Of a DNA stretch of 64,000 bases, positions 1 to 64,000 are shown piece after piece. Within the stretch, counting starts at the first letter, position 1. Each line of letters begins with the position of its first letter. The position numbers were made by a program, and so were the translations under genes. Source of the DNA: Chryseobacterium sp. Leaf394 (lineage in GTDB: Bacteria; Bacteroidota; Bacteroidia; Flavobacteriales; Weeksellaceae); contig NZ_LMQH01000011.1 in the NCBI RefSeq assembly GCF_001424105.1, positions 1,732,256 through 1,796,255 of the forward strand, in the 5' to 3' direction. The notes under the pieces are model-generated. The model searched no databases. It worked only from the letters and a program-made list of their open reading frames with translations, and had not been told where the DNA came from.

Positions 1-105
1 ACAAAATTCGGTGATTGAATATATACCGCAAAATTTTTGAGATAAATTCCAAAAAAAATTAACAATCAATCATCGCACATCAATTATCAATTATCATTAA
101 TACAA

Positions 106-133
106 AAAAGCACCGGAAAAAACCGATGCTTTT
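106..133 (-). terminator. Terminator of the atp operon
   Basis: An 11-bp stem with one mismatch (106-116 with 123-133) and a 6-nt A loop lies 22 nt past the atpG stop. On the minus strand the stem is followed by a run of T. It ends the operon after atpG, so atpD and atpC are not co-transcribed here. Confidence 0.8.
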
Positions 134-154
134 GAATATTTTAAAGAAAACTTC

Positions 155-1018
155 TTATGAATTTTTCAAGGCTTCTGCACCTGAAACGATCTCGAGGATT
201 TCGTTGGTGATGGCTGCCTGTCTTGCTTTGTTGTAGAAAATAACAAGGTCATTTTTCAGTTCCTGTGCGTTGTCGGTTGCCTTGTGCATTGCCGTCATTC
301 TCGCACCGTGCTCTGATGCTACAGAATCTAAAACTGCTTTGAACATTTGAGTTTTAATTGATTTAGGAATCAGATTATCCAAAATCTCAGCTCTGTTCGG
401 TTCAAAGATATAATCTGTTTCTGCAGGAGCTTCTTCGTTTTCCGGCATTGAGATCGGTAACAGTTTTTCTGTAGTTACTTCCTGAGTGGCAGCGTTTACA
501 AATTTATTGTAGATCACATACACTTCGTCAAAAGTACCTTCTCTGAAGCTTTTCATTACACCTTCAGTTACGTTGGCAACAGAATCAAAATTCAGATTAT
601 CAAAAACAGCACTGTCGTTTGAATATACTTTACGGCTTCTTCTTACGGCATCGAAAGCTTTTTTACCAATAGTAAGCACCTCAATTTCGTGGTGAGCATT
701 ATTCTGAAACTGAATATTCAGTTCCTTTACAATAGATGAGTTGAAAGCACCTGCCAAACCTCTGTTTGAAGTAACAGCGATGTAAAGCACTTTTTTCACT
801 TCTCTTTTCTGAGCGTAAACAGAAACCTGATCAGGATCAGAGCTTGCATTCACATTCTGAATAATCTCCTGAAGTTTTTCAGAATACGGTCTCAGCATTA
901 CAATTGCGTCCTGTGCTTTCTTCAGTTTCGCTGCCGAAACCATTTTCATTGCACGGGTAATCTGCATTGTAGATGAGATTGACGTAATTCTGCCTCGTAT
1001 TTCTTTTAAGTTTGCCAT
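155..1018 (-). CDS. atpG: ATP synthase F1 gamma subunit
   Basis: Central rotating shaft of the F1 motor, coupling c-ring rotation to catalysis in the alpha/beta hexamer. The 287-residue length is typical. The N-terminal helix carries the family pattern around ITRAMKMVSAAKL, and the C-terminus has the matching helix with ARQAAITNEILEIVSGAEAL, which together form the coiled-coil shaft. It is the last gene of the minus-strand atp operon, 68 bp after atpA. That gap holds a strong hairpin, listed separately. A terminator follows directly. The assignment is secure. Confidence 0.98.
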   Translation of the reverse strand: MANLKEIRGRITSISSTMQITRAMKMVSAAKLKKAQDAIVMLRPYSEKLQEIIQNVNASSDPDQVSVYAQKREVKKVLYIAVTSNRGLAGAFNSSIVKELNIQFQNNAHHEIEVLTIGKKAFDAVRRSRKVYSNDSAVFDNLNFDSVANVTEGVMKSFREGTFDEVYVIYNKFVNAATQEVTTEKLLPISMPENEEAPAETDYIFEPNRAEILDNLIPKSIKTQMFKAVLDSVASEHGARMTAMHKATDNAQELKNDLVIFYNKARQAAITNEILEIVSGAEALKNS

Positions 1019-1039
1019 TCTACGGATTCAAGATTTAAT

Positions 1040-1074
1040 ATTCCTGATTCAAAGTTTAAATTTGAATCAGGAAT
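1040..1074 (-). repeat. Perfect inverted repeat in the atpA-atpG gap
   Basis: A 14-bp perfect stem (1040-1053 with 1061-1074) with a 7-nt loop fills much of the 68-bp spacer between atpA and atpG. It lacks a T-run directly after the stem on the minus strand, so it is not a canonical terminator. It could act as an RNA-stability or processing hairpin that lowers gamma relative to alpha expression (stoichiometry 1:3). That role is inference. Confidence 0.75.
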
Positions 1075-1086
1075 TTTGAATTGATT

Positions 1087-2664
1087 TTAGTTATATTTTG
1101 AAGCTAAATCATTAGCTGCCTGCTTAAGAACTCCTGTGATATCGTTGTCGATTTTCCCAGCTTTCAGAGCAGCCATTGTTTCAGGGTGCTTAGATCTTAG
1201 GAAAGCGATATATTCTACCTGGAATTCTTTAACTTTCTTAATAGGAACGTTTCTCATTAAGTTCTCAGTACCTGCGTAAATCATTGCAACCTGACTGTCT
1301 ACAGGAAGCGGAGAGTTTACCGGCTGCTTCAACAATTCCACGTTTCTTTCTCCTTTAGAGATTACCGCTAATGTAGAAGCATCAAGGTCTGAACCGAATT
1401 TAGCAAACGCTTCAAGTTCTTTATACTGAGCCTGGTCTAATTTAAGAGTACCAGACACTTTTTTCATTGATTTGATCTGAGCATTACCTCCTACTCTAGA
1501 TACAGAGATACCTACGTTGATCGCAGGACGAACCCCTGAGTTGAACAGGTCAGACTCTAAGAAGATCTGTCCGTCTGTAATTGAGATTACGTTGGTTGGG
1601 ATATATGCAGAAACGTCACCCGCCTGAGTTTCGATAATCGGAAGTGCAGTTAATGAACCACCACCTTTTACGATTGGCTTCAATGACTCTGGTAAGTCAT
1701 TCATCTGGCTTGCAATAGTATCGTCAGCGATTACTTTTGCAGCTCTTTCCAATAACCTTGAGTGAAGATAGAAAACGTCTCCAGGATAAGCTTCACGGCC
1801 CGGTGGTCTTCTCAAAAGTAGAGAAAGCTCACGGTATGCAACAGCCTGTTTAGATAAATCATCATAAATGATCAAAGCAGGTCTACCGGTGTCTCTGAAG
1901 AACTCACCAATAGAAGCACCAGCCATAGCAGAATAAACCTGCATTGGAACCGGATCTGAAGCGTTAGCTGCAACAATTACTGTATAAGCCAAAGCTCCTT
2001 TATCAGATAAAGTTTTTACAATCTGAGCTACTGTAGAAGCTTTCTGCCCGATGGCAACATATATACAATATACAGGATTTCCTGCATCAAAAAATTCTCT
2101 CTGGTTGATGATTGTATCAATAGCAACAGTAGTTTTACCTGTCTGTCTGTCACCAATGATTAATTCTCTCTGACCTCTTCCTACAGGGATCATCGAGTCA
2201 ATTGCAACGATACCTGTCTGCAGAGGCTCAGTTACCGGCTGTCTGTAAATAACACCAGGAGCTTTTCTTTCCAAAGGCATTTCGTACAATTCACCTGTGA
2301 TAGGACCTTTACCGTCGATCGGGTTACCAAGAGTATCAACTACTCTACCCAACATACCTTCTCCTACTTTGATAGAAGAGATTCTGTTTGTTCTTCTTAC
2401 GGTGTCTCCTTCTTTTACCAATTTACTTTCACCTAAAAGGGCAACACCTACGTTGTCTTCTTCTAAGTTTAGTACAATACCTTCTACATCGCTAGCAAAT
2501 TTTACCAACTCTCCGTATTGTACATTTTCTAACCCGTAAACACGGGCAATACCATCACCGATGGTAAGAACTGTACCTACTTCCTCAACGTTTGATTGAG
2601 TATCGAAGTTGGCCAATTGCTGTTTTAAGATCGCAGATACTTCTGCTGGATTTATTTCTGCCAT
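1087..2664 (-). CDS. atpA: ATP synthase F1 alpha subunit
   Basis: Non-catalytic nucleotide-binding subunit of the F1 hexamer. The protein has 525 residues, with the Walker A motif GDRQTGKT near residues 170-177. The family signature around [14 protein letters not shown] lies near residue 380, in the segment containing the conserved arginine that contributes to the beta active site. It follows a small foreign-looking gene (2695-3108) by 30 bp instead of following atpH directly, and precedes atpG. The beta and epsilon genes are absent from this window. That is usual for Flavobacteriia, where atpDC lies elsewhere. Confidence 0.99.
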
Positions 2665-2694
2665 TGTATGGTTGTTTTTTCTTTTTTAAAATAT

Positions 2695-3108
2695 TTAGTA
2701 TGAATGCCTTACTATGCTTTTTTCAAAATTTTGATTATATCTTTTAACATAATCTTTAATTCTGTCAGGATTGAATTTACAATTTTCAATTACACCCATT
2801 TCAATTAGTTGTAAGATAATAGCCTTTCTTGAATATTCATTTCTGGTTGTAGAAATTTCTTCAGAATCTGCAAAACTTACTTTTTCATAAGATCCGTCAA
2901 CTCCTAATTTACTATCTACAATTATAACATCTATATAAAAAACTGGTTTACCATCAAGAGTGAAAAAACTATTTCTAACACTTACTTTTGACTTATAACT
3001 TAAGCATTCTTTATCGTCAACGTAAACCTTATCATCTTTAAGCTTAATCTTTTGTCCAAAAGCCAAACAAGAAACGATAAGCATGGAACTCAATAAAATT
3101 TTCTTCAT
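2695..3108 (-). CDS. Small exported protein inside the atp operon
   Basis: A 137-residue protein of unknown function. It begins with a clear signal peptide (MKKILLSSMLIVSCLAFGQ), so the mature protein should be periplasmic or surface-exposed. The rest is charged with no motif I recognise; two cysteines (in KECLSY and ENCKFN) could pair. It sits between atpH and atpA with gaps of only 11 and 30 bp and has no visible promoter or terminator of its own, so it is probably co-transcribed with the ATP synthase genes. It is not an F1Fo subunit: an exported protein does not fit epsilon or beta. Insertion into a highly conserved operon suggests recent acquisition. Confidence 0.8.
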   Translation of the reverse strand: MKKILLSSMLIVSCLAFGQKIKLKDDKVYVDDKECLSYKSKVSVRNSFFTLDGKPVFYIDVIIVDSKLGVDGSYEKVSFADSEEISTTRNEYSRKAIILQLIEMGVIENCKFNPDRIKDYVKRYNQNFEKSIVRHSY

Positions 3109-3119
3109 CTTAATGTGTT

Positions 3120-3659
3120 TTAATTTAAATGAAAATCTTTCTTGATATTATTAAGTTTAGATTTCACAGAGGCATCTACCTGCTGATCTCCCACTCTCAA
3201 AATGTAACCTCCCAAAATTTCCGGCTTTACAATTACATTGATATCGAAATTTGAGTTTGGTTTTACCAGATTTGATGATTTCAAAATCTCATTCAGATTA
3301 TCATTGGAAAGCTGAGTGGCCGTTGTAAGAGTAACTCTCTGTACACCGTTGATGTCTTCCACTTTATTGATAAATTCCTGAGCGATATGTTTCAAATGAT
3401 TTTCACGACCGTGTTTGATCACCAAAGTAATTAAATTCTGGGAAACCGGTGACAAACCTTTAAAAATCTCTTTAGCAACCTCTACTTTCTTTTTTGCATC
3501 GATGTAAGGTGTTTTGAAAAATTTGTTTAAATCGTCAGATTCAGACATCAGTTTCTTCACATCTTTCATTTCAGAAAATACAGTAGCCGTCTGCCCCGAT
3601 TCATTGGTGAACTCGAGCAATCCCTGTGCGTATCTTTTAGCTACTTTAGATGTAAGCAT
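3120..3659 (-). CDS. atpH: ATP synthase F1 delta subunit
   Basis: Peripheral-stalk subunit joining F1 to the b subunits (OSCP family). The 179-residue length is normal. The N-terminal helical domain begins with SKVAKRYAQGLLEF, and the C-terminal part carries the ILGGYILRVGDQQVDASV pattern typical of delta/OSCP. It begins 2 bp after atpF, indicating translational coupling, and is followed 11 bp later by the inserted exported-protein gene. Confidence 0.97.
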   Translation of the reverse strand: MLTSKVAKRYAQGLLEFTNESGQTATVFSEMKDVKKLMSESDDLNKFFKTPYIDAKKKVEVAKEIFKGLSPVSQNLITLVIKHGRENHLKHIAQEFINKVEDINGVQRVTLTTATQLSNDNLNEILKSSNLVKPNSNFDINVIVKPEILGGYILRVGDQQVDASVKSKLNNIKKDFHLN

Positions 3660-3661
3660 TC

Positions 3662-4156
3662 TTAGTTAAGGTTTGATTTGTTTAAATAATTTTGAACAAG
3701 TTCGTTTTGCGCTTCGCTGTTATCCAGTTTTTGCTTAAGGATAGATTCTGCAATGTTTACAGACAAAGTACCGATTTGAGATTTGATATCTGCCATAGCA
3801 GCATTTTTCTCAGAAGTAATAGTCTGTTTCGCAGCTTCGATCATTTTTTCACCTTCAGCTTTAGCGATATCTTTAGCTTCAGCAACGATTCTTTCTTTGA
3901 TTTCTCTTGCTTCTTTTAAGATACCGTCTCTTTCGATTTTAGCCTCACGAAGAATTCTTTCGTTGTCAGCTTTAAGATCTTCCATTTCCTTTTTCGCAAG
4001 TTTAGCCTGATTCAATGCATCAACAATAGATGTTTCTCTGTCGTTTACTGCATTTACAATTGGTTTCCAAGCGAATTTCCCAAGGAGAAATAAAAGGATC
4101 ACAAAAGTAAGCGTCATCCAAAACAAAAGGCCAATTCCAGGTTCTATAATTCCCAT
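3662..4156 (-). CDS. atpF: ATP synthase Fo b subunit
   Basis: Membrane anchor of the peripheral stalk. The 164-residue protein has one N-terminal transmembrane helix (around LLFWMTLTFVILLFLLGKFAW, residues 9-29), then a long charged helical stretch (about 40-150) rich in Glu, Lys and Ala that forms the b-b coiled coil. It lies between atpE and atpH in the operon. The preceding spacer of about 100 bp contains no clear promoter. Confidence 0.97.
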   Translation of the reverse strand: MGIIEPGIGLLFWMTLTFVILLFLLGKFAWKPIVNAVNDRETSIVDALNQAKLAKKEMEDLKADNERILREAKIERDGILKEAREIKERIVAEAKDIAKAEGEKMIEAAKQTITSEKNAAMADIKSQIGTLSVNIAESILKQKLDNSEAQNELVQNYLNKSNLN

Positions 4157-4259
4157 ATCTGTAAGTTCTTTTTAAAATGTTATTTTATGGATCATTTTTT
4201 TAAAAATTCTCAGCAGCTGCCAACCGCATTACTGCTGAGAATATTTTTTTGAGGATAGA

Positions 4260-4478
4260 TTACTTGATGAAAGCACCAAAGATAATCGCGATAAGACCAG
4301 CACCTTCGATAAGACCAGCAGCAATAAGCATTGCTCCCTGAATTTTACCTGCTTGCTCTGGCTGTCTTGCGATAGCATCCATAGCGTGACCACCGATTTT
4401 ACCGATACCTAGACCTACGCCTAATACTGCTAAACCGATACCTACGTAAATTAATCCTGCTCCAGTTGATAAATCCAT
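4260..4478 (-). CDS. atpE: ATP synthase Fo c subunit
   Basis: The proton-carrying ring subunit. Its 72 residues form two transmembrane helices joined by the conserved polar loop RQPE (38-41). The ion-carrying carboxylate is Glu58 in LIEGAG. Compared with sodium-type c subunits, the glutamine of helix 1 is replaced by a hydrophobic residue and the residue after the Glu is Gly, not Ser. I therefore infer proton coupling. It lies between atpB and atpF. Confidence 0.98.
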   Translation of the reverse strand: MDLSTGAGLIYVGIGLAVLGVGLGIGKIGGHAMDAIARQPEQAGKIQGAMLIAAGLIEGAGLIAIIFGAFIK

Positions 4479-4523
4479 AATAAATAAATTATATTAGTTA
4501 AAATTATTTTAAATTCTTTTTAA

Positions 4524-5636
4524 TTAGTGAGCGTGCTCTTCGTGGTGATCCTGAACTGCGATACCGATAAACAATGCCGATAATACAGTAAAGATGTAAG
4601 CCTGTAAAGCTGCTACCAATAATTCAAGTACCGATACAAACAATGCCAATGGTACAGATGCAAATCCTAATAAAGGAGATTTGAAAATGAAGATCAAAGA
4701 GATGATCGCCAAAATCATAATGTGACCAGCCGTTACGTTGGCAAAAAGTCGCATCATCAATGCAAAAGGCTTTGTAAAGATCCCGATGATTTCAATAGGA
4801 ACCATGATCGGGTATAATAATAAAGGTACCGGCGGCATAAAGATGTGTTTCCAGTAATCTTTATTGGCACTGAACAATGTGATTAATAAAGTAATGATTG
4901 CCAATACTGCTGTAATTGCGATATTTCCTGTAAGGTTAGCTCCGAACGGAAAGAAAGGAATCAGTCCGAAAAGGTTATTGAACCAGATAAAGAAAAATGC
5001 AGTCAGTAAATAAGGCATATATCTCTTATACTTCACAGACCCGATGTTTGGAATAGCTACTTCATCTCTGATGAATACGATAACCGGCTCCAAAAGTCTC
5101 CCCGCTCCTTTCGGTAACTGAGATTTTTTATAGTTTCTTGCCATTCCGATGAAAATTACAGCCATAAAAATAACTGAAAGAAGCATCGCTGCAGTATTTT
5201 TAGTGATAGAAAGATCAAAGTAAGAATCAGCTGCAGATTGTTTTCCTGAGATCATTCCGAAAAGTCTTGCTTCCTGAATTCCTTTTGTAGAAACTACTTT
5301 ACCGTGTTGTAAAGTATAACCATCGTGCTCATGACCGTGTGCAATGTCACTGGAAAGGAAAGTATGCCATCCTGCGTTGTCCTTAATAATAACAGGAAGA
5401 GGAACAGAAACGTGATGCTCTACACCGTTATCATCTTTAGTAGTCCATAAATGCCATTCGTTTGAATCACCGATGTGCTCCATGATCATTTCTGTAGCAT
5501 TGAAGCCTTTTTCGCCCTCTTTGTGCTCTACTTTTTCAGCAGATTTTTCACCTTCAGATTCGTGCTGTGCAGAAGCAAAACTACCGACCAGTACAAATAA
5601 AAATGCGAAAAATAATGAAGAAATCTTTCTGTTCAT
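4524..5636 (-). CDS. atpB: ATP synthase Fo a subunit
   Basis: Stator subunit forming the proton half-channels against the c ring. At 370 residues it is longer than the E. coli protein. The extra length is an N-terminal signal peptide (ending ...GSFASAQ) plus a His/Glu-rich external domain to about residue 130, as is common in Bacteroidota. The essential arginine lies in FALMMRLFANVTAGH. The C-terminus ends with a His-rich tail. It is the first standard Fo gene of the operon, preceded by a small membrane-protein gene. Confidence 0.97.
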   Translation of the reverse strand: MNRKISSLFFAFLFVLVGSFASAQHESEGEKSAEKVEHKEGEKGFNATEMIMEHIGDSNEWHLWTTKDDNGVEHHVSVPLPVIIKDNAGWHTFLSSDIAHGHEHDGYTLQHGKVVSTKGIQEARLFGMISGKQSAADSYFDLSITKNTAAMLLSVIFMAVIFIGMARNYKKSQLPKGAGRLLEPVIVFIRDEVAIPNIGSVKYKRYMPYLLTAFFFIWFNNLFGLIPFFPFGANLTGNIAITAVLAIITLLITLFSANKDYWKHIFMPPVPLLLYPIMVPIEIIGIFTKPFALMMRLFANVTAGHIMILAIISLIFIFKSPLLGFASVPLALFVSVLELLVAALQAYIFTVLSALFIGIAVQDHHEEHAH

Positions 5637-5718
5637 ATCTCTTTTTTAATCGTGTGCAAATATATCGAATTTATTACAGTCTGCAAATATTAAAAATTGA
5701 TTTTTATCATCAAAAAAA

Positions 5719-5988
5719 TCACGATTTGTTAATCAGTTTTATCACGCTCAAATATATAAGAAAAGACGATATTATAAAACATACCACAAGAAAGAGAAAA
5801 TTCCCTTTTGATTTCTCCATCAATACTAAAGAAATCGCAAGCCAAACCACATCTTTACCTATATTTAACACCAAAAATTTCATCGCCGAATTCTCTTTTC
5901 CGTACATATATTTTTTAAAAATAATGTAGACAGCAGAATTAAAAATCAGTATTAAAAGAATTACAATAAAACAATCGAAAAAATACAT
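5719..5988 (-). CDS. Small membrane protein leading the atp operon
   Basis: An 89-residue hydrophobic protein with about three predicted membrane spans (residues 3-25, about 40-58 and 66-84). Its position directly upstream of atpB is that of AtpI/AtpZ-type accessory proteins, which assist c-ring assembly or Mg handling in other bacteria. I cannot show homology from sequence, so this is only a positional analogy. A TATTTTTG box ends 4 nt before the ATG, so transcription probably begins at or next to the start codon. Confidence 0.7.
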   Translation of the reverse strand: MYFFDCFIVILLILIFNSAVYIIFKKYMYGKENSAMKFLVLNIGKDVVWLAISLVLMEKSKGNFLFLVVCFIISSFLIYLSVIKLINKS

Positions 5989-5992
5989 TTTG

Positions 5993-6000
5993 CAAAAATA
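5993..6000 (-). promoter_or_regulatory. -7 box of the atp operon
   Basis: On the minus strand TATTTTTG fits the Bacteroidota -7 consensus TAnnTTTG and ends 4 nt before the ATG at 5988. No clear -33 TTG is visible at the right distance. The placement predicts a leaderless mRNA. Confidence 0.55.
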
Positions 6001-6056
6001 AAATTATAATTGAAAAACAGCGACATAAGGATGTTTTAAATTCTTAAAAAAAAGCT

Positions 6057-6064
6057 TATTTTTG
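6057..6064 (+). promoter_or_regulatory. -7 box of ffh
   Basis: TATTTTTG matches TAnnTTTG and lies 22 nt before the ffh ATG. It is back-to-back with the atp promoter on the other strand. Confidence 0.55.
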
Positions 6065-6086
6065 CAAACCTTATATATTATTTTTT

Positions 6087-7448
6087 ATGTTTAATAGTTT
6101 ACAGGATAAATTAGATAAAGCACTGCACAATATTTCCGGAAGAGGAAAAATCACCGAGATTAACGTTGCAGAAACAGTAAAAGAAATCAGAAGAGCGTTG
6201 GTGGATGCCGACGTTAACTATAAAGTTGCTAAAGACCTTACCAAAAGAGTTCAGGACAAAGCTTTGGGACAAAACGTTTTGACATCGCTTACTCCGGGAC
6301 AGCTGATGACCAAAATCGTTCACGACGAATTGGTAGATTTGATGGGAGGATCTCAGGAAGGCATCAACCTTTCAGGGAAACCGTCTGTAATTCTTATCGC
6401 CGGTCTTCAGGGTTCAGGTAAAACTACTTTCTCAGGAAAGCTTGCCAATTATTTAAAAACAAAAAGAAGCAAAAAACCTTTATTGGTTGCGTGTGACGTT
6501 TACCGTCCTGCTGCAATCGACCAGCTGAAAGTTCTGGGCGGACAGATCGGAGTTCCTGTTTTCACGGAAGAAGGTTCTGTTGATCCTGTTTTTATTGCCA
6601 ACAATGCAATTGCATTTGCCAAAGCGAACGGACACGATATTGTAATCGTCGATACTGCCGGTCGTTTAGCAATTGACGAGCAGATGATGAACGAGATAAA
6701 ATCTGTACATCAAAATATCAAGCCTAACGAAACGCTATTCGTGGTTGACTCGATGACAGGTCAGGATGCTGTTAATACTGCAAAAGCATTTAACGATACA
6801 TTAAATTTTGACGGGGTTGTTTTAACGAAATTAGACGGTGATACGCGTGGTGGAGCTGCCTTGACGATCCGTTCGGTTGTTGAAAAGCCAATCAAATTTA
6901 TATCTACCGGAGAAAAAATGGAAGCCTTGGATCTTTTCTACCCTGAAAGGATGGCCGACAGAATTTTAGGAATGGGAGACGTTGTTTCCCTTGTAGAAAG
7001 AGCTCAGGAGCAGTTTGACGAAGAGGAAGCGAAAAAACTTCACAAGAAAATTGCTAAAAATGAGTTTGGTTTTGATGATTTCTTAAAGCAGATTAACCAG
7101 ATCAAAAAAATGGGTAACATGAAAGACTTAATGGGAATGATCCCGGGGGTTGGAAAAGCCATTAAAGATGTTGAGATCAGCGATGATGCATTTAAACATA
7201 TCGAAGCGATTATTCATTCTATGACGCCGGATGAAAGAAGAAGACCTTCAATTATCAATACTCAGAGAAAAAACAGAATTGCCAAAGGTGCAGGAAGAAA
7301 AATCGAAGACATCAACGCTCTGATGAAACAGTTTGACCAGATGGGAAAAATGATGAAAATGATGCAGGGGCCACAGGGAAAACAAATGATGCAGATGATG
7401 AGCAAAATGCCGAATATGCCGGGAATGGGCGGAATGTTCGGGAAATAG
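6087..7448 (+). CDS. ffh: Signal recognition particle protein Ffh
   Basis: GTPase that, with SRP RNA, delivers ribosomes making membrane proteins to FtsY. The 453-residue protein has an N-terminal four-helix N domain and a G domain with GLQGSGKTT (about 105-113), DTAGR and TKLDGDTRGG. Its methionine-rich M domain (about 300-453) ends in a run of Met/Gly repeats. It is divergent from the atp operon, and a strong terminator follows about 45 nt after the stop codon. No SRP RNA gene is visible nearby. Confidence 0.99.
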   Translation: MFNSLQDKLDKALHNISGRGKITEINVAETVKEIRRALVDADVNYKVAKDLTKRVQDKALGQNVLTSLTPGQLMTKIVHDELVDLMGGSQEGINLSGKPSVILIAGLQGSGKTTFSGKLANYLKTKRSKKPLLVACDVYRPAAIDQLKVLGGQIGVPVFTEEGSVDPVFIANNAIAFAKANGHDIVIVDTAGRLAIDEQMMNEIKSVHQNIKPNETLFVVDSMTGQDAVNTAKAFNDTLNFDGVVLTKLDGDTRGGAALTIRSVVEKPIKFISTGEKMEALDLFYPERMADRILGMGDVVSLVERAQEQFDEEEAKKLHKKIAKNEFGFDDFLKQINQIKKMGNMKDLMGMIPGVGKAIKDVEISDDAFKHIEAIIHSMTPDERRRPSIINTQRKNRIAKGAGRKIEDINALMKQFDQMGKMMKMMQGPQGKQMMQMMSKMPNMPGMGGMFGK

Positions 7449-7451
7449 GTT

Positions 7452-7485
7452 GGCTTATGGCTTATGGCTTATGGCTTATGGCTTA
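7452..7485 (+). repeat. 7-bp tandem repeat, about five copies
   Basis: The unit ggcttat is repeated four full times plus a partial copy, immediately after the ffh stop codon and before its terminator. It is non-coding and probably varies in copy number by slippage. Confidence 0.9.
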
Positions 7486-7492
7486 AAAATAC

Positions 7493-7524
7493 AAACTCTC
7501 AGATTTTTTCTGAGAGTTTTTTTT
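7493..7524 (+). terminator. Terminator of ffh
   Basis: A perfect 10-bp stem (7493-7502 with 7510-7519), a 7-nt loop and an eight-T tract. Confidence 0.9.
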
Positions 7525-7597
7525 GTTTAAATTTAAAAGACAAATCATCTTTATTATTGTTTATTTTTAATGAAGAAATTTTTCAAAATTTTAAAGA

Positions 7598-8458
7598 ATG
7601 AAAGTCAGAGAAGAAAAGTTGGAAGCCATCATTGAATGGGCAAAAAAGAATGAAGATGTGCGTGCGCTGCTTCTCACAAGTTCGCTCGCAAATCCTTGGG
7701 CACCCGTTGATGACTTCAGCGATTTGGATATTGAACTTGTTTTCGATAATAATTCAAAATACATCTTAGAAAAAGATTGGGTTATGAACTTCGGAAATCC
7801 GATTGCAATAATTGAAGAAGATGAAACCTTTTTCGAAGGGATACATGCAATGAAGATGGTGTTGTTTGAAGATGGAGTAAAGATAGATTTTAAACTTTAC
7901 AACAAATCAAATTTTCTGAGAGAAACTAAACACGAAAGATTACCGGAAGATTGGGATATTGGCTACAGAATTCTGATGGATAAAGATGGTATTATAAAGC
8001 AAATGCAACAGCCGACCTATCAGGTTTCTCTCATCAGAAGACCTTTTGAAAAAGATTTTCTAAAAATAATAAATGATTTCTGGTGGGACACGACTTATGT
8101 GGCAAAATGCCTTGCGAGAAACGAAATATTTTATGCAAAATACATGTCGGAAACTGTGATCCGCACAGAATATCTGGTTTCGCTGATAGAATGGTATATT
8201 GCAGCTGATCACGATTGGAATATCACCACAAACAAACACGGAAGACTTTTCAAAAAGTATCTGAATCAGGAAATTTGGAATAAAATAGAACTAACATTTT
8301 CTGGCAGTAATATTGAAGATAATTGGAACGCATTGTTTGCAATGGCTGATTTGGTTTCAGAAACCGGAAACAATTTGGCTGAAAAATCAGGATACATTTA
8401 CCCAAAGAAACTGGAGGATGATATTTTAAAGTACCTGAACAGTTTAAGATTCAAATGA
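7598..8458 (+). CDS. Aminoglycoside 6-adenylyltransferase-like protein, ANT(6)/AadS type
   Basis: Members of this family transfer AMP from ATP to the 6-position of streptomycin. The 286-residue length is usual. The nucleotidyltransferase core is near the N-terminus: LTSSLANP, then DDFSDLDIEL with catalytic Asp42 and Asp44, and a third acidic residue probably in VKIDFKLY. In well-known members the first motif reads SR; here the Arg is Leu, which might alter activity. It is a single gene between the ffh terminator and an exported protein, with no mobile-element signs, so it looks chromosomal and intrinsic. Streptomycin resistance is plausible but unproven. Confidence 0.85.
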   Translation: MKVREEKLEAIIEWAKKNEDVRALLLTSSLANPWAPVDDFSDLDIELVFDNNSKYILEKDWVMNFGNPIAIIEEDETFFEGIHAMKMVLFEDGVKIDFKLYNKSNFLRETKHERLPEDWDIGYRILMDKDGIIKQMQQPTYQVSLIRRPFEKDFLKIINDFWWDTTYVAKCLARNEIFYAKYMSETVIRTEYLVSLIEWYIAADHDWNITTNKHGRLFKKYLNQEIWNKIELTFSGSNIEDNWNALFAMADLVSETGNNLAEKSGYIYPKKLEDDILKYLNSLRFK

Positions 8459-8584
8459 ATAAAATTTTATCCTGTGCACCGAAAAATTTTAATACATGAT
8501 TTGTGCGTGATTTATAATCTGTAATTTAGTTAAAAGTTTCGGCATTGACTTAAAGACGATCTCTGCAAACATAAAATCATCAAT

Positions 8585-9475
8585 ATGAAAAAACTGCTTT
8601 TACTTTTAATAATCCTGACATTCAATTTTTCAGCGCAAGCTGAATGTAGCTTTTCAGGTATTAATGTTTGGCCGACTCAACAAAACATTGCACCCAATTC
8701 AATTTTTATCATAGAAGGATATGCGGAGTCTCAAGAATTGATCTTACAGCTTAATAAGAAGAATAAAATTTATTTAAATGGAAATTCAGAAAGAGTTCCC
8801 ATAAAGGTTTTGCGAATTTTAAAAGGTCAGTATGGGCTTACACAGGCAATTTTACAGCCGGAAAGAGAACTACAAACCGGAAAAACGTATGAGCTTCAAA
8901 TTGACGGTCTTGGAGAGTTTGAGAAACAGGACTATACAGTTGCAAAATGGACAGTCAGTTCAAAAAAAGATCTCGACAAACCTGTTTGGGACTGTTTACC
9001 GTCTTACAAAAACAGAACTTTCAGAGCGTTGGGATGTGGCCCAGAAAGGTTCATAAACTTTTGTGGCATATTGAAAGACAACTCCCCCACTTTAATTTAC
9101 GCCAAAGTTTTCAACAGAAAAAACAAAACACAGTCTGACTATTTTTTAACAGTTGAAGGTCAAAATATTTCAATTGGACATGATATGTGCAGCGGAGCAT
9201 TCGCTTTTCATGAAGACACTGAGTACGAAGTTCAGTTTGGTTTGATGGATGCCAGTGGGAATGAAAATATGGAATTAACTGAACCAGTTAAATTTACAGG
9301 TCCGACAGAAAAAGATGAATCTGACAGTGAACCCGTCTGCAACTGCACTACAAAGTCAGCAGTAAGTGCAAAAGCAGACAGCAAATCAAACCTTTTAATT
9401 TACTCAATTTTGGGAGGAGTGATAGCTGCTATTGGTATAATAATATATCTGAAACAAAAAAGGGCTGTCAGCTAA
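8585..9475 (+). CDS. Exported protein with C-terminal membrane anchor
   Basis: Unknown function. The 296-residue protein has a signal peptide at 1-20 (ending FSAQAE) and a soluble region of about 235 residues with several cysteines, rich in beta-strand-like sequence. A single transmembrane helix near residues 270-290 (LIYSILGGVIAAIGIIIYL) is followed by Lys/Arg, giving a type I topology with the main domain in the periplasm. A CNCTTKS segment precedes the helix. The repeated Ig-like phrasing suggests a beta-sandwich fold, which is only an impression. Confidence 0.75.
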   Translation: MKKLLLLLIILTFNFSAQAECSFSGINVWPTQQNIAPNSIFIIEGYAESQELILQLNKKNKIYLNGNSERVPIKVLRILKGQYGLTQAILQPERELQTGKTYELQIDGLGEFEKQDYTVAKWTVSSKKDLDKPVWDCLPSYKNRTFRALGCGPERFINFCGILKDNSPTLIYAKVFNRKNKTQSDYFLTVEGQNISIGHDMCSGAFAFHEDTEYEVQFGLMDASGNENMELTEPVKFTGPTEKDESDSEPVCNCTTKSAVSAKADSKSNLLIYSILGGVIAAIGIIIYLKQKRAVS

Positions 9476-9532
9476 AAAGGGTTTTCAGAGTCAGAGCTGA
9501 CTTACTTATATTAATACAGAAATGAATTGCTC

Positions 9533-9919
9533 ATGAAAACCAAATCACAAAACTTTAATTACAGCGATTTTGAAGCAGTAAAAAATATTGCGCTCACTTT
9601 CCCGGGAACTGAAGAAAGCACGTCGCACGAGGGCACGCCTTCAGTAAAAGTACGTGGTAAACTGATGTGCAGACTTCACGACAGCGGAGAATTTATTCCG
9701 ATACGGCTTGATTTTGAATTCAGAGACAGGTATTTGGAAACCTATCCTGAAATTTTTCATGTACCTGATCATTTTAAAAATTACCCTTACATCTGTATGT
9801 GGATTAGTAATCACAATCAAAAATTAATCACTGAAGTTCTTGAACTGAGCTGGAGAGGTCTTGCCACTAAAAGACAAATAAAGGAATATGATGAAAATAA
9901 ATTGGCAAATGGATCGTAA
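9533..9919 (+). CDS. MmcQ/YjbR family protein
   Basis: A 128-residue protein of the MmcQ/YjbR-like family (CyaY-like fold, often called DNA-binding; the biochemical role is poorly defined). Diagnostic features are the opening FEAVKNIALTFPGTEESTSHEGTP, the KVRGKLMCRL strand and the closing LELSWRGLATKRQIKEYD. I start at the ATG at 9533 in preference to a TTG two codons upstream. It appears to stand alone. Confidence 0.85.
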   Translation: MKTKSQNFNYSDFEAVKNIALTFPGTEESTSHEGTPSVKVRGKLMCRLHDSGEFIPIRLDFEFRDRYLETYPEIFHVPDHFKNYPYICMWISNHNQKLITEVLELSWRGLATKRQIKEYDENKLANGS

Positions 9920-10034
9920 AGTGACCAAACATTATCCAAACTTATATTTACTAATTTTATCTCAATGCTTTTCAGTGAAAATCATTGTTAGTCAGAATTT
10001 TTAAAAAATCTGTCATTAAGTTCAGAACAAACAA

Positions 10035-10058
10035 ATCCTGAGAAAAAAATCTCAGGAT
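10035..10058 (-). terminator. Terminator after the first barrel gene
   Basis: A perfect 9-bp stem (10035-10043 with 10050-10058) with a 6-nt A loop, about 25 nt past the stop codon of the barrel gene at 10083. The stem sequence is the same as in the terminator at 10766-10788. Confidence 0.8.
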
Positions 10059-10082
10059 CAATTTAATAAAGATATTTAATGG

Positions 10083-10730
10083 CTATTTATCTGTTTTCTC
10101 AGCTTTTGATTTAATGAAATAAGAAAACCCTACATTGACGCCAAAGTTGTTTGTTGATGTTTTGTATTCAACATTTGAGTAGGTGTCTTTAGTGTAAAAC
10201 TGATCAAATCCAAGACCTAAATTCAGCCCTAAAGATTGTGTTGCCATGTAAGTAACTCCACCTTTCACCTTCCAAGCCAGACCATCTGTAACTGTTTCAG
10301 TTTCAAATAAAAGTAAGGGATCAATTGATGAACTATCAAAATCATATTTTAATTTATTGGTCGAGTAACCAATACCGGCACCTAAAAAAGGGATAAACTT
10401 ACTGCCTGTTTTGAAATAATAGGTTGCTGTAGGCATCACAGAAAATGAAGAGACGGTGGTTTTATTTGAATTCTCTTTTGTTGAAATACTGTTAAAACCC
10501 AAATCGATACCGACTGCCAAGCCATCAGTAACAAAATACCCAACCGACGGCGTTACTGAAAATGAACTTGTTTTAACTTCACCATATTTAACTCCCTGTA
10601 CCTTTGTAAAAGAATTGGTATTGTTGAAACCCAAACCAGTATTTCCACTGATCACCCAGTCTCCTTTTGTCATTTGTGCATCAGCAAATCCTAGAATAAG
10701 CATTGCGCTTACTGTTAATAATTTTTTCAT
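10083..10730 (-). CDS. Outer-membrane beta-barrel protein (first of six)
   Basis: A 215-residue precursor with a signal peptide at 1-18 (ending GFADAQ), then alternating amphipathic strands with frequent Gly and aromatic residues. A typical strand is TATYYFKTGSKFIPFLGAGIGYS. The final segment FGVNVGFSYFIKS is a plausible C-terminal barrel strand, followed by a short charged tail. This fits the small OmpA/OmpX-like barrel families (porin_2/OMP_b-brl). It is most like its neighbour at 10814; both have long loops and similar WVISGNTGLGF/YLSGSVGYS openings. Substrate and role are unknown. Confidence 0.85.
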   Translation of the reverse strand: MKKLLTVSAMLILGFADAQMTKGDWVISGNTGLGFNNTNSFTKVQGVKYGEVKTSSFSVTPSVGYFVTDGLAVGIDLGFNSISTKENSNKTTVSSFSVMPTATYYFKTGSKFIPFLGAGIGYSTNKLKYDFDSSSIDPLLLFETETVTDGLAWKVKGGVTYMATQSLGLNLGLGFDQFYTKDTYSNVEYKTSTNNFGVNVGFSYFIKSKAEKTDK

Positions 10731-10757
10731 AGTTTATTGATTTAAAACAGCGAAAGT

Positions 10758-10788
10758 AAAAAAAAATCCTGAGAAAAAATCTCAGGAT
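10758..10788 (-). terminator. Terminator after the second barrel gene
   Basis: A perfect 9-bp stem (10766-10774 with 10780-10788), followed on the minus strand by a long T-tract. It separates this unit from the next barrel gene downstream and is almost a copy of the hairpin at 10035. Confidence 0.9.
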
Positions 10789-10813
10789 CTATAATTTATA
10801 AAAGGTTTGCTAA

Positions 10814-11491
10814 TTAGTTAGCTTTACCGAATACATATTTAACACCGATTGTTACAGCAGTTAAATCTAAACCGAAGTTATAGTTGTTTGTAGCAACACC
10901 ACCTTTTGGTTTGATATTGCTGTATCCAAACTCACCGATTGTAGCTTCGATAGTCCAGTTTTTGTTTAAGAAATAATCTAAGCCTGGCTTAATGTTTACA
11001 CCGATACCTGTAGCTTTGCCTTCAGAAGAAGTAGAAACAGTAGTTACTGTGCTTGCAGTAGTAGTAACAGTAGTAGTTTCATCTTCAGCTTTTGCAAAAG
11101 CCATCGGTACAGCTAACTGACCGAAGAAATATAATTTGTCAGATAAAGTCCAGTATTTTCTTGCGAAAGGCTCGATAACGAAAGCAGGAGTTCTTACTTC
11201 GTTAGTTGTAACAATAGTTGCAGGACCAAAAGTTGCAGTAGAAATGTTAGTATCCTTAGTTGTAACAAAACCAGCACCTAAACCTACAGCAAAGTTATCA
11301 GCAACAAAGAAGCCAGCTGTTGGAAGCACGTTGAAAGACTCAAATTTATCGTTTCCGTTGTTTTCTTCTGTTTGAGAATAACCAACTGAACCTGATAAAT
11401 ATACCGTTCCTTTAGCGATTGGAGCAGGAGTTGTCTGAGCGTTTCCTAAACCGAAAAGTGCGATTGCACTAGCCATTAATAATTTTTTCAT
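10814..11491 (-). CDS. Outer-membrane beta-barrel protein (second of six)
   Basis: A 225-residue precursor. I choose the ATG at 11491 (MKKLLMASAIALFGLGNAQ, a good signal peptide) over an upstream in-frame ATG at 11542 because only the internal start gives a proper signal sequence. A TACATTTG box at 11519-11526 also lies upstream of 11491 and would be inside the longer version. The mature part alternates hydrophobic and polar residues, has a Thr-rich loop in the middle (about 145-165) and ends with a strand finishing IGVKYVFGKAN. The terminal residues differ from the usual aromatic ending. The role is unknown. Confidence 0.85.
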   Translation of the reverse strand: MKKLLMASAIALFGLGNAQTTPAPIAKGTVYLSGSVGYSQTEENNGNDKFESFNVLPTAGFFVADNFAVGLGAGFVTTKDTNISTATFGPATIVTTNEVRTPAFVIEPFARKYWTLSDKLYFFGQLAVPMAFAKAEDETTTVTTTASTVTTVSTSSEGKATGIGVNIKPGLDYFLNKNWTIEATIGEFGYSNIKPKGGVATNNYNFGLDLTAVTIGVKYVFGKAN

Positions 11492-11518
11492 TTTGAATAA
11501 TTTTATACTTTCTTGGTG

Positions 11519-11526
11519 CAAATGTA
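11519..11526 (-). promoter_or_regulatory. -7 box of the second barrel gene
   Basis: TACATTTG on the minus strand, 27 nt before the ATG at 11491. No well-placed -33 element was seen. Confidence 0.45.
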
Positions 11527-11647
11527 TAGTGACAATTTTCAAAATTAAAATTTGTTAATATGATTGATATCACCCGTTAACATTGAGTTTTTATAACAAA
11601 AATTCGCACCGCGAGGAGATAAGTTTAATATCGGCAAGTATATCAAA

Positions 11648-11680
11648 AAAAAATTCCGATTTTGCAACCGGAAAAAAAAT
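11648..11680 (-). terminator. Probable terminator of the third barrel gene
   Basis: A short stem (ttccg at 11654-11658 with cggaa at 11669-11673) flanked by A and T runs on both sides, just past the stop codon at 11701. It is weaker than the others. Confidence 0.5.
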
Positions 11681-11700
11681 ATTGTTGATTTTTTATCAAT

Positions 11701-12207
11701 TTACTTTAGGAAGAAATTTACACCAAGATTAATGGCTCCGAAATTAGAGTCTATTCTTCTGTCTCTTCTCTCCCAGTCTCCCCTTTCGCTTCCAATATTC
11801 TGGTATCCCAAATACAGTTCTGCTTTAGGAAGCTGGAAACCTACTTTAGGATAAACATACAGACCGCTGTTGATACCATCTTTTGTTGAAATAGCACCAC
11901 CCAGATCCAATCCCACAAAAAGCGGAAGTCCGTTGAATCTGTATTTTCCTGAGGCTGCCAACGGAATAAATCCGAAATCATCCCATCTGTCTTTCCCGAA
12001 AAAATGAGAATATCCTGAAGCAATACCTACATCCAGACCTTTCATAACGGTCCACATATAAGCCGCATCAACTCCCAGTGTAAAAGCTGCAACTTCAGAA
12101 GCGTCCCCTACCGGAGCACCGATGTGACCTCCAAGTTTAAAACCTGCCTGAGCGTTTGCAAAATTTCCAAATAAGGCAAAAGCACCTAATAGAATTAACT
12201 TTTTCAT
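11701..12207 (-). CDS. Outer-membrane beta-barrel protein (third of six)
   Basis: A 168-residue precursor with signal peptide MKKLILLGAFALFGNFANAQ. The mature part opens GFKLGGHIGAPVGD and ends INLGVNFFLK, a barrel-type C-terminal strand. The motif AAYMWTVMKGLDVGIASGYSHFFGKD matches the corresponding part of the next gene (VAYTWALSDNFELGATTGYSYYFGKE), so these two are paralogues. With about 150 mature residues, an eight-stranded barrel is likely. No specific function can be assigned. Confidence 0.88.
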   Translation of the reverse strand: MKKLILLGAFALFGNFANAQAGFKLGGHIGAPVGDASEVAAFTLGVDAAYMWTVMKGLDVGIASGYSHFFGKDRWDDFGFIPLAASGKYRFNGLPLFVGLDLGGAISTKDGINSGLYVYPKVGFQLPKAELYLGYQNIGSERGDWERRDRRIDSNFGAINLGVNFFLK

Positions 12208-12263
12208 TTTTCTTTAGTTTAAATTATTTAATAATGCCTACCACACAGCAAATCCGATGCCGC

Positions 12264-12295
12264 ACAAAAAAAGCAGAGCATAAAAAATGCTCTGC
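12264..12295 (-). terminator. Terminator of the fourth barrel gene
   Basis: A perfect 9-bp stem (12273-12281 with 12287-12295), then a T-tract on the minus strand, about 30 nt past the stop codon. Confidence 0.9.
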
Positions 12296-12323
12296 CATAT
12301 TCTACAAATTTGTAGTTAATTAC

Positions 12324-12842
12324 TTAAAATTTGATTGCGTAACCAATGTTAACTGAACTTAACTCTGTACCTTCTTTACTGATACCTTTGTAACTTGCGT
12401 AAACTGTATGTTTTTCTGCAAAAGTGTATCCTATTTTCGGCTGATAGTAAAAGCCTCCACCATCAGCATCTCCTGTAAGGAATGCATAGCCTAAATCTGC
12501 TCCAAGATTAAAACCTCCGTCAAAGTTGTACTGTGCCGTTGCAGCTACCGGAATAGATCCGATATTAAATTTATAAGACTGAGCAGGAATAGAAATTGGT
12601 CCCATAGAAATTCCTGGAACAGTAAATTCTTTACCAAAATAATAAGAATATCCGGTTGTTGCACCCAATTCAAAATTATCAGACAGTGCCCAGGTATAAG
12701 CTACATCTACTCCTGCATTGAATGAATATCCGTCATTGAAAGGTAAGCCCGCATGAACACCGACTTTAAATCCATTCTCTTGTGCATTGGCAGCTGTAGT
12801 TCCCAGGATCACAAATGATGCGATAAGTAATAGTTTTTTCAT
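12324..12842 (-). CDS. Outer-membrane beta-barrel protein (fourth of six)
   Basis: A 172-residue precursor whose signal peptide MKKLLLIASFVILGTTAANAQ is almost identical to that of the next gene, even at the DNA level. The mature protein is a paralogue of the gene at 11701 (GFKVGVHAGLPFNDGYSFNAGVDVAYTWAL) and ends VNIGYAIKF with a terminal Phe, the standard barrel-assembly signal. It has its own promoter (12867-12897) and terminator, so it is expressed as a single-gene unit. Confidence 0.88.
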   Translation of the reverse strand: MKKLLLIASFVILGTTAANAQENGFKVGVHAGLPFNDGYSFNAGVDVAYTWALSDNFELGATTGYSYYFGKEFTVPGISMGPISIPAQSYKFNIGSIPVAATAQYNFDGGFNLGADLGYAFLTGDADGGGFYYQPKIGYTFAEKHTVYASYKGISKEGTELSSVNIGYAIKF

Positions 12843-12866
12843 TTTTATAGTTTAATTAAGTCTGCT

Positions 12867-12897
12867 CAAATATATCACAATTTCAAGAACTGACAAA
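12867..12897 (-). promoter_or_regulatory. Promoter of the fourth barrel gene
   Basis: Minus strand TTTG (12894-12897), a 19-nt spacer, then TATATTTG (12867-12874). Spacer bases are nearly the same as in the promoters at 13711 and 14582, suggesting a shared ancestor or shared regulation. Confidence 0.8.
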
Positions 12898-12970
12898 TGA
12901 TTTTTTGGGGGACTTCAGGTCTGACTTGTATCACTCTTTTTATACTTACGAATTCTTCTTTTAAAACAAA

Positions 12971-13002
12971 AAAGAATCGCCTTTTCAGACGATTCTTTTT
13001 GT
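12971..13002 (-). terminator. Terminator of the fifth barrel gene
   Basis: An 11-bp perfect stem (12971-12981 with 12992-13002) with A/T flanks on both sides, 18 nt past the stop codon at 13020. Confidence 0.85.
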
Positions 13003-13019
13003 GTAATTTTTGATAAATA

Positions 13020-13685
13020 TTACTTACCTCCAAACTTAAATCCAACACCTATCTGGAAGAAGCTGTTTTTCAAAGTTTCGTTTCCTTCTGGATTTTTGAT
13101 CATGTTTGAAACTCCGAGATTGTATCTTGCGTCGAAGAACAATCCGTTGTTCAGTGTATATTCTGCTCCGATGAAAGGTGCAAGGTTAAGAGAATTTACT
13201 TCATCCTTGATATCTTCAGTTCCGCTTTCTGAAGCAGACTGTCCCATTCCTGAAGCTGTTACAGAATATTCTGCTTCAGCCATTGTTACGATACCAACAT
13301 TTAAACCTAATCCGAATGCAAGATTTTCTGTAGCGAAATATTTTGCACTTACAGGAATCTGTACCATTCCGAATTTAATTTCAGACTTTGCAGTGGCGTT
13401 TACAGTTACTCCCATTTCTGTTACAGTGAAAGATTCTTCCTGCTTACCTCCAAGCGGTGAATACAAAACTTCCCCCTGAATACCAAATTTGTCGTTGAAC
13501 TTATATTCAACAAATGCACCTGCATAGAAAGTAGATTTTGCGTCAAATTTTTCAGACTGTCCCTCACCTTTTAATTTCAGTGTAGATAACGAGTAACCTG
13601 CTTTTGGCCCGAATTTCACCGACTGTGCGTTTGCAGCTGTAGTTCCCAAGATCGCAAATGATGCGATAAGTAATAGTTTTTTCAT
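13020..13685 (-). CDS. Outer-membrane porin-family beta-barrel (fifth of six)
   Basis: A 221-residue precursor with signal peptide MKKLLLIASFAILGTTAANAQ. It belongs to the common PorT-like/outer_membrane beta-barrel family of Bacteroidota: VKFGPKAGYSLSTLKLKGE at the start, FYAGAFVEYKFNDKFGIQGEVLYSPLGGK next, a PVSAKYFATENLAFGLGLNVG strand pair, and FFQIGVGFKFGGK at the end. It is clearly paralogous to the gene at 13889 along its full length. It has its own promoter and terminator. The transported or bound substrate is unknown. Confidence 0.9.
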   Translation of the reverse strand: MKKLLLIASFAILGTTAANAQSVKFGPKAGYSLSTLKLKGEGQSEKFDAKSTFYAGAFVEYKFNDKFGIQGEVLYSPLGGKQEESFTVTEMGVTVNATAKSEIKFGMVQIPVSAKYFATENLAFGLGLNVGIVTMAEAEYSVTASGMGQSASESGTEDIKDEVNSLNLAPFIGAEYTLNNGLFFDARYNLGVSNMIKNPEGNETLKNSFFQIGVGFKFGGK

Positions 13686-13710
13686 TTTTTATAGTTAAAT
13701 AATTGCGGTT

Positions 13711-13741
13711 CAAATATATCACAATTTAAAGAACTGCCAAA
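13711..13741 (-). promoter_or_regulatory. Promoter of the fifth barrel gene
   Basis: Minus strand TTTG (13738-13741), a 19-nt spacer, then TATATTTG (13711-13718). Same layout and near-identical spacer as the neighbouring barrel promoters. Confidence 0.8.
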
Positions 13742-13838
13742 TGTTTTTTCAGTCATAAGATTCTGATTTTTATCACCTTTCATTTTATGATACCCGAGAT
13801 TTCGTATAGAGCCCATTATCACAATGTTTATAGCCAAA

Positions 13839-13868
13839 AAAAGAACCGTCTTGCGGGACGGTTCTTTT
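13839..13868 (-). terminator. Terminator of the sixth barrel gene
   Basis: A perfect 12-bp stem (13839-13850 with 13857-13868) and a 6-nt loop, 20 nt past the stop codon at 13889. Confidence 0.92.
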
Positions 13869-13888
13869 AATATTGTATCAGGCGACTT

Positions 13889-14548
13889 TTAGTTTCCTCC
13901 AAATTTGAAACCTACACCAACCTGTAAAAAGCTGTTTGTAACTTTTCCTTCACTTTTAGAAAGATCTGAAACACCGTAATTGTATCTTGCATCAAAGAAC
14001 AATCCGTTTTCAAGCATATATTCAACACCTAAGAAAGGAGCGATGTTTAATGTATTCACTTCATCCTTGATATCCACATCATCATCACCAGCTATTTCAA
14101 GACCTGGAATTCCAATACCTGCATCGATTACAGTTTTTTGCTTCGCTGATAAGATCAGGCCGAAACTAGCTCCCAAACCAACAGATAAATTTTCAGTGAT
14201 GAAATACTTTGCTGAAACAGGGATGATTAAAGTACCAAAAGTAAGTTTAGATTTCTCTCTGAAATAAAGCTGACCTTCACTTACGTTGTAGTCTTCTTTA
14301 CCCCCAAGCGGCGAGTACAGCAATTCTCCCTGGATACCAAAAGTATCACTGAATTTGTGTTCCACTAAACCTCCAACATAAAATGTATGCGAAGGATCTG
14401 TGCTTCTCGCTTCCAGATCATCCTGAGCTTCATCCACCTTAATGGTTGACAAAGAGTAACCGGCTTTCACACCAAATCTCGTTTCCTGTCCGTTTAACGC
14501 TGTAGTTCCCAGCAACCCAACGGCTGCAATCAGTAATAGTTTTTTCAT
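13889..14548 (-). CDS. Outer-membrane porin-family beta-barrel (sixth of six)
   Basis: A 219-residue precursor with signal peptide MKKLLLIAAVGLLGTTALNGQ. It is a full-length paralogue of the gene at 13020: both share KAGYSLSTIKV, a FYVGGLVEHKFSDTFGIQGELLYSPLGGK block, a PVSAKYFITENLSVGLGASFG block and a C-terminal FLQVGVGFKFGGN. Differences cluster in the predicted surface loops, as expected for barrels under external selection. It is the most upstream of the six minus-strand barrel genes and has its own promoter. Confidence 0.9.
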   Translation of the reverse strand: MKKLLLIAAVGLLGTTALNGQETRFGVKAGYSLSTIKVDEAQDDLEARSTDPSHTFYVGGLVEHKFSDTFGIQGELLYSPLGGKEDYNVSEGQLYFREKSKLTFGTLIIPVSAKYFITENLSVGLGASFGLILSAKQKTVIDAGIGIPGLEIAGDDDVDIKDEVNTLNIAPFLGVEYMLENGLFFDARYNYGVSDLSKSEGKVTNSFLQVGVGFKFGGN

Positions 14549-14581
14549 CTTTTAATAAATTTTTAACAAATTTTAAGACTC

Positions 14582-14612
14582 CAAATATATCACATTTTCA
14601 GGAACTGCCAAA
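14582..14612 (-). promoter_or_regulatory. Promoter of the sixth barrel gene
   Basis: Minus strand TTTG (14609-14612), a 19-nt spacer, then TATATTTG (14582-14589), third copy of the conserved barrel promoter. The leader before the ATG is about 30 nt. Confidence 0.8.
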
Positions 14613-14634
14613 TATTTTTAATTATTTTTCAAAA

Positions 14635-15594
14635 TTATTGTTCACTCTGCTTTTTGTCTTCCTCGTTATAAGCTAAAATAATCTTTTTAACTACAGGATG
14701 CCTCACTACATCTTCCTCTGTAAGATGCACAAAACCAATCTCTTTCACGTCTTTTAGAATTCTCATAGCTTCACGCAGACCGGACTGTTGTTTTGGCGGC
14801 AAGTCAACCTGGCTGGGATCTCCGGTGATGATGAATTTAGCATTCATACCCATCCTCGTAAGGAACATTTTCATTTGGGAACGCGTTGTGTTCTGAGCTT
14901 CATCCAGAATAACAAAGGCATCATCCAGTGTTCTCCCTCTCATAAAGGCAAGCGGTGCAACTTCTATAACTCTCTTTTCCATGAAACCTTCCAGCTTCTC
15001 GTGTGGAATCATATCACGGAGTGCGTCATAAAGCGGCTGCATATAAGGATCGAGCTTTTCTTTCAGGTCACCAGGCAAAAATCCAAGGCTTTCGCCAGCT
15101 TCCACTGCGGGTCTCGTTAAAATAATTCTTTTAACCTCCTTATTTCTCAACGCTCTCGCCGCCAATGCAACACTGGTGTAAGTTTTACCGGTTCCTGCAG
15201 GCCCGATGGCAAAAACCATATCTTTTTTATCAGTTTCCTTTACCAGTTTTTTAAGGTTGGTGGTTTTAGCCTTAATGATTTTACCGTTAACACCTTTTAC
15301 AATGATATCCTGATCGAAAACAAGTTGTTTTTCATTCTCATCTTTTAGATTAAGAATACTTTCAAGATCTTTCAGGCCGATAGAATTATTATTGGAAATA
15401 AATTTGACGATATCGTCCAGTTTTTGTTTAAATATATCTAAAGCTTCCTGATTTCCCATGGCAAAAACAGAATGGTCTCTGCCGGTAATTTTAAGAGTAG
15501 GAAAGCTTGATTTTATCAAATTGAAATATTGGTTATTCACCCCGTAGAAGATTTTCACATCGACATCTTCCAGATCATAGGTCAGTTCAAACAT
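14635..15594 (-). CDS. PhoH family ATPase
   Basis: Cytoplasmic P-loop NTPase related to the N-terminal half of superfamily I helicases, thought to act in RNA metabolism or stress. The 319-residue protein has an N-terminal region of about 110 residues and then the PhoH core. The core carries Walker A GPAGTGKT (about 131-138), Walker B VILDEAQNTT and the motif III-like FIITGDPSQVDLP. Full length and intact. It is not the two-domain PhoH2 toxin type, since no PIN domain is present. It stands alone and is divergent from the DUF62 gene. Confidence 0.95.
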   Translation of the reverse strand: MFELTYDLEDVDVKIFYGVNNQYFNLIKSSFPTLKITGRDHSVFAMGNQEALDIFKQKLDDIVKFISNNNSIGLKDLESILNLKDENEKQLVFDQDIIVKGVNGKIIKAKTTNLKKLVKETDKKDMVFAIGPAGTGKTYTSVALAARALRNKEVKRIILTRPAVEAGESLGFLPGDLKEKLDPYMQPLYDALRDMIPHEKLEGFMEKRVIEVAPLAFMRGRTLDDAFVILDEAQNTTRSQMKMFLTRMGMNAKFIITGDPSQVDLPPKQQSGLREAMRILKDVKEIGFVHLTEEDVVRHPVVKKIILAYNEEDKKQSEQ

Positions 15595-15665
15595 GCAAAT
15601 AGTTTATTTTATAATTTTTAAAGTTAAATTATTTTTTCTAAAATTATCCAAATACTTTTCCACAA

Positions 15666-15701
15666 TTTGGGCATCTGTTTTTTAATTTTTAAATATCTTT
15701 G
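15666..15701 (+). promoter_or_regulatory. Promoter of the DUF62/SAM hydrolase gene
   Basis: TTTG at 15666-15669 and TATCTTTG at 15694-15701, with a 24-nt spacer. It lies inside a longer in-frame extension of the gene and so supports the start at 15727. Confidence 0.65.
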
Positions 15702-15726
15702 CGTTTCGCATTTCTACGCTTTTCTC

Positions 15727-16554
15727 ATGTCTATTATTACGCTTACCTCAGATTTCGGAACTTTAGATTACAGGGTTGCAGCCATCAAAGGCAGCATTCT
15801 TTCGCTGAACCGTGAAGTAAATATTACAGACATTACGCACGGCATACAGGCATTTAATCTGGTGCAGACTTCCCATATTGTAAGAAATGCCTACAAATTT
15901 TTCCCGAAAGGCAGCATTCATATTATAGCTACTGACAGCTTTTATCACAAATCCAGGAGAAATATCCTGTACAAAGCCGACGGATCATACTTTATTGCTG
16001 CTGACAATGGTGTTTTAAGCCTGATTTTTTTCGACATTAAACCGGAAGCAATCTACGAAATCACCCTCAACAACAGATTTGATGATGTTGTAAGCTTTAC
16101 TTCCACTGATGTTTTCGTTCCTGTAGCTGTACATTTGGCGAACGGCGGACTCCCGGAAGTGATCGGCAGAAAAATAGATTCCGCAAAACAACTTTCATTT
16201 CCTAAGCCTGTTTATAATGAATCTGAAAAAATAATGGTCGGTGAAGTGACTTATATTGATAATTTCGGAAATATAATCTCAAATATCAACAGAGAGTTTT
16301 TTGAAACAATAGGTCGTGGTCAGGAGAATTTTACCATCAAATTCAGAAATCTGAGCCTGTCCAAAATATTTTCAACCCATACCGAACTGGTTTCCGACTG
16401 GGAGCGCGAAACAGAGTACCACGGGCAGTCTGCAGCTATTTTCAATGACAGTGATCTGTTGGAACTTACCATTTACAAAGGCAGTAAAAAGAACGGGGCA
16501 AAAAGTCTCTTCGGATTGAATGTGGGAGAAAAAATATTCATTCAGTTTTCATAA
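15727..16554 (+). CDS. SAM hydroxide adenosyltransferase (DUF62 family)
   Basis: Members hydrolyse S-adenosylmethionine to adenosine and methionine using an activated hydroxide. They share the fold of the fluorinase and chlorinase. The 275-residue protein starts with IITLTSDFGTLDYRVAAIKGSIL, containing the conserved Asp of the active site. The central VVDPGVG-type region is replaced by HIIATDSFY and later YFIAADNGVLSL, and TSTDVFVPVAVHLANG follows. The C-terminal barrel domain has the VTYIDNFGNIISNI motif. The long loop typical of fluorinases is not evident, so halogenation is not expected. Start chosen at the ATG after the promoter. Confidence 0.85.
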   Translation: MSIITLTSDFGTLDYRVAAIKGSILSLNREVNITDITHGIQAFNLVQTSHIVRNAYKFFPKGSIHIIATDSFYHKSRRNILYKADGSYFIAADNGVLSLIFFDIKPEAIYEITLNNRFDDVVSFTSTDVFVPVAVHLANGGLPEVIGRKIDSAKQLSFPKPVYNESEKIMVGEVTYIDNFGNIISNINREFFETIGRGQENFTIKFRNLSLSKIFSTHTELVSDWERETEYHGQSAAIFNDSDLLELTIYKGSKKNGAKSLFGLNVGEKIFIQFS

Positions 16555-16589
16555 AATTATACATTTCGTAAAAAAACCGATTTTTTTTA

Positions 16590-16597
16590 TATATTTG
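16590..16597 (+). promoter_or_regulatory. -7 box of the E2 gene
   Basis: TATATTTG, 20 nt before the ATG at 16618. The -33 element is not clear. Confidence 0.5.
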
Positions 16598-16617
16598 TCA
16601 AAATCTAAAATTTAAAA

Positions 16618-17940
16618 ATGGCAGAATACAAATTATTGCTTCCTTCAATGGGTGAAGGCGTTATGGAAGCTACAGTGATCACTTGGTTATTCAATGAAGG
16701 TGATCAGGTAAAGGAGGATGATTCGGTAGTAGAAATTGCAACAGATAAGGTAGATTCAGACGTTCCGACACCGGTTTCGGGGAAAATTGTAAAAATCCTG
16801 AAGCAGAAAGACGAAGTTGCAAAAGTAGGTGAAGCCATCGCTATTTTAGAAATTGAAGGAGAAGGCGGAAGTACCGCTTCTGAAGAAGCAAAAACCGAAA
16901 CTCCTACTCCGGATGCAGAAACCATCAAAGCAATTGAAGAACCTTTAAATCCTACAGCAACTTCTCATGTAGAGTTTTCGGGAGATCTTTATTTGTCTCC
17001 ACTTGTAAAATCTATTGCTCAGGAAGAAAATATTTCTGAATCTGAACTGAAAACCATCAAAGGTAGCGGTCTGGAAGGAAGAATTAACAAAGAAGATATT
17101 TTAGCGCACGTTGCCAACAGAGGAAATCAGCCTGCTCAACGGGTGGTTCAGCAACAGGCTGCTCCGGTTCAGTCTACATCTACCCCACCGGCAGCAACTT
17201 CAGCTCCGGCTTCAACAATTTCTGTTGGTGCAGGTGATGAAATCATTCCTATGGACAGAATGAGAAAGATCATCGCTGAAAACATGGTAAAAGCAAAACA
17301 GATTGCTCCTCACGTAACTTCTTTCATCGAAACCGATGTAACCAACGTTGTAAAATGGAGAGCGAAGAACAAAGATATGTTCGAGAAACGTGAAGGTGAA
17401 AAACTGACGTTCATGCCGATCTTCGTAAAAGCTATTGTAAAAGCGATTCAGGATTTCCCAATGATCAATGTTTCGATCAATGGAGATAACATCATTAAGA
17501 AGAAAAATATCAATATCGGTATGGCAACTGCTTTACCAGACGGAAATCTTATTGTTCCTGTCATCAAAAATGCAGATCAGTTATCGCTTTCAGGTTTGGC
17601 AAAAGCCATCAACGATTTGGCCTACAGAGCAAGAAATAAAAAATTAAGACCAGAAGATACTCAGGGTGCAACATATACTATTTCTAACGTAGGAAGCTTT
17701 GGGAATTTAATGGGAACACCTATTATTCCTCAGCCTCAGGTGGCGATTATGGCGATTGGAGCAATCGTTAAAAAACCAGCAGTTCTTGAAACTAAGGATG
17801 GTGATGTAATCGCAATCCGTCAGTTGATGTTCATGTCTCACTCATATGATCACAGAGTGGTAGACGGTTCTTTGGGTGGAATGATGCTGAAGCACGTTCA
17901 CGATTATCTTCAGAACTGGGATCTAAACACGGAAATATAA
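16618..17940 (+). CDS. 2-oxo acid dehydrogenase E2 (dihydrolipoamide acyltransferase)
   Basis: Core acyltransferase of a 2-oxo acid dehydrogenase complex. The 440 residues comprise one lipoyl domain (1-80, lipoylated Lys in EIATDKVDSD) and an Ala/Pro/Thr linker. An E1/E3-binding domain follows near 125-165 (YLSPLVKSIAQEENI...GRINKEDIL), then the catalytic domain from about 205, with SHSYDHRVVDGSLGG near the end (catalytic His and Asp). The features fit a branched-chain or pyruvate-type E2; the complex cannot be decided because no E1 gene is adjacent. It differs from the second E2 at 27574, which is paired with 2-oxoglutarate dehydrogenase. Confidence 0.92.
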   Translation: MAEYKLLLPSMGEGVMEATVITWLFNEGDQVKEDDSVVEIATDKVDSDVPTPVSGKIVKILKQKDEVAKVGEAIAILEIEGEGGSTASEEAKTETPTPDAETIKAIEEPLNPTATSHVEFSGDLYLSPLVKSIAQEENISESELKTIKGSGLEGRINKEDILAHVANRGNQPAQRVVQQQAAPVQSTSTPPAATSAPASTISVGAGDEIIPMDRMRKIIAENMVKAKQIAPHVTSFIETDVTNVVKWRAKNKDMFEKREGEKLTFMPIFVKAIVKAIQDFPMINVSINGDNIIKKKNINIGMATALPDGNLIVPVIKNADQLSLSGLAKAINDLAYRARNKKLRPEDTQGATYTISNVGSFGNLMGTPIIPQPQVAIMAIGAIVKKPAVLETKDGDVIAIRQLMFMSHSYDHRVVDGSLGGMMLKHVHDYLQNWDLNTEI

Positions 17941-17968
17941 GTAATGAGTAATTGGTAATGAGTAATTG
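17941..17968 (+). repeat. Direct repeat, two 14-bp copies
   Basis: gtaatgagtaattg occurs twice in tandem directly after the E2 stop codon. Related AT-rich words (gtaatgagcaat, gtaatgagtaat) occur near 51190 and 62215, so it is a dispersed intergenic word of this genome. Confidence 0.85.
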
Positions 17969-17990
17969 GCTCAGCACCGATTTCAGATAC

Positions 17991-18024
17991 AAAACCTTCA
18001 GAAATTTTTCCGGAGGTTTTTTTT
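17991..18024. terminator. Terminator between convergent genes
   Basis: A 9-bp stem with one wobble (17991-17999 with 18012-18020) and a T-tract of eight on the plus strand. It ends the E2 transcript and, read the other way, abuts the stop codon of the minus-strand gene at 18026. Confidence 0.75.
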
Positions 18025-18025
18025 A

Positions 18026-18958
18026 TTATTCTGATTTTATTTGTGAATTTAAGTCATACTTTATCTCCGTATTTAGTTTGAATCGTTTATTATCATCAAT
18101 CAGATAAATACTTTTTAGACTATCATTTTTATCAATATCAATTACCATATCAAATTTATTTTTTTTGCTTGATTTTAAGATTTCATATAACTGATCCGGA
18201 TCAAGATTGATTCTCATTTCTAAAATTCGATCATAAGCATAATCTACTGTTTCTTTTTTCGCTATATTCTTTTTGTGTAATGTAAGATTTAATTCATCCA
18301 TCAGATTTGCTTCCAAAAGTTTACTTTTGTTTAAAAGATTTCCATTCACTAGTGAATCAGCATAATCATTTTTACGTCGGGAAAAATTATAGAAAGATAC
18401 CGGTTCAGACGAAAGACCGGAAAATTCGGAATCACTTTTCAAATTTAAATAAGGAATTATTTTCTTATCACTACGGGCAAAAAACACCATTTTTTCTCTG
18501 GTGAAATAATTATTAAACCATGGTTTTAACACTTCTTTAGCTTTGAAATTTTGTATAATTTTTTCATTCATAATAAGCTGAAACATATTATGTTTTCCAA
18601 ATTTTATTTCAATATTATTATCTTCACTTATGTTTTGTAGAAGAACCTCTGAAGGTAGATAACCATTAAATTCATAAAATTTATCATCTACATAATTAAA
18701 CCATAGCAAATACAATTTTTCAGGAACAAATTCTTTTTTAATCGATTCATTATATTGTATATCTGAAATAGATACAGAATCTTCTTTAATATAAAATCGA
18801 TTCTCAAGTTTTGCAATTATAATATTATCACTTTGATTTAAACTTAGATCATAATCGAATTTTGAAATACGATTATAAGAAATCTCATTATAAATCATTC
18901 CTATAATCAGTCCAAAAGTGAAAAATGTTAATATACTGTTCCAAATTTTATTAACCAT
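18026..18958 (-). CDS. Membrane-anchored protein of unknown function
   Basis: A 310-residue protein with one N-terminal transmembrane helix (about 7-26, ILTFFTFGLIIGMIYNEI). The remainder is charged and soluble, rich in Lys, Asp and Asn, with no recognised motif. The charge pattern puts the helix as an uncleaved anchor with the bulk outside the cytoplasm. It overlaps the upstream membrane-protein gene by 8 bp, so the two are translationally coupled and probably act together. Base composition looks lower in G+C than its neighbours. Confidence 0.7.
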   Translation of the reverse strand: MVNKIWNSILTFFTFGLIIGMIYNEISYNRISKFDYDLSLNQSDNIIIAKLENRFYIKEDSVSISDIQYNESIKKEFVPEKLYLLWFNYVDDKFYEFNGYLPSEVLLQNISEDNNIEIKFGKHNMFQLIMNEKIIQNFKAKEVLKPWFNNYFTREKMVFFARSDKKIIPYLNLKSDSEFSGLSSEPVSFYNFSRRKNDYADSLVNGNLLNKSKLLEANLMDELNLTLHKKNIAKKETVDYAYDRILEMRINLDPDQLYEILKSSKKNKFDMVIDIDKNDSLKSIYLIDDNKRFKLNTEIKYDLNSQIKSE

Positions 18959-19271
18959 TGTTAAAAGCTTTAGCCATTCCTTTCAGCCACAATACAAAGA
19001 AAGTTAAGACGATCAAAAATATTATAAGAAAAATTAAAAATATTACATAAATAATTCTGACAATTTTATTGTCGGTAATCAGAACAGTCGTAAAAACCAA
19101 AGAAATGTTTGCTATAAGAAGAAACTTATAATCCTGAAAAGAAAGATCATCAAATAGTATAGAACGCTGTAAGAAGAATAAATGCGAGAATATAAAAACC
19201 ATGGGAACCAGTATAGTGGTTGCAGATGTTTTTTGCAAAATTCCAAAAATCTTCTTATTGATTTCAGACAT
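18951..19271 (-). CDS. Small multispanning membrane protein
   Basis: A 106-residue protein with three likely transmembrane helices (about 18-36, 48-65 and 70-100, the last very Ile/Leu/Phe-rich). Unknown family. It is the first gene of a two-gene unit with the anchored protein at 18026, overlapping it by 8 bp. A TATGTTTG box at 19297-19304 lies about 25 nt upstream of the ATG. Confidence 0.65.
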   Translation of the reverse strand: MSEINKKIFGILQKTSATTILVPMVFIFSHLFFLQRSILFDDLSFQDYKFLLIANISLVFTTVLITDNKIVRIIYVIFLIFLIIFLIVLTFFVLWLKGMAKAFNNG

Positions 19272-19296
19272 TTAAATAAAATTTTAAAATAGAAAA

Positions 19297-19304
19297 CAAA
19301 CATA
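19297..19304 (-). promoter_or_regulatory. -7 box of the two-gene membrane unit
   Basis: TATGTTTG on the minus strand, 25 nt before the ATG at 19271. No -33 element was identified. Confidence 0.4.
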
Positions 19305-19389
19305 AATAAAAAGCTGGATTAAACTTCATAATGATTTAAATTTTACTAAAAATTTAAGAAGTAGATTTTCTTTTTCATAATTTTTGACA

Positions 19390-19397
19390 TAAATTTG
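19390..19397 (+). promoter_or_regulatory. -7 box of the ClC gene
   Basis: TAAATTTG ends 4 nt before the ATG at 19402, so the mRNA would start at or within a base or two of the start codon. Confidence 0.45.
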
Positions 19398-19401
19398 AAG
19401 T

Positions 19402-20748
19402 ATGCGTAAAATTTTCATTTATCTCCGCAGAAGCCTCAAAAAATCCTTTGACAACATCCGAAACGAACAACTGAAAAATAATCTTCTTCAGGCAATTCCG
19501 TTTTGGATAGGCTCGGTGATTACAGGTTTTTTTGCCGTGATGTATGCGAAAATATTTGCGTGGGGTGAAAATCTGCTGCATTTTATTCTCAACTGGCACG
19601 ACTGGATGATTTTCCTCATCGCTCCGGTTGGTTTTGTGCTTTCGTGGTGGCTGGTAAAAGAATTTGCTCCCAATGCCAAAGGAAGTGGAATTCCGCAGGT
19701 AATGGCAGCTGTAGAGCTGGCGAATCCGAAAGAGCATAAAAAAATACGAAGTCTTTTAAGTTTAAAAATTATTGTATTTAAAATTATCTCATCTGTCGTT
19801 TTGGTGATCGGTGGTGGTGCTGTAGGTCGTGAAGGTCCGACAATTCAGATTTCAGGGTCTGTCTTCAGGAAAGTAAACGAATATCTTCCGGAATGGTGGC
19901 CGAAAATTTCCAAGAAAAATATGATTATGACCGGAGCTGCAGCAGGACTGGCAGCGGCATTTAATACTCCTCTCGGCGGAATTGTTTTTGCAGTTGAGGA
20001 ACTTTCAAAAACACATATTAATTACTTTAAAACTGCTCTTTTTACGGCTGTAATTATTGCAGGATTAACGGCTCAGACTTTAGCGGGTTCTTATTTATAT
20101 TTAGGGTATCCAAAAACCGGTGATGTTTCATTGATGGTGATGTTTCCGATCATTTTAGTGGCTGGAACTGCAGGAATTCTGGCAAGTCAGCTTTCTGTCA
20201 TCATGCTGAAAATGAGTGACTGGAAAAAAAGAAAACTCAAAACCGACAGAGCCAATGTGTTATTTCTTGTTGGCTGTGCTTTACTGATTGCCTGCATCTC
20301 ATTTTTCATCAGCCGTGAAATTTTAGGCTCAGGTAAAGAAATCATGGAACGCGTACTTTTCACAAAAGATAAACACGAAGACTGGTACGTTCCCATCCTG
20401 AGAATGCTGGGTCCTGCCCTTTCTTTCACTTCGGGTGGCGCGGGTGGAATTTTTGCTCCGGCTTTAACGGCTGGTGCAAGTATCGGATCTGTGATTTCGG
20501 GAGTAATCCATTTAACTCCAAATGAAACCAACGTTGTCATTCTTGCCGGAATGGTTGCTTTCTTAACAGGAATTACGAGAGCTCCGTTTACCTCTGCGAT
20601 TATTGTTCTGGAAATGACCGACAGACATTCATTAATTTTCCACCTGATGCTTGCAGGAATGGTTTCTTCCCTGTTTTCTATTTTGGTAAGCCGACATTCT
20701 TTATATGATGTTTTGAAAATGAATTTTCTGGAAGAAATTCGGAAATAA
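19402..20748 (+). CDS. ClC-family chloride channel or H+/Cl- exchanger
   Basis: Dimeric inner-membrane anion transporter. The 448-residue, highly hydrophobic protein carries all three signature segments: GSGIPQV, GREGPTIQISG with the gating glutamate Glu144, and GGAGGIFAPALTAGA. The sequence FAVEELSK (Glu199/Glu200) occupies the place of the internal proton glutamate of exchangers, which favours H+/Cl- antiport over a channel. It ends after the membrane domain with no C-terminal CBS pair. It is a single gene, divergent from the minus-strand membrane unit. Confidence 0.93.
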   Translation: MRKIFIYLRRSLKKSFDNIRNEQLKNNLLQAIPFWIGSVITGFFAVMYAKIFAWGENLLHFILNWHDWMIFLIAPVGFVLSWWLVKEFAPNAKGSGIPQVMAAVELANPKEHKKIRSLLSLKIIVFKIISSVVLVIGGGAVGREGPTIQISGSVFRKVNEYLPEWWPKISKKNMIMTGAAAGLAAAFNTPLGGIVFAVEELSKTHINYFKTALFTAVIIAGLTAQTLAGSYLYLGYPKTGDVSLMVMFPIILVAGTAGILASQLSVIMLKMSDWKKRKLKTDRANVLFLVGCALLIACISFFISREILGSGKEIMERVLFTKDKHEDWYVPILRMLGPALSFTSGGAGGIFAPALTAGASIGSVISGVIHLTPNETNVVILAGMVAFLTGITRAPFTSAIIVLEMTDRHSLIFHLMLAGMVSSLFSILVSRHSLYDVLKMNFLEEIRK

Positions 20749-20801
20749 TTCTTGATGATTTGATTTTTTTTAGTATTTTTAGTTAACTAAAAATAATTAT
20801 T

Positions 20802-21629
20802 ATGAAAAAAATTCTATTTTCGGGCTTTCTAGCTCTTTCATTAGGTTTATCTGCACAGACTTATTGTGGCCCTTTAACTTTTGGATATATCGATCCAGAT
20901 GACCCTTTCTGGAATGAGAATGGTGATGAACCAATTACATTAGTCAACTTTGCTGGTATCAATAACACGACAGATGACGAGGAATATGTGGGAACATTTC
21001 ATCAAATGTTTCTGTCGCAGACAGCAAATGTAGCCCGGGAAGGCTCATACAACATCACCCTAAAAGGAAATACCGCTGGAAATTACACCAATCTTTTTGT
21101 TGTTTTTATAGACTGGAATCAAAATGGAGTTCTTAATGATGCAGGAGAAGTTTATGAAATAGCACAAACTATCACCAACTCGACAGGTCTGGACTCTGAA
21201 CAGGCAGTACATTCCATTACAGTTCCCGCAACAGCCGCTTTGGGAAATACACGGATGAGAGTAAAAAAATTATATGATGACGATGATGCTATTGACGATC
21301 TCCTGAACCCATGTATCGGAGGAATGTTTGGGCAGGCGGAAGATTATACAGTCTCAGTGTCGGCTGCGGCACTTTCTGTGACTGATATTGCAAAGAGTAA
21401 GTCAGATTTTAAGTTATATCCTAATCCGGTATCTCAATATCTAAATTATGAATTTAGCGTAAAAATAAAATCTATAACTGTTAGTGATCAAAATGGTAGA
21501 ATTGTTTTGAGACAACTGCCAGACGGACAAAAAGGAAGTATTGATCTATCAACACTTACAGCAGGCGTCTATATTGTTCAGGCACAAACTGAAAATGGTA
21601 TTGTAACGGAGAAAATTATCAAAAAATAG
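20802..21629 (+). CDS. GEVED-domain protein secreted by the type IX system
   Basis: A 275-residue exported protein with a signal peptide at 1-18 (ending GLSAQ). Residues about 80-185 match the GEVED pattern of Bacteroidota surface proteins: LFVVFIDWNQNGVLNDAGEVYEI, then TRMRVKK and GQAEDYTVSV. The last 75 residues form a type A type IX sorting domain: FKLYPNPVSQYLNYEF, a DQNGR turn, LTAGVYIVQAQTENG and a Lys-rich end. It is therefore expected to cross the outer membrane and be released or attached to the surface. The ligand or substrate is unknown. It has its own terminator. Confidence 0.9.
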   Translation: MKKILFSGFLALSLGLSAQTYCGPLTFGYIDPDDPFWNENGDEPITLVNFAGINNTTDDEEYVGTFHQMFLSQTANVAREGSYNITLKGNTAGNYTNLFVVFIDWNQNGVLNDAGEVYEIAQTITNSTGLDSEQAVHSITVPATAALGNTRMRVKKLYDDDDAIDDLLNPCIGGMFGQAEDYTVSVSAAALSVTDIAKSKSDFKLYPNPVSQYLNYEFSVKIKSITVSDQNGRIVLRQLPDGQKGSIDLSTLTAGVYIVQAQTENGIVTEKIIKK

Positions 21630-21650
21630 ATAAAATTCAATTAGCTATTG

Positions 21651-21679
21651 AAAGACCTTTTTTATCAAGGTCTTTTTTT
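21651..21679 (+). terminator. Terminator of the T9SS-protein gene
   Basis: A perfect 9-bp stem (21651-21659 with 21667-21675) and a T-tract. Confidence 0.88.
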
Positions 21680-21699
21680 GTTGGATTATGCATGACATC

Positions 21700-21730
21700 T
21701 TGTGTATTAGAAAAATAATGTATATTTTTG
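21700..21730 (+). promoter_or_regulatory. Promoter of rpsF-rpsR-rplI
   Basis: TTG at 21700-21702, a 20-nt spacer, TATTTTTG at 21723-21730. It is one of the best matches to the Bacteroidota consensus in the window. The leader before the rpsF ATG is about 30 nt, too short for the structured S6:S18 leader known in other phyla. Confidence 0.8.
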
Positions 21731-21764
21731 CACCTCGAAATAATTAACAAATTCATTTAACATT

Positions 21765-22106
21765 ATGAACAATTACGAAACTGTTTTCATTTTAACTCCC
21801 GTTCTATCTGAGTCTCAGGTGGAGGAAGCAGTGAACAAGTATGTAGATCTTTTGAAAGAAAAGAACTGTGAAATTGTCACTAGAGAAAATTGGGGATTAA
21901 AAAAATTAGCTTATCCGATTCAATTGAAGAAGAACGGATTCTACACTTTAATCGAATTTAAAGGAGAAGGTTCTGTAGTAGCTGATCTTGAATTGGCATT
22001 TAAGCGTGACGAGAGAGTAATCCGTTACCTTACTACAAAATTAGACAAGCACGCTGTAGAGTACGCTGTTACAAGAAGAGCAAAAGTAAAAGCAGCTAAA
22101 GCTTAA
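21765..22106 (+). CDS. rpsF: 30S ribosomal protein S6
   Basis: Binds the central domain of 16S rRNA together with S18. The 113-residue protein carries the family features: [20 protein letters not shown] at the start, the [19 protein letters not shown] strand pair and [14 protein letters not shown]. The C-terminal tail is short and basic. It is the first gene of the rpsF-rpsR-rplI operon, 31 bp before rpsR, with no priB or ssb between them. Confidence 0.98.
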
Positions 22107-22137
22107 TCATTAACCAATTATTTAAAAAAGACAAGAC

Positions 22138-22440
22138 ATGGCAATAGACGATATGGCTAAACAAGCCTCAGCTGGTGGAGAATCTGAAGTAAAATTCCTT
22201 ACACCACTTGATATCAATACTAAAACTGATAAAAAGTACTGTAGATTCAAAAAATTTGGAATTAAGCACGTTGATTACAAAGATGCTGATTTCTTATTAC
22301 AGTTCGTAAACGAGCAAGGTAAAATCTTACCAAGAAGATACACTGGTACTTCTTTGAAATACCAGAGAAAAGTTTCTTCTGCTATCAAAAGAGCAAGACA
22401 CTTATCTTTACTACCTTACGTAGCTGATTTATTGAAATAA
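22138..22440 (+). CDS. rpsR: 30S ribosomal protein S18
   Basis: A 100-residue partner of S6. It contains the S18 core [21 protein letters not shown], then [19 protein letters not shown] and [14 protein letters not shown]. An N-terminal extension of about 30 residues, compared with the E. coli protein, is usual in this phylum. It is followed by a 129-bp spacer before rplI. Confidence 0.98.
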
Positions 22441-22569
22441 AAAATTTGCAATTAGCCATTAGCTCTTTCGCTTTTGGCTTTTTGTTGCTGAATTAATATT
22501 AAATTCTAACGATGTGACGAGAAAATCCGAATTAAACCGGAACTCTGAACACTTAAACGGACAACAACA

Positions 22570-23088
22570 ATGGATATTATCTTAAAAAAAGACGTAGAAA
22601 ATTTAGGTCTTGAATTCGACACAGTAAGCGTAAAGCCAGGATATGCAAGAAACTTCCTGTTACCTCAGGGTTTCGCTCTTTTGGCTACTCCTAAAAACAA
22701 AGCTGCTTTAGAAGCTACTTTGGAATCTAGAAAAGAAGAAGAGGCAAAATTAGTTGCTACTGCAACTGCTATCGTTGACCAATTGAAGAAAACTTCTGTT
22801 ACAATCCCTGCAAAAGTAGGTTCTGGTGACAAATTATTCGGATCTATCAACAATGCAGATCTTGCTGCCGCTCTTGCTAAAGCAGGTGTACAGGTAGACA
22901 AGAAATACATCAAGATTCCTGGTAACACAATCAAGAGAACTGGTAAAGTAACTGCTAACATCAGACTACACAGAAACGTTGAATACAACTTCGAATTCGA
23001 TATTGTTTCTGATGCTCCGGTAGAAGCTCCTAAACCAGCTGCTCCTAAAGCTAAAGTTGAAGAAACTCCTTCTTCAGAAGAAGCATAA
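22570..23088 (+). CDS. rplI: 50S ribosomal protein L9
   Basis: Binds domain V of 23S rRNA and projects from the L1 side of the subunit. The 172-residue protein has the N-terminal domain with the family signature (VKPGYARNFLLPQGFALLAT), a connecting helix (about 50-75) and a C-terminal domain. The tail from about 150 is extended and rich in Ala, Pro, Lys and Glu, beyond the normal end of about 150. The 129-bp spacer upstream is longer than the rest of the operon but shows no convincing promoter. A strong terminator follows. Confidence 0.97.
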   Translation: MDIILKKDVENLGLEFDTVSVKPGYARNFLLPQGFALLATPKNKAALEATLESRKEEEAKLVATATAIVDQLKKTSVTIPAKVGSGDKLFGSINNADLAAALAKAGVQVDKKYIKIPGNTIKRTGKVTANIRLHRNVEYNFEFDIVSDAPVEAPKPAAPKAKVEETPSSEEA

Positions 23089-23114
23089 GCTCAAAGAGAT
23101 TTTCTCAAATATAC

Positions 23115-23146
23115 AAACCACTTCGCAAGAGGTGGTTTTTTTGTGG
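23115..23146 (+). terminator. Terminator of the ribosomal operon
   Basis: A 10-bp stem with one G-U pair (23115-23124 with 23129-23138) closed by a GCAA tetraloop and followed by a T-tract. Confidence 0.92.
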
Positions 23147-23211
23147 ATAACGGTTATTTAGATCATTCAGTTTAATGGAATGGTGGAGATAAAACATTAA
23201 GTTGAGTACAA

Positions 23212-23244
23212 ATAAAAAACCGGAAAAATATTCCGGTTTTTTAT
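23212..23244 (-). terminator. Terminator of the thioredoxin-like gene
   Basis: A perfect 14-bp stem (23212-23225 with 23231-23244) immediately adjoining the stop codon at 23245. The A/T arms make it usable in both directions. Confidence 0.88.
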
Positions 23245-23832
23245 TTATGATTTTGGTTTCCAGCTATTAAAAAAAGTTTTTACTTTTTCTAAACCGTAAC
23301 CTTTTCCATCTTCCAAAACAGCACTGTCCTGCGTATGAATCTGTTTTCCGTTTTTATCTAAAACAATAAATACAGGATAGCCCAACTTGTCTCCAGGATT
23401 GCCATATTTAGCGAAAATCTTTTCATTTTTATTATCCGGCGACCAATTCAAATGATAGTAAACATAATTATCATCTACCAGTTTCTTCAATTCTGGTGTA
23501 GTCTGAACGTACTGATTAAATCTAAGGCACCAAATACACCAGTTCCCACCAGCCTGAATCATTATGTTCTTATTTTCTTTTTTAGCCTTCGCAATCAATG
23601 CCTGAATATCTTTTTCAGCATTTGCTTTAGCATCATAAGGTTTGGGAAGTTTGGCTTTCTCCTCAGCCGCAACTTTCTTCTTCGCTTCGGCATCCAATTC
23701 TTTATGATCTGTCTTTACCAGTAACGATTTATCATTTTCAGGTTTTTCCACCTTGGTTTCCGTCTGAGCAAAAACCAGGTTTCCTGCAAGCAAAAAACCG
23801 AGTGCTCCAATTATTTTTATATTTCGTTTCAT
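23245..23832 (-). CDS. Exported thioredoxin-fold protein
   Basis: A 195-residue protein with a signal peptide at 1-22 (ending NLVFAQ), so it acts in the periplasm. After a Lys/Glu/Ala-rich spacer (about 25-70) comes a thioredoxin-like domain of the Thioredoxin_7/DUF255 type. It begins DIQALIAKAKKENKNIMIQ and has the redox motif CIWC in GGNWCIWCLRF, then YPVFIVLDKNGKQIHTQDS with the cis-Pro. A role in thiol-disulphide exchange of exported proteins is likely; the partner is unknown. It is a single-gene unit. Confidence 0.88.
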   Translation of the reverse strand: MKRNIKIIGALGFLLAGNLVFAQTETKVEKPENDKSLLVKTDHKELDAEAKKKVAAEEKAKLPKPYDAKANAEKDIQALIAKAKKENKNIMIQAGGNWCIWCLRFNQYVQTTPELKKLVDDNYVYYHLNWSPDNKNEKIFAKYGNPGDKLGYPVFIVLDKNGKQIHTQDSAVLEDGKGYGLEKVKTFFNSWKPKS

Positions 23833-24043
23833 TTATATTAAATTAAAAAACAGTAGCTAAGTTAAATAATTATGTTAATATTTCAGCGATTTCAATCCAA
23901 AAACCTTAGAATTTTAAAGTTATAAAACAGCCGTTTTAATATAATAAGATTAATCTCCAGATATAAACAGTTTCCAAAACTAAGAAATCTGCATTTTTCA
24001 GGTTTACTTTTATCAAACATAACGCCGTCATTTTTTTAATCAT

Positions 24044-24051
24044 TATATTTG
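24044..24051 (+). promoter_or_regulatory. -7 box of the acyltransferase operon
   Basis: TATATTTG ends 8 nt before the ATG at 24060. An in-frame GTG at 24051 overlaps this box and is therefore unlikely to be the start. The transcript would be leaderless or have a leader of 1-4 nt. Confidence 0.5.
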
Positions 24052-24059
24052 TGTACTCT

Positions 24060-24950
24060 ATGAATATTCTCATTAAAATACTTTATCTCATTTCCAGGCT
24101 ACCTCTGAAAGTACTATATGTTTTTTCAGATTTGTTTTTCTACATGAATTATTATTTTATTGGTTACAGAAAAAAAGTAATTACAGAAAATCTGGTAAAA
24201 TCGTTCCCACAAAAAAGTGTGCAGGAAATTGCCGCAATCAGAAAGAAATTTTACCGTAATTTCTTCGATTATCTTGCCGAGACAGTGAAATCTTTCACGA
24301 TGTCTGAAACTGAAGCAAGAGTGAGAATGCAGCATATCAATCAACATCATTTTCACGATACCAAAGCCGAAGGTAAGAATGTAATTCTGATGGCAGGACA
24401 CGTTTTCAACTGGGAATGGATGAACGCTCTGGCAAGTTTAACACCCCAAAGTCATACCCATCCCGTATACAGAAAAGTAAACAGCAACTTCTGGGAAAAT
24501 GAGATGAAAAAAGTGAGAAACAATTTCGGAAACGAAGCCATTGAAGCCAAAGAAGTGATCATGAAAATCTTCAGAACACCAAACGATGGCGATTCTGTAT
24601 TTCTCTTTGTTGCAGATCAGACGCCGCATGTTGCTCATGTGAATTATGGATTGGAATTTCTGAACCAAAGAACGCCTGCATTCATAGGTTACGACAAGCT
24701 GGCTACACGTCTGGATATGGCAGTGATCTATTGCGAAATGAAGAAAGTAAAACGCGGATATTATCAGGTAAATTACTATAGAATTTATCCAGACGGAGAA
24801 AAATTTGTAGAAAATGAAGTGGTTAGAAAATTTCACAAACATCTTGAAAACACGATCAATAAATATCCCGACAATTATCTGTGGTCTCACAGAAAATGGA
24901 AATATCAGTCTGCAATTAAAAATTTTGATGCTGTAAAAACCAATGTATGA
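24060..24950 (+). CDS. LpxL/HtrB-type lipid A acyltransferase
   Basis: Inner-membrane enzyme family that adds secondary acyl chains to lipid A. The 296-residue protein has an N-terminal hydrophobic anchor (about 3-30) and the catalytic HX4E motif His114...Glu119 in GHVFNWEW. The VADQTPH segment and the C-terminal YLWSHRKWKY are both typical. I start at the ATG at 24060 because the upstream in-frame GTG lies in the promoter. The next gene begins inside its stop codon (ATGA overlap), so these are translationally coupled and belong to a cell-envelope operon. Confidence 0.9.
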   Translation: MNILIKILYLISRLPLKVLYVFSDLFFYMNYYFIGYRKKVITENLVKSFPQKSVQEIAAIRKKFYRNFFDYLAETVKSFTMSETEARVRMQHINQHHFHDTKAEGKNVILMAGHVFNWEWMNALASLTPQSHTHPVYRKVNSNFWENEMKKVRNNFGNEAIEAKEVIMKIFRTPNDGDSVFLFVADQTPHVAHVNYGLEFLNQRTPAFIGYDKLATRLDMAVIYCEMKKVKRGYYQVNYYRIYPDGEKFVENEVVRKFHKHLENTINKYPDNYLWSHRKWKYQSAIKNFDAVKTNV

Positions 24951-25918
24951 AGTCGAAAATTGCAGTAGTTATTCTCAACTGGAACGGAAAAAGCTGGCTT
25001 GAAAAATTTTTGCCGTCAGTTCTTAAATATTCAGATGATGCTGAAATCTACGTCATCGACAATGCTTCAACTGACGAATCTGTAGAGATTTTAAGAAAGT
25101 ATTTCCCATCAGTAAAGATTATTATTAACGATAAAAATTATGGCTTCGCCGGTGGTTATAATGAAGGATTGAAGCACGTTGACGCTGAAATATACTGTAT
25201 TCTAAACTCTGATGTGGAAGTTACCGACAACTGGATTCTTCCGGTTTTAAATTTATTTGAAACCAATTCTTCAATTGCCGCGATTCAGCCAAAAATTCTG
25301 TCTTACAACAATCGTGAGTACTTCGAATTTGCCGGTGCTGCAGGTGGTTTAATCGACAATCTGGGCTATCCTTACTGCAGAGGCAGAATCTTCGATGATG
25401 TTGAAAAAGATCTGGGTCAGTACAACGACGAAACTGAGATTTTCTGGGCTTCAGGATGCTGTCTTTTTATCCGTTCTGAAGATTTTTGGGAACAGAAGGG
25501 TTTTGATGAAAGATTTTTTGCCCATCAGGAAGAGATCGATTTGTGCTGGAGATTAATCAATTCTGGTAAGAAAATATTTTACACAGGAAAGTCAGAAGTT
25601 TATCACGTTGGAGGCGGAACTTTAAATAAACAAAGTGCTCAGAAAACCTTTTTAAATATCAGGAATAACCTTTCTATGATGCTTAAAAACTTACCGTTTC
25701 CAAAGCTGATCGGAATTTTATTTTTAAGAATGTTGCTGGATGGAATTGCATCAGTTTATTTCGGTTTAAAGAACGGATTTCCCCACTTCTGGGCTGTTGC
25801 GCGAGGACATTACGGCTTTTATACCCATATTCCGGGAACCCTGAAACGGCGGCAGAAATTTCAGAAGGAAAATTATTATCAGTCTAAATGGTTAATTTTT
25901 AAACATTTTTTAAAATAA
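24947..25918 (+). CDS. Glycosyltransferase family 2
   Basis: Inverting GT-A glycosyltransferase using a nucleotide-sugar donor. The 323-residue protein has VVILNWNGKSWLEKFLPSV at the N-terminus, DNASTDES, GFAGGYNEGL and the metal-binding NSDVEV in place of DxD. The acceptor-region motif FFAHQEEIDLCWR is also present. The pattern resembles rhamnosyltransferase-like WbbL relatives. A hydrophobic segment near 245-265 may bind the membrane. It overlaps the acyltransferase by 4 bp and the next gene by 1 bp. A role in surface-polysaccharide assembly is inferred from context; sugar and acceptor are unknown. Confidence 0.92.
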   Translation: MKSKIAVVILNWNGKSWLEKFLPSVLKYSDDAEIYVIDNASTDESVEILRKYFPSVKIIINDKNYGFAGGYNEGLKHVDAEIYCILNSDVEVTDNWILPVLNLFETNSSIAAIQPKILSYNNREYFEFAGAAGGLIDNLGYPYCRGRIFDDVEKDLGQYNDETEIFWASGCCLFIRSEDFWEQKGFDERFFAHQEEIDLCWRLINSGKKIFYTGKSEVYHVGGGTLNKQSAQKTFLNIRNNLSMMLKNLPFPKLIGILFLRMLLDGIASVYFGLKNGFPHFWAVARGHYGFYTHIPGTLKRRQKFQKENYYQSKWLIFKHFLK

Positions 25919-26436
25919 TGAATCTCGTTTTCGATACTTTTTATTTTAATGAAAATAAAGCCAATACGATTTGTCTAGCCTTCGAAAACTGGGATGCAAT
26001 TGCTCCAGATTTCGAATTTTCTGAGATCAAATCCGGTATTTCAGAATACATTCCAGGTGAATTTTACAAAAGAGAATTGCCATGTATTCTGAGCCTTTTA
26101 GATCAAATTAAAACACAGATTAATGATATTTCCTGTATCATTATCGACGGTTTTGTTTTTTTAGATGATGAATATAAACCGGGTTTAGGTAAACATTTAT
26201 TTGACAGCTTAAACAGAGAAATTCCTGTTATCGGAGTTGCTAAAACCAATTTTGCAACGGTTGAAAAACTCAAATCAGAATTGTACAGAGGCGAAAGTAA
26301 AACTCCGTTATATATTTCAAGTGTTGGAATTGAGATGGAAGACGCTTTAAATTTAGTAAAAAACATGCACGGTAATTACAGAATCCCGACACTTCTGAAA
26401 AAAGTTGATACGATGACCAGAGAATTTGAAATTTGA
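25918..26436 (+). CDS. nfi: Endonuclease V-like protein
   Basis: Endonuclease V nicks DNA (or RNA) one base 3' of deaminated bases such as inosine. At 172 residues this is shorter than the common form of about 220, lacking most of the N-terminal region. The three acidic catalytic positions are present: Asp6 (LVFDTF), Glu53 (FYKRELP) and Asp77 (IIIDGFV), along with YIPGEF, GLGKHLF and VIGVAKT. The usual HGRAHPR-type stretch after the third Asp is replaced by VFLDDEYKP. The start overlaps the previous stop by one base (TAATG). Confidence 0.8.
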   Translation: MNLVFDTFYFNENKANTICLAFENWDAIAPDFEFSEIKSGISEYIPGEFYKRELPCILSLLDQIKTQINDISCIIIDGFVFLDDEYKPGLGKHLFDSLNREIPVIGVAKTNFATVEKLKSELYRGESKTPLYISSVGIEMEDALNLVKNMHGNYRIPTLLKKVDTMTREFEI

Positions 26437-26504
26437 GATTCGAGATTTGAGATTTGAAATTTGAGCGTGAAGTGATTTATAACAAAAGCTCCAGACTGAA
26501 ATCG

Positions 26505-26512
26505 TAATTTTG
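26505..26512 (+). promoter_or_regulatory. -7 box of the exonuclease gene
   Basis: TAATTTTG, 32 nt before the ATG at 26545. Confidence 0.5.
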
Positions 26513-26544
26513 TAAACTTTAAACCTTATACCCTAAATAAAAGA

Positions 26545-27099
26545 ATGGATTTTTGTGCGATAGATTTTGAAACCGCAACCTTTGACCGAAGCTCAGCCTG
26601 TGAGGTTGGAATCTGTGTTGTTCAGAATTCTGAAGTTGTTGAAAAAAAAACGTGGCTGATAAAACCGCCGAGTTATCCTTATTTCAGTCCGAGAAATATC
26701 GATGTGCACGGAATTTATCCTGAAGATGTAAAGGATGCGCCTACGTTTGATGAAATCTGGTACGAGATGAATGATCTGATGTACGGAACGCTGATGATTG
26801 CTCATAATGCAGCTTTCGATGCTGGAGTTCTTCGCGGATGTCTCAATCATTACGGAATTTTTGCCCCAAATCTGAACTACCTTTGCAGCATACAGATCGC
26901 TAAAAAATCATGGAATTATCTTCCGAGATATGGCCTGAAACATTTGGCAGAGCATCACAATTTAAGTTTCAATCATCACAGAGCCGGTGATGACGCGGAA
27001 GTTTGTGCCAAAATATCTCTTCTGGCGTTTGAGAAGCTTTTCATTACAAGCAATGATGAAATTGCCGATGTAATGAAAGCTAAAATTAAAAAGCTTTAG
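26545..27099 (+). CDS. DnaQ-like 3'-5' exonuclease
   Basis: DEDDh-type exonuclease domain protein of 184 residues, comprising only the nuclease domain. Motif Exo I is Asp7/Glu9 in CAIDFETA, Exo II lies in IAHNAAFDAGVL and Exo III is HRAGDDAEV with the catalytic His and Asp. The pattern is closest to stand-alone epsilon-type proofreading subunits and PolC-like exonucleases. The substrate (replication, repair or RNA) cannot be told. It is convergent with apaG, separated by only 5 bp, with no obvious terminator between. Confidence 0.9.
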   Translation: MDFCAIDFETATFDRSSACEVGICVVQNSEVVEKKTWLIKPPSYPYFSPRNIDVHGIYPEDVKDAPTFDEIWYEMNDLMYGTLMIAHNAAFDAGVLRGCLNHYGIFAPNLNYLCSIQIAKKSWNYLPRYGLKHLAEHHNLSFNHHRAGDDAEVCAKISLLAFEKLFITSNDEIADVMKAKIKKL

Positions 27100-27104
27100 C
27101 CAGT

Positions 27105-27491
27105 TTAATTCTTCAGAATTTCAGACAAAAGATTAAATTTCGGAATATCAATTTCAAAATTCTCTTCTGTATCAAGGTTTCTCACCAGGTATTTGCCACT
27201 CATATTTCCGACTCCTGATCTGAGCATAACATTTGAAAAATAAGTGAATGTTTCGCCTGACTGCAGCTCCGGAGTGAGACCAATGACCCCATCTCCCACC
27301 ACTTCGGTAAAACCAAATCCTACATCAAATATCAGCCATTTTCTTTTCATGATTTTCACCGGAAAATCGCTGCTGTTCTCAATCACGATGTTGTACTTAA
27401 AAACGTATCTGTTTTCAGACGGATACGAGTTTTTGCTATCGTATTCGGGGACGACGGAAACTTTTATGTTGGAAGTAATTTTAGAAAACAT
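27105..27491 (-). CDS. apaG: ApaG domain protein
   Basis: A 128-residue beta-sandwich protein related to the bacterial ApaG family, linked genetically to Co/Mg resistance and diadenosine tetraphosphate levels; the mechanism is unknown. Family motifs include YVFKYNIVIENSSDFPVKIMKRKWLIFD, a GDGVIGLTPELQSGETFTY stretch and MSGKYLV. I use the ATG at 27491, since an upstream in-frame TTG at 27518 has no support. The odhB terminator lies just upstream of this gene. Confidence 0.92.
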   Translation of the reverse strand: MFSKITSNIKVSVVPEYDSKNSYPSENRYVFKYNIVIENSSDFPVKIMKRKWLIFDVGFGFTEVVGDGVIGLTPELQSGETFTYFSNVMLRSGVGNMSGKYLVRNLDTEENFEIDIPKFNLLSEILKN

Positions 27492-27516
27492 CGTAGTAAT
27501 TTGATTTTTAAGATAC

Positions 27517-27546
27517 AAAAACCCCGCCTTTTTTGAAGACGGGGTT
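27517..27546 (-). terminator. Terminator of the odhA-odhB operon
   Basis: An 11-bp stem with one mismatch (27520-27530 with 27536-27546), followed by a T-run on the minus strand, 28 nt past the odhB stop. Confidence 0.85.
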
Positions 27547-27573
27547 CTGTAGATTTATTTAAATTTGATTTAA

Positions 27574-28836
27574 TTAAAGCCCAAGACCTTTTCTTTCGTC
27601 TCCACCCAATAGAATTTCTACCGGATTGTCAATCCCTTCTTTTACCGCAACAAGGAATCCTACAGACTCTTTACCGTCGATAATTCTGTGATCGTAAGAC
27701 ATTGCAACATACATCATTGGTCTGATTACTACCTGTCCGTCAACCGCAACCGGTCTCTGGATGATATTGTGCATTCCAAGGATAGCAGACTGAGGTGGGT
27801 TGATGATCGGTGTGGACAACATTGATCCGAAAGTACCACCGTTTGTAATGGTGAAAGTTCCGCCAGTCATTTCGTCAACAGTGATTTTACCGTCTCTTAC
27901 TTTGATTGCCAAATCTTTGATGTTTCCTTCAACGTTCGCGAAAGACATATTTTCTGCATTTCTCAAAACGGGAACCATCAAACCTTTAGGACCTGAAACA
28001 GCGATTGAAATATCACAGAAATCATAGTTTACTTTGAAATCTCCGTCGATTGACGCATTCACGTCAGGATACATCTGTAATGCTCTTGTAACCGCTTTTG
28101 TGAAGAAAGACATGAAACCAAGTCCTACCCCGTGTTTCTGTCCGAATTCTTCTTTGTACTGTTTTCTTAATCTGAAAATTTCAGACATATCGACTTCGTT
28201 AAAAGTCGTCAACATCGCAGTTTCGTTCTTTACAGAAACCAGTCTCTGAGCGATTTTTCTTCTTAGAACTGAAAGTTTGGTCGTTGTGGTAGATCTTGCA
28301 CCTGTAGCAGAAAGAGAACTTCCGCCCATTGCTGGTACAGCAGCTAATTCAGCATCAGATTTAGAGATTCTTCCGTCTCTTCCAGAACCTGAAACCTGAG
28401 CAGCATCAATTCCTTTTTCGTCAAGAATTTTCTTTGCAGCAGGAGATGGAGAACCCGTAGCGTAAGACTGTGCAGCAGGAGCTGCTTTTGGAGCTTCCTG
28501 TTTTGGAGCTTCAGTCTTAGCCGGTTCAGCAGCTTTAGGCGCTTCTTCCTGTTTTGGTGCTTCGGCAGCAGGAGCAGCATCACCCGCAGGTTTTGCAGCA
28601 TCTCTATCAATTAAACAAACAACCTGACCAACCTGTACTACATCACCTTCTTCAGCTTTTAAAGTAATCACACCGCTCTCTTCTGCAGGTAATTCTAACG
28701 TTGCCTTGTCTGAATCTACTTCAGCGATTGGTTGATCTTTTTCTACATAATCACCATCTTTTACAAGCCAAGTTGCAATTTCAACTTCTGTAATTGATTC
28801 TCCCGGTGAAGGAACTTTCATTTCTAAAATTGACAT
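27574..28836 (-). CDS. odhB: 2-oxoglutarate dehydrogenase E2, dihydrolipoyl succinyltransferase
   Basis: Transfers the succinyl group to CoA in the TCA cycle. The 420-residue protein has a lipoyl domain (1-80; lipoyl Lys in [11 protein letters not shown]), an Ala/Pro/Lys/Glu-rich linker (about 85-130) and an E3-binding domain ([17 protein letters not shown]...GRISKSDA). The catalytic domain has [16 protein letters not shown] near the end. It follows odhA by 37 bp on the same strand and is closed by a terminator. Confidence 0.97.
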
Positions 28837-28873
28837 ATCGTATTTTTTATTTTTTTAATTGATATTAATTTAA

Positions 28874-31687
28874 TTAAGCTGTAACAGGTCTTTTAACCGG
28901 AGCATCATCTCTGTCGAAAACTCTGTTGATTACAGCATTTTGGTTTTTCTCAAACATTTTGTGACTTCCCGGAGCCGGAGCACCACTCTGTACCGGAGAA
29001 ACTACCTGAATTCCTGTATCTCTGAAATTTCTCAGGATATAAGACCACGCACCCATGTTTTCTGGTTCTTCCTGTGCCCACACCAATGAAGTTCTGTTTG
29101 AATATTTTGCAAATACAGCTTCGATCGCATCAGTCTGAAGCGGATATAACTGCTCAAATCTTACCAAAGCAACATTTTCGCAATTCAATTCTTCTTTTTT
29201 AGCCAATAATTCGAAGTATAATTTACCTGAACAAAGAACTAATTTTTCGATTTTTGCCGGATCTGCAGTTGGATCGTCAAGAATAGGCTGGAATCCTTTG
29301 TTTGAGAAATCTTCAAGCGGAGAAACCACTTTTGGATGTCTTAACAATGATTTTGGACTCATTACAATTAATGGTTTTCTGAATGACCATTTCAACTGTC
29401 TTCTTAACAGGTGGAAATAGTTTGCAGGTGAAGTAATATTCGCCACAACCATATTTTCGTTGGCACAAAGTGTCAAGAATCTTTCAAGTCTTGCTGAAGA
29501 GTGCTCTGCACCCTGACCTTCAGAACCGTGAGGCAGTAACATCACCAAACCGTCCTGAATTTTCCATTTCTCTTCTGCTGCAGCCAGATACTGGTCAACA
29601 ATAATCTGAGCTCCGTTTACGAAGTCACCAAACTGTGCTTCCCAGATTGTTAAAGTATTTGGAGATGCCATTGCATAACCGTAATCAAATCCTAAAACTC
29701 CGTACTCAGAAAGGTGAGAGTTGAATACATCAAATCTGCTTTCTGAAACTTCTTTTAAAGGAATATATTCTTCTTCATTATCTTCAGTTTTTACAACGGC
29801 GTGTCTGTGAGAGAATGTTCCTCTTTCCACATCTTCACCGGAAATTCTGATGTTGTGACCTTCCACCAAAAGTGTAGCATAGGCCAGCCACTCTCCAAGC
29901 GCCCAGTCAAGATTGTTTGCTTCGATCGCTTTGATTCTGTTTTCGAAGAGTCTTGTAATTTTATTTAAAAACTTTTTATCAGCCGGAAGTGTTGACATTT
30001 TAATGGCCAGTTCCTTCAGCTTTTCAAGATCGTATTTTGTATCGACAGCTTCCTGCACAGCACCTCTTTTTCCGATTGGGAATTTAGTCCAGTCATCTGC
30101 CATGAAAATATCCATTACGTTTTTCTCAATCTCTTTGGAGGCATCAAAATCTTTATCTAAAAGTTCTTTGAAATCAGCTTCCATTTTAGCAATCAAATCA
30201 TTAGAAACCACATTTTCTTTCAGTAAAAGATCTTTATAGATTTCTCTTGGATTTGGGTGTTTCGAAATTTTCTTGTATAAATTAGGTTGTGTGAATCTTG
30301 GCTCATCCCCTTCATTATGACCATATTTTCTGTATCCTAATAAATCAATATAAACATCTTTACCAAATTTAGCTCTGAAATCAGCAGCAAAATGAATCGC
30401 GTGAACCACCGCTTCTGCATCATCTGCATTCACGTGCATCACAGGAGATTCTGTTACTTTAGCAATATCTGTACAGTATGTAGAAGATCTCGCATCCATG
30501 TAATTGGTAGTAAACGAAACCTGATTATTCACAACAATATGAACTGTACCACCCGTTCTGTAACCTTCCAGATTCATCATCTGGGCAACTTCGTAAGCAA
30601 TACCCTGACCTGCAAGAGCACCATCACCGTGAATGATGATTGGTAAAATTTTAGAATAATCCTTGTACTTGTCATCCACTTTCGCACGGCAGATACCTTC
30701 CACCAAAGCGGCAACAGTCTCAAGGTGAGACGGGTTTGGAGTTAAATTGATTGAAACTTCTTCTCCAGACGCAGTTTTAATTTTTTTAGAAGAACCTAAG
30801 TGATACTTCACGTCACCGGAAAATACATCTTCTTCAAACTCCTTTCCTTCAAATTCAGAGAAAATCTGCTTGTAAGATTTGCCGAAAATGTTCGTTAAAA
30901 CATTCAGTCTTCCTCTGTGAGCCATACCCAAAACAACCTCATCAACTCCCAACTGCGAAGATCTTGAGATCAGCTGATCCAAAGCAGGAATTAAAGTTTC
31001 ACCACCTTCCAGTGAGAATCTTTTTTGTCCTACGAATTTTGTGTGAAGATAATTTTCGAATGCAACAGCCTGATTTAATTTAAGTAAAATCTCAGTTTTT
31101 TCGTTGGCATTCAGAACAGGATGATTTTCGTTTACCTGAATCCACTGCTTGATAAAATCTTTTTCTTTCACATTATTGATGTGCATGTACTCGATTCCAA
31201 TAGAATCACAGTAGATGTTTTCAAGGTGTGTGATGATTTCCTGTAGCGATGCAGGACCTTTCATTCCCGTTTCAACCGCACAGTTGAATTTTGTATTTAA
31301 ATCTGACTTTTCAAGACCGAAATTTTCGATATCCAAAGTCGGAGAGTGATGTCTTCTTTCACGTACAGGATTGGTTTTGGTGAAAAGATGACCTCTCGTT
31401 CTGTACGCTTCAATAAGATTTACCACCTTAAATTCTTTCTTGATGTGCTCCGGAACTTCACCGTTTGAAGCTGCCTGTGAGATTTGCTGAACCGCAGGAG
31501 AAGAATTTCCTGAGTTTTTAATTTCGCGGATATCTTCCTCGTCAGAATAGTTCTCCAATGCAAAATCAAAGCCTTGAAAAAAGGCTTTCCATGATGGTTC
31601 TAAAGAGTCCGGGAATTTCAGGTATTGTTGGTATAAATCCTCAATTAACTGAGAATGAGCTGCGTTTAGGAATGAAAATCTGTCCAT
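28874..31687 (-). CDS. odhA: 2-oxoglutarate dehydrogenase E1 component
   Basis: Thiamine-diphosphate-dependent decarboxylase of the TCA-cycle complex. The 937-residue protein has the usual N-terminal segment (SFLNAAHSQLIEDLYQQYL) and the TPP half-domain with GMAHRGRLNVL and IHGDGALAGQGIAYEV, which is the GDG...N motif region. The transketolase-like pyrimidine domain contains EAQFGDFVNGAQ, and the C-terminus has LLPHGSEGQGAEHSSARLERFL. It is the first gene of the odhA-odhB operon. A TAAATTTG box lies about 47 nt upstream of the ATG. Confidence 0.98.
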   Translation of the reverse strand: MDRFSFLNAAHSQLIEDLYQQYLKFPDSLEPSWKAFFQGFDFALENYSDEEDIREIKNSGNSSPAVQQISQAASNGEVPEHIKKEFKVVNLIEAYRTRGHLFTKTNPVRERRHHSPTLDIENFGLEKSDLNTKFNCAVETGMKGPASLQEIITHLENIYCDSIGIEYMHINNVKEKDFIKQWIQVNENHPVLNANEKTEILLKLNQAVAFENYLHTKFVGQKRFSLEGGETLIPALDQLISRSSQLGVDEVVLGMAHRGRLNVLTNIFGKSYKQIFSEFEGKEFEEDVFSGDVKYHLGSSKKIKTASGEEVSINLTPNPSHLETVAALVEGICRAKVDDKYKDYSKILPIIIHGDGALAGQGIAYEVAQMMNLEGYRTGGTVHIVVNNQVSFTTNYMDARSSTYCTDIAKVTESPVMHVNADDAEAVVHAIHFAADFRAKFGKDVYIDLLGYRKYGHNEGDEPRFTQPNLYKKISKHPNPREIYKDLLLKENVVSNDLIAKMEADFKELLDKDFDASKEIEKNVMDIFMADDWTKFPIGKRGAVQEAVDTKYDLEKLKELAIKMSTLPADKKFLNKITRLFENRIKAIEANNLDWALGEWLAYATLLVEGHNIRISGEDVERGTFSHRHAVVKTEDNEEEYIPLKEVSESRFDVFNSHLSEYGVLGFDYGYAMASPNTLTIWEAQFGDFVNGAQIIVDQYLAAAEEKWKIQDGLVMLLPHGSEGQGAEHSSARLERFLTLCANENMVVANITSPANYFHLLRRQLKWSFRKPLIVMSPKSLLRHPKVVSPLEDFSNKGFQPILDDPTADPAKIEKLVLCSGKLYFELLAKKEELNCENVALVRFEQLYPLQTDAIEAVFAKYSNRTSLVWAQEEPENMGAWSYILRNFRDTGIQVVSPVQSGAPAPGSHKMFEKNQNAVINRVFDRDDAPVKRPVTA

Positions 31688-31733
31688 TAGTACAGTATAT
31701 CTGTTATTAAAATTTATTTTTCGAATTAATCTT

Positions 31734-31741
31734 CAAATTTA
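31734..31741 (-). promoter_or_regulatory. -7 box of the odhA operon
   Basis: TAAATTTG on the minus strand, 46 nt before the odhA ATG. No clear -33 element. Confidence 0.45.
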
Positions 31742-31811
31742 ACAAAAAAAAGTGAGGTAAAATGTTAGAAAAACATTAAAAAATGAAAAGAAGAATATGA
31801 TTTTTGACATT

Positions 31812-32852
31812 TTATTTAAAAACTGTCAATGAAATCTTCACATTGATGTTCTGATTCTCAATCGGAGGTTCTATGAATGTATGAGAAACATCACCATACC
31901 TGAACTCATCCTTTTTAGCCTTCTGCATCAACTGCTGAACGGCCTTTACAGACCCTTCAAAACTTCCTCTGTAGTAGATGATGTATTTTTCTGCTGCATT
32001 TACAGTACGGAAGCTGAAATTATTATCACTCACGCCTTCTTTTTTGCTCAATGGTATCCCGATGTAATACGAAATTTCTTTGTCTTTAAAATTATCAGGG
32101 TCGGCAATCATCATCGGGTAACCAAATTCGTCGTCCTTTTTGCCCAGATCAATCGTCACAAAATTGTAAACTTTATTATAGTTCATCAGCAAATTTCTGT
32201 ACAGTGCGTCTTTCTTGTTGGAAGCACTCACATTGATTCCTAGAAGCATCTGGCTGTCTTCTTTTTCAACTATGATGCTGTCATATTTTATGGCGGCAAG
32301 CTGATTGTCTTTTTCCACTTTGTTGCCTAAAACATTTTTAAGATTCACCATGCTTTTATTGATGTTCTCAGTAAAGCGGTCTTCGGTCCAGAAGTTTTGT
32401 ACACGCGTCCACACGGGAAGTTTAGGAGTATGAACCACCCATTTTATATGTGTTTTATTCTCTGAAACTTTTTTAAATTTAACTTCGATGACAGTCGGAT
32501 TTTCATTGTCATCTTCAAAAAGCTGATACCTTAAACCCTTATCCTTACTCGCAAACCGAATAAACATTTCACCATCATTCTCTTTCACCGGATCTTTGTA
32601 ACTGATGGCACTTCCCTCACCTTCATACGGAGAATAATAATCGATTTTAATGGTTTTTGAACTTGAAAAATAATTATTCCAACGGGTAAAACTCTGAAAG
32701 TTTTCAAACTGAGAATATACTTTCTCTAAAGGATAATCTATCTGCCTTTCGATGGTAAAATCTTTGTCTTCATCCACAAAAAAGTACATGGAAGCAGTGT
32801 AAGCTCCCAGCAAAAACAAAATTATAAGTGCTAAAAATTTCAGTAAACGCAT
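31812..32852 (-). CDS. Membrane-anchored SRPBCC/polyketide-cyclase-like protein
   Basis: A 346-residue protein. An N-terminal transmembrane helix (about 4-22) is followed by a START/SRPBCC-like domain (about 30-180) recognisable from FTIERQIDYPLEKVYSQFENFQSFTRWN. A C-terminal region (about 200-346) resembles GyrI/effector-binding domains (KYIIYYRGSFEGSVKAVQQL). Such two-domain proteins are common in Flavobacteriia and have no established function; small-ligand binding is likely. A TATTTTTG box ends 4 nt before the ATG, and the glgC terminator hairpin lies just beyond, so this is a separate transcript. Confidence 0.8.
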   Translation of the reverse strand: MRLLKFLALIILFLLGAYTASMYFFVDEDKDFTIERQIDYPLEKVYSQFENFQSFTRWNNYFSSSKTIKIDYYSPYEGEGSAISYKDPVKENDGEMFIRFASKDKGLRYQLFEDDNENPTVIEVKFKKVSENKTHIKWVVHTPKLPVWTRVQNFWTEDRFTENINKSMVNLKNVLGNKVEKDNQLAAIKYDSIIVEKEDSQMLLGINVSASNKKDALYRNLLMNYNKVYNFVTIDLGKKDDEFGYPMMIADPDNFKDKEISYYIGIPLSKKEGVSDNNFSFRTVNAAEKYIIYYRGSFEGSVKAVQQLMQKAKKDEFRYGDVSHTFIEPPIENQNINVKISLTVFK

Positions 32853-32856
32853 GTCG

Positions 32857-32864
32857 CAAAAATA
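32857..32864 (-). promoter_or_regulatory. -7 box of the SRPBCC gene
   Basis: TATTTTTG on the minus strand, 4 nt before the ATG at 32852; the same spacing as at the atp operon. It predicts a leaderless transcript. Confidence 0.5.
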
Positions 32865-32876
32865 GGATAATTAAAA

Positions 32877-32902
32877 AGAGTGACCAATATGTTGATCACT
32901 CT
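32877..32902. terminator. Terminator downstream of glgC
   Basis: A 10-bp stem with one mismatch (32877-32886 with 32893-32902), T-rich on both outer sides. It lies about 150 nt past the glgC stop. The intervening stretch holds no gene, only AT-rich words such as actcataactcattacc. Confidence 0.7.
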
Positions 32903-33049
32903 GTTTTTTTGTTGTGGGGTGAGGGATGTTCGGTGATGGATGTTGGAAGATAGATACTGGATTTCAATATTTTTATTAATTCACTTCCAAAGCAATTCAA
33001 AAATTAAATTTCTAAATTACTCATAACTCATTACCAATCACTCATCCTC

Positions 33050-34318
33050 CTACCCAATGTGCGTTCCGGAATGAAGCACAGCTCCTTTTTTCACCACTAC
33101 AATTCCGTCCTGAACTGAGTGTGTGCCGTAGTCTCCATCAGGAATATGTCTTCCACCTATAATCCTTACATTGTCACCGATGTAACAGTTTTTATCAATA
33201 ATAGTTCTTTCGATGTAGCAATATTTTCCGATTCCCATGTTTGGATATCCGTTTTTATCATTTTCTACGATTTCTGCTGTATTCTGATAGAAATCTGAAC
33301 CCATCACGTAAGAATTTACGATCGTACTTCCTTTATCGATTCTCGTACGGTTTCCGATAAGGGAATTCTCAATTTTATCTGCCATGATAATACATCCGTC
33401 ACCAAAAACGGCTTTGCTTACATAAGAACCGTTAATTTTTGACGGCGGAAGCATTCTCGCTCTTGTAAAGATTGGCGAACTGGAAAAAAGATTGAACTGA
33501 GGGAAATCCTGACACAAATCTAAATTGGCCTCGTAAAAAGATTCTATAGTTCCGATATCCGTCCAGTATCCTTCATATTGATAACTTAACGTCGTATACT
33601 TTCCAATAGCGTTCGGGATAATATCTTTTCCAAAATCATCTCCTGCCCCATCCTCGAACATTTTTTTAAGCATCGATTTGGTGAAAATATAAATACCCAT
33701 TGAGGCCAGATATTCTTTCCCTTTACTTTTATTGTCTTCAGAAACTTCAGACTGTAAACCATTGAGCATATCGTAGCTTGGTTTCTCAACGAAAGAAGTG
33801 ATGTTTCCGTCATCATCAGAACTCAGAATTCCAAAGCCTGTAGCATCTTTTGCATTTACCGGAATCGTAGCAATGGTTACGTCACCACCTTTTTCAATAT
33901 GAAAATCAAGCATTTCCTGAAAATCCATCTGATAAAGCTGATCTCCTGATAAAATGAGAATATATTCGTAATCATATTTCTCAAGATGCTTCATAGACTG
34001 TCTCACCGCATCTGCAGTTCCCTGATACCAGTTTTCGTTTTCCACATTTTGTTCAGCAGCCAGAATATCTACAAAACCTTTGCTGAAGATATCAAAATGA
34101 AAAGAATTTTTGATGTGTGAGTTAAGCGATGCTGAATTAAACTGGGTTAAGACAAGAATCTTGTTCATCCCCGAATTCAGACAGTTTGAAATCGGAATAT
34201 CTACCAATCTGTATTTCCCTGCGATAGGAACAGCCGGCTTTGATCTTGAATAAGTAAGTGGAAACAATCTTGTTCCTCTGCCACCTCCTAAAACGATCGA
34301 TATTACATTTTGATTCAT
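33050..34318 (-). CDS. glgC: Glucose-1-phosphate adenylyltransferase
   Basis: Makes ADP-glucose, the committed step of glycogen synthesis. The 422-residue protein opens with the nucleotidyltransferase signature LGGGRGTRLFPLTYSRSKPA. It then has the family motifs WYQGTADAVRQ and YILILSGDQLYQMDF, and FVEKPSYD with the sugar-phosphate-binding Lys. The C-terminal third is the left-handed beta-helix. It is the last gene of glgB-glgA-lipoprotein-glgC on the minus strand, 22 bp after the lipoprotein gene. Confidence 0.97.
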   Translation of the reverse strand: MNQNVISIVLGGGRGTRLFPLTYSRSKPAVPIAGKYRLVDIPISNCLNSGMNKILVLTQFNSASLNSHIKNSFHFDIFSKGFVDILAAEQNVENENWYQGTADAVRQSMKHLEKYDYEYILILSGDQLYQMDFQEMLDFHIEKGGDVTIATIPVNAKDATGFGILSSDDDGNITSFVEKPSYDMLNGLQSEVSEDNKSKGKEYLASMGIYIFTKSMLKKMFEDGAGDDFGKDIIPNAIGKYTTLSYQYEGYWTDIGTIESFYEANLDLCQDFPQFNLFSSSPIFTRARMLPPSKINGSYVSKAVFGDGCIIMADKIENSLIGNRTRIDKGSTIVNSYVMGSDFYQNTAEIVENDKNGYPNMGIGKYCYIERTIIDKNCYIGDNVRIIGGRHIPDGDYGTHSVQDGIVVVKKGAVLHSGTHIG

Positions 34319-34340
34319 AAATTAGTTGTGATTTTTTATA

Positions 34341-34874
34341 TTATATTATTTTTACAGTTCGTTTTCTGATATCGACTTCCGCTTTAAAGCATATCTTATC
34401 CTGATTTTGAGGATCAAAGATGTCTACGGTAAAAATTTCGGAATTTCCTCTTTGCCTCACCATTTTTACAATTTCATCAATCGGAAATTTACACTTTCCC
34501 AATTGTTGCCTGAAAGCTTCAGATGAAATTAAGATATCCATTATATCAATTTCTTTCTGCTGAAAATTCCGTAAGTCTTCTTCATATCTGTTTTTCCAAT
34601 CCTTACCATATTTTTGTTCAAGCGAAAGTTCAGTTTTATTATTTTCGGTTCTGACGCTATCTATCAATTCTTCTGTGACAACACATCCTGCGACAGCAAT
34701 TCTTCTTATATTCCACTTTTCATCTACACTTTCTACAATATGCCTATTACTGATGTCAGGTAATCCATACGATAAAAATACGAACCCGCTATTTTTTGAC
34801 GGATTTACATCTTTATCTTTTTTACCGCATGAAAACAGTACAAAGAACAACAGTAGGATTGAAAATATTTTCAA
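34341..34874 (-). CDS. Lipoprotein encoded within the glycogen operon
   Basis: A 177-residue protein with a lipoprotein signal peptide: hydrophobic stretch ILLLFFVLFSC with lipobox Cys16 (FSC-G), then a GKKDKD linker. The mature part is charged, contains two further cysteines (CVVT and CKFP) and has no recognised domain. It begins 3 bp after the glgA stop and ends 22 bp before glgC, so it is surely co-transcribed with cytoplasmic glycogen enzymes although it is exported. The reason for this linkage is unknown. Confidence 0.8.
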   Translation of the reverse strand: MKIFSILLLFFVLFSCGKKDKDVNPSKNSGFVFLSYGLPDISNRHIVESVDEKWNIRRIAVAGCVVTEELIDSVRTENNKTELSLEQKYGKDWKNRYEEDLRNFQQKEIDIMDILISSEAFRQQLGKCKFPIDEIVKMVRQRGNSEIFTVDIFDPQNQDKICFKAEVDIRKRTVKII

Positions 34875-34877
34875 AGT

Positions 34878-36284
34878 TTATTGATTATATAAAGCTATGT
34901 ATTTCTCAGCAGATTTTTCCCAGGCAAAATCGAAACTCATATTTGCCTTGATCAGACCCTGCATTATATCTTTTTTGTAGTACATGCTCACCGCTCTGTT
35001 TATTGCATGAAGTATATCATCAACTCCGGGATAAGTAAAATTAATTCCTGCACCTCCTGTAGAAATATCCTTTACAGTATCACGTAATCCACCTGTATAA
35101 CTTACCACCGGAATCGTTCCGTAACGCATCGCATACATCTGATTAAGCCCGCAAGGCTCTACTCTGGATGGCATCAACAAAAAATCTGCCGAAGCATAGA
35201 TTTTATGGGAAAGATATTCCTTATAACCAAGATCCAGTGCGAAATTGCTGAACGAGTAGCTCAGTTCTGAAAGCCTGTCTTCAAGATAGGTATTTCCTGA
35301 ACCCAAAATAATAATGTTAAGACCGCCATAGTTTTGCTGAATGCTTCGCCAAACGGTATCTGGAAGCAGATCTGCTCCTTTTTCTGTGGCAAATCTTCCG
35401 ATAAAGCCGAAAAGAGGCAAATCCGGATTCAGGCCATATTCTTTGCAGAGCTTTTCCTTGCTCATTTTTTTCTTCTTAAAGACATCTTTTTTGGTGAAAT
35501 TGAAATCCAACATCGGGTCTGTTGCGGGATTCCAGACTTCTGTATCAATTCCGTTGATGATGCCGTGGGCTTTGTAGTGTTCGTCTCGTACCAAAGTTTC
35601 GAGCCCTTTGAAACTTTCAAACAGCTCCTGCAGATAACCTTCTGAAACCGTTGTAAAAGCATGGGCACATTTAATCATTGATGCCAAAGGATTGATCATC
35701 CCATTCCAATCCAAAAGTCCCCATTTGTATTGATCAAAGGCAGGAAAGTAATTCGCCATTCCCCAACTCATCCAGCCTTGGTATTCTCCGTTGTGAATCG
35801 TTGCAATTGTTTTTACCCCTTTCAGAAAGCCAAATTCCGGACAGTTTTCTATCATAAAAGGAACCAATCCTGTGTGATAATCGTGACAGTGAAGTACATC
35901 CGGACGAATCTGCATTGCAGTCAACCAGTGAAGCAATCCGTGTTGAAAAGCCAGAAACTGAAAACTTTCGTCCTGATAGCCATAAGGATTATCACGGTCT
36001 AAAAGTCCCGGAATTCTCACCATATATAATTCAAACCCCAAGACATCTGTTTTTTCCTTTAAAACCTGTACCTGAAGCATGTTGCCGCCCTGATGAATCC
36101 AGCCGTCAAAAACAATTTCAAAATCGTGGTCAAAAACAAATGGTTTATTGTAAAAAGGCATCACCACTTTGGCGTTAATCCCTTTTATTTTATTCTGATA
36201 TTTTGGCAATGCACCGACGACATCGGCAAGTCCGCCCACTTTGGCAACAGGATAACATTCTGTACTGAGGTGATATATATTCAT
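34878..36284 (-). CDS. glgA: Glycogen synthase
   Basis: ADP-glucose-dependent GT5 enzyme elongating alpha-1,4-glucan. The 468-residue protein has the donor-binding KVGGLADVVGALPK motif near the N-terminus, HNGEYQG and DVLHCHDYHTGLVP. In the C-terminal Rossmann half it has GFIGRFATEKGADLL and the ADP-glucose/catalytic segment MPSRVEPCGLNQMYAMRYG. It begins 3 bp after glgB, indicating tight coupling. Confidence 0.97.
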   Translation of the reverse strand: MNIYHLSTECYPVAKVGGLADVVGALPKYQNKIKGINAKVVMPFYNKPFVFDHDFEIVFDGWIHQGGNMLQVQVLKEKTDVLGFELYMVRIPGLLDRDNPYGYQDESFQFLAFQHGLLHWLTAMQIRPDVLHCHDYHTGLVPFMIENCPEFGFLKGVKTIATIHNGEYQGWMSWGMANYFPAFDQYKWGLLDWNGMINPLASMIKCAHAFTTVSEGYLQELFESFKGLETLVRDEHYKAHGIINGIDTEVWNPATDPMLDFNFTKKDVFKKKKMSKEKLCKEYGLNPDLPLFGFIGRFATEKGADLLPDTVWRSIQQNYGGLNIIILGSGNTYLEDRLSELSYSFSNFALDLGYKEYLSHKIYASADFLLMPSRVEPCGLNQMYAMRYGTIPVVSYTGGLRDTVKDISTGGAGINFTYPGVDDILHAINRAVSMYYKKDIMQGLIKANMSFDFAWEKSAEKYIALYNQ

Positions 36285-36287
36285 TTA

Positions 36288-38240
36288 TTATTTTTTGTTT
36301 TTTAGTTTAGATTTAGTTTTTTTCGGAACAGTTATTTTAGATTGTCTCAAAACCACTCCCGAAAGTGCCGGAAGATTGATGCTTATTGTGTTTGTTTTAT
36401 TTTTCCATTCTTCCTGATCTTCACTGAAGATATTGGCGATCACGCCGCTTCCTCCATATTTTTCATCGTCAGAATTAAAAATAACTTCCCATTTTGAATT
36501 TTTATCTACTCCAACTTTATAATCAATAACTCTTGGTGTAAGATTCAGAATTGTCATTAAAATATCATCCTCTTTTTTGCCCTTCCGTAAATAAATCAGA
36601 ACAGAATTATCGGTATCATCGGCTTCCACCCATTCAAAACCATAAGGATTAAATTGATTTTCATAAAGTGCCGTTTCATTTTTGTAAAGATGATTCAAAT
36701 CTTTTACAGCTTCCTTCAAACCGGCATGCACAGGATATTCCAGAAGATGCCAGTCTAAACTCTGTTTAAAATTCCACTCGCTCGTCTGCCCGAATTCATC
36801 GCCCATGAAGAGTAATTTTGCTCCTGGATGTGTAAACATGTAGACATACAAAGCTCTGAGATTGGCAAATTTTTGCCATTCATCGCCAAACATTTTATAA
36901 ATAAGACTGGCCTTACCATGTACCACTTCGTCGTGGGACAAAGGCATCATATAATTTTCGTTGTACATGTACATCGAAGCAAAAGTCAGTTTGTGATGTA
37001 AATGTTTCCGGTTGATAGGATCTTCTTTAAAATATTTCAGCGTGTCATGCATCCAGCCCATCATCCATTTCATTCCAAAACCTACTCCACCATCGTGTAC
37101 AGGCTTCGTCAGCATCGGAAAATCTGAACTTTCTTCAGCAATGGTTATGATTGAATCACCAAATTCCTTATAAACAGCAGTATTAAACTCCTGCAGGAAA
37201 GTTTTAGCTTCAAGATTTACATTAGTTCCATAAATATTGGGTTCCCATTCGCCTTCATTTCTTGAATAATCGAGATGAAGCATCGATGTTACAGCATCTA
37301 CACGCAATCCGTCAGCATGATAACGGTCGAGCCAAAACATGGCATTGGAAATCAGAAAAGATTTAACTTCATTTCGTCCGTAATTAAAAATATAGGATTT
37401 CCAGTCCGGATGAAATCCCTTCCTTGGGTCTTCGTGTTCATACAAGTAAGAGCCGTCGAATTTGTGCAAACCATTGGCATCGCCGGGAAAATGGGACGGA
37501 ACCCAATCGAGGATGACACCAATATTATTTTTGTGAAGTTCATTGATTAAAAACATCAGATCCTGCGGAGAGCCAAAACGTGATGTTGCAGCAAAAAATC
37601 CTGTAATCTGATAGCCCCAGCTTGGATCATAAGGATATTCCATCACGGGCATAAATTCTACGTGGGTAAAACCCATTTCAAGGATATATGGAACTAATTT
37701 TTGGGCAATATCCCTGTAGTTTAAAAACTGTTTTGGATTTTCTCCGTCACGAAGCCACGAACCGATGTGCATTTCGTAGACGGAAAGAGGAGCATTAAGG
37801 CTGTTGTTTTTCCAGCGGTTCTGCATCCAGTCTGTATCATCCCAGTCGTAATAAGTTGTAGAAATAAGCGATGCAGCCTGAAGATTCTGTTCCCAGCTGA
37901 GTGCGTAAGGATCGCTTTTCTCCAAAATTTCCCCTTCTTTAGTTTCAATGGCGTATTTATAAAGAGTTCCCCACGGCAAATCAGGAATAAACCCTTCCCA
38001 AATACCGGATTCATCCCATCTTGGCGAAAGGACGGCCTGAGCGGGATTCCAGTTACTAAAATTACCAATTACTGAAACTTTGGCAGCAAAAGGAGCCCAA
38101 ACTGAAAAATAAACGCCTTCCACGCCATCTTTATTTACTGAATGAGCGCCGAATTTATCATACAGTTTATAGTGTTTACCTTCTTTAAAAAGATAAATAT
38201 CATGCTCGGTAAAAAGTGAATAGTTTTGTACAGACTTCAT
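36288..38240 (-). CDS. glgB: 1,4-alpha-glucan branching enzyme
   Basis: GH13 enzyme forming alpha-1,6 branches in glycogen. The 650-residue protein has an N-terminal CBM48 (about 25-125, GVYFSVWAPFAAKVSVIGNFSNWNP) and a (beta/alpha)8 catalytic domain. Conserved regions are DWVPSHFP, DGLRVDAVTSML (nucleophile Asp), IAEESSDFP (acid/base Glu) and LSHDEVVHG. A C-terminal beta domain ends in a Lys-rich tail. It is the first gene of the glycogen operon, divergent from the CBM48-esterase gene across a 295-bp spacer. Confidence 0.97.
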   Translation of the reverse strand: MKSVQNYSLFTEHDIYLFKEGKHYKLYDKFGAHSVNKDGVEGVYFSVWAPFAAKVSVIGNFSNWNPAQAVLSPRWDESGIWEGFIPDLPWGTLYKYAIETKEGEILEKSDPYALSWEQNLQAASLISTTYYDWDDTDWMQNRWKNNSLNAPLSVYEMHIGSWLRDGENPKQFLNYRDIAQKLVPYILEMGFTHVEFMPVMEYPYDPSWGYQITGFFAATSRFGSPQDLMFLINELHKNNIGVILDWVPSHFPGDANGLHKFDGSYLYEHEDPRKGFHPDWKSYIFNYGRNEVKSFLISNAMFWLDRYHADGLRVDAVTSMLHLDYSRNEGEWEPNIYGTNVNLEAKTFLQEFNTAVYKEFGDSIITIAEESSDFPMLTKPVHDGGVGFGMKWMMGWMHDTLKYFKEDPINRKHLHHKLTFASMYMYNENYMMPLSHDEVVHGKASLIYKMFGDEWQKFANLRALYVYMFTHPGAKLLFMGDEFGQTSEWNFKQSLDWHLLEYPVHAGLKEAVKDLNHLYKNETALYENQFNPYGFEWVEADDTDNSVLIYLRKGKKEDDILMTILNLTPRVIDYKVGVDKNSKWEVIFNSDDEKYGGSGVIANIFSEDQEEWKNKTNTISINLPALSGVVLRQSKITVPKKTKSKLKNKK

Positions 38241-38535
38241 CGTTTATGTTTTTCTCCTGAACTGAGTTGTAAAACTCTATTGCAAGAGTTATACCCCATA
38301 TCAACTAATTTTTGGGATTTACGTAAATATATAAAATTTTATTATGCAAAACACAGTTGTAACAAAATTTTAATATTGATTTTAATTAATTTTTAATTTA
38401 AATAAGGCTGAGAAATGTTTAATCTCCGTTAAAAGAAACGGTTGCGATTTTTAATATTGAAAATACGCTGAACATAATTTAGTTTAAAAAAAGTTTTTAT
38501 AAATTTAAACAAACAAAAAATATTTCAGAACGTAC
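38241..38535. other. Divergent intergenic region, glgB / CBM48-esterase
   Basis: 295 bp of AT-rich sequence separating two divergent units. It contains a small inverted repeat (aactct at 38273-38278 with agagtt at 38285-38290) in the glgB leader. It must hold the promoters of the glg operon and of the plus-strand ligase locus, but I found no clean TAnnTTTG match on either strand. No gene is visible. Confidence 0.6.
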
Positions 38536-39645
38536 ATGATATTTAATTTAAAGACACAGGAAAATGATGACAGACCGATTTACATTACTGGTAACTTCAA
38601 CAGCTGGAATCCTAAAGATCCAAAATTCAGGCTTTGGAAAAAAGAGCCACAGCATTCAACAATAGAGATTAACGACAGTCTTTTACCCGACATTATAGAA
38701 TACAAATTTACAAAAGGCGGATGGGAAAATGTGGAACTGGACGAATACGCCAACATCACTCCAAACCGGAGAATTGAAAAAAGCAGACAAAACAGTGAAG
38801 ACGTGGTAAGCAAGTGGCGTTACAACTGGGGACCTTTTAAAAAAGAACTTTATCCCATTGCCGAAATCATCTCTGAAGAATTTTACATCCCACAGCTCGA
38901 CAGACACCGAAAAGTCTGGGCTTTGCTTCCGCACGACTATTATTCTACAGAAAAAAGCTACCCTGTACTCTACCTTCAGGATGCCCAAAATCTCTTTAAC
39001 GAAGGGAGTGCCTACGGAAACTGGGAAATCGACAAAAAACTTTCTGTACTCTCGGAATACGGCAGAGGCGATGTGATTGTTGTTGCCATTGAACATGGCA
39101 GTGAAGACCGCATCAAAGAATATATTTTTGATAATGACAGTGTTGCCAATGGCTCGGAAGGGAAAAAATACATCCGTTTTATAACCGACACCTTAAAACC
39201 TTATGTCGATGCTCATTACCGCACAAAAAAAGACCGTGACAATACAGGAATCGGCGGAAGTTCACTGGGCGGACTCATCAGTATTTACAGTGGGTTTCTG
39301 TATCCCGAAGTTTACTCCAAACTTTTGATCTTTTCTCCAAGTCTTTGGATTGAACCTAATAATAATTTTCCGATGATGAATTTCAGGGTTCCTTTTAAAA
39401 CTAAAATTTATCTGTACGGCGGCGAAAAAGAAGGTTCAAAAATGGTCAACAGAATCAATGTTTTTGAGCAGTATCTGAAACTTTGGGAGAAGAAAAATCT
39501 TTTTGACTTTGAATTTAAAACCAACATCAATCCGGACGGCGAGCACAAAGAATTTTACTGGTCGCAGGAATTTCCGCGTGCGATAGAATGGTTATTTTAC
39601 AACAATACAGAAAATCCGGTGGAAGTAACTCCACATCAGGATTAA
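38536..39645 (+). CDS. CBM48-linked esterase (alpha/beta hydrolase)
   Basis: A 369-residue cytoplasmic protein without a signal peptide. Residues 1-95 look like a glycogen-binding CBM48/AMPK-type domain (RPIYITGNFNSWNP, the same NFNSWNP core as in GlgB here). Residues about 110-360 form a putative-esterase (PF00756-like) domain. Its nucleophile elbow is GSSLG with Ser243, and the likely acid and His lie near the C-terminus (NPDGEHKEFYW). A CBM48-CE1 layout is known from secreted carbohydrate esterases; here the protein is internal. It sits back-to-back with the glycogen operon and 13 bp ahead of the M17 peptidase gene. Confidence 0.82.
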   Translation: MIFNLKTQENDDRPIYITGNFNSWNPKDPKFRLWKKEPQHSTIEINDSLLPDIIEYKFTKGGWENVELDEYANITPNRRIEKSRQNSEDVVSKWRYNWGPFKKELYPIAEIISEEFYIPQLDRHRKVWALLPHDYYSTEKSYPVLYLQDAQNLFNEGSAYGNWEIDKKLSVLSEYGRGDVIVVAIEHGSEDRIKEYIFDNDSVANGSEGKKYIRFITDTLKPYVDAHYRTKKDRDNTGIGGSSLGGLISIYSGFLYPEVYSKLLIFSPSLWIEPNNNFPMMNFRVPFKTKIYLYGGEKEGSKMVNRINVFEQYLKLWEKKNLFDFEFKTNINPDGEHKEFYWSQEFPRAIEWLFYNNTENPVEVTPHQD

Positions 39646-39658
39646 AAATCTAAATAAA

Positions 39659-41074
39659 ATGAAACTGATTAACAAAAAAAATAAAAAATACACACAGATT
39701 CTTCAGCTATTCAATGAAGATCAGTGGCAGGAGAGCTCAAAAAATTTTAATAAAAATATCAGTCTGCTGTTTTCAGGGAAAAAGAATGAAGTTCACATTC
39801 AGACTGATGATGAGAGCATTATTTTTTTCATCGGTTTGGGCAAGACGGATTCAGCCAATTTTGAATTCCAACAGGTCGGACAAAAATTTTCTCAGACTCA
39901 AAAAGAGAAAATACAGCCTGTTCCCACACAGATTATTTGCGAAAGTATCACTGAAAAACAATTTGAAGAGTTTTTCAAAGGGCTTTACTTAGGTACGTAC
40001 ACCTATAATTTCGACAAATCTCACACGTTTTGGAATGAAAGCACTGAGATTCATTTTGAAAACTTCAGTCAGAAGAAACTGGATCAGATCAAAAAGAATA
40101 CAAATGCCCTCTGCGAAGGCCAGTTCGCCTGTATGGAATGGTTAAATAAACCGGCCAATCATAAAAAAACAGACATTTTAAGTTCTTCTTTAAAAGATCT
40201 TTCTAAAAAATATGATTTTAAATACACCGTTTTTAACAGAAAGAAATGCGAAGAGCTTGGTCTGGGAGCATATCTGGCAGTCAACCAGGGAAGTGAGCAG
40301 GACGCTGCGTTTACCATTTTAGAATATAAAACTAAGGTGAAAAATGCCAAAACCATCGGTCTTGTCGGCAAATGTGTAACCTTTGATACGGGCGGAATTT
40401 CAATTAAAGCTTCAGATAACATGCATTATATGAAATCTGATATGGGTGGCGCTACAGCCGTTATCGGAGCATTGATTTACGCCGCAGAAAAAGAAATTCC
40501 TGTTAACATCATTGCTGTTTTGCCAATCACGGATAACGCTGTATCTGAAAATGCCTATTTACCAAGTGATGTCATCAAAGCCTACAACGGAAAAACAATC
40601 GAAGTTCTCAATACAGATGCGGAAGGCAGGATGATTCTGGCTGATTCACTCTCCTACCTCGCAAAAAATTATAAAACTGATGTGCTGATTGACCTTGCGA
40701 CGCTTACCGGAAGCAGCGTGAGAATGTTTGGAGATACCTGTGGAGCGATGTTTTCAAACAATGATAGATTAAAGGATTTACTTCTGAAAACCGGTGATCA
40801 GACCAACCAGAGGCTTTGGAATTTACCACTATGGGATGTATGGAAAGATGATTTCAAATCTGATGTTGCTGATGTGAAAAACATTTCAATGAAGCCCATC
40901 GGAGACTGTATTGTTGCCGCAAAATTTCTGGAAGAATTTATTGAAGGTCATCCCAATTGGGCTCATCTGGATATTGCCGGCGTAGCCTTTGGAAATACGG
41001 GATATTCAAAAGAAAAGGCAGCAACTGGATATGGTGTTCAGTTATTAGCCCAATTAATTGAAAATTATCACTAA
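39659..41074 (+). CDS. Leucyl aminopeptidase family protein (M17)
   Basis: Cytosolic two-metal aminopeptidase of 471 residues. The C-terminal catalytic domain has all signatures: VGKCVTFDTGGISIK with metal/catalytic Lys and Asp, MKSDMGGATAVIGA, and NTDAEGRMILADSLSYL with the metal-binding Asp/Glu and Arg. The N-terminal domain is divergent. It follows the esterase by 13 bp and is separated from the ligase genes by 140 bp. Within this locus it could trim peptides from polymer or ligase products, which is inference from position; M17 enzymes also act in general peptide turnover. Confidence 0.92.
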   Translation: MKLINKKNKKYTQILQLFNEDQWQESSKNFNKNISLLFSGKKNEVHIQTDDESIIFFIGLGKTDSANFEFQQVGQKFSQTQKEKIQPVPTQIICESITEKQFEEFFKGLYLGTYTYNFDKSHTFWNESTEIHFENFSQKKLDQIKKNTNALCEGQFACMEWLNKPANHKKTDILSSSLKDLSKKYDFKYTVFNRKKCEELGLGAYLAVNQGSEQDAAFTILEYKTKVKNAKTIGLVGKCVTFDTGGISIKASDNMHYMKSDMGGATAVIGALIYAAEKEIPVNIIAVLPITDNAVSENAYLPSDVIKAYNGKTIEVLNTDAEGRMILADSLSYLAKNYKTDVLIDLATLTGSSVRMFGDTCGAMFSNNDRLKDLLLKTGDQTNQRLWNLPLWDVWKDDFKSDVADVKNISMKPIGDCIVAAKFLEEFIEGHPNWAHLDIAGVAFGNTGYSKEKAATGYGVQLLAQLIENYH

Positions 41075-41214
41075 AAATTAGTTTTTTAGAAAAAATATCC
41101 CTATACTTGATAAGAAATTTACAAAATCATATCAGTTGGGGATTTTTATTAAAACATCCTGAATAATTATTTGGTTTTGCTTTTAATAATTAACCTAAAA
41201 CTCAAAAACACTAT

Positions 41215-42426
41215 ATGGAGCAGAAAACTATTGTTTGTATTTCCTGTTACTACAAAGGCTATGATTTTATGGAGGAGATGCAGAATCTTGGAAACAGGGT
41301 CATCCTCATTACCTCAGAAAATCTCAAAGAAAAAAACTGGCCCTGGCATGCGATAAACGAAGTTTTCTATATGCCCGAAATTAAGCCTTCGGTCTGGGAT
41401 CTCGAGCATTTGGTACAGGGATTTTCTCACCTAATGAAAACCCGAAAAGTAGATGCAGTAATTGCTCTCGATGATTACGATGTTGAAAAAGCTGCCTTGG
41501 TACGTGAAACCTTCAGAATTCCCGGAATGGGACAGACCACGCACCGCTATTTCAGAGATAAACTTGCGATGAGACAAAAGGCAAAAAATTCAGGGATCAA
41601 TGTTCCCGAGTTCACTGCTGTTTTCAATGATGCTGAAGTCGCTGAATTTGCTAAGAATGTTCCTGCCCCATGGGTTTTAAAACCAAGATCTGAAGCTTCA
41701 GCAAGTGGAATAAAAAAATTGAAATCTCAAGAAGAACTCTGGCAGGCTCTCGAAAATTTAGGCGACGAGAGGCATCTTTTCCTTTTGGAGAGCTTTAAGC
41801 CTGGTGATGTTTATCACGTAGACAGCCTTACCTTCAATGCCAAAACTATTTTTACATCATCATCCAAATATCTGGCCCCACCAATGCAGGTTTCGCATGA
41901 AGGCGGAGTCTTCAGAACGCGTACTTTAGGACGTTCTACTGCAGAGTTTAAAGCTCTGGAGAAAGCCAATGTACAGGTTCTTTCCAATTTCGGACTTCAA
42001 AACGGGGCAACGCATACAGAATTTATCCGTGGAAAAGAGGATGGAAAGTGGTATTTTCTTGAAACCTCATCACGTGTTGGCGGAGCACACATTCCTGATC
42101 TTGTGGAAGCATCCAGCGGAATCAATATCTGGAGAGAATGGGCAAAGATTGAAGATGCACTTTTGAAAGGTTTAGATTATTCCATTTCAAAACCTACAGG
42201 ATATTACGCCGGCCTCATCATCGCATTAATCAAAGAAAAACATCCGGATTACAAATATTTCGAGTCGGAAGAAACCGTGAAATTTTTACCAATAGATTAT
42301 CACATCGGTATTGTTTACAAGTCTTCAAAATCTGATCTTGTACAGACGAGGCTGGACGAAACGGCAGTGAAGATTCACGAAGATATGCTGAGTATTATTC
42401 CGCCAAAAGACAAACCGACTTCTTAG
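41215..42426 (+). CDS. ATP-grasp ligase (first of the series)
   Basis: A 403-residue carboxylate-amine ligase-like enzyme. It has an N-terminal preATP-grasp Rossmann part (TIVCISCYYKGYDFMEEM), a DKLAMRQKAKNSGINVPEF linker typical of ATP-grasp proteins, and the nucleotide-binding strand PWVLKPRSEASASGIKKL. The metal-binding FLETSSRVGGAHIPDLVEASSGIN resembles the D/E...N motif of biotin-carboxylase-like and dipeptide-forming (BacD-like) ligases. It would activate a carboxylate as acyl phosphate and join it to an amine. The substrates are unknown. It leads the run of four tightly spaced plus-strand genes to 45311. Confidence 0.88.
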   Translation: MEQKTIVCISCYYKGYDFMEEMQNLGNRVILITSENLKEKNWPWHAINEVFYMPEIKPSVWDLEHLVQGFSHLMKTRKVDAVIALDDYDVEKAALVRETFRIPGMGQTTHRYFRDKLAMRQKAKNSGINVPEFTAVFNDAEVAEFAKNVPAPWVLKPRSEASASGIKKLKSQEELWQALENLGDERHLFLLESFKPGDVYHVDSLTFNAKTIFTSSSKYLAPPMQVSHEGGVFRTRTLGRSTAEFKALEKANVQVLSNFGLQNGATHTEFIRGKEDGKWYFLETSSRVGGAHIPDLVEASSGINIWREWAKIEDALLKGLDYSISKPTGYYAGLIIALIKEKHPDYKYFESEETVKFLPIDYHIGIVYKSSKSDLVQTRLDETAVKIHEDMLSIIPPKDKPTS

Positions 42427-42456
42427 ATTTTATTTAATTTTCAAACATTAAAACTT

Positions 42457-43170
42457 ATGCCGCAAATCACGCATACAGATTACTATTCACATATATTAGG
42501 AACAAGCCTTAAATTAGAAATTACAGGACATTTTGGTTACCCAATCATTATGTTTCCCACATCACAGGGGCAATACACTCAAAACCATGATTTCCATCTT
42601 AACGGAAGTATTAACTGGTTTATAGAACAGGGAAAAGTAAAACTTTATAACATCCAGACCATTGACGGGTGGAGTTTTTATGACAACAATATTTCGCCAC
42701 GCCAGAGAATCAAAAATTACGAATTGTATGTACAGTTTCTTTTAAAAGAATTTGTGCCTTATGTTCAGAAAATTCATCAAACGCATCGTGTAGCCGTTGC
42801 CGGAGCAAGTTTTGGAGGTTATCACGCCGCTAATTTTGCATTCAGATTTCCGGATCTGGTTTCGCATCTTTTCTGTCTGTCAGGAGCTTTCAGCATCAGA
42901 AACTTTATGGACGGATACAGTGATGATTTGGTATTCTACAACTGTCCTAGAGAATTTGTCCGCACAGATGAAGCTTGGAAATACAAACACATGCACATTG
43001 TCTTAAGCACTTCAGATGAAGACATTTGCAAAGACAAAAACATAGAAATGGCAGAAATATTAAGTTCAAAAGGCATCGATTTCTGGTATGATGAAAGAAA
43101 ATGGATCAATCACGACTGGCCGCTTTGGCGAATGGTTTTCCCTACATTTATAGGGCGTTTCTTCTCTTAA
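42457..43170 (+). CDS. Esterase-like alpha/beta hydrolase (COG4947 type)
   Basis: A 237-residue cytoplasmic hydrolase of the esterase/lipase superfamily group that regularly accompanies ATP-grasp genes. Nucleophile elbow GASFGG with Ser118; the family region YPIIMFPTSQGQYTQNHDFHL near the N-terminus; a late HDWPLWRM segment that probably carries the catalytic His. It lies between two ATP-grasp genes (gaps of 30 and 46 bp), so an ester or thioester-type intermediate or an acyl-transfer/hydrolysis step in the same pathway is inferred. No lipid-type lid or signal peptide. Confidence 0.85.
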   Translation: MPQITHTDYYSHILGTSLKLEITGHFGYPIIMFPTSQGQYTQNHDFHLNGSINWFIEQGKVKLYNIQTIDGWSFYDNNISPRQRIKNYELYVQFLLKEFVPYVQKIHQTHRVAVAGASFGGYHAANFAFRFPDLVSHLFCLSGAFSIRNFMDGYSDDLVFYNCPREFVRTDEAWKYKHMHIVLSTSDEDICKDKNIEMAEILSSKGIDFWYDERKWINHDWPLWRMVFPTFIGRFFS

Positions 43171-43216
43171 AATTTAATTTAAATCTAAACAATAAACACT
43201 CATTAAAACTATTATT

Positions 43217-44170
43217 ATGGCAAAAAAAGTAGGAATTCTTTTCGGTATGGAAGACACATTTCCGTGGGCATTCATCGATAAGGTAAACGAATTGGGAAAA
43301 GGAGACATCGTTGCAGAACCCGTAATGATCGATAAGCTTGAGCAGGGCGTCGATTACGGATACGCTGTTATCATCGACAGAATTTCTCAGGATGTTCCTT
43401 TCTACAGAGCTTATCTGAAAAACGCAGCTCTAAACGGAACGTATGTAATGAACAATCCTTTCTGGTGGAGCGCTGACGAAAAGTTTTTCAACAATGCACT
43501 GATGTCAAAATTGGGTATTCCGCTTCCTAAAACGGTTTTGCTTCCTTCTCATGAAAGACCGAGCAACACTTCTGAAACTTCATTCAGAAACCTGAAATTT
43601 CCTCATGACTGGGATTATATTTTTGATTACGTAGGATTTCCTGCCTACATGAAACCTCACGACGGTGGCGGATGGAAAAGCGTGTACAGAGTTGAAAGTC
43701 CGGAAGATCTTTGGGATAAATTATCAGAAACTGAGCAACTGGTGATGATGGTACAGGAAGAAATTGTATTTGACGATTACTACAGAGTATACTGTCTTGG
43801 TAAAAAGCACGTACACATCATGCCTTACGAGCCAAGAAATGAGCATCATTTAAGATATGCAACCACTCATCAGACTTCAGGGGCAAAACTTAAAAAGCTT
43901 TTGAAAACGATTCACGATTACACTATTAAAATGAATGAAGCTTTAGGTTACGATTTCAACACTGTAGAATTTGCAGTGAGAGACGGAATTCCTTATGCTA
44001 TTGATTTCTGTAACCCTGCACCGGATGCTGACAAAAATTCAGTTGGAGAAGAAAACTTCAAATGGATTGTGGAGAATGCAGCAAAATTTGCGATTGAAAA
44101 AGCCAAAGAATATGTTCCCGGAAAAGCAAATATTTCATGGGGAACTTTTGTGAAGGACTCTGCGAAATAA
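43217..44170 (+). CDS. RimK-like ATP-grasp ligase (second of the series)
   Basis: A 317-residue ATP-grasp enzyme. The nucleotide-binding part includes GFPAYMKPHDGGGWKSVYRV (Gly-rich loop after the binding Lys) and MVQEEIVFDDYYRVYCLG. The C-terminal metal-binding segment is FAVRDGIPYAIDFCNPAPD with Asp and Asn. An N-terminal domain of about 110 residues shows GILFGMEDTFPWAFIDKVN. Unlike RimK itself, nothing suggests ribosomal protein S6 modification. The gene begins 46 bp after the esterase and ends 22 bp before the GCS2 gene, so all belong to one operon. Substrates unknown. Confidence 0.86.
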   Translation: MAKKVGILFGMEDTFPWAFIDKVNELGKGDIVAEPVMIDKLEQGVDYGYAVIIDRISQDVPFYRAYLKNAALNGTYVMNNPFWWSADEKFFNNALMSKLGIPLPKTVLLPSHERPSNTSETSFRNLKFPHDWDYIFDYVGFPAYMKPHDGGGWKSVYRVESPEDLWDKLSETEQLVMMVQEEIVFDDYYRVYCLGKKHVHIMPYEPRNEHHLRYATTHQTSGAKLKKLLKTIHDYTIKMNEALGYDFNTVEFAVRDGIPYAIDFCNPAPDADKNSVGEENFKWIVENAAKFAIEKAKEYVPGKANISWGTFVKDSAK

Positions 44171-44192
44171 CTAACCTGAAAAAACACAAAGT

Positions 44193-45311
44193 ATGCACAC
44201 ATTCACCATAGGAATTGAAGAGGAATATCAAATCATAGACGTAGAAAGCAGAGATCTTATTTCTCACGTATCCAAAATTATTGAGGGCGGCAAGGCAGTT
44301 TTAAGTGAAAATTTAAAACATGAAATGCACGAATCCATGATTGAAATGGAGACAGGAATCTGCCAGAATATACAGCAGGCAAGAGAAGAGCTCACGAACC
44401 TCCGTAAACACCTTATTGCAACAGCCCACGAGCAGGGACTCCGTGTCTCGGGAGGAGGAACACATCCTTTTTCAAACTGGGAGCATAACACCATTACCAA
44501 TGGCGAGCGTTACAATAAGATCGTTGACGATATGGGCGACGTGGCAAGAGGAAACCTCATCTTTGGTCTGCACGTACACATCGGAATTCCCAACCGTGAG
44601 GAGGGCGTAAGAATACAGAATGTAATGCGTTATTTTCTGCCCCACGTTTATGCTTTATCCACCAATTCACCTTTCTGGATTGGGAGAAATACCGGATTTA
44701 AATCTTACAGACAGGAAATTTTTGTAAAGTTTCCGAGAACGGGAATTCCAAGTTATTTTAATTCACTTTCTGAATTTGACAGCTACGTTGATCTTCTGGT
44801 AAAAACCGGAACGATTGACAATGCCAAAAAAATATGGTGGGATCTCCGTGTGCATCCTTTTTACCCGACTATTGAGTTCAGAATTTGCGATATGCCGATG
44901 AGAATAGACGAGACCGTCTGTCTTGCGGCAATTATGCAGTGTCTCGTGGCAAAAATCTATAAACTTCATCAGCAGAATTTAAGTTTCAGAAGCTACAGAA
45001 GATTACTTTTAAATGAAAACAAATGGCGTGCTTCCAAAGACGGAATTGATGCCCATCTAATTGACTTCGGAAAGGAAGAATCTGTTCCATACCGTGATCT
45101 TTTGAAAGAACTTCTGGAGTTTATTGACGATGTTGTGGATGAATTAGGTTGCCGAAAAGAAGTAGAATATGCATGGCAGATTATTGAAAACGGAACCGGT
45201 GCAGACCGCCAGCTGAAAGTACTTCAGGAAACCGGAGATTTGAAGAAAGTAGTTGATTACATGATATCTGAAACAGAATTTGGTATTACCCACAGCGAGG
45301 CTGCTTTATAA
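44193..45311 (+). CDS. Carboxylate-amine ligase, YbdK/GCS2 family
   Basis: A glutamine-synthetase-fold enzyme related to glutamate-cysteine ligase type 2. The 372-residue length is standard for YbdK. It opens with TIGIEEEYQIID (Glu-rich metal site) and has FGLHVHIGIPNREEGVRI (conserved HxHxG). STNSPFWIGRNTGFKSYR and WWDLRVHPFYPTIEFRICDMP, with the substrate-binding Arg and metal Glu, follow. E. coli YbdK has weak gamma-glutamylcysteine ligase activity; here the neighbours suggest a different amide-forming step. It starts 22 bp after the second ATP-grasp gene. Confidence 0.92.
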   Translation: MHTFTIGIEEEYQIIDVESRDLISHVSKIIEGGKAVLSENLKHEMHESMIEMETGICQNIQQAREELTNLRKHLIATAHEQGLRVSGGGTHPFSNWEHNTITNGERYNKIVDDMGDVARGNLIFGLHVHIGIPNREEGVRIQNVMRYFLPHVYALSTNSPFWIGRNTGFKSYRQEIFVKFPRTGIPSYFNSLSEFDSYVDLLVKTGTIDNAKKIWWDLRVHPFYPTIEFRICDMPMRIDETVCLAAIMQCLVAKIYKLHQQNLSFRSYRRLLLNENKWRASKDGIDAHLIDFGKEESVPYRDLLKELLEFIDDVVDELGCRKEVEYAWQIIENGTGADRQLKVLQETGDLKKVVDYMISETEFGITHSEAAL

Positions 45312-45319
45312 AAATTTTA

Positions 45320-45327
45320 TAACTTTG
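45320..45327 (+). promoter_or_regulatory. Internal -7 box before the amidotransferase gene
   Basis: TAACTTTG lies in the 32-bp gap after the GCS2 gene, 16 nt before the ATG at 45344. A -33 element is not evident, so an internal promoter is only possible. Confidence 0.35.
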
Positions 45328-45343
45328 TTCAAATTATGAAGTT

Positions 45344-46171
45344 ATGAAAGAGATAAGAATTGCGCTGCTGGATATGAATAACAACAAGAAAAATCAGGGT
45401 TTTAAGAACATCCGTGAGATTTCTGAAAGTTTTAAAGCAAATTCTGAAGAACAAATAAGCATTACCACTTTTGATATAAGACATCTGAACGAGATGCCTA
45501 AACTGGAAGATTTCGATATTTTCATTTCCTCCGGAGGTCCCGGTAATCCGCACAGAGAAGGTCATGAATGGGAAGAAAAATTCGCCAATCTTTTAGATGG
45601 GGTTTTTAATCACAATCAAAATTCAGCAGATAAAAAATATATGTTTTTAATCTGTCATTCGTTTCAGATTGCGAGCATTCATTGGGAACTTGGGAATATT
45701 TGTGAGAGAAAATCATACTCGTTTGGTGTAATGCCAGTTCACAAATCTGAGGAAGGAGAGCATGATTTTTTACTTAAAAATCTACCGGATCCTTTCTATG
45801 CAGTGGATTCCAGAGCATACCAATTTATAGAACCTAATCAGCAAAGATTTGATGAGTTGGGAATGAAAATCATGGCGCTGGAAAAGTTCCGTCCGCACAT
45901 CAATCTGGAAAGAGCTGTAATGGCAATTCGCTTTTCAGAGGAGATTTTCGGGACACAGTTTCATCCTGAAGCCAATCCTGAAGGAATGCTTGAAAATCTG
46001 AAAGATGAAGAGAACAAACTGGCGATGATTGAAAATTACGGCATCGAAAAATATCTTGAAACGCTGGACAGAATGGACGATGAGGATAAAATAAAACTGA
46101 CTCAGGCACAGATTCTGCCAAGGTTTCTGGAAGATGCAAAACAAAAAATTCTACAGCCGGAAACTGTTTAG
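45344..46171 (+). CDS. Class I glutamine amidotransferase-like protein
   Basis: A 275-residue stand-alone GAT1 domain of the GMP-synthase-like group. The catalytic triad appears complete: Cys104 in FLICHSFQ, and His207 and Glu209 in GTQFHPEANPEG. The oxyanion region is SSGGPGNPHREGHEW. The nucleophile elbow has Ser where most members have Gly (C-x-G), which may change glutamine use. It could deliver ammonia to a ligase in this operon or hydrolyse gamma-glutamyl bonds as in PuuD-like enzymes. The remaining 60 residues are helical and charged. A terminator hairpin follows. Confidence 0.88.
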   Translation: MKEIRIALLDMNNNKKNQGFKNIREISESFKANSEEQISITTFDIRHLNEMPKLEDFDIFISSGGPGNPHREGHEWEEKFANLLDGVFNHNQNSADKKYMFLICHSFQIASIHWELGNICERKSYSFGVMPVHKSEEGEHDFLLKNLPDPFYAVDSRAYQFIEPNQQRFDELGMKIMALEKFRPHINLERAVMAIRFSEEIFGTQFHPEANPEGMLENLKDEENKLAMIENYGIEKYLETLDRMDDEDKIKLTQAQILPRFLEDAKQKILQPETV

Positions 46172-46183
46172 AAATACAGCATG

Positions 46184-46210
46184 AATCGGGCAAAACGCCC
46201 GATTTTTTAA
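46184..46210 (+). terminator. Terminator or attenuator after the amidotransferase gene
   Basis: A perfect 8-bp GC-rich stem (46184-46191 with 46197-46204), a 5-nt loop and a T-tract. The next plus-strand gene begins only 19 nt later, so read-through is probably needed for its expression unless another start exists. Confidence 0.85.
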
Positions 46211-46228
46211 TTTTAAAAAAAATCAGGG

Positions 46229-47413
46229 ATGATTCCAAAATACAGACAAAAATTTAATTCAGAATTCTCTGAGGAGAAGTATTTAAAAATAAATTCCATC
46301 TTAGCAGAAAAAAGCGGAATTAAAACAGGATTTAAACTTTCTGAAAGTCCGATTTTTCTGACTGCAGATTTCAAAACAAAACTTACAGACGCCAGCGAAA
46401 GTATTTTAGACCAAATTATCGCCATGTCTCCGGAAGCTCTACAGAAAGCCATTCCTGAAAACTGTAAAGTTCCGAATGATACTTTAAAACCTCATTTTTT
46501 CACCATCGATTTCGGAATCTGTAAAAATTCAGATGGTGAAGTTGAACCTCAGCTGATTGAGCTTCAGGCATTTCCATCTCTGTATGCTTTTCAAAAGGTG
46601 TATGAGGAAGCATTCTGTGAAGTCTACCCTTTTCTCAATGATCTGAAAAGTAAGATGAGCGATGAAGAATTTTTGTCGCAGATGAAAAACCTGATTGTAG
46701 GAAACGAAAATCCTGAAAATGTAATTTTACTCGAAATTTATCCCGAAAGACAGAAAACAGAAGTTGATTTTAGGCTGACAGAAAATTTTCTGGGAATAAA
46801 AACAGTTTGTCTAACCAAAATTAAAAAAGAAGGCAAAAAACTTTTTTATGATAACGACGGTCAGTTGACAGAAATCAAAAGAATTTACAACCGCGTCATT
46901 TTTGACGAACTCGACAGAATTCCGGATCTGAAAACTGAATTTGATTTCAGAGAAGAGGTTGATGTAACCTGGGTGACGCATCCCAACTGGTTTTTTAAGA
47001 TTTCAAAATATCTTTTGCCTTTATTAAAGCATAAATTTGTTCCGAAGAGTTATTTTTTAAATGAATTTCCTGAGGATGAAAATCTGAATGATTTTGTTTT
47101 GAAACCACTTTTCTCCTTTGCAGGAAGCGGTGTCAATCTTTATCCAACAACGGAAATTACAGATAAAATCGAAGATAAGGAAAACTATATTTTACAGAGA
47201 AAAGTAGAATACGCTCCGGTTTTTGAAGATATCAACGGAGATTTTTCACGTGCTGAAATCCGGCTTTTGTATGTTTGGCAGGAAGATGATGAGCGTCCGG
47301 TTTTGGTTCAGTACCTTGTAAGAATGACCAAAGCAGAAATGGTGAATGTAGATTTCAATAAAAAAGACGCCATCTGGATTGGCAGTTCACATGCGTTTTT
47401 TGGCGAGGAATAA
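46229..47413 (+). CDS. Unassigned protein, probably ATP-grasp-like
   Basis: A 394-residue cytoplasmic protein. I do not recognise the family with certainty. The C-terminal third looks like an ATP-grasp fold: DFVLKPLFSFAGSGVNLYPTTE resembles the Lys-containing strand and Gly-rich loop. It is followed by ENYILQRKVEYAPVF (hinge/adenine region) and SRAEIRLLYVWQEDDERPVLVQYLVRM as the late acidic strand. The pattern QLIELQAFPSLYAFQ occurs earlier (about 110). It lies at the end of the ligase series and is convergent with cphA, sharing a terminator. A third C-N ligase of the pathway is the best guess. Confidence 0.7.
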   Translation: MIPKYRQKFNSEFSEEKYLKINSILAEKSGIKTGFKLSESPIFLTADFKTKLTDASESILDQIIAMSPEALQKAIPENCKVPNDTLKPHFFTIDFGICKNSDGEVEPQLIELQAFPSLYAFQKVYEEAFCEVYPFLNDLKSKMSDEEFLSQMKNLIVGNENPENVILLEIYPERQKTEVDFRLTENFLGIKTVCLTKIKKEGKKLFYDNDGQLTEIKRIYNRVIFDELDRIPDLKTEFDFREEVDVTWVTHPNWFFKISKYLLPLLKHKFVPKSYFLNEFPEDENLNDFVLKPLFSFAGSGVNLYPTTEITDKIEDKENYILQRKVEYAPVFEDINGDFSRAEIRLLYVWQEDDERPVLVQYLVRMTKAEMVNVDFNKKDAIWIGSSHAFFGEE

Positions 47414-47415
47414 AT

Positions 47416-47450
47416 AAAAATCGGGTGAACCACTGGCTCACCCGATTTTT
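47416..47450. terminator. Bidirectional terminator between the ligase series and cphA
   Basis: A perfect 13-bp stem (47416-47428 with 47438-47450), A-rich on one side and T-rich on the other. It serves both convergent transcripts. Confidence 0.93.
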
Positions 47451-47469
47451 TTATAAACTTTAATCTAAA

Positions 47470-50100
47470 TTAAAGTCCTTTATTTTCTTCAAGCAATTCT
47501 CTCGCCTGATATTCCTGTACAAGATCAATTGCATTAGAAATAACGTCGCTCAAAGCTGTGATGAATGTGCCGTCTTCAGCCATTCCCATCGCATGTTTCA
47601 AAGCCTCAATTTCTTTTGGAATCGTTTCATAACTCACATCTCTGCCCGATTCCTGCATTCCTTCAATGATTAAATTGTTGATTTCCTCTTCAGTTCGGCC
47701 ACGCAGATGTTTTTCGTTGCGGATGATGATGTGGTCAAACATTCTGCCGGCAATTTTTCCGCAAAGCTTGATATCTGCATCTCTCCTGTCGCCAACTCCT
47801 GAAATAATTCCTATTTTCTTGGTAGCTTCGACATTTTTAAGGTAATCTTCAATCGCCTCGTAACCCGCCGGGTTGTGTGCAAAATCGATTAAGACCTTAA
47901 AGTTTTTAAAATTAAATACATTCAGTCTTCCCGGAGTAAGCTGAGCACTTGGAATAAAAGTTCTGAGGGAATTGGAAATATCTTCAATCGCAAATCCGTA
48001 GAGATAGCACGCCAAACTCGCAGCAAGTACGTTTTCAATCATAAATTTAGCTTTACCTTCCATCGTAATCGGGAAATCTTTAGCTTTACCAATCCTGATT
48101 TTCCAGTCGCCTTTTTTGATGGTAACGAAGCCTTCTTCATAAACGCAGGTCGTTTTTCCTTCCTTCGCATATTTTTTAATGAACGGATTGTTTTCGTCCA
48201 TACTGAAAAGTGCAATATTGCTGTCGAGATCGTTGATGATTCTCATAGAATATTCGTCGTCGGCATTCATGACGCTCCAACCGTTCTTCTTTACACTGTC
48301 GAGAATCACGCGTTTTACTTTCGTAAGATCTTTAAGATTATGAATATCGTTGATGCCTAAATGATCTTCCTTAATGTTGGTTAAAACCCCAATATCACAG
48401 TTGGAAAAACCTAAACCTGATCTTAAAATTCCGCCTCTGGCAGTTTCAAGAACAGCAAATTCTACCGTTGGATCTTTTAAGATAAATTCTGCGGAAATCG
48501 GACCTGTAGTATCGCCTTTCGTCAGCATCGTATTTTGAATGTAAATACCGTCCGATGTGGTAAATCCTACTCTGTAACCGTTATTTTTTACAATATGAGA
48601 AATCAATCTGGTGGTTGTAGTTTTCCCGTTGGTTCCTGTTACGGCAATAATTGGAATGGTAAATGGTTTTCCTGGAGGATAAAGCATATCAACCACTGGC
48701 GCAGCAACGTTTCTCGGCAAACCTTCGCTCGGTGCAAGGTGCATTCTGAAGCCCGGAGCAGCGTTTACTTCAATGATAGCAGCACCACTTTCCTTCAAAG
48801 GTTGGGTAAGGTTTTCAGCCATAATATCAATTCCGCAAACATCAAGACCTATGATTTTCGAAATTCTTTCAGCCATGGTTATATTTTCCGGATGCACCAT
48901 ATCGGTAACATCAATAGAGGTTCCGCCGGTTGAAAGATTGGCAGTTGATTTAAGGTAAACCACTTCACCTTTTTGAGGAACTGTATCTAAAGTATAATTG
49001 AGTTTATCTAAAAGCTCGGTCGTATCTTTGTCCACTGTGATTTCAGTCAGTACATTTTCGTGACCGTAGCCTCTTCTCGGATCCTCATTTTCCTTATCAA
49101 TCAGTTGCTGAAGATTTAATTCTCCGTCACCAATCACGTGAGCGGGAACTCTTCTTGCCGCAGCAATCATTTTGTTGTTGATTACCAAAACTCTGAAATC
49201 ATATCCGGTAATATATTTTTCAACAATTACTTTTTTTGAATAGGTCTGGGCGTGTTCCAAACCGATTTTGGCAGCTTCCCAATCATTGACATTAATTGAA
49301 GAGCCTTTACCGTGATTTCCATCCAAAGGTTTGATTACGATAGGATAACCGATTTTTCTTACCACCTCATCCAATCCTTCTTCATCAACGATCAGTTCGC
49401 CGATCGGCACCGGAATTGCGGCGTCGTGAAGCATTCTCTTGGTCAGATCTTTATTACAGGCAATGTCTACACCAATACAGCTTGTATTTCCGGTAATCGT
49501 TGCCTGAAACCGCTGCTGATTTACACCATATCCTAACTGAACCAAAGAATTTGTACCCAATCTGATCCATGGAATTTTTCTTGAAACCGCTTCTTCTACA
49601 ATACTTCCTGTGGAAGGACCTAGACGTACCTTTTCACGGATTTCCTTCAGTTTCTGAATGCATCCTGCAATATCATACTCTCTTCCTTCAACGAGTGCTT
49701 CCACGATTTTTACAGACTCTTCTGCTGCAAAAATTCCTGCGTTCTCTTCGAGATAATTAAAAACTACATTGTAAACTCCGGGCGTTCTGGTTTCTCTGGT
49801 TCTTCCAAAACCAACATCCATACCTGCTAAAGTCTGAATTTCGAGTGCGATATGTTCGATAACATGACCCAACCAGGTTCCTTCCTGTACTCTGTGAAAA
49901 AAACCGCCTTCTACGCCTTCAGAACACCGGTGAGATAAAAGTGAAGGCAGCAATTTCTCGATACGCTCTCTGAATCCATCAATCTTATTGGTAGGATAAT
50001 TTTCCATTTCCTGAAGATCCAATCTCATCTGGATAAGCTTTTTTCTTCTTATGCTCCAAATGTTTGGACCTCTTAGCGCCTGTATTTTTTCAATGTTCAT
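47470..50100 (-). CDS. cphA: Cyanophycin synthetase (CphA1 type)
   Basis: Non-ribosomal polymerase making a poly-Asp backbone with Arg side chains. The 876-residue length and domain order are those of CphA1. The N-domain (1 to about 160) includes TWLGHVIEHIALEIQ, where an HxxEH pattern has been linked to a primer-producing peptidase site. The ATP-grasp domain (about 210-475) has VIKPLDGNHGKGSS and the family motif EVNAAPGFRMH. The Mur-ligase-like domain carries P-loop GTNGKTTTT (about 488-497) and LVTNIKEDHLG-like DHLG. Both ATP sites are present, so it is not CphA2. It has its own promoter and is divergent from cphB. Confidence 0.95.
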   Translation of the reverse strand: MNIEKIQALRGPNIWSIRRKKLIQMRLDLQEMENYPTNKIDGFRERIEKLLPSLLSHRCSEGVEGGFFHRVQEGTWLGHVIEHIALEIQTLAGMDVGFGRTRETRTPGVYNVVFNYLEENAGIFAAEESVKIVEALVEGREYDIAGCIQKLKEIREKVRLGPSTGSIVEEAVSRKIPWIRLGTNSLVQLGYGVNQQRFQATITGNTSCIGVDIACNKDLTKRMLHDAAIPVPIGELIVDEEGLDEVVRKIGYPIVIKPLDGNHGKGSSINVNDWEAAKIGLEHAQTYSKKVIVEKYITGYDFRVLVINNKMIAAARRVPAHVIGDGELNLQQLIDKENEDPRRGYGHENVLTEITVDKDTTELLDKLNYTLDTVPQKGEVVYLKSTANLSTGGTSIDVTDMVHPENITMAERISKIIGLDVCGIDIMAENLTQPLKESGAAIIEVNAAPGFRMHLAPSEGLPRNVAAPVVDMLYPPGKPFTIPIIAVTGTNGKTTTTRLISHIVKNNGYRVGFTTSDGIYIQNTMLTKGDTTGPISAEFILKDPTVEFAVLETARGGILRSGLGFSNCDIGVLTNIKEDHLGINDIHNLKDLTKVKRVILDSVKKNGWSVMNADDEYSMRIINDLDSNIALFSMDENNPFIKKYAKEGKTTCVYEEGFVTIKKGDWKIRIGKAKDFPITMEGKAKFMIENVLAASLACYLYGFAIEDISNSLRTFIPSAQLTPGRLNVFNFKNFKVLIDFAHNPAGYEAIEDYLKNVEATKKIGIISGVGDRRDADIKLCGKIAGRMFDHIIIRNEKHLRGRTEEEINNLIIEGMQESGRDVSYETIPKEIEALKHAMGMAEDGTFITALSDVISNAIDLVQEYQARELLEENKGL

Positions 50101-50141
50101 ATAATGATGTAGAATTAATTGTCAATTTTTCGTTTTACACT

Positions 50142-50174
50142 CAAAGATAATGCAAAACATTAAAAGAATGCAAA
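50142..50174 (-). promoter_or_regulatory. Promoter of cphA
   Basis: Minus strand TTTG (50171-50174), a 21-nt spacer, TATCTTTG (50142-50149). The leader before the cphA ATG at 50100 is about 35 nt. Confidence 0.7.
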
Positions 50175-50281
50175 ATCAAATTAAATATTTCTTAATGTCT
50201 TTTTAAAATCGGTGAGCAATCTCCAATGGAAATCAATTCGTTAAATGTAGGTTTACATTTTATTAACCCACCAAATTTTTT

Positions 50282-50289
50282 TAATTTTG
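50282..50289 (+). promoter_or_regulatory. -7 box of cphB
   Basis: TAATTTTG ends 6 nt before the ATG at 50296, predicting a leaderless or near-leaderless mRNA. A TTG at 50287 in frame with the gene overlaps this box and is not a credible start. Confidence 0.55.
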
Positions 50290-50295
50290 CAAACT

Positions 50296-51180
50296 ATGAA
50301 ACCTGTGGGAAAACTAATTATTATCGGAGGAGCTGTAAATAAAGGCAGTTTCGCAGAAACGGAGTACGACCAGAATGTTGAAAAAAACCTTAATTTTTTT
50401 GAAAGAGGAATTTTAAGAAAAATCATTACAGAATCCAAACACAAGGAAAATTCTGTGATCGAAGTCATTACGACCGCTTCACAGATTCCAAAAATCGTAG
50501 GTGCAGAGTACAAAAAAGCGTTCGAATATCTCGGTGCAAAAAATGTAAATATTTTAGACATTCACAACCGTGAAGAAGCAAACTCGGATGCATTGGTAGC
50601 CAGAGCAAACGCTGCCGACGTGGTAATGTTTACAGGTGGAGATCAGCTTAGACTGACTTCAATTCTTGGCGGAACAAGATTTCATGATACTATTTTACTG
50701 AAATATCAGGAGCAGGATTTTATCTATTCCGGAACTTCGGCAGGTGCTGCGGCGGCTTCTGAAAACATGATTTATCAGGGAAGCAGTTCTGAAGCTTTGC
50801 TGAAAGGTGAAATTAAAACAACCCAAGGCTTAGGCTTAATCGACAATGTGATTGTTGACACCCATTTTGTTCAGAGAGGCAGAATCGGACGGCTTTTTCA
50901 GGCCGTAGTCAACAATCCGAGAACTTTGGGGATCGGTTTGGGTGAAGACACTGGACTTTTTATTCACAACGACGTGATGACAGCTGTGGGATCCGGACTT
51001 GTAATTTTAGTAGACGGCCGATTTATAAAAGATACCAATTTAACTAATATCAACCTAGGAGAACCTATTTCAATCGAAAATCTGACGGTTCATGTGATGT
51101 CGATGAATGACCACTATAATCTTACGACAAAGGAAATGACGATTGAGAATTCTCAGTTTAATCCTATTCCGCAAACGTAA
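50296..51180 (+). CDS. cphB: Cyanophycinase
   Basis: Serine exopeptidase (family S51) that degrades cyanophycin to beta-Asp-Arg dipeptides. The 294-residue protein has the nucleophile motif GTSAGAAAAS (Ser in SGTSAG), the upstream FTGGDQLRL segment and the conserved VDTHFVQRGRIGRL block that shapes the substrate pocket. There is no signal peptide, so it is intracellular like the cyanobacterial enzyme. Start placed at the ATG at 50296 because of the promoter position. It lies between cphA (divergent) and the isoaspartyl peptidase gene. Confidence 0.94.
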   Translation: MKPVGKLIIIGGAVNKGSFAETEYDQNVEKNLNFFERGILRKIITESKHKENSVIEVITTASQIPKIVGAEYKKAFEYLGAKNVNILDIHNREEANSDALVARANAADVVMFTGGDQLRLTSILGGTRFHDTILLKYQEQDFIYSGTSAGAAAASENMIYQGSSSEALLKGEIKTTQGLGLIDNVIVDTHFVQRGRIGRLFQAVVNNPRTLGIGLGEDTGLFIHNDVMTAVGSGLVILVDGRFIKDTNLTNINLGEPISIENLTVHVMSMNDHYNLTTKEMTIENSQFNPIPQT

Positions 51181-51277
51181 TTTATGAGCAATAGGTAATG
51201 AGCAATGGGTAGTCAGCAATAATCTGTGATTATTAATATACTTATTAACTCTGCTATTTATTCGGCGAATCGCTCGC

Positions 51278-51391
51278 AGCCCGGCCTGAGTGGAGCTCTT
51301 TTTGTTATTGCGTTTCTGTAAAAGTTCAATTCAGAAACCCAACCGAACGCAATAACAAAAAAGCGGGAACGGAGGACGGAAACAGCTGCCC
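51278..51391. repeat. Large imperfect hairpin, REP-like intergenic element
   Basis: A perfect 16-bp inverted repeat (51299-51314 with 51346-51361) with a second inner stem (tttctg at 51313-51318 with cagaaa at 51332-51337). It is flanked by GC-richer arms agcccggcctgagtgg (51278-51293) and gcgggaacggaggacgg (51363-51379). The arms stand out from the AT-rich surroundings. The arrangement looks like a dispersed palindromic repeat of Bacteroidota genomes, but no second copy lies in this window to confirm it. Confidence 0.65.
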
Positions 51392-51436
51392 AAATAAAAA
51401 ATCTCAGACTAAAATCCAAAAAATTTATATATTGTT

Positions 51437-52279
51437 ATGAAAATCATCATTCACGGAGGTTTTTTCTCTGAAAGCGACCAAAGTAACGAAGTAAAAGCTG
51501 CAAAACAGAATTCCTTAAAAAGCATTGCTGAAAAGGCTTATCAATATTTACTTAAAAATTCGGCGGTGGACACTGTGGCTTACGCAGTTTCTCTTCTCGA
51601 AGATGACGAACTTTTTAACGCCGGAATTGGCTCTCAAATTCAGAGTGACGGAATCATCAGAATGAGTGCTGCCCTGATGGATGGCGAAACGCAGAAAATG
51701 AGCGGTGTCATCAATATTCAGGATGTAAAAAACCCGATTTTCGTTGCGAAAGAACTGATGAAAGAAGACGACAGAGTTTTAGGCGGAAGTGGTGCGAAAA
51801 ACTATGCGAATGAACATGGATTTGATGATTTTTCCACTGAAATTCCACAAAGAAGAAAGGAATACGAAGCTAAACTTGCAAACGGCGGAAAAGGAACTGT
51901 AGGCTGCGTTGCCATAGACAAAAATGGAAAACTGGCTGTGGCCACTTCAACCGGAGGAAAAGGCTTTGAAATCCCTGGAAGAATTTCAGATTCTGCCACT
52001 GTTGCCGGAAATTATGCCAATGAATTTTGCGCTGTCAGCTGTACCGGAGTGGGCGAAGATATTGTAAGCAATGCCACTTCCGCGAAGATTGTGACAAGAG
52101 TTACAGACGGGATGACATTGCAGGAAGCGTTCAATAAAACCTTTACTGAACTGAAAACAATTGACGGTTTCGCCGGAGCCATTGCAATTGATAGAGACGG
52201 AAATATTTTTCATCAGGATTCTTATCCTAAAATGGTTTTTGCGAGTTTTGATGGAGAAAGTTTTGAGGTTTTTGAATAG
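51437..52279 (+). CDS. iaaA: Isoaspartyl peptidase / L-asparaginase (plant type)
   Basis: N-terminal-nucleophile hydrolase that splits isoaspartyl dipeptides such as beta-Asp-Arg. The 280-residue precursor cleaves itself before Thr154 in GKGTVGCVAID, giving alpha and beta chains. Substrate-binding motifs TGGKGFEIPGRISDS and GEDIVSNATSAKIV are present. The N-terminal IIHGGF is typical. It lacks a signal peptide. It follows cphB by 256 bp with a repeat element between, probably as its own unit. With CphA and CphB it completes a route from polymer to free Asp and Arg. Confidence 0.94.
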   Translation: MKIIIHGGFFSESDQSNEVKAAKQNSLKSIAEKAYQYLLKNSAVDTVAYAVSLLEDDELFNAGIGSQIQSDGIIRMSAALMDGETQKMSGVINIQDVKNPIFVAKELMKEDDRVLGGSGAKNYANEHGFDDFSTEIPQRRKEYEAKLANGGKGTVGCVAIDKNGKLAVATSTGGKGFEIPGRISDSATVAGNYANEFCAVSCTGVGEDIVSNATSAKIVTRVTDGMTLQEAFNKTFTELKTIDGFAGAIAIDRDGNIFHQDSYPKMVFASFDGESFEVFE

Positions 52280-52524
52280 TCTGTACCACAACTTTTTTTT
52301 GATTGTCTGCAATTTTTAATAATTTAAGACAAAGAGAATAAAAAATCTGCGTTTTAAAATCTGTGCAAATCTGCGGGAAATATAGCTGCCGGCAATCCGA
52401 TGCGCTTCAACATAATAAAATCATAGAAAAATTTTAACAAAACTTTAATTGTCTTAAAAATTCTTTGGCATAGATTTTACATATTTCATCATATCAATTA
52501 ATTACAAATTAAAAAATAGAAATT
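52280..52524. other. Non-coding spacer
   Basis: 245 bp with no gene. It contains the near-repeated words aaatctgcg and aatctgtgcaaatctgcggg (about 52345-52378), which look like a decayed dispersed repeat. The upstream half of the YtxH-gene promoter region includes ctttggcatagatttt near 52463, a possible -33 element without a clear -7 partner. Confidence 0.5.
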
Positions 52525-52788
52525 ATGGGAAATAAGACAAAAGGATTATTGGCATTGGTAGGTTTAGGTGCATTGGCATATTGGAGATACAATAAAGCAA
52601 CACCTGAAGAAAAACAGGCAGTAAAAGATAAGATCAACAACGCCAAAGATAATATCAACAAATGGGGAAATGATCTGAAGGATAAAGCAAATGATCTTAA
52701 AGAAAAAGCAAACGATGTTGCATCGCAGGCTCAGGGTAAATTTGACGAAGCAAAGTCAACAGTTGAGCAGAAAGTAACTCAAAACTAG
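52525..52788 (+). CDS. YtxH/CsbD-like stress protein
   Basis: An 87-residue protein. An N-terminal hydrophobic segment (about 7-22, GLLALVGLGALAYWRY) is followed by a long amphipathic helix with repeated Asn-Asp-Lys and KANDLKEKAND units (about 40-75), similar to YtxH and to CsbD/late-embryogenesis-like proteins. It is probably a membrane-associated general stress protein; no enzymatic motif. It is a single gene ended by a strong hairpin that is shared with the convergent methyltransferase gene. Confidence 0.75.
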   Translation: MGNKTKGLLALVGLGALAYWRYNKATPEEKQAVKDKINNAKDNINKWGNDLKDKANDLKEKANDVASQAQGKFDEAKSTVEQKVTQN

Positions 52789-52815
52789 TAATTAGTTAAC
52801 ATTCATATATACGGG

Positions 52816-52849
52816 AGAAAAGGTAAGTTTTTAACAGCTTACCTTTTCT
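52816..52849. terminator. Bidirectional terminator, YtxH gene / methyltransferase
   Basis: A perfect 12-bp stem (52816-52827 with 52838-52849) and a T-rich exit on the plus strand. Its right arm overlaps the stop codon of the minus-strand gene at 52839. Confidence 0.88.
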
Positions 52850-53630
52850 TTGCTTTTATGGCATAGACTAACGGAATTTTATTCCCAAACTTTGTGATCC
52901 GCCACTTCCCTTTTTCAAATTCTTCCACGTGTCTGAAACACGCGTACGGCGACCAGTCAAATTCCCTGAAATTTTCCAGGATTAAATCTTTATCCATCAA
53001 ATTTTGTAGCACATCAGACAAAGGATGATTCCATGAAACATAATCCTGAACGATGTTGGCGGACTGATCGGCGTATGTTCCCTCCGAAGTTTCAACAATC
53101 GGTTTTTCATTAAAATAATTGTAGGCAACACCTTCAAAATCATCATCGTACATCCATACCACCGGATGAAATTCTGCCATAATAAAATAGCCATCTGGTT
53201 TCACAAAATGGCTGACAACATTTGCCCACCGTTCCAGATCCGGCAGCCAGCCAATGGTTCCGTAACTTGTAAAAACGATGTCGAATTTTTCATTTAAAAC
53301 ATTGGGTAAATTGTAAATGTCGGTACAGATAAACTTTGTATCAGTTATGCATTTTCCAGCCAATTCTCTCGCGGCATCAATCGCTTTATCCGATAAATCA
53401 ATTCCGGTAACTTTTGCACCCATTCTGGAAAGTGAAATAGAATCCTGCCCGAAATGACACTGCAAATGCAGAATACTTTTTCCTTTTACATCTCCCAGCA
53501 AATCCAATTCGATTGAATTAAGGGAATTTCTTCCTTTTAAAAACTCATCCACGAAATAAAAATCTGATCCTAAATGCGGCTCTACCCTTGCATTCCAGGA
53601 ATTTTTGTTGATGTCTAAATAGTTGTCCAT
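52839..53630 (-). CDS. Class I SAM-dependent methyltransferase
   Basis: A 263-residue Rossmann-fold methyltransferase. Motif I is ILHLQCHFGQDSISLSRMGAKVTGIDLS, with the acidic residue that ends strand beta-2 in GIDLS. Motif IV is FDIVFTSYGTIGWLPDL, and a later YFIMAEFHPVVWM follows. It belongs to the UbiE/Tam-like group; the substrate is not evident. It lies beside, but on the opposite strand from, the Ter operon, so a functional link is not supported. Confidence 0.88.
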   Translation of the reverse strand: MDNYLDINKNSWNARVEPHLGSDFYFVDEFLKGRNSLNSIELDLLGDVKGKSILHLQCHFGQDSISLSRMGAKVTGIDLSDKAIDAARELAGKCITDTKFICTDIYNLPNVLNEKFDIVFTSYGTIGWLPDLERWANVVSHFVKPDGYFIMAEFHPVVWMYDDDFEGVAYNYFNEKPIVETSEGTYADQSANIVQDYVSWNHPLSDVLQNLMDKDLILENFREFDWSPYACFRHVEEFEKGKWRITKFGNKIPLVYAIKAKKR

Positions 53631-53866
53631 CGTTTATATTTTCTGTAAATATAATTTTTTTGAGGAATTTGTGTGATTTGCTGAACGAAAAATTTCGAAT
53701 TTATTAAAGTAAGTTTATCGAAATATTAATTTCAGGAATAATTAAATAATTCTTTCGCATTTTTCCCTCTCATTTGATAAAAAAAATTATATTTATAAAT
53801 ATTTAATTTTCAAAAATATCTGATGAAATTAAATTTAAAAATGATACTTAATACTTACAGATAAAT

Positions 53867-54439
53867 ATGATTAATTTACAGAAAGGTCAGAAAATTGACA
53901 TTGGACTCAGCAAAATGACAATCGGTTTAGGATGGGATCCGAGTGAAGGAACAGCCCATGATTTCGATCTGGATGCTTCAGCTTTTATGATTGATGAGAG
54001 AAGACAGATCCCGAGCGAACCGTTTTTTATTTTTTATGGAAATACAGATTCCCCAGACGGCGCTTTGAGACACACCGGCGACGACCCTACCGGCGGGAAC
54101 AGTGCAGACGGCGATGATGAAAGCATCGAAGTTGATTTATCTAAAGTGGACCCCAGAATTAATGAAATTCTAATCGTTGTAACCATTCATGATGCCATCG
54201 ATCGAAAACAGAATTACGGACAGGTAAGAAATTCATACATCAGAATCGTAGATGACAGCAACGGTCAGGAAGTGGCAAAATATGAGTTGGGAGAAGATTT
54301 CTCTATTGAAACAGCTGTGGAATTCGGAAGACTTTACAAAAGAAACGATCAGTGGAAATTTGAGGCATCTGGAATCGGATATCGTGAAGATTTAGCGTTT
54401 TTCCTTTCAAAATATTACAGCGGACAAATTATCAAATAA
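53867..54439 (+). CDS. TerD family protein (first copy)
   Basis: A 190-residue calcium-binding beta-sandwich domain protein of the kind found in tellurite and general stress operons. Diagnostic features: INLQKGQKIDIGL at the start, GLGWDPSEGTAHDFDLDASAF (first acidic site) and HTGDDPTGGNSADGDDESI (second acidic cluster). It then has an EILIVVTIHDA strand and SYIRIVDD. It opens a seven-gene operon with gaps of 1-10 bp. No TerC transporter gene is nearby, so metal export is not implied; a stress-signalling role is more likely. Confidence 0.93.
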   Translation: MINLQKGQKIDIGLSKMTIGLGWDPSEGTAHDFDLDASAFMIDERRQIPSEPFFIFYGNTDSPDGALRHTGDDPTGGNSADGDDESIEVDLSKVDPRINEILIVVTIHDAIDRKQNYGQVRNSYIRIVDDSNGQEVAKYELGEDFSIETAVEFGRLYKRNDQWKFEASGIGYREDLAFFLSKYYSGQIIK

Positions 54440-54444
54440 TAAAT

Positions 54445-55116
54445 ATGGCAATCAATTTACAAAAAGGTCAGACGATCGATTTAAGAAAAAATGACCGTGG
54501 AGAAAGTGTTTACGATTTATCACAGGTAACCATTGGTTTGGGATGGGACGTCCGTCAGAAACAAAGTGGTTTTTTCGGAAAAATATTTGGCGGGAAAGAG
54601 GAAGAATATGATCTGGATGCTGTAGCTTTTCTTCTCGACAGTAACGGAAAAGTGGCTGACCTCGGGAGAACAGCAGCTGTTGGCGGAAGAAATGTTGCTT
54701 TGTACGGCGGTGATGTTATTTATTTCAACTCCATGAGACATCCAAGCGGAAACATTTGGCTGACAGGAGATAACAGAACAGGTGCAGGAGACGGTGATGA
54801 CGAACAGATCATTGTACAGCTGGATAAACTGGATCAGAAATATCAGAAAATACTATTTGTAGTTACTATTTATCAGGGAAGACAGAACAACCAGCACTTC
54901 GGGATGGTAGATAATGCCTTCATTAGAGCTGTCGACGCCCGTGGAAAAGAAATTACAAAATACAGTCTTTCCGGCGACGCATCAATGAACGGAATGTGTT
55001 CCATGGTTTTTGCTGAAGCTTATAGACATAACGGCGACTGGAAATTCCGAGCTCTTGGTGAGCCTGGACAAACCGATAATTTCGTAGATATATTAGCAAA
55101 ATACGCCTACAAATAA
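54445..55116 (+). CDS. TerD family protein (second copy)
   Basis: A 223-residue TerD paralogue of the gene before it, 5 bp away. It carries VTIGLGWDV, EEYDLDAVAFLLDSNGKV and the canonical GDNRTGAGDGDDEQI calcium cluster, with a 12-residue insert (KQSGFFGKIFGG) after the first motif. The C-terminal part (YRHNGDWKFRALGE) aligns with the first copy. The two may form a hetero-oligomer. The insert and longer loops suggest a distinct surface for partners. Confidence 0.93.
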   Translation: MAINLQKGQTIDLRKNDRGESVYDLSQVTIGLGWDVRQKQSGFFGKIFGGKEEEYDLDAVAFLLDSNGKVADLGRTAAVGGRNVALYGGDVIYFNSMRHPSGNIWLTGDNRTGAGDGDDEQIIVQLDKLDQKYQKILFVVTIYQGRQNNQHFGMVDNAFIRAVDARGKEITKYSLSGDASMNGMCSMVFAEAYRHNGDWKFRALGEPGQTDNFVDILAKYAYK

Positions 55117-55122
55117 TCTATA

Positions 55123-55761
55123 ATGAGAAGATTACCCGTTTATTTATTACTAGACACTTCAGGTTCAATGACCGGCGAACCGATTGAAGCTGTAAAAAAT
55201 GGAGTTCAGATGATGCTGCATTCGCTACGTCAGAATCCTCAGGCTATTGAAACTGCCTATGTAAGCATCATTACATTTGACAGCGAGGCTAAACAAATTG
55301 TACCTCTTACCGATTTGGCTTCATTCCAAATGGTGGACATCAAAGCTTCCGGTACCACTTCAATGGGTGCAGCTTTAGGATTATTAGCCGACAAATTAAG
55401 CACTGAAATTACCAGAACCACCCTCGAACAAAAAGGTGACTGGAAACCGATGACTTTCATCATGACCGACGGTATACCAACAGACGACTGGCAAAGTGGA
55501 TTTTCTAAATTGAAAGCTGTAAACAAAGGTTTAATCGTAGGTTGCGCCGTCGGGAGCGGTGCTGATGATAAAATTGTGAAACAAATTACCGAGTCTGTGA
55601 TCAGACTGGACAATGCGGATTCTGCAAGTATCAGCAAATTTTTCCAATGGGTAACAGATTCTATTTCTACAACTTCTACCAAAGTGGAAGAATCCGGAAA
55701 AGAAGTAACAGGATTAGATCAGCTTCCTCCTCCACCGTCTGAGTTGGTAATCGTTGCATAA
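55123..55761 (+). CDS. TerY-like VWA domain protein (first)
   Basis: A 212-residue protein consisting of one von Willebrand A domain. MIDAS residues are intact: DTSGSM (about 10-15), a Thr in the loop SGTTSMGAAL and TFIMTDGIPTDDW. The C-terminus is a short tail ending PPPPSELVIVA, matched in the next gene. There is no zinc ribbon. Metal-dependent protein contact is expected rather than catalysis. It begins 6 bp after the second TerD gene and is followed 2 bp later by a paralogue. Confidence 0.93.
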   Translation: MRRLPVYLLLDTSGSMTGEPIEAVKNGVQMMLHSLRQNPQAIETAYVSIITFDSEAKQIVPLTDLASFQMVDIKASGTTSMGAALGLLADKLSTEITRTTLEQKGDWKPMTFIMTDGIPTDDWQSGFSKLKAVNKGLIVGCAVGSGADDKIVKQITESVIRLDNADSASISKFFQWVTDSISTTSTKVEESGKEVTGLDQLPPPPSELVIVA

Positions 55762-55763
55762 TT

Positions 55764-56402
55764 ATGAACAGACGATTATTAGCCTATTTTTTACTGGACA
55801 CTTCCGGATCGATGAGAGGTGAGCCCATCGCTGCCTTGAACAACGGTTTCAATGGTTTGGTAAGCATGCTCAGATCAGATCCGCAGGCTATGGATTCTTT
55901 GCACATCAGCGTGATTACGTATGACCGGGAGGTGACCAATCTGATTCCGCTTGTTGATCTGGCAAGTTTTCATCCTGTAGAAATTACCTGTCCGGAAAGC
56001 GGGCCTACCCACACTGGACAGGCTTTGGAAATGGTATATCACCTGGTGAAAAAAGAAGTTATAAAAGGATCAGCTGACCGAAAGGGCGACTGGAAACCTC
56101 TGCTTTTTATTTTTACAGATGGTAAACCTTCAGATTTGCAGAAATACAAAGAGATGACTCCTTTAATCAAAAGTTTAGATTTTGGAGTTATCGTAGGCTG
56201 TGCCGCAGGTCCGAAAGCGGAAGTCAGTTTTCTTCAGGAACTTACGGACAACGTTGTGAAGCTTGATACCACAGATTCCAGCACGCTAACAAACTTTTTC
56301 CAATGGGTAAGTTCGTCCATCGAAATGGGAAGCAAAACGCAGGGAACCGGAGAAAGCATGACTTTGCCACCACCACCAAGTGAATTGAATATTATAGTTT
56401 AA
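55764..56402 (+). CDS. TerY-like VWA domain protein (second)
   Basis: A 212-residue paralogue of the preceding gene with the same length and the same tail (PPPPSELNIIV). MIDAS is intact: DTSGSMRGEP, the loop GPTHTGQAL and LFIFTDGKPSD. Sequence divergence is considerable, so the duplication is old and the copies have probably specialised. Gaps of 2 and 10 bp to its neighbours indicate one transcript. Confidence 0.92.
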   Translation: MNRRLLAYFLLDTSGSMRGEPIAALNNGFNGLVSMLRSDPQAMDSLHISVITYDREVTNLIPLVDLASFHPVEITCPESGPTHTGQALEMVYHLVKKEVIKGSADRKGDWKPLLFIFTDGKPSDLQKYKEMTPLIKSLDFGVIVGCAAGPKAEVSFLQELTDNVVKLDTTDSSTLTNFFQWVSSSIEMGSKTQGTGESMTLPPPPSELNIIV

Positions 56403-56412
56403 AGACCAAATT

Positions 56413-57456
56413 ATGAGAAGACTACCAATTTATTTCCTCATCGATGTATCAGAATCGATGGTGGGAGAACCTATTGAGCAAGTTCAGGAAGGAATTGCAT
56501 CCATCATCAAAGAATTAAAAACAGATCCTTATGCACTGGAAACCGTTTGGGTTTCGATCATTGGTTTTGCAGGAAAAAGCAAAATCATCACCCCTTTGCA
56601 GGACGTCATCACATTTTATCCTCCAAAAATACCTATCGGAAGCGGAACTTCTCTTTCAAAAGGGCTGGAAGAACTGATGAATTCCATCGACAGAGACGTT
56701 GTAAAAACCACTTACGAACGAAAAGGAGACTGGAAACCTGTCATATTCTTATTCACCGACGGAATTCCAACTGATGATACTTCAAGAGCGATTGAGAAAT
56801 GGAATACCGATTACCGTACGAAATCAAATTTAATTATCGTTTCGATTGGCGATAATACGAATGTAAATCTGCTAGGTAAATTATCTGAACAGGTTTTGAT
56901 GTTTAACAATACAGACAGCAATTCCTATAAAGAATTTTTCAAATGGGTGACTGCATCAATCAGAGCTACAAGCGAAAATATCAACAACAATAATGGGGAT
57001 GGAATTAATTTAAGCAAATCCAATCCTGAGATTATTGAGAAGATTGATTTGAGTAAAAACTATTCTGTACCCGACAATAATTTTGTTGTTTTGAATGGAA
57101 AATGTTCCACGAATGACAGACTTTATTTATTAAAATTTAAAAAATCACTTCAGGAATCACGCGTTCCAGGCTTTGATACTCGTTTTTATAAAATTGAAGG
57201 CGCTTACAAAATTGATGAAAATTCTTACAGAGAATATTCGGAAGGAGGTTCCAGCACCAACAAAATTTCAAGTGAGGAAATCTATGGAAATCCGAGTTGC
57301 CCGTCTTGTGGAAACAGTTTTGCACTGGCAACCTGTATTTGTGGAGGTATTCACTGCATCGAAGGTGACGGCGTTGCAAAATGCCCATGGTGCGGAAATG
57401 CAGGTCAATATGGAGCTGCAAAAGGTGGGTTTGACATCAACAGAACTTTAGGTTAA
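56413..57456 (+). CDS. TerY-like VWA protein with C-terminal zinc ribbon (third)
   Basis: A 347-residue protein. The VWA domain (1 to about 185) has MIDAS DVSESM, SGTSLSKGLEEL and FLFTDGIPTDD. After a low-complexity linker with Asn repeats (about 195-205) comes a region of about 80 residues, then a Cys-rich TerY-C-type zinc ribbon near 295-330. The ribbon has CPSCG, CICGGIHC and CPWCG, giving seven Cys and one His as possible ligands. The tail ends GGFDINRTL. It comes 2 bp before the phosphatase gene, the usual TerY-phosphatase-kinase order. Confidence 0.92.
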   Translation: MRRLPIYFLIDVSESMVGEPIEQVQEGIASIIKELKTDPYALETVWVSIIGFAGKSKIITPLQDVITFYPPKIPIGSGTSLSKGLEELMNSIDRDVVKTTYERKGDWKPVIFLFTDGIPTDDTSRAIEKWNTDYRTKSNLIIVSIGDNTNVNLLGKLSEQVLMFNNTDSNSYKEFFKWVTASIRATSENINNNNGDGINLSKSNPEIIEKIDLSKNYSVPDNNFVVLNGKCSTNDRLYLLKFKKSLQESRVPGFDTRFYKIEGAYKIDENSYREYSEGGSSTNKISSEEIYGNPSCPSCGNSFALATCICGGIHCIEGDGVAKCPWCGNAGQYGAAKGGFDINRTLG

Positions 57457-57457
57457 T

Positions 57458-58915
57458 ATGAAAAGTTTATTGCAGGACGTCTTAAAAGAAAATCAAATTG
57501 ACAGCAACAAAATAGTGGACATCACTGTTGAAAAGCTTACCGATAATGCCAAAATATACGAATTATCGAAAACCATCAAAGACCTGAAGTCACAAATATT
57601 ACAAATTTTCACGATGCACAGAGACAGAGAAGAATTCAGGGAAAGTTATATCACGATTCCAAATGCCAATGTAAAAAAGGAATATAATTTCACATTTGAC
57701 CTTTCAAAATATCCCTCCATTATCATTAAGGAAATCAAAAATCTGGACGCTGTGGGATTGCAGTTTGATGCCGAAAACATTTCTATTCACGGTATTCCAA
57801 CACAGGCAAATACAACTCAAATTGAAATTGTTTTCTTTAATAAAAATGATGAAAATTTACAGGAAGATATTAAAATAATTCCCTTTATTGTAAACGCCGA
57901 TCCAAAGGATTTATGGCTTAACAAACCCAGCCCTAAAGACAGCAGATTTCCGAAAGAAGATAATGTTACTTTTAAGTCGGAATTTTTAGATAAAAAAATT
58001 GTTATCGCTTCTAAAAGAGGTAGGTCACATGCTCATGAAGGTACTTTCCGCGATGATGATTTTTTAATGAAAAACTTACCAGATGATTGGGCAATTGTAG
58101 CTGTAGCAGATGGCGCAGGTTCGGCAAGATTTGCGCGTGCAGGATCTCAGTTTGCAACAGAATTTATTGTTAAAACTTTTGACGATGAATCTCTTTTAAA
58201 TAAATTATCAGATGCTGTCACTGTTTATTTTTCCAAAGAAACCAAGGAAAATTTAAATGAAGAAACTGAAATAATCGACGAAGACTCAAATAATTCTGAA
58301 AATTCTTTAAGTTCAAATCCTGCAGGCGATGAAAAAATAAAAAGCAAAAGTCTTATCATCAATTCTCTTTATCACAATGTAAAAAATCTTCACAGCGGGC
58401 TTTCTCAACTGGCAACTGAAGAAAATGCATCATTAAAAGATTTTCATACAACGTTGATTTTCACTTTGGTGAAAAAATTTGATTTTGGATATGTTGTTTT
58501 AAGTTTTGGTGTTGGAGACTGCCCTATCAATGTTTTGGACAAAGAAAATTCCAGTGTAAAACTTCTGAATTTTCTGGATGTTGGCGAAAGCAGTGGCGCA
58601 ACGCGTTTCATTACAATGCCGGAAATTTTCGGTAAAACTGATATGGTTAACCGCTTTAAAATCAACTGTTTTAAAGATTTTTCTAAACTTTTATTAATGA
58701 CAGACGGCATTTACGATCCAAAATTTGTTGTAGAAAGCAAACTGGAAAATCTGGAAACCTGGAAGAATTTTTTACGAGATTTAAATGGTGAAAATGAGGA
58801 CGAGACCAAAGTTGATTTCGTGGATGATTCAGATATTGAAAACCAGCTGTCAGCCTGGATGGATTTTTGGAGTAAAGGCAATCACGACGACAGGACTTTA
58901 GCCGTAATTTATTAA
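57458..58915 (+). CDS. PP2C-family protein phosphatase
   Basis: A 485-residue protein. The N-terminal 180 residues are a separate, probably beta-rich domain of unknown function. The PP2C domain starts near 185 (IVIASKRGRSHAHEG...DD). Metal-binding Asp218 lies in VADGAGSARFARAGS. Later motifs are FGVGDCPINVL, LLMTDGIYDPKF and the final NHDDRTLAVIY. An Asp/Glu/Asn/Ser-rich insert near 265-295 interrupts the domain. It would remove Ser/Thr phosphates placed by the adjacent kinase. Gaps to neighbours are 1 and 4 bp. Confidence 0.92.
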   Translation: MKSLLQDVLKENQIDSNKIVDITVEKLTDNAKIYELSKTIKDLKSQILQIFTMHRDREEFRESYITIPNANVKKEYNFTFDLSKYPSIIIKEIKNLDAVGLQFDAENISIHGIPTQANTTQIEIVFFNKNDENLQEDIKIIPFIVNADPKDLWLNKPSPKDSRFPKEDNVTFKSEFLDKKIVIASKRGRSHAHEGTFRDDDFLMKNLPDDWAIVAVADGAGSARFARAGSQFATEFIVKTFDDESLLNKLSDAVTVYFSKETKENLNEETEIIDEDSNNSENSLSSNPAGDEKIKSKSLIINSLYHNVKNLHSGLSQLATEENASLKDFHTTLIFTLVKKFDFGYVVLSFGVGDCPINVLDKENSSVKLLNFLDVGESSGATRFITMPEIFGKTDMVNRFKINCFKDFSKLLLMTDGIYDPKFVVESKLENLETWKNFLRDLNGENEDETKVDFVDDSDIENQLSAWMDFWSKGNHDDRTLAVIY

Positions 58916-58919
58916 AAGT

Positions 58920-60431
58920 ATGAGTGTAGTAAAGGTAAAATCAATCATAGATTCCTCAAAAACATATGAATATGTTGACGATGGAAATCCGAAAAAAGGC
59001 GGTGTAAAAGATGTTTATTTTTCACCAGACAGAAAATATGTGGTGGCATTTTTCAGAGATCCGCTGGACTTTAATCAGAAAGACAGAATCAAAAGAATCG
59101 TATCTCTATACCTCGAAAATATAAAGAAAGGCAACAGTGCAGATTATTTTTTAGATGAAATTTTCAGGTGGCCTTACGATGCGGTTGAGCTCAATGGCAA
59201 AACCGGCGTGATTGTACCTATTTACAATGCAAAATTTTTCTTTAAAAAAGGATACAAATCCAACGAACTGATAAAAGGTGGCGAAAAAGTTGGGAAATGG
59301 TTTACCACACCATCTTTCCGAGACAGTCAATATCCTTTATCGTTAGATAAAACCGAACTTGGGGATTGGCTCAGTTATTTTCAGATTGCCATTAATATTT
59401 CCAGGGGTGTGAAAAAAATGCACCAGATGGGTTTGGCTCATTCTGATTTATCCTACAACAATGTTCTGGTAGATCCGGTGACAAAATCTGCTGCAATTAT
59501 CGACATCGACGGCTTGGTTGTTCCCGGTTTATTTCCTCCTGAAGTGATTGGTACAGCCGATTTTATCGCTCCTGAAGTTTTAAAAACAAAACATCTAAAA
59601 TTACAGGATCCCGGCAGAATTTTGCCTAACCAAAAAACAGATTTACATGCTTTAGCCATTCTTATTTACATGTATTTGCTGAGAAGACATCCCCTTCGTG
59701 GCGGAAAAATCTGGGATTTGGAATCCGAAAAAGACGAAGTTTTGTCAATGGGTGAAAAAGCCTTGTTTGTGGAACATCCCACAGATCCAACCAACCGAGT
59801 GAAAGCAGATCATCTGAAAGTCTGGAATAAATTTTGGGGTGATCCGTCTAAAATTCCGTATACTGTAACCGGCCCGTACCTGAGTGAATTGTTTAAAAAA
59901 GCTTTTATAGACGGTCTGCACAATCCTATACTTCGCCCAATTGCCAATGAATGGGAAACGGCTCTGCTGAAAACAGTTGATTTAATTCAGCCCTGCAGCA
60001 ACCCGAACTGTGATGAAAAATGGTATGTTTTCGACAATACTTCCAAACCAAAATGCCCTTTCTGCGGAACTCCTCACAAAGGAACTTTGCCTGTGATTGA
60101 TCTGTACTATAAATTTAAAGACAATGTCTGGAAACCTGAAAATCACAGATTAATGGTGTATCATAATCAGTATCTTTTCAAATGGCATGTATCAAAAAAA
60201 GTGATGAGAAACGAAAGTCTGACTGCAATTGATAAAAAACCGGTTGGATATTTTATTTTTTACCAAAATAAATGGGTGCTTGTAAACCAAAATCTTCAGG
60301 CAATGAAGGATATCACTGAAGACAAATTAATTCCCGTGAACTCAATGGTAGAGCTAACTGACGGTAAGAAAATCATGCTTTCTGATGAGGAAGGTGGCCG
60401 GTTGATGTACATAACATTGACGAATAAATAA
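58920..60431 (+). CDS. Ser/Thr protein kinase-like protein with zinc ribbon
   Basis: A 503-residue protein. The kinase domain (about 1-330) has catalytic-loop HSDLSYNNVLV with His174, Asp176 and Asn181, and DIDG (Asp195) replacing DFG. An APE-like FIAPEVL follows, and a region DLHALAILIYMYLLRRHPLRG matches the DxWxxG helix. The beta-3 strand reads KYVVAFFRD, so the usual ATP-anchoring Lys is not at its expected place. A zinc ribbon follows near 360-385 (CSNPNCDEKW and CPFCG), then a C-terminal beta domain of about 110 residues. It is the last gene of the Ter operon; a hairpin terminator lies about 130 nt downstream. Confidence 0.9.
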   Translation: MSVVKVKSIIDSSKTYEYVDDGNPKKGGVKDVYFSPDRKYVVAFFRDPLDFNQKDRIKRIVSLYLENIKKGNSADYFLDEIFRWPYDAVELNGKTGVIVPIYNAKFFFKKGYKSNELIKGGEKVGKWFTTPSFRDSQYPLSLDKTELGDWLSYFQIAINISRGVKKMHQMGLAHSDLSYNNVLVDPVTKSAAIIDIDGLVVPGLFPPEVIGTADFIAPEVLKTKHLKLQDPGRILPNQKTDLHALAILIYMYLLRRHPLRGGKIWDLESEKDEVLSMGEKALFVEHPTDPTNRVKADHLKVWNKFWGDPSKIPYTVTGPYLSELFKKAFIDGLHNPILRPIANEWETALLKTVDLIQPCSNPNCDEKWYVFDNTSKPKCPFCGTPHKGTLPVIDLYYKFKDNVWKPENHRLMVYHNQYLFKWHVSKKVMRNESLTAIDKKPVGYFIFYQNKWVLVNQNLQAMKDITEDKLIPVNSMVELTDGKKIMLSDEEGGRLMYITLTNK

Positions 60432-60562
60432 AAAAAAATTCAAAAAACAGCCAAAACTACGGCATCACGTAAAATAATTTAAAAAAGCCTTATTACCTTT
60501 GTCAGAGAAGATTCTGAGAATCTGAAAACACAATACATATAAATAAAAGCACAAGTGATGAA

Positions 60563-60593
60563 AAAATTCCGGTTCATTATGAGCCGGAATTTT
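60563..60593 (+). terminator. Terminator of the Ter operon
   Basis: A 14-bp stem with one wobble (60563-60576 with 60580-60593) and a 3-nt loop, A-rich before and T-rich after. The next small gene begins 14 nt later, so it may also influence that gene. Confidence 0.8.
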
Positions 60594-60606
60594 AATTTTA
60601 TACATC

Positions 60607-60825
60607 ATGAAGAATATACTTTTAATTTCATTTGTTGCCATCCTGAATCTGAATGGAACTTCAGTAATAAAATCTGATGTTTACCTTTGCGACAGTCCTG
60701 GCGGAAAGAAATACCATTATAACAAGAGCTGCCGTGGATTATCCAACTGCAAACATGAGATTATTAAGGTGAGTCTCAAAAAAGCGCAGAATTTAGGGAA
60801 AACGCTTTGTGGATTTGAAGATTAA
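60607..60825 (+). CDS. Small exported cysteine-containing protein
   Basis: A 72-residue protein with a signal peptide at about 1-18. The mature part VYLCDSPGGKKYHYNKSCRGLSNCKHEI carries four cysteines in all with a following KVSLKKAQNLGKTLCGFED. The YHY...C...L..C pattern resembles the small periplasmic or nuclease-associated modules seen in many Bacteroidota proteins; function unknown. Two disulphides are likely after export. It is convergent with hisS, with one base between the two genes. Confidence 0.7.
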   Translation: MKNILLISFVAILNLNGTSVIKSDVYLCDSPGGKKYHYNKSCRGLSNCKHEIIKVSLKKAQNLGKTLCGFED

Positions 60826-60826
60826 T

Positions 60827-62194
60827 TTATCCTAAAAACTCCTCCAAAGAAACTGTTTTCTGTTCGCCAGCTTCCAGATTTTTAAAGGTAACCGTTCCAT
60901 TCTTAATTTCTTCTTCGCCCAAAAAAACAAGATTCCTGATTCCTTTCTTTTCCGCGTAAGTAAATTGTTTGTTGATTTTTGCATTTTCAGGATAAAGCTC
61001 TGCCGAAATTCCTTTTTCTCTTAACTGAATGATTAATTTTAAAGCTTCGATGGTTTCTTCACCTCCAAAATTAGCGAAGAGATATTCTACGTTGGACGTA
61101 GCATCTTCAGGGAAAAGATTCAACTCTTCCATCACTAAATATATTCTGTCCAGACCAAAAGAAATTCCAATTCCTGGAATATTTTTCACGCCAAAAACTT
61201 CGGTTAGGTTATCATAGCGACCGCCACCACCGATAGAACCCATTTGTGCTTCATCAGCTTTCACTTCGAAAATTGCTCCGGTATAATAATCTAAACCACG
61301 GGCTAAGGTGATATCAAAAACCAAATTCTTAATGTCAATTCCTAAATTTAAAGACTGAGTAATGACAAATTCCAGTTCCTCTACACCTTTCAAACCGATT
61401 TCGTTTCCGACAAATTTTTCTTTTAACTGACGAAGATTTTCCAAAGCATCATTAGATTGTGTGAAAAGAAAATCCAGTTTATCAATCGATTCCTGAGAAA
61501 TATTTCTCTCCAAAAGTTCTTTTACTACTCCATCTTTGCCGATTTTATCAAGCTTGTCGAGAGCGACAGTAAAGTCAATCAGTTTATCTGTAATTCCGGC
61601 GTATTCTGCCAAACCGGAAAGGATTTTTCTATTATTAATATGAATTGTAACGGAAACTTTTAATTCAGCAAAAGATTTTAGATACAATTGCACCAATTCA
61701 ACTTCCTGCCAAAGACTTTCACTTCCGACAACATCCGCATCGCACTGATAAAACTCTCTGAATCTCCCTTTCTGAGGACGATCAGCTCTCCAAACCGGCT
61801 GAATCTGATAACGTTTGTACGGGAAAGTCAATTTCCCGTGATTCATGGCTACAAATCTTGCGAAAGGAACTGTTAAATCATAACGAAGAGCTTTGTCTGT
61901 AAGACTTTCGGCACTGAATGGCTTGTCTAAAGCTTTCTGAAAATCAGTCATCATCTGAGTTTTTTTCTCGTCTTTCGCTTCGTTGATGCTTGAATTTAAA
62001 ATTTTAAAAATCAAACGGTCACCTTCTTCCCCATATTTCCCTGTTAAAGTAGACAGATTCTCAAAACTTGGCGTCTCCAAAGGCTGAAAACCAAAAAGTT
62101 CGAAATTTTTCTGTAATATATTGATGATGTATTTTCTTCTTGAAACTTCCAGTGAAGTAAAATCTCTCGTTCCTTTTGCTAAGCTTGGCTTCAT
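60827..62194 (-). CDS. hisS: Histidyl-tRNA synthetase
   Basis: Class II aminoacyl-tRNA synthetase charging tRNA-His. The 455-residue protein has motif 1 near [24 protein letters not shown], motif 2 with [28 protein letters not shown], the histidine-binding [11 protein letters not shown] and motif 3 [16 protein letters not shown]. An anticodon-binding domain forms the last 90 residues. A promoter with a TATTTTTG box lies about 42 nt upstream. Its 3' end adjoins a small plus-strand gene without a clear terminator. Confidence 0.98.
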
Positions 62195-62235
62195 ATTTTA
62201 TAAGTAATGAATAATGTGTAATGAGTAATTGCCTG

Positions 62236-62269
62236 CAAAAATAAGCAATTGAAAGGACTTTTAAATCAA
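62236..62269 (-). promoter_or_regulatory. Promoter of hisS
   Basis: Minus strand TTG (62267-62269), a 23-nt spacer, TATTTTTG (62236-62243). The leader contains the dispersed words gtaatgagtaat. Confidence 0.55.
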
Positions 62270-62274
62270 TAAAA

Positions 62275-62298
62275 AAGCCACAGAACGTTCCGTGGCTT
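62275..62298 (-). terminator. Terminator of the ssb-HRDC unit
   Basis: A near-perfect 24-bp palindrome with one mismatch (62275-62286 with 62287-62298), followed by T on the minus strand, about 35 nt past the stop codon of the HRDC gene. Confidence 0.82.
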
Positions 62299-62333
62299 CC
62301 TAACAATTTATTTTCATCATTTAATTTTCAGAA

Positions 62334-62786
62334 TCATACGCTTTCCAGAATTTCTATAATTTCTTCTCCGTAATTTTCTATTTTATGTTTTCCGAAACCT
62401 TTGATATCAAGGAGTTCCTGTTTCTTTGAAGGCTTGTATTTGGCAACAGAAGTCAATTCTTTATTGGTTGCAATAAAATAAGTGGGCAGATTCTGTTCTC
62501 TGGCTTTTTCTGATCTCCACATCTTCAGAGCCTCAAAGATTTTGATTTCACTGTCTGTTAAGACATCATCTTCAGCAGAATATTTCTGGGATTTTGTTTC
62601 TTTCACAAAATTTGCGGTTTCCGGAAACCTTCTGTAGTACAGAATTACTGACCAGGACTGATCTTCTGTCACGAAAGCCGTTTCAAATTTCACTACTTCA
62701 TTTTCGACAAGAAAATGATCTACTTTTTGCTGATCGCCCATGAGAAATTCTTCTGCAATTCTCACTTTAAAAACTTTAATATGCAT
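62334..62786 (-). CDS. HRDC domain protein
   Basis: A 150-residue protein. The C-terminal half (about 75-148) is an HRDC helical domain: IFEALKMWRSEKAREQNLPTYFIATNKELTSVAKYKPSKKQELLDIKGFGKHKIENYG. This is a nucleic-acid-binding module usually found on RecQ helicases and RNase D. The N-terminal half (HIKVFKVRI...VVKFETAFV...WSVILYYR) is a separate domain also seen in Bacteroidota, probably beta-rich. No helicase or nuclease motif is present. It lies 18 bp after ssb and is presumably co-transcribed, which fits a role in DNA repair. Confidence 0.85.
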   Translation of the reverse strand: MHIKVFKVRIAEEFLMGDQQKVDHFLVENEVVKFETAFVTEDQSWSVILYYRRFPETANFVKETKSQKYSAEDDVLTDSEIKIFEALKMWRSEKAREQNLPTYFIATNKELTSVAKYKPSKKQELLDIKGFGKHKIENYGEEIIEILESV

Positions 62787-62804
62787 GGCTGAAATATTTT
62801 AAAT

Positions 62805-63140
62805 TTAACCCTGTCTGTTGCCTAAAAGCACCAGCTCATCCACTCTTATTTCTGTGATGAATCTTTTGTTTCCGTCTTTATCGTCATACGATTTGTACAC
62901 TATTTTCCCTTCCACCGAAATCTCTTTTCCTTTCTGTACATATTTTTCCATAATATCAGCCAGCTTACCGTTGGCAACAAGATTGTGCCATTGCGTTTCT
63001 TCTACTTTCTCACCTTTTGCGTTGGTGTAGTAATCATTCGTTGCTAAAGATACCTTTGCGATTTTTCCTTTTTCGAAGTTTACGATTTCAACTTCTTTTC
63101 CTGTGTAACCGATCAATGTTACTCGATTTCTTAGTGACAT
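62805..63140 (-). CDS. ssb: Single-stranded DNA-binding protein
   Basis: A 111-residue OB-fold protein: SLRNRVTLIGYTGKEVEIVNFEKGKIAKVSLATND at the start, then EETQWHNLVANGKLADIMEKYVQKGKEISVEGKI. A longer in-frame version starting at 63302 would add 54 residues without homology to SSB; the ATG at 63140 is the family start. It lacks the long acidic C-terminal tail of the main SSB and ends VLLGNRQG. It is therefore probably a short accessory or secondary SSB; whether another ssb gene exists elsewhere cannot be seen. Confidence 0.93.
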   Translation of the reverse strand: MSLRNRVTLIGYTGKEVEIVNFEKGKIAKVSLATNDYYTNAKGEKVEETQWHNLVANGKLADIMEKYVQKGKEISVEGKIVYKSYDDKDGNKRFITEIRVDELVLLGNRQG

Positions 63141-63396
63141 AATTTTGTATTTTATTTTGGTTAACTTATTCAGATAAGAGAGCTTCACTTTGTTTCTCAA
63201 ATCTCTGTTGCAAAGATTCATCATGTTTGGAAATTTATTCGGTATTAAACTGTTTAAATTCGTTTGTAGTCGTTTGAAAACGGATATAATATTGAAAATC
63301 AAAATATTATATAAATAAAATAATTTTTATAATCTTTGATTTATTGCGTAAATTTAGCCGTTATCAGAAAACATAAACCAATAATCCGCAAAAAAT
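63141..63396. other. Non-coding spacer between ssb and a divergent gene
   Basis: 256 bp, AT-rich. It carries near-matches to the -7 element on both strands (AATCTTTG near 63333 plus and near 63214 minus) but no full promoter. No gene is supported. Confidence 0.5.
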
Positions 63397-63840
63397 ATGT
63401 GCGAAATAAGCAATCAACTCAAATTTTGTACTTGTCTCGACGAAAAGAGCATTGAAAACATTAACTTTCAGAAAAAGCTAGAAAAATTATATAAAAAACA
63501 ACTTCCTAAATCCAAAGAACCTTTTAGTTGGATTCTCTACGAATATAAAGGAAGTGAGGATAGTGGAATGATGGGTTTGTTAAATATGCCAAGTGAGAAA
63601 ATTGGTTTTAGCCTATCAGAGGGATTTGTTTTAGATGAAATTAATAATAAAAACTGTTTTGACTTTGACTATAGGCCAAAGGAAGGTGATAATTTGCAAA
63701 TAAATTTTCAGAGAAATAAATATTGGACAGAATTTTTGTCTTTTATTTTCAGAAATGGTAACTGGGAAGCTGATAGTTATTATACATTTACTGAAATAAT
63801 TGAACCGAAAAACTACGGAATATTAAAGGTAAACAAATAA
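63397..63840 (+). CDS. Hypothetical cytoplasmic protein
   Basis: A 147-residue protein of unknown family, without signal peptide or membrane segment. The N-terminus has three cysteines (MCEI, KFCTCLDE), and a fourth occurs in NKNCFDFDY. It is rich in Lys, Asn and aromatic residues, as in many AT-rich accessory genes of flavobacteria. Its stop codon overlaps the ATG of the following open frame by one base. Confidence 0.65.
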   Translation: MCEISNQLKFCTCLDEKSIENINFQKKLEKLYKKQLPKSKEPFSWILYEYKGSEDSGMMGLLNMPSEKIGFSLSEGFVLDEINNKNCFDFDYRPKEGDNLQINFQRNKYWTEFLSFIFRNGNWEADSYYTFTEIIEPKNYGILKVNK

Positions 63841-64000
63841 TGTCTTCTGCTAAAAATGATTTTGTGACAGTGGGCGAATCCCGAAAGGTGGGACAAGATT
63901 TGCAAAGCTCAACGGTATTTCTTGTATTAAACTTTTGTAAGAAATTAAAAATCCCCACTTCAATTTCCCCGTATTCGGCAATACCCAAAACGTTCACAGC
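63840..64000 (+). CDS. Partial open reading frame at the window edge
   Basis: An ATG overlapping the previous stop (TAATG) opens a frame that stays open for 53 codons to the end of the window. The protein has no recognised motif. The opposite strand is also open across the same stretch, so the coding strand is uncertain, and the region could instead be a non-coding repeat. Low confidence. Confidence 0.25.
   Translation, partial: MSSAKNDFVTVGESRKVGQDLQSSTVFLVLNFCKKLKIPTSISPYSAIPKTFT

Follow-up and report, generated by a model that had tools for sequence, protein, structure and literature searches.

A conserved set of stand-alone ligases in Bacteroidota with a possible role in small peptide amide metabolism

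NRPS-free, stepwise assembly of amides is known from the fungal E-64 pathway, in which the ATP-grasp enzyme Cp1B is combined with an amide bond synthetase, and the part of PMC12568646 available reports an R-x-D...E-x-N active-site motif for Cp1B. The same part cites YgiC and YjfC as peptide-spermidine ligases (Pederick 2023). Linkage of ATP-grasp enzymes with COOH-NH2 ligases is the general idea behind the amidoligase neighbourhoods that Iyer et al. (2009) predicted, as described in the available part of PMC4431377. The locus analysed here shares this general idea, and one of its ligases, g6, has the fold of Cp1B (Z 22.2), but the available part of PMC12568646 mentions no counterpart of three other genes, g3, g4 and g5, in the E-64 pathway. 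A literature search recognised no description of the gene set.

Genes and predicted enzymes of the locus

The window (the whole stretch of 64,000 nucleotides that was analysed) contains six intact plus-strand ORFs, g1 to g6, at the coordinates given in an earlier note on this DNA and separated by 30, 46, 22, 32 and 57 bp. That note had counted three or more independent ligases; the multi-ligase character of the set stands, and the number is four (g1, g3, g4 and g6). The span it assigned to the locus, g1 to g6, omits three downstream cyanophycin-related genes (47470-52279) that are genus-level context, and also two upstream plus-strand genes (38536-41074) that appear to be part of the system. 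The upstream pair encodes Est, a PF00756 esterase (38536-39645, with the Pfam match at residues 120-300), and LAP, an M17 leucyl-aminopeptidase family metallopeptidase (39659-41074; PF00883, 9.7e-106). The N-terminal part of Est, which gave no Pfam match, may be CBM48/CBM20-like. The complete run from Est to g6 was present in 18 of 80 named loci and the order LAP-g1 in 26; LAP again adjoins g1 in Polaribacter, F. macrobrachii and Saprospiraceae, and in distant genera LAP, Est and g1 are once more found next to the core. The plus-strand spacer between LAP and g1 (41075-41214 in the window) has a median length of 140 bp over the 26 pairs, and a match to TAnnTTTG, which is a consensus match only, was seen at a similar position in 12 of 21 sequences and is absent from the window.

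The product of g1 (41215-42426, +) matched the ATP-grasp_4 family (PF13535, 1.4e-7), and its nearest solved chains were L-amino acid ligases (4wd3 at 1.5e-15, 3vot and 30vh). It is thus classed as an L-amino-acid-ligase-type ATP-grasp enzyme, for which formation of dipeptides from free amino acids is predicted. The model for dapdiamide synthase DdaF was also matched (1.3e-6), but at 27 bits against a cut-off of 840, and the partner genes differ. The next gene, g2 (42457-43170, +), encodes an alpha/beta esterase (PF00756, 9e-9); of 95 aligned sequences, 92 keep Ser118 and 92 keep His219.

The marker gene of the system, g3 (43217-44170, +), gave no match in a Pfam scan and only 38.1 bits (1.1e-9) against the RimK family model TIGR00768, below the cut-off of 143.4. 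Its assignment as a Ddl/RimK-type ATP-grasp ligase comes from structure comparison, which placed this fold at residues 82-304, residues 1-81 being barely covered. The best matches were Ddl-type small-molecule ligases (Z 13.8), and Foldseek returned the same ATP-grasp ligase types with TM values of 0.39-0.51 and large rmsd.

For g4 (44193-45311, +), classification as a YbdK-family (GCS2) carboxylate-amine ligase follows from scores above cut-off for both PRK13515 (540 bits against 371) and TIGR02050 (304.2 against 176.4), and the YbdK structures 1r8g and 1tt4 were matched at 1.5e-50 and 5.2e-52. Relatives of g4 occurred in 72 plasmid records, of which three were examined; neither of the two that were annotated had an annotated ATP-grasp neighbour, and searches of the plasmid collection with g3 and g6 (E up to 1e-5 and 1e-2, respectively) found no match.

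The earlier note had described g5 (45344-46171, +) as a class-I glutamine amidotransferase with a complete triad. The class-I fold (PF00117, 2e-9) and the triad are borne out: all 90 aligned sequences, that of the window among them, keep C104, H207 and E209. Glutamine is its putative ammonia donor.

The last gene, g6 (46229-47413, +), scored 21.1 bits (2e-4) against PF03738, under the cut-off of 29.3. Its structural model (pLDDT 92.9) matched YjfC (Z 25.8), YgiC (25.4), GspS (24.8) and Cp1B, which places it in the GspS/eukaryotic glutathione synthetase fold (Z 24.2-25.8, with 328-346 residues aligned); no second domain was found. On the strength of this model g6 is a YgiC/GspS-type fold ligase that may join peptides to polyamines. 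The likeness to the E. coli proteins YgiC, YjfC and GspS extends over the whole length of the fold, but identity is 10-15% and g6 is encoded alongside three other ligases. It also seems to depart from the R-x-D...E-x-N motif of Cp1B: when this was placed by motif order rather than superposition, D94 and E111 were kept in 117 of 117 sequences, but none of the 117 had Arg at position 92 and all had Gln in place of Asn at 113. Apart from g6, the genome that holds the window encodes a true homologue of GSP_synth (487.8 bits), so polyamine coupling may happen there.

Co-inheritance of the core and replacement of g6

By the note's own standard, its idea would fall if related genomes did not keep the genes together. 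This did not happen: the order g2-g3-g4-g5-g6 on one strand, with intervening ORFs allowed, was found in 64 of the 80 named loci, and median gaps over all fetched loci were 7.5 to 41 bp. Co-inheritance was then assessed for g3, g4, g5, g6, a PF14403 protein and cphA in a single draw of 148 Bacteroidota genomes. Thresholds were set after the hit lists had been seen, and weaker hits were excluded before counting: two for g3 (G007 and G087, about 165 bits), one for g4 (G004, 238 bits) and 25 for the PF14403 protein, including G137 (290 bits), which also has g6. Carriers numbered 58 for g3, 51 for g4, 40 for g5 and 49 for g6. Nearly all lay within the g3-bearing set, with 50 of 51 for g4 (p 1e-29), 40 of 40 for g5 (p 2e-22) and 48 of 49 for g6 (p 1e-27), these being Fisher values that ignore shared ancestry. 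In several lineages the members were unlinked on the genome yet still co-occurred. In the genus of the window g3 was present in 93 of 98 genomes. The core g3-g4-g5-g6 is, on this genomic evidence, probably a functional unit. Two of the g6 genomes lacked g4 (G037 and G064) and 19 of the 49 lacked g5, indicating that not every step is universal.

All ten g3 genomes without g6 encoded a homologue, at more than 500 bits, of the PF14403 protein, a circularly permuted ATP-grasp of type 2 (two of the ten were Pfam-scanned), and by coordinates it sat between g3 and g5 in every one. Thus, the circularly permuted enzyme apparently replaces g6 in these genomes. It fills the same place, but homology to g6 is not supported; treating the two as one family was rejected, the profile comparison probability of 8.8% being too low.

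The 'one operon' of the earlier note is doubtful for g6. Between g5 and g6, a terminator-like hairpin with a T-run (46183-46205, +) casts doubt on a single transcript; of 25 relatives from the genus and its neighbours, 12 have a similar hairpin, with stems that had changed yet were still complementary. A second hairpin with a T-run (47416-47450, -) separates the convergent genes g6 and cphA.

A proposed pathway and alternative explanations

That a conserved and apparently undescribed set ligates a small amide step by step, as first suggested for this DNA, agrees with the ligase folds and the strong co-inheritance. From these we infer substrates, step order, direction and product as follows. 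The set would form a conserved cytoplasmic Bacteroidota pathway for the synthesis and recycling of a small peptide amide, a reading to which we give slightly less than even confidence. In such a pathway g1 would couple two amino acids and/or g4 would attach a glutamyl-type acid to an amine, and g3 would lengthen the product by a single acid-amine ligation. The terminal carboxylate would then be converted to an acyl phosphate by g6, or by the circularly permuted ATP-grasp in some lineages, and coupled to an amine or amino acid; g5 might free a gamma-linked or amide group again, or provide ammonia, and the esterases and the M17 aminopeptidase may trim the precursor or product. A tentative, more specific version is that up to four stand-alone ligases build an amine-capped (possibly polyamine) gamma-glutamyl-type oligopeptide, which the esterases, the GAT1-fold hydrolase and the aminopeptidase remodel, with a swap to PF14403-type capping in some lineages. 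If the product is purely an amide, the two esterases are left unexplained.

RimK and tubulin tyrosine ligase-like enzymes are protein modifiers, and both were among the structural matches. This would fit a system acting on a macromolecule, in which the RimK-like g3, together with g4 and g6, attaches amino acids or amines to a protein or another polymer, from which g5, the esterases and LAP would take them off again; a Lys-rich C-terminal tail in 29 of 109 g3 proteins might hold the enzyme on a polyanion. However, the best matches of g3 were the small-molecule ligases, and no acceptor-like gene was seen in the core among ORFs of at least 80 aa, the latter a weak argument as two flanking clusters of 110-115 aa proteins remain. 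We regard modification of a macromolecule as unlikely.

The Puu pathway uses transient glutamylated intermediates, and the several hydrolases of the set could similarly act on imported peptides or amides, with the ligases forming such intermediates in a catabolic or salvage route. The absence of a dedicated transporter claimed by the earlier note is true of the window set but not of one relative, in which a sodium:solute symporter is fused to g6; in another a symporter homologue directly precedes g6. A class-III aminotransferase, which follows g6 closely in 13 of its 17 cluster members (largely loci of the Dyadobacter type), points the same way. Against this, four ATP-consuming ligases would exceed the expected need, although catabolic partners may have escaped notice in the partly annotated neighbour clusters; we consider salvage improbable.

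An accessory role in cyanophycin metabolism, in which the ligases would alter or trim cyanophycin or its dipeptides, is suggested by the genes that adjoin the core: cyanophycin synthetase CphA1 (47470-50100, -; TIGR02068, 1265.8 bits, cut-off 850), a cyanophycinase (50287-51180, +; TIGR02069, 226.5 bits, cut-off 126.6) and an asparaginase-2/isoaspartyl-peptidase family gene (51437-52279, +; PF01112, 2.1e-78). Within the genus, g3 and a close cphA were both present in 92 of 98 genomes, with four having neither and one each having a single member (p 7e-6), but neighbouring genes may be lost jointly by a single event. Across the phylum the association of g5 with cphA was significant (p = 0.003), but that of g3 was not (p = 0.11): cphA exceeded its cut-off in 10 of the 58 g3 genomes and did not in the other 48, and of the 80 named loci 11 had it near the core, every one of these from Chryseobacterium or Halpernia. 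The three genes are genus-level context and do not define the system; the storage or polymer role offered earlier is not supported, and an accessory cyanophycin system seems quite improbable.

A low-molecular-weight thiol or glutathione-like pathway beginning at g4 would fit the membership of g4 in the gamma-glutamylcysteine-ligase superfamily and the fold that g6 shares with eukaryotic glutathione synthetase and GspS. It is nevertheless very improbable: g4 reached 65 bits against the cyanobacterial GshA model (cut-off 249) and BshC is present in the genome (370.9 bits, cut-off 265.8), making bacillithiol the expected thiol.

If the peptide amide pathway is correct, a small amide compound is made by many Bacteroidota (58 of the 148 sampled, and 93 of 98 in the window's genus), and this breadth would suggest a metabolite for housekeeping or stress and not a natural product specific to single strains. 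The exchange of g6 for the circularly permuted ATP-grasp would then offer a direct route to the role of the latter family here, and each of the four stand-alone ligases is a candidate biocatalyst.

Elsewhere in the window genome, a candidate for NspC was rejected, the best match of 48 bits being under the cut-off of 409. Downstream of the locus lies an island encoding two TerD and three VWA proteins.

Gene identities and folds

An ORF check of the window showed that all six plus-strand genes (g1 to g6) are intact and lie at 41215-47413, as the earlier note had placed them. Pfam and profile searches together with comparison to solved chains identified g1 as an ATP-grasp of the L-amino-acid-ligase type, and family searches identified g2 as a PF00756 esterase; g3 is a Ddl/RimK-type ATP-grasp, g4 a GCS2 ligase of the YbdK family, scoring above the curated cut-off, and g5 a class-I GATase-fold protein. 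Family profile searches left g6 almost without a match. Its structure model (mean pLDDT 92.9; 90.5 for g3) matched E. coli YjfC (Z 25.8), E. coli YgiC (Z 25.4) and glutathionylspermidine synthetase (Z 24.8) over the whole length, with 343-345 residues aligned, rmsd 3.6-3.9 and 11-15% identity. The top matches of the g3 model were D-Ala-D-Ala ligases (Z 13.8, 192 aligned, residues 85-298), with RimK/LysX at Z ~12. From the families of g1, g3 and g4 and the fold of g6, the set therefore contains four carboxylate-amine ligases, all its component families being already known. The window's genome also encodes a separate, true GSP_synth (YgiC/YjfC-type) homologue (G000:C12:405390-406478, locus L184; 487.8 bits), which makes g6 a distinct paralogue. 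Of 109 g3 proteins, 29 (e.g. loci L034, L107, L133 and L155) have a C-terminal tail, 39-161 residues long, that is rich in Lys and often in Ala/Pro and resembles histone H1 in appearance.

Gene order and co-inheritance

The g3 profile found at least 580 relatives in named genomes. In the best 80 of these, a sample biased to near relatives and including several short contigs, g2-g3-g4-g5-g6 occurred in order on one strand at 64 loci, and so the idea that related genomes share the gene order holds for this core. The run g1 to g6 was present in order on one strand at 22 of the 80, and at 18 it was preceded in order by Est (PF00756 esterase, 38536..39645, plus strand) and LAP (M17 aminopeptidase, 39659..41074, plus strand). 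Other arrangements, with g1 and LAP or Est beside the core, were seen in Polaribacter, Flavobacterium macrobrachii and Saprospiraceae, and an esterase of the Est clusters adjoins g2 in 45/129 loci. When g6 alone was used for the draw (49 loci, 48 genomes), the complete five-gene core was in order in 13 loci and g3 was nearby in 29. Median intergenic gaps in the core were 7.5 to 41 bp across all fetched loci.

Upstream of g1 is a 140-bp spacer; a recurring TAnnTTTG match was found in 12/21 sequences, the window not among them. The g5-g6 gap of the window has a predicted hairpin followed by a T-run. The terminator scan overall gave 11 against 11.1 in shuffles, with no excess, and the case for this hairpin therefore depends on its recurrence: a similar one was present in 12 of 25 relatives (L032, L033 and L081-L104 scanned), all 12 of the genus, with stems altered in sequence and retained in pairing, and was missing from 13, among which L033 and L087 also belong to that genus.

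For co-inheritance, one draw of 148 Bacteroidota genomes was searched with g6, g3, g5, g4 and a cyanophycin synthetase model, at thresholds chosen after the hit lists were known; the test covered g3, g4, g5, g6, cphA and the PF14403 protein described below. Genomes above threshold numbered 58 for g3, 51 for g4, 40 for g5 and 49 for g6. At threshold, g5 was restricted to g3 genomes (40/40; Fisher p 2e-22), and g4 and g6 accompanied g3 in 50/51 (p 1e-29) and 48/49 genomes (p 1e-27), G144 being the exception in both cases; the p-values take no account of shared ancestry. Two g6 genomes lacked g4 and 19/49 lacked g5. Since g6 is distant from g3 in several lineages, and g5 is far off or on another contig in seven genomes of one family (f14), linkage alone is insufficient to explain the co-occurrence. 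The tested core genes (g3, g4, g5 and g6) are thus a unit. In another family (f22, L069-L079), g6 has neither g3 nor g4 nearby in 9/11 loci and adjoins a protein whose amidohydrolase-3 identity rests on the cluster's member at L061, where it lies between g4 and g5.

A PF14403 protein in place of g6

Ten of the 148 genomes were g3-positive and g6-negative. In all ten, a circularly permuted ATP-grasp type 2 protein has a homologue that scores above 500 bits; the two scanned with Pfam narrowly passed the PF14403 cut-off of 32 bits (37.3 and 32.4). Its coordinates place it between g3 and g5 in 10/10, and the eight fetched loci bear this out; among these eight, g2 precedes g3 in four, a different esterase, d3 (one member PF00756), follows g5 in six, and g1 is downstream in two. 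None of the 148 genomes had both proteins at threshold; G137 has g6 plus a weaker relative (290 bits). Profile comparison did not support homology between the two, and the swap therefore looks like non-orthologous replacement.

R134, D136, E148 and N150 of the PF14403 protein were conserved in 8/8. Matched by motif order, not superposition, this resembles the R-x-D...E-x-N pattern of Cp1B, in which alanine changes abolished or weakened activity, according to PMC12568646. In the same kind of motif-order match, the D and E are retained in g6, whereas the Arg is missing from its place and Gln stands for Asn, both in 117/117. No description of the system, its near-obligate co-inheritance or the swap was found in the open-access literature searched, which did not include Iyer 2009, the most likely earlier source for such a gene set.

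Possible product and storage context

Stepwise ligation, as put forward in the earlier note, is supported by what these families are known to do chemically. Because YgiC/YjfC are reported to have peptide-spermidine ligase activity (a reference in PMC12568646), an amine-capped peptide would be the most natural product of g6. BshC scored above cut-off in the window's genome, which makes a glutathione role less likely. The putative hydrolases g5, g2, Est and LAP, joined in two loci by an M29-type peptidase cluster that is found between g4 and g6, suggest that turnover is built into the system. A class-III aminotransferase lies at most 193 bp after g6 in 13/17 members of its cluster; the one member scanned came nearest to the acetylornithine type, below cut-off. 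This is a hint of a diamino acid or an omega-amino acid. A sodium:solute symporter (PF00474) is fused to g6 in one genome (L048:7937-10540), and a homologue by blast clustering precedes g6 by 18 bp in another (L058:10484-11869), a hint that a substrate is imported. The product is not fixed by any of these hints.

Downstream of the cluster are cphA1 (47470..50100, minus strand), a cyanophycinase gene and an isoaspartyl-peptidase family gene. PMC10206079 describes CphA1 and cyanophycinase genes as commonly clustered and terms Bacteroidota isoaspartyl dipeptidases undiscovered. Across 98 genomes of the genus, 92 had both g3 and a close cphA, four neither and one each a single gene, a pairing that joint loss of neighbours can also produce. 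In the 148 genomes, g3 was present in 10/17 cphA genomes (p 0.11) and cphA was missing from 48/58 g3 genomes; g5 with cphA gave p 0.003, a result that we cannot argue away. Glycogen genes flank the cluster's other side, and we read the adjacency as a storage island shared at genus level, not as what the ligase set does.

These glycogen-type genes (33050-38240), an NTP_transferase/GlgC fold, a starch-synthase type and a branching enzyme identified by sequence, lie beside the ligase/cyanophycin region, and the whole is a possible storage island. Four of the 98 genus genomes (G150, G165, G192 and G236) encode, at another place, an additional CphA-like protein that has diverged (45-46% identity). 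The window also carries, at 53867-60431, a Ter-type stress island with two TerD, two VWA and one VWA+TerY_C protein, a PP2C phosphatase and a kinase-like protein, the genes being in a row.
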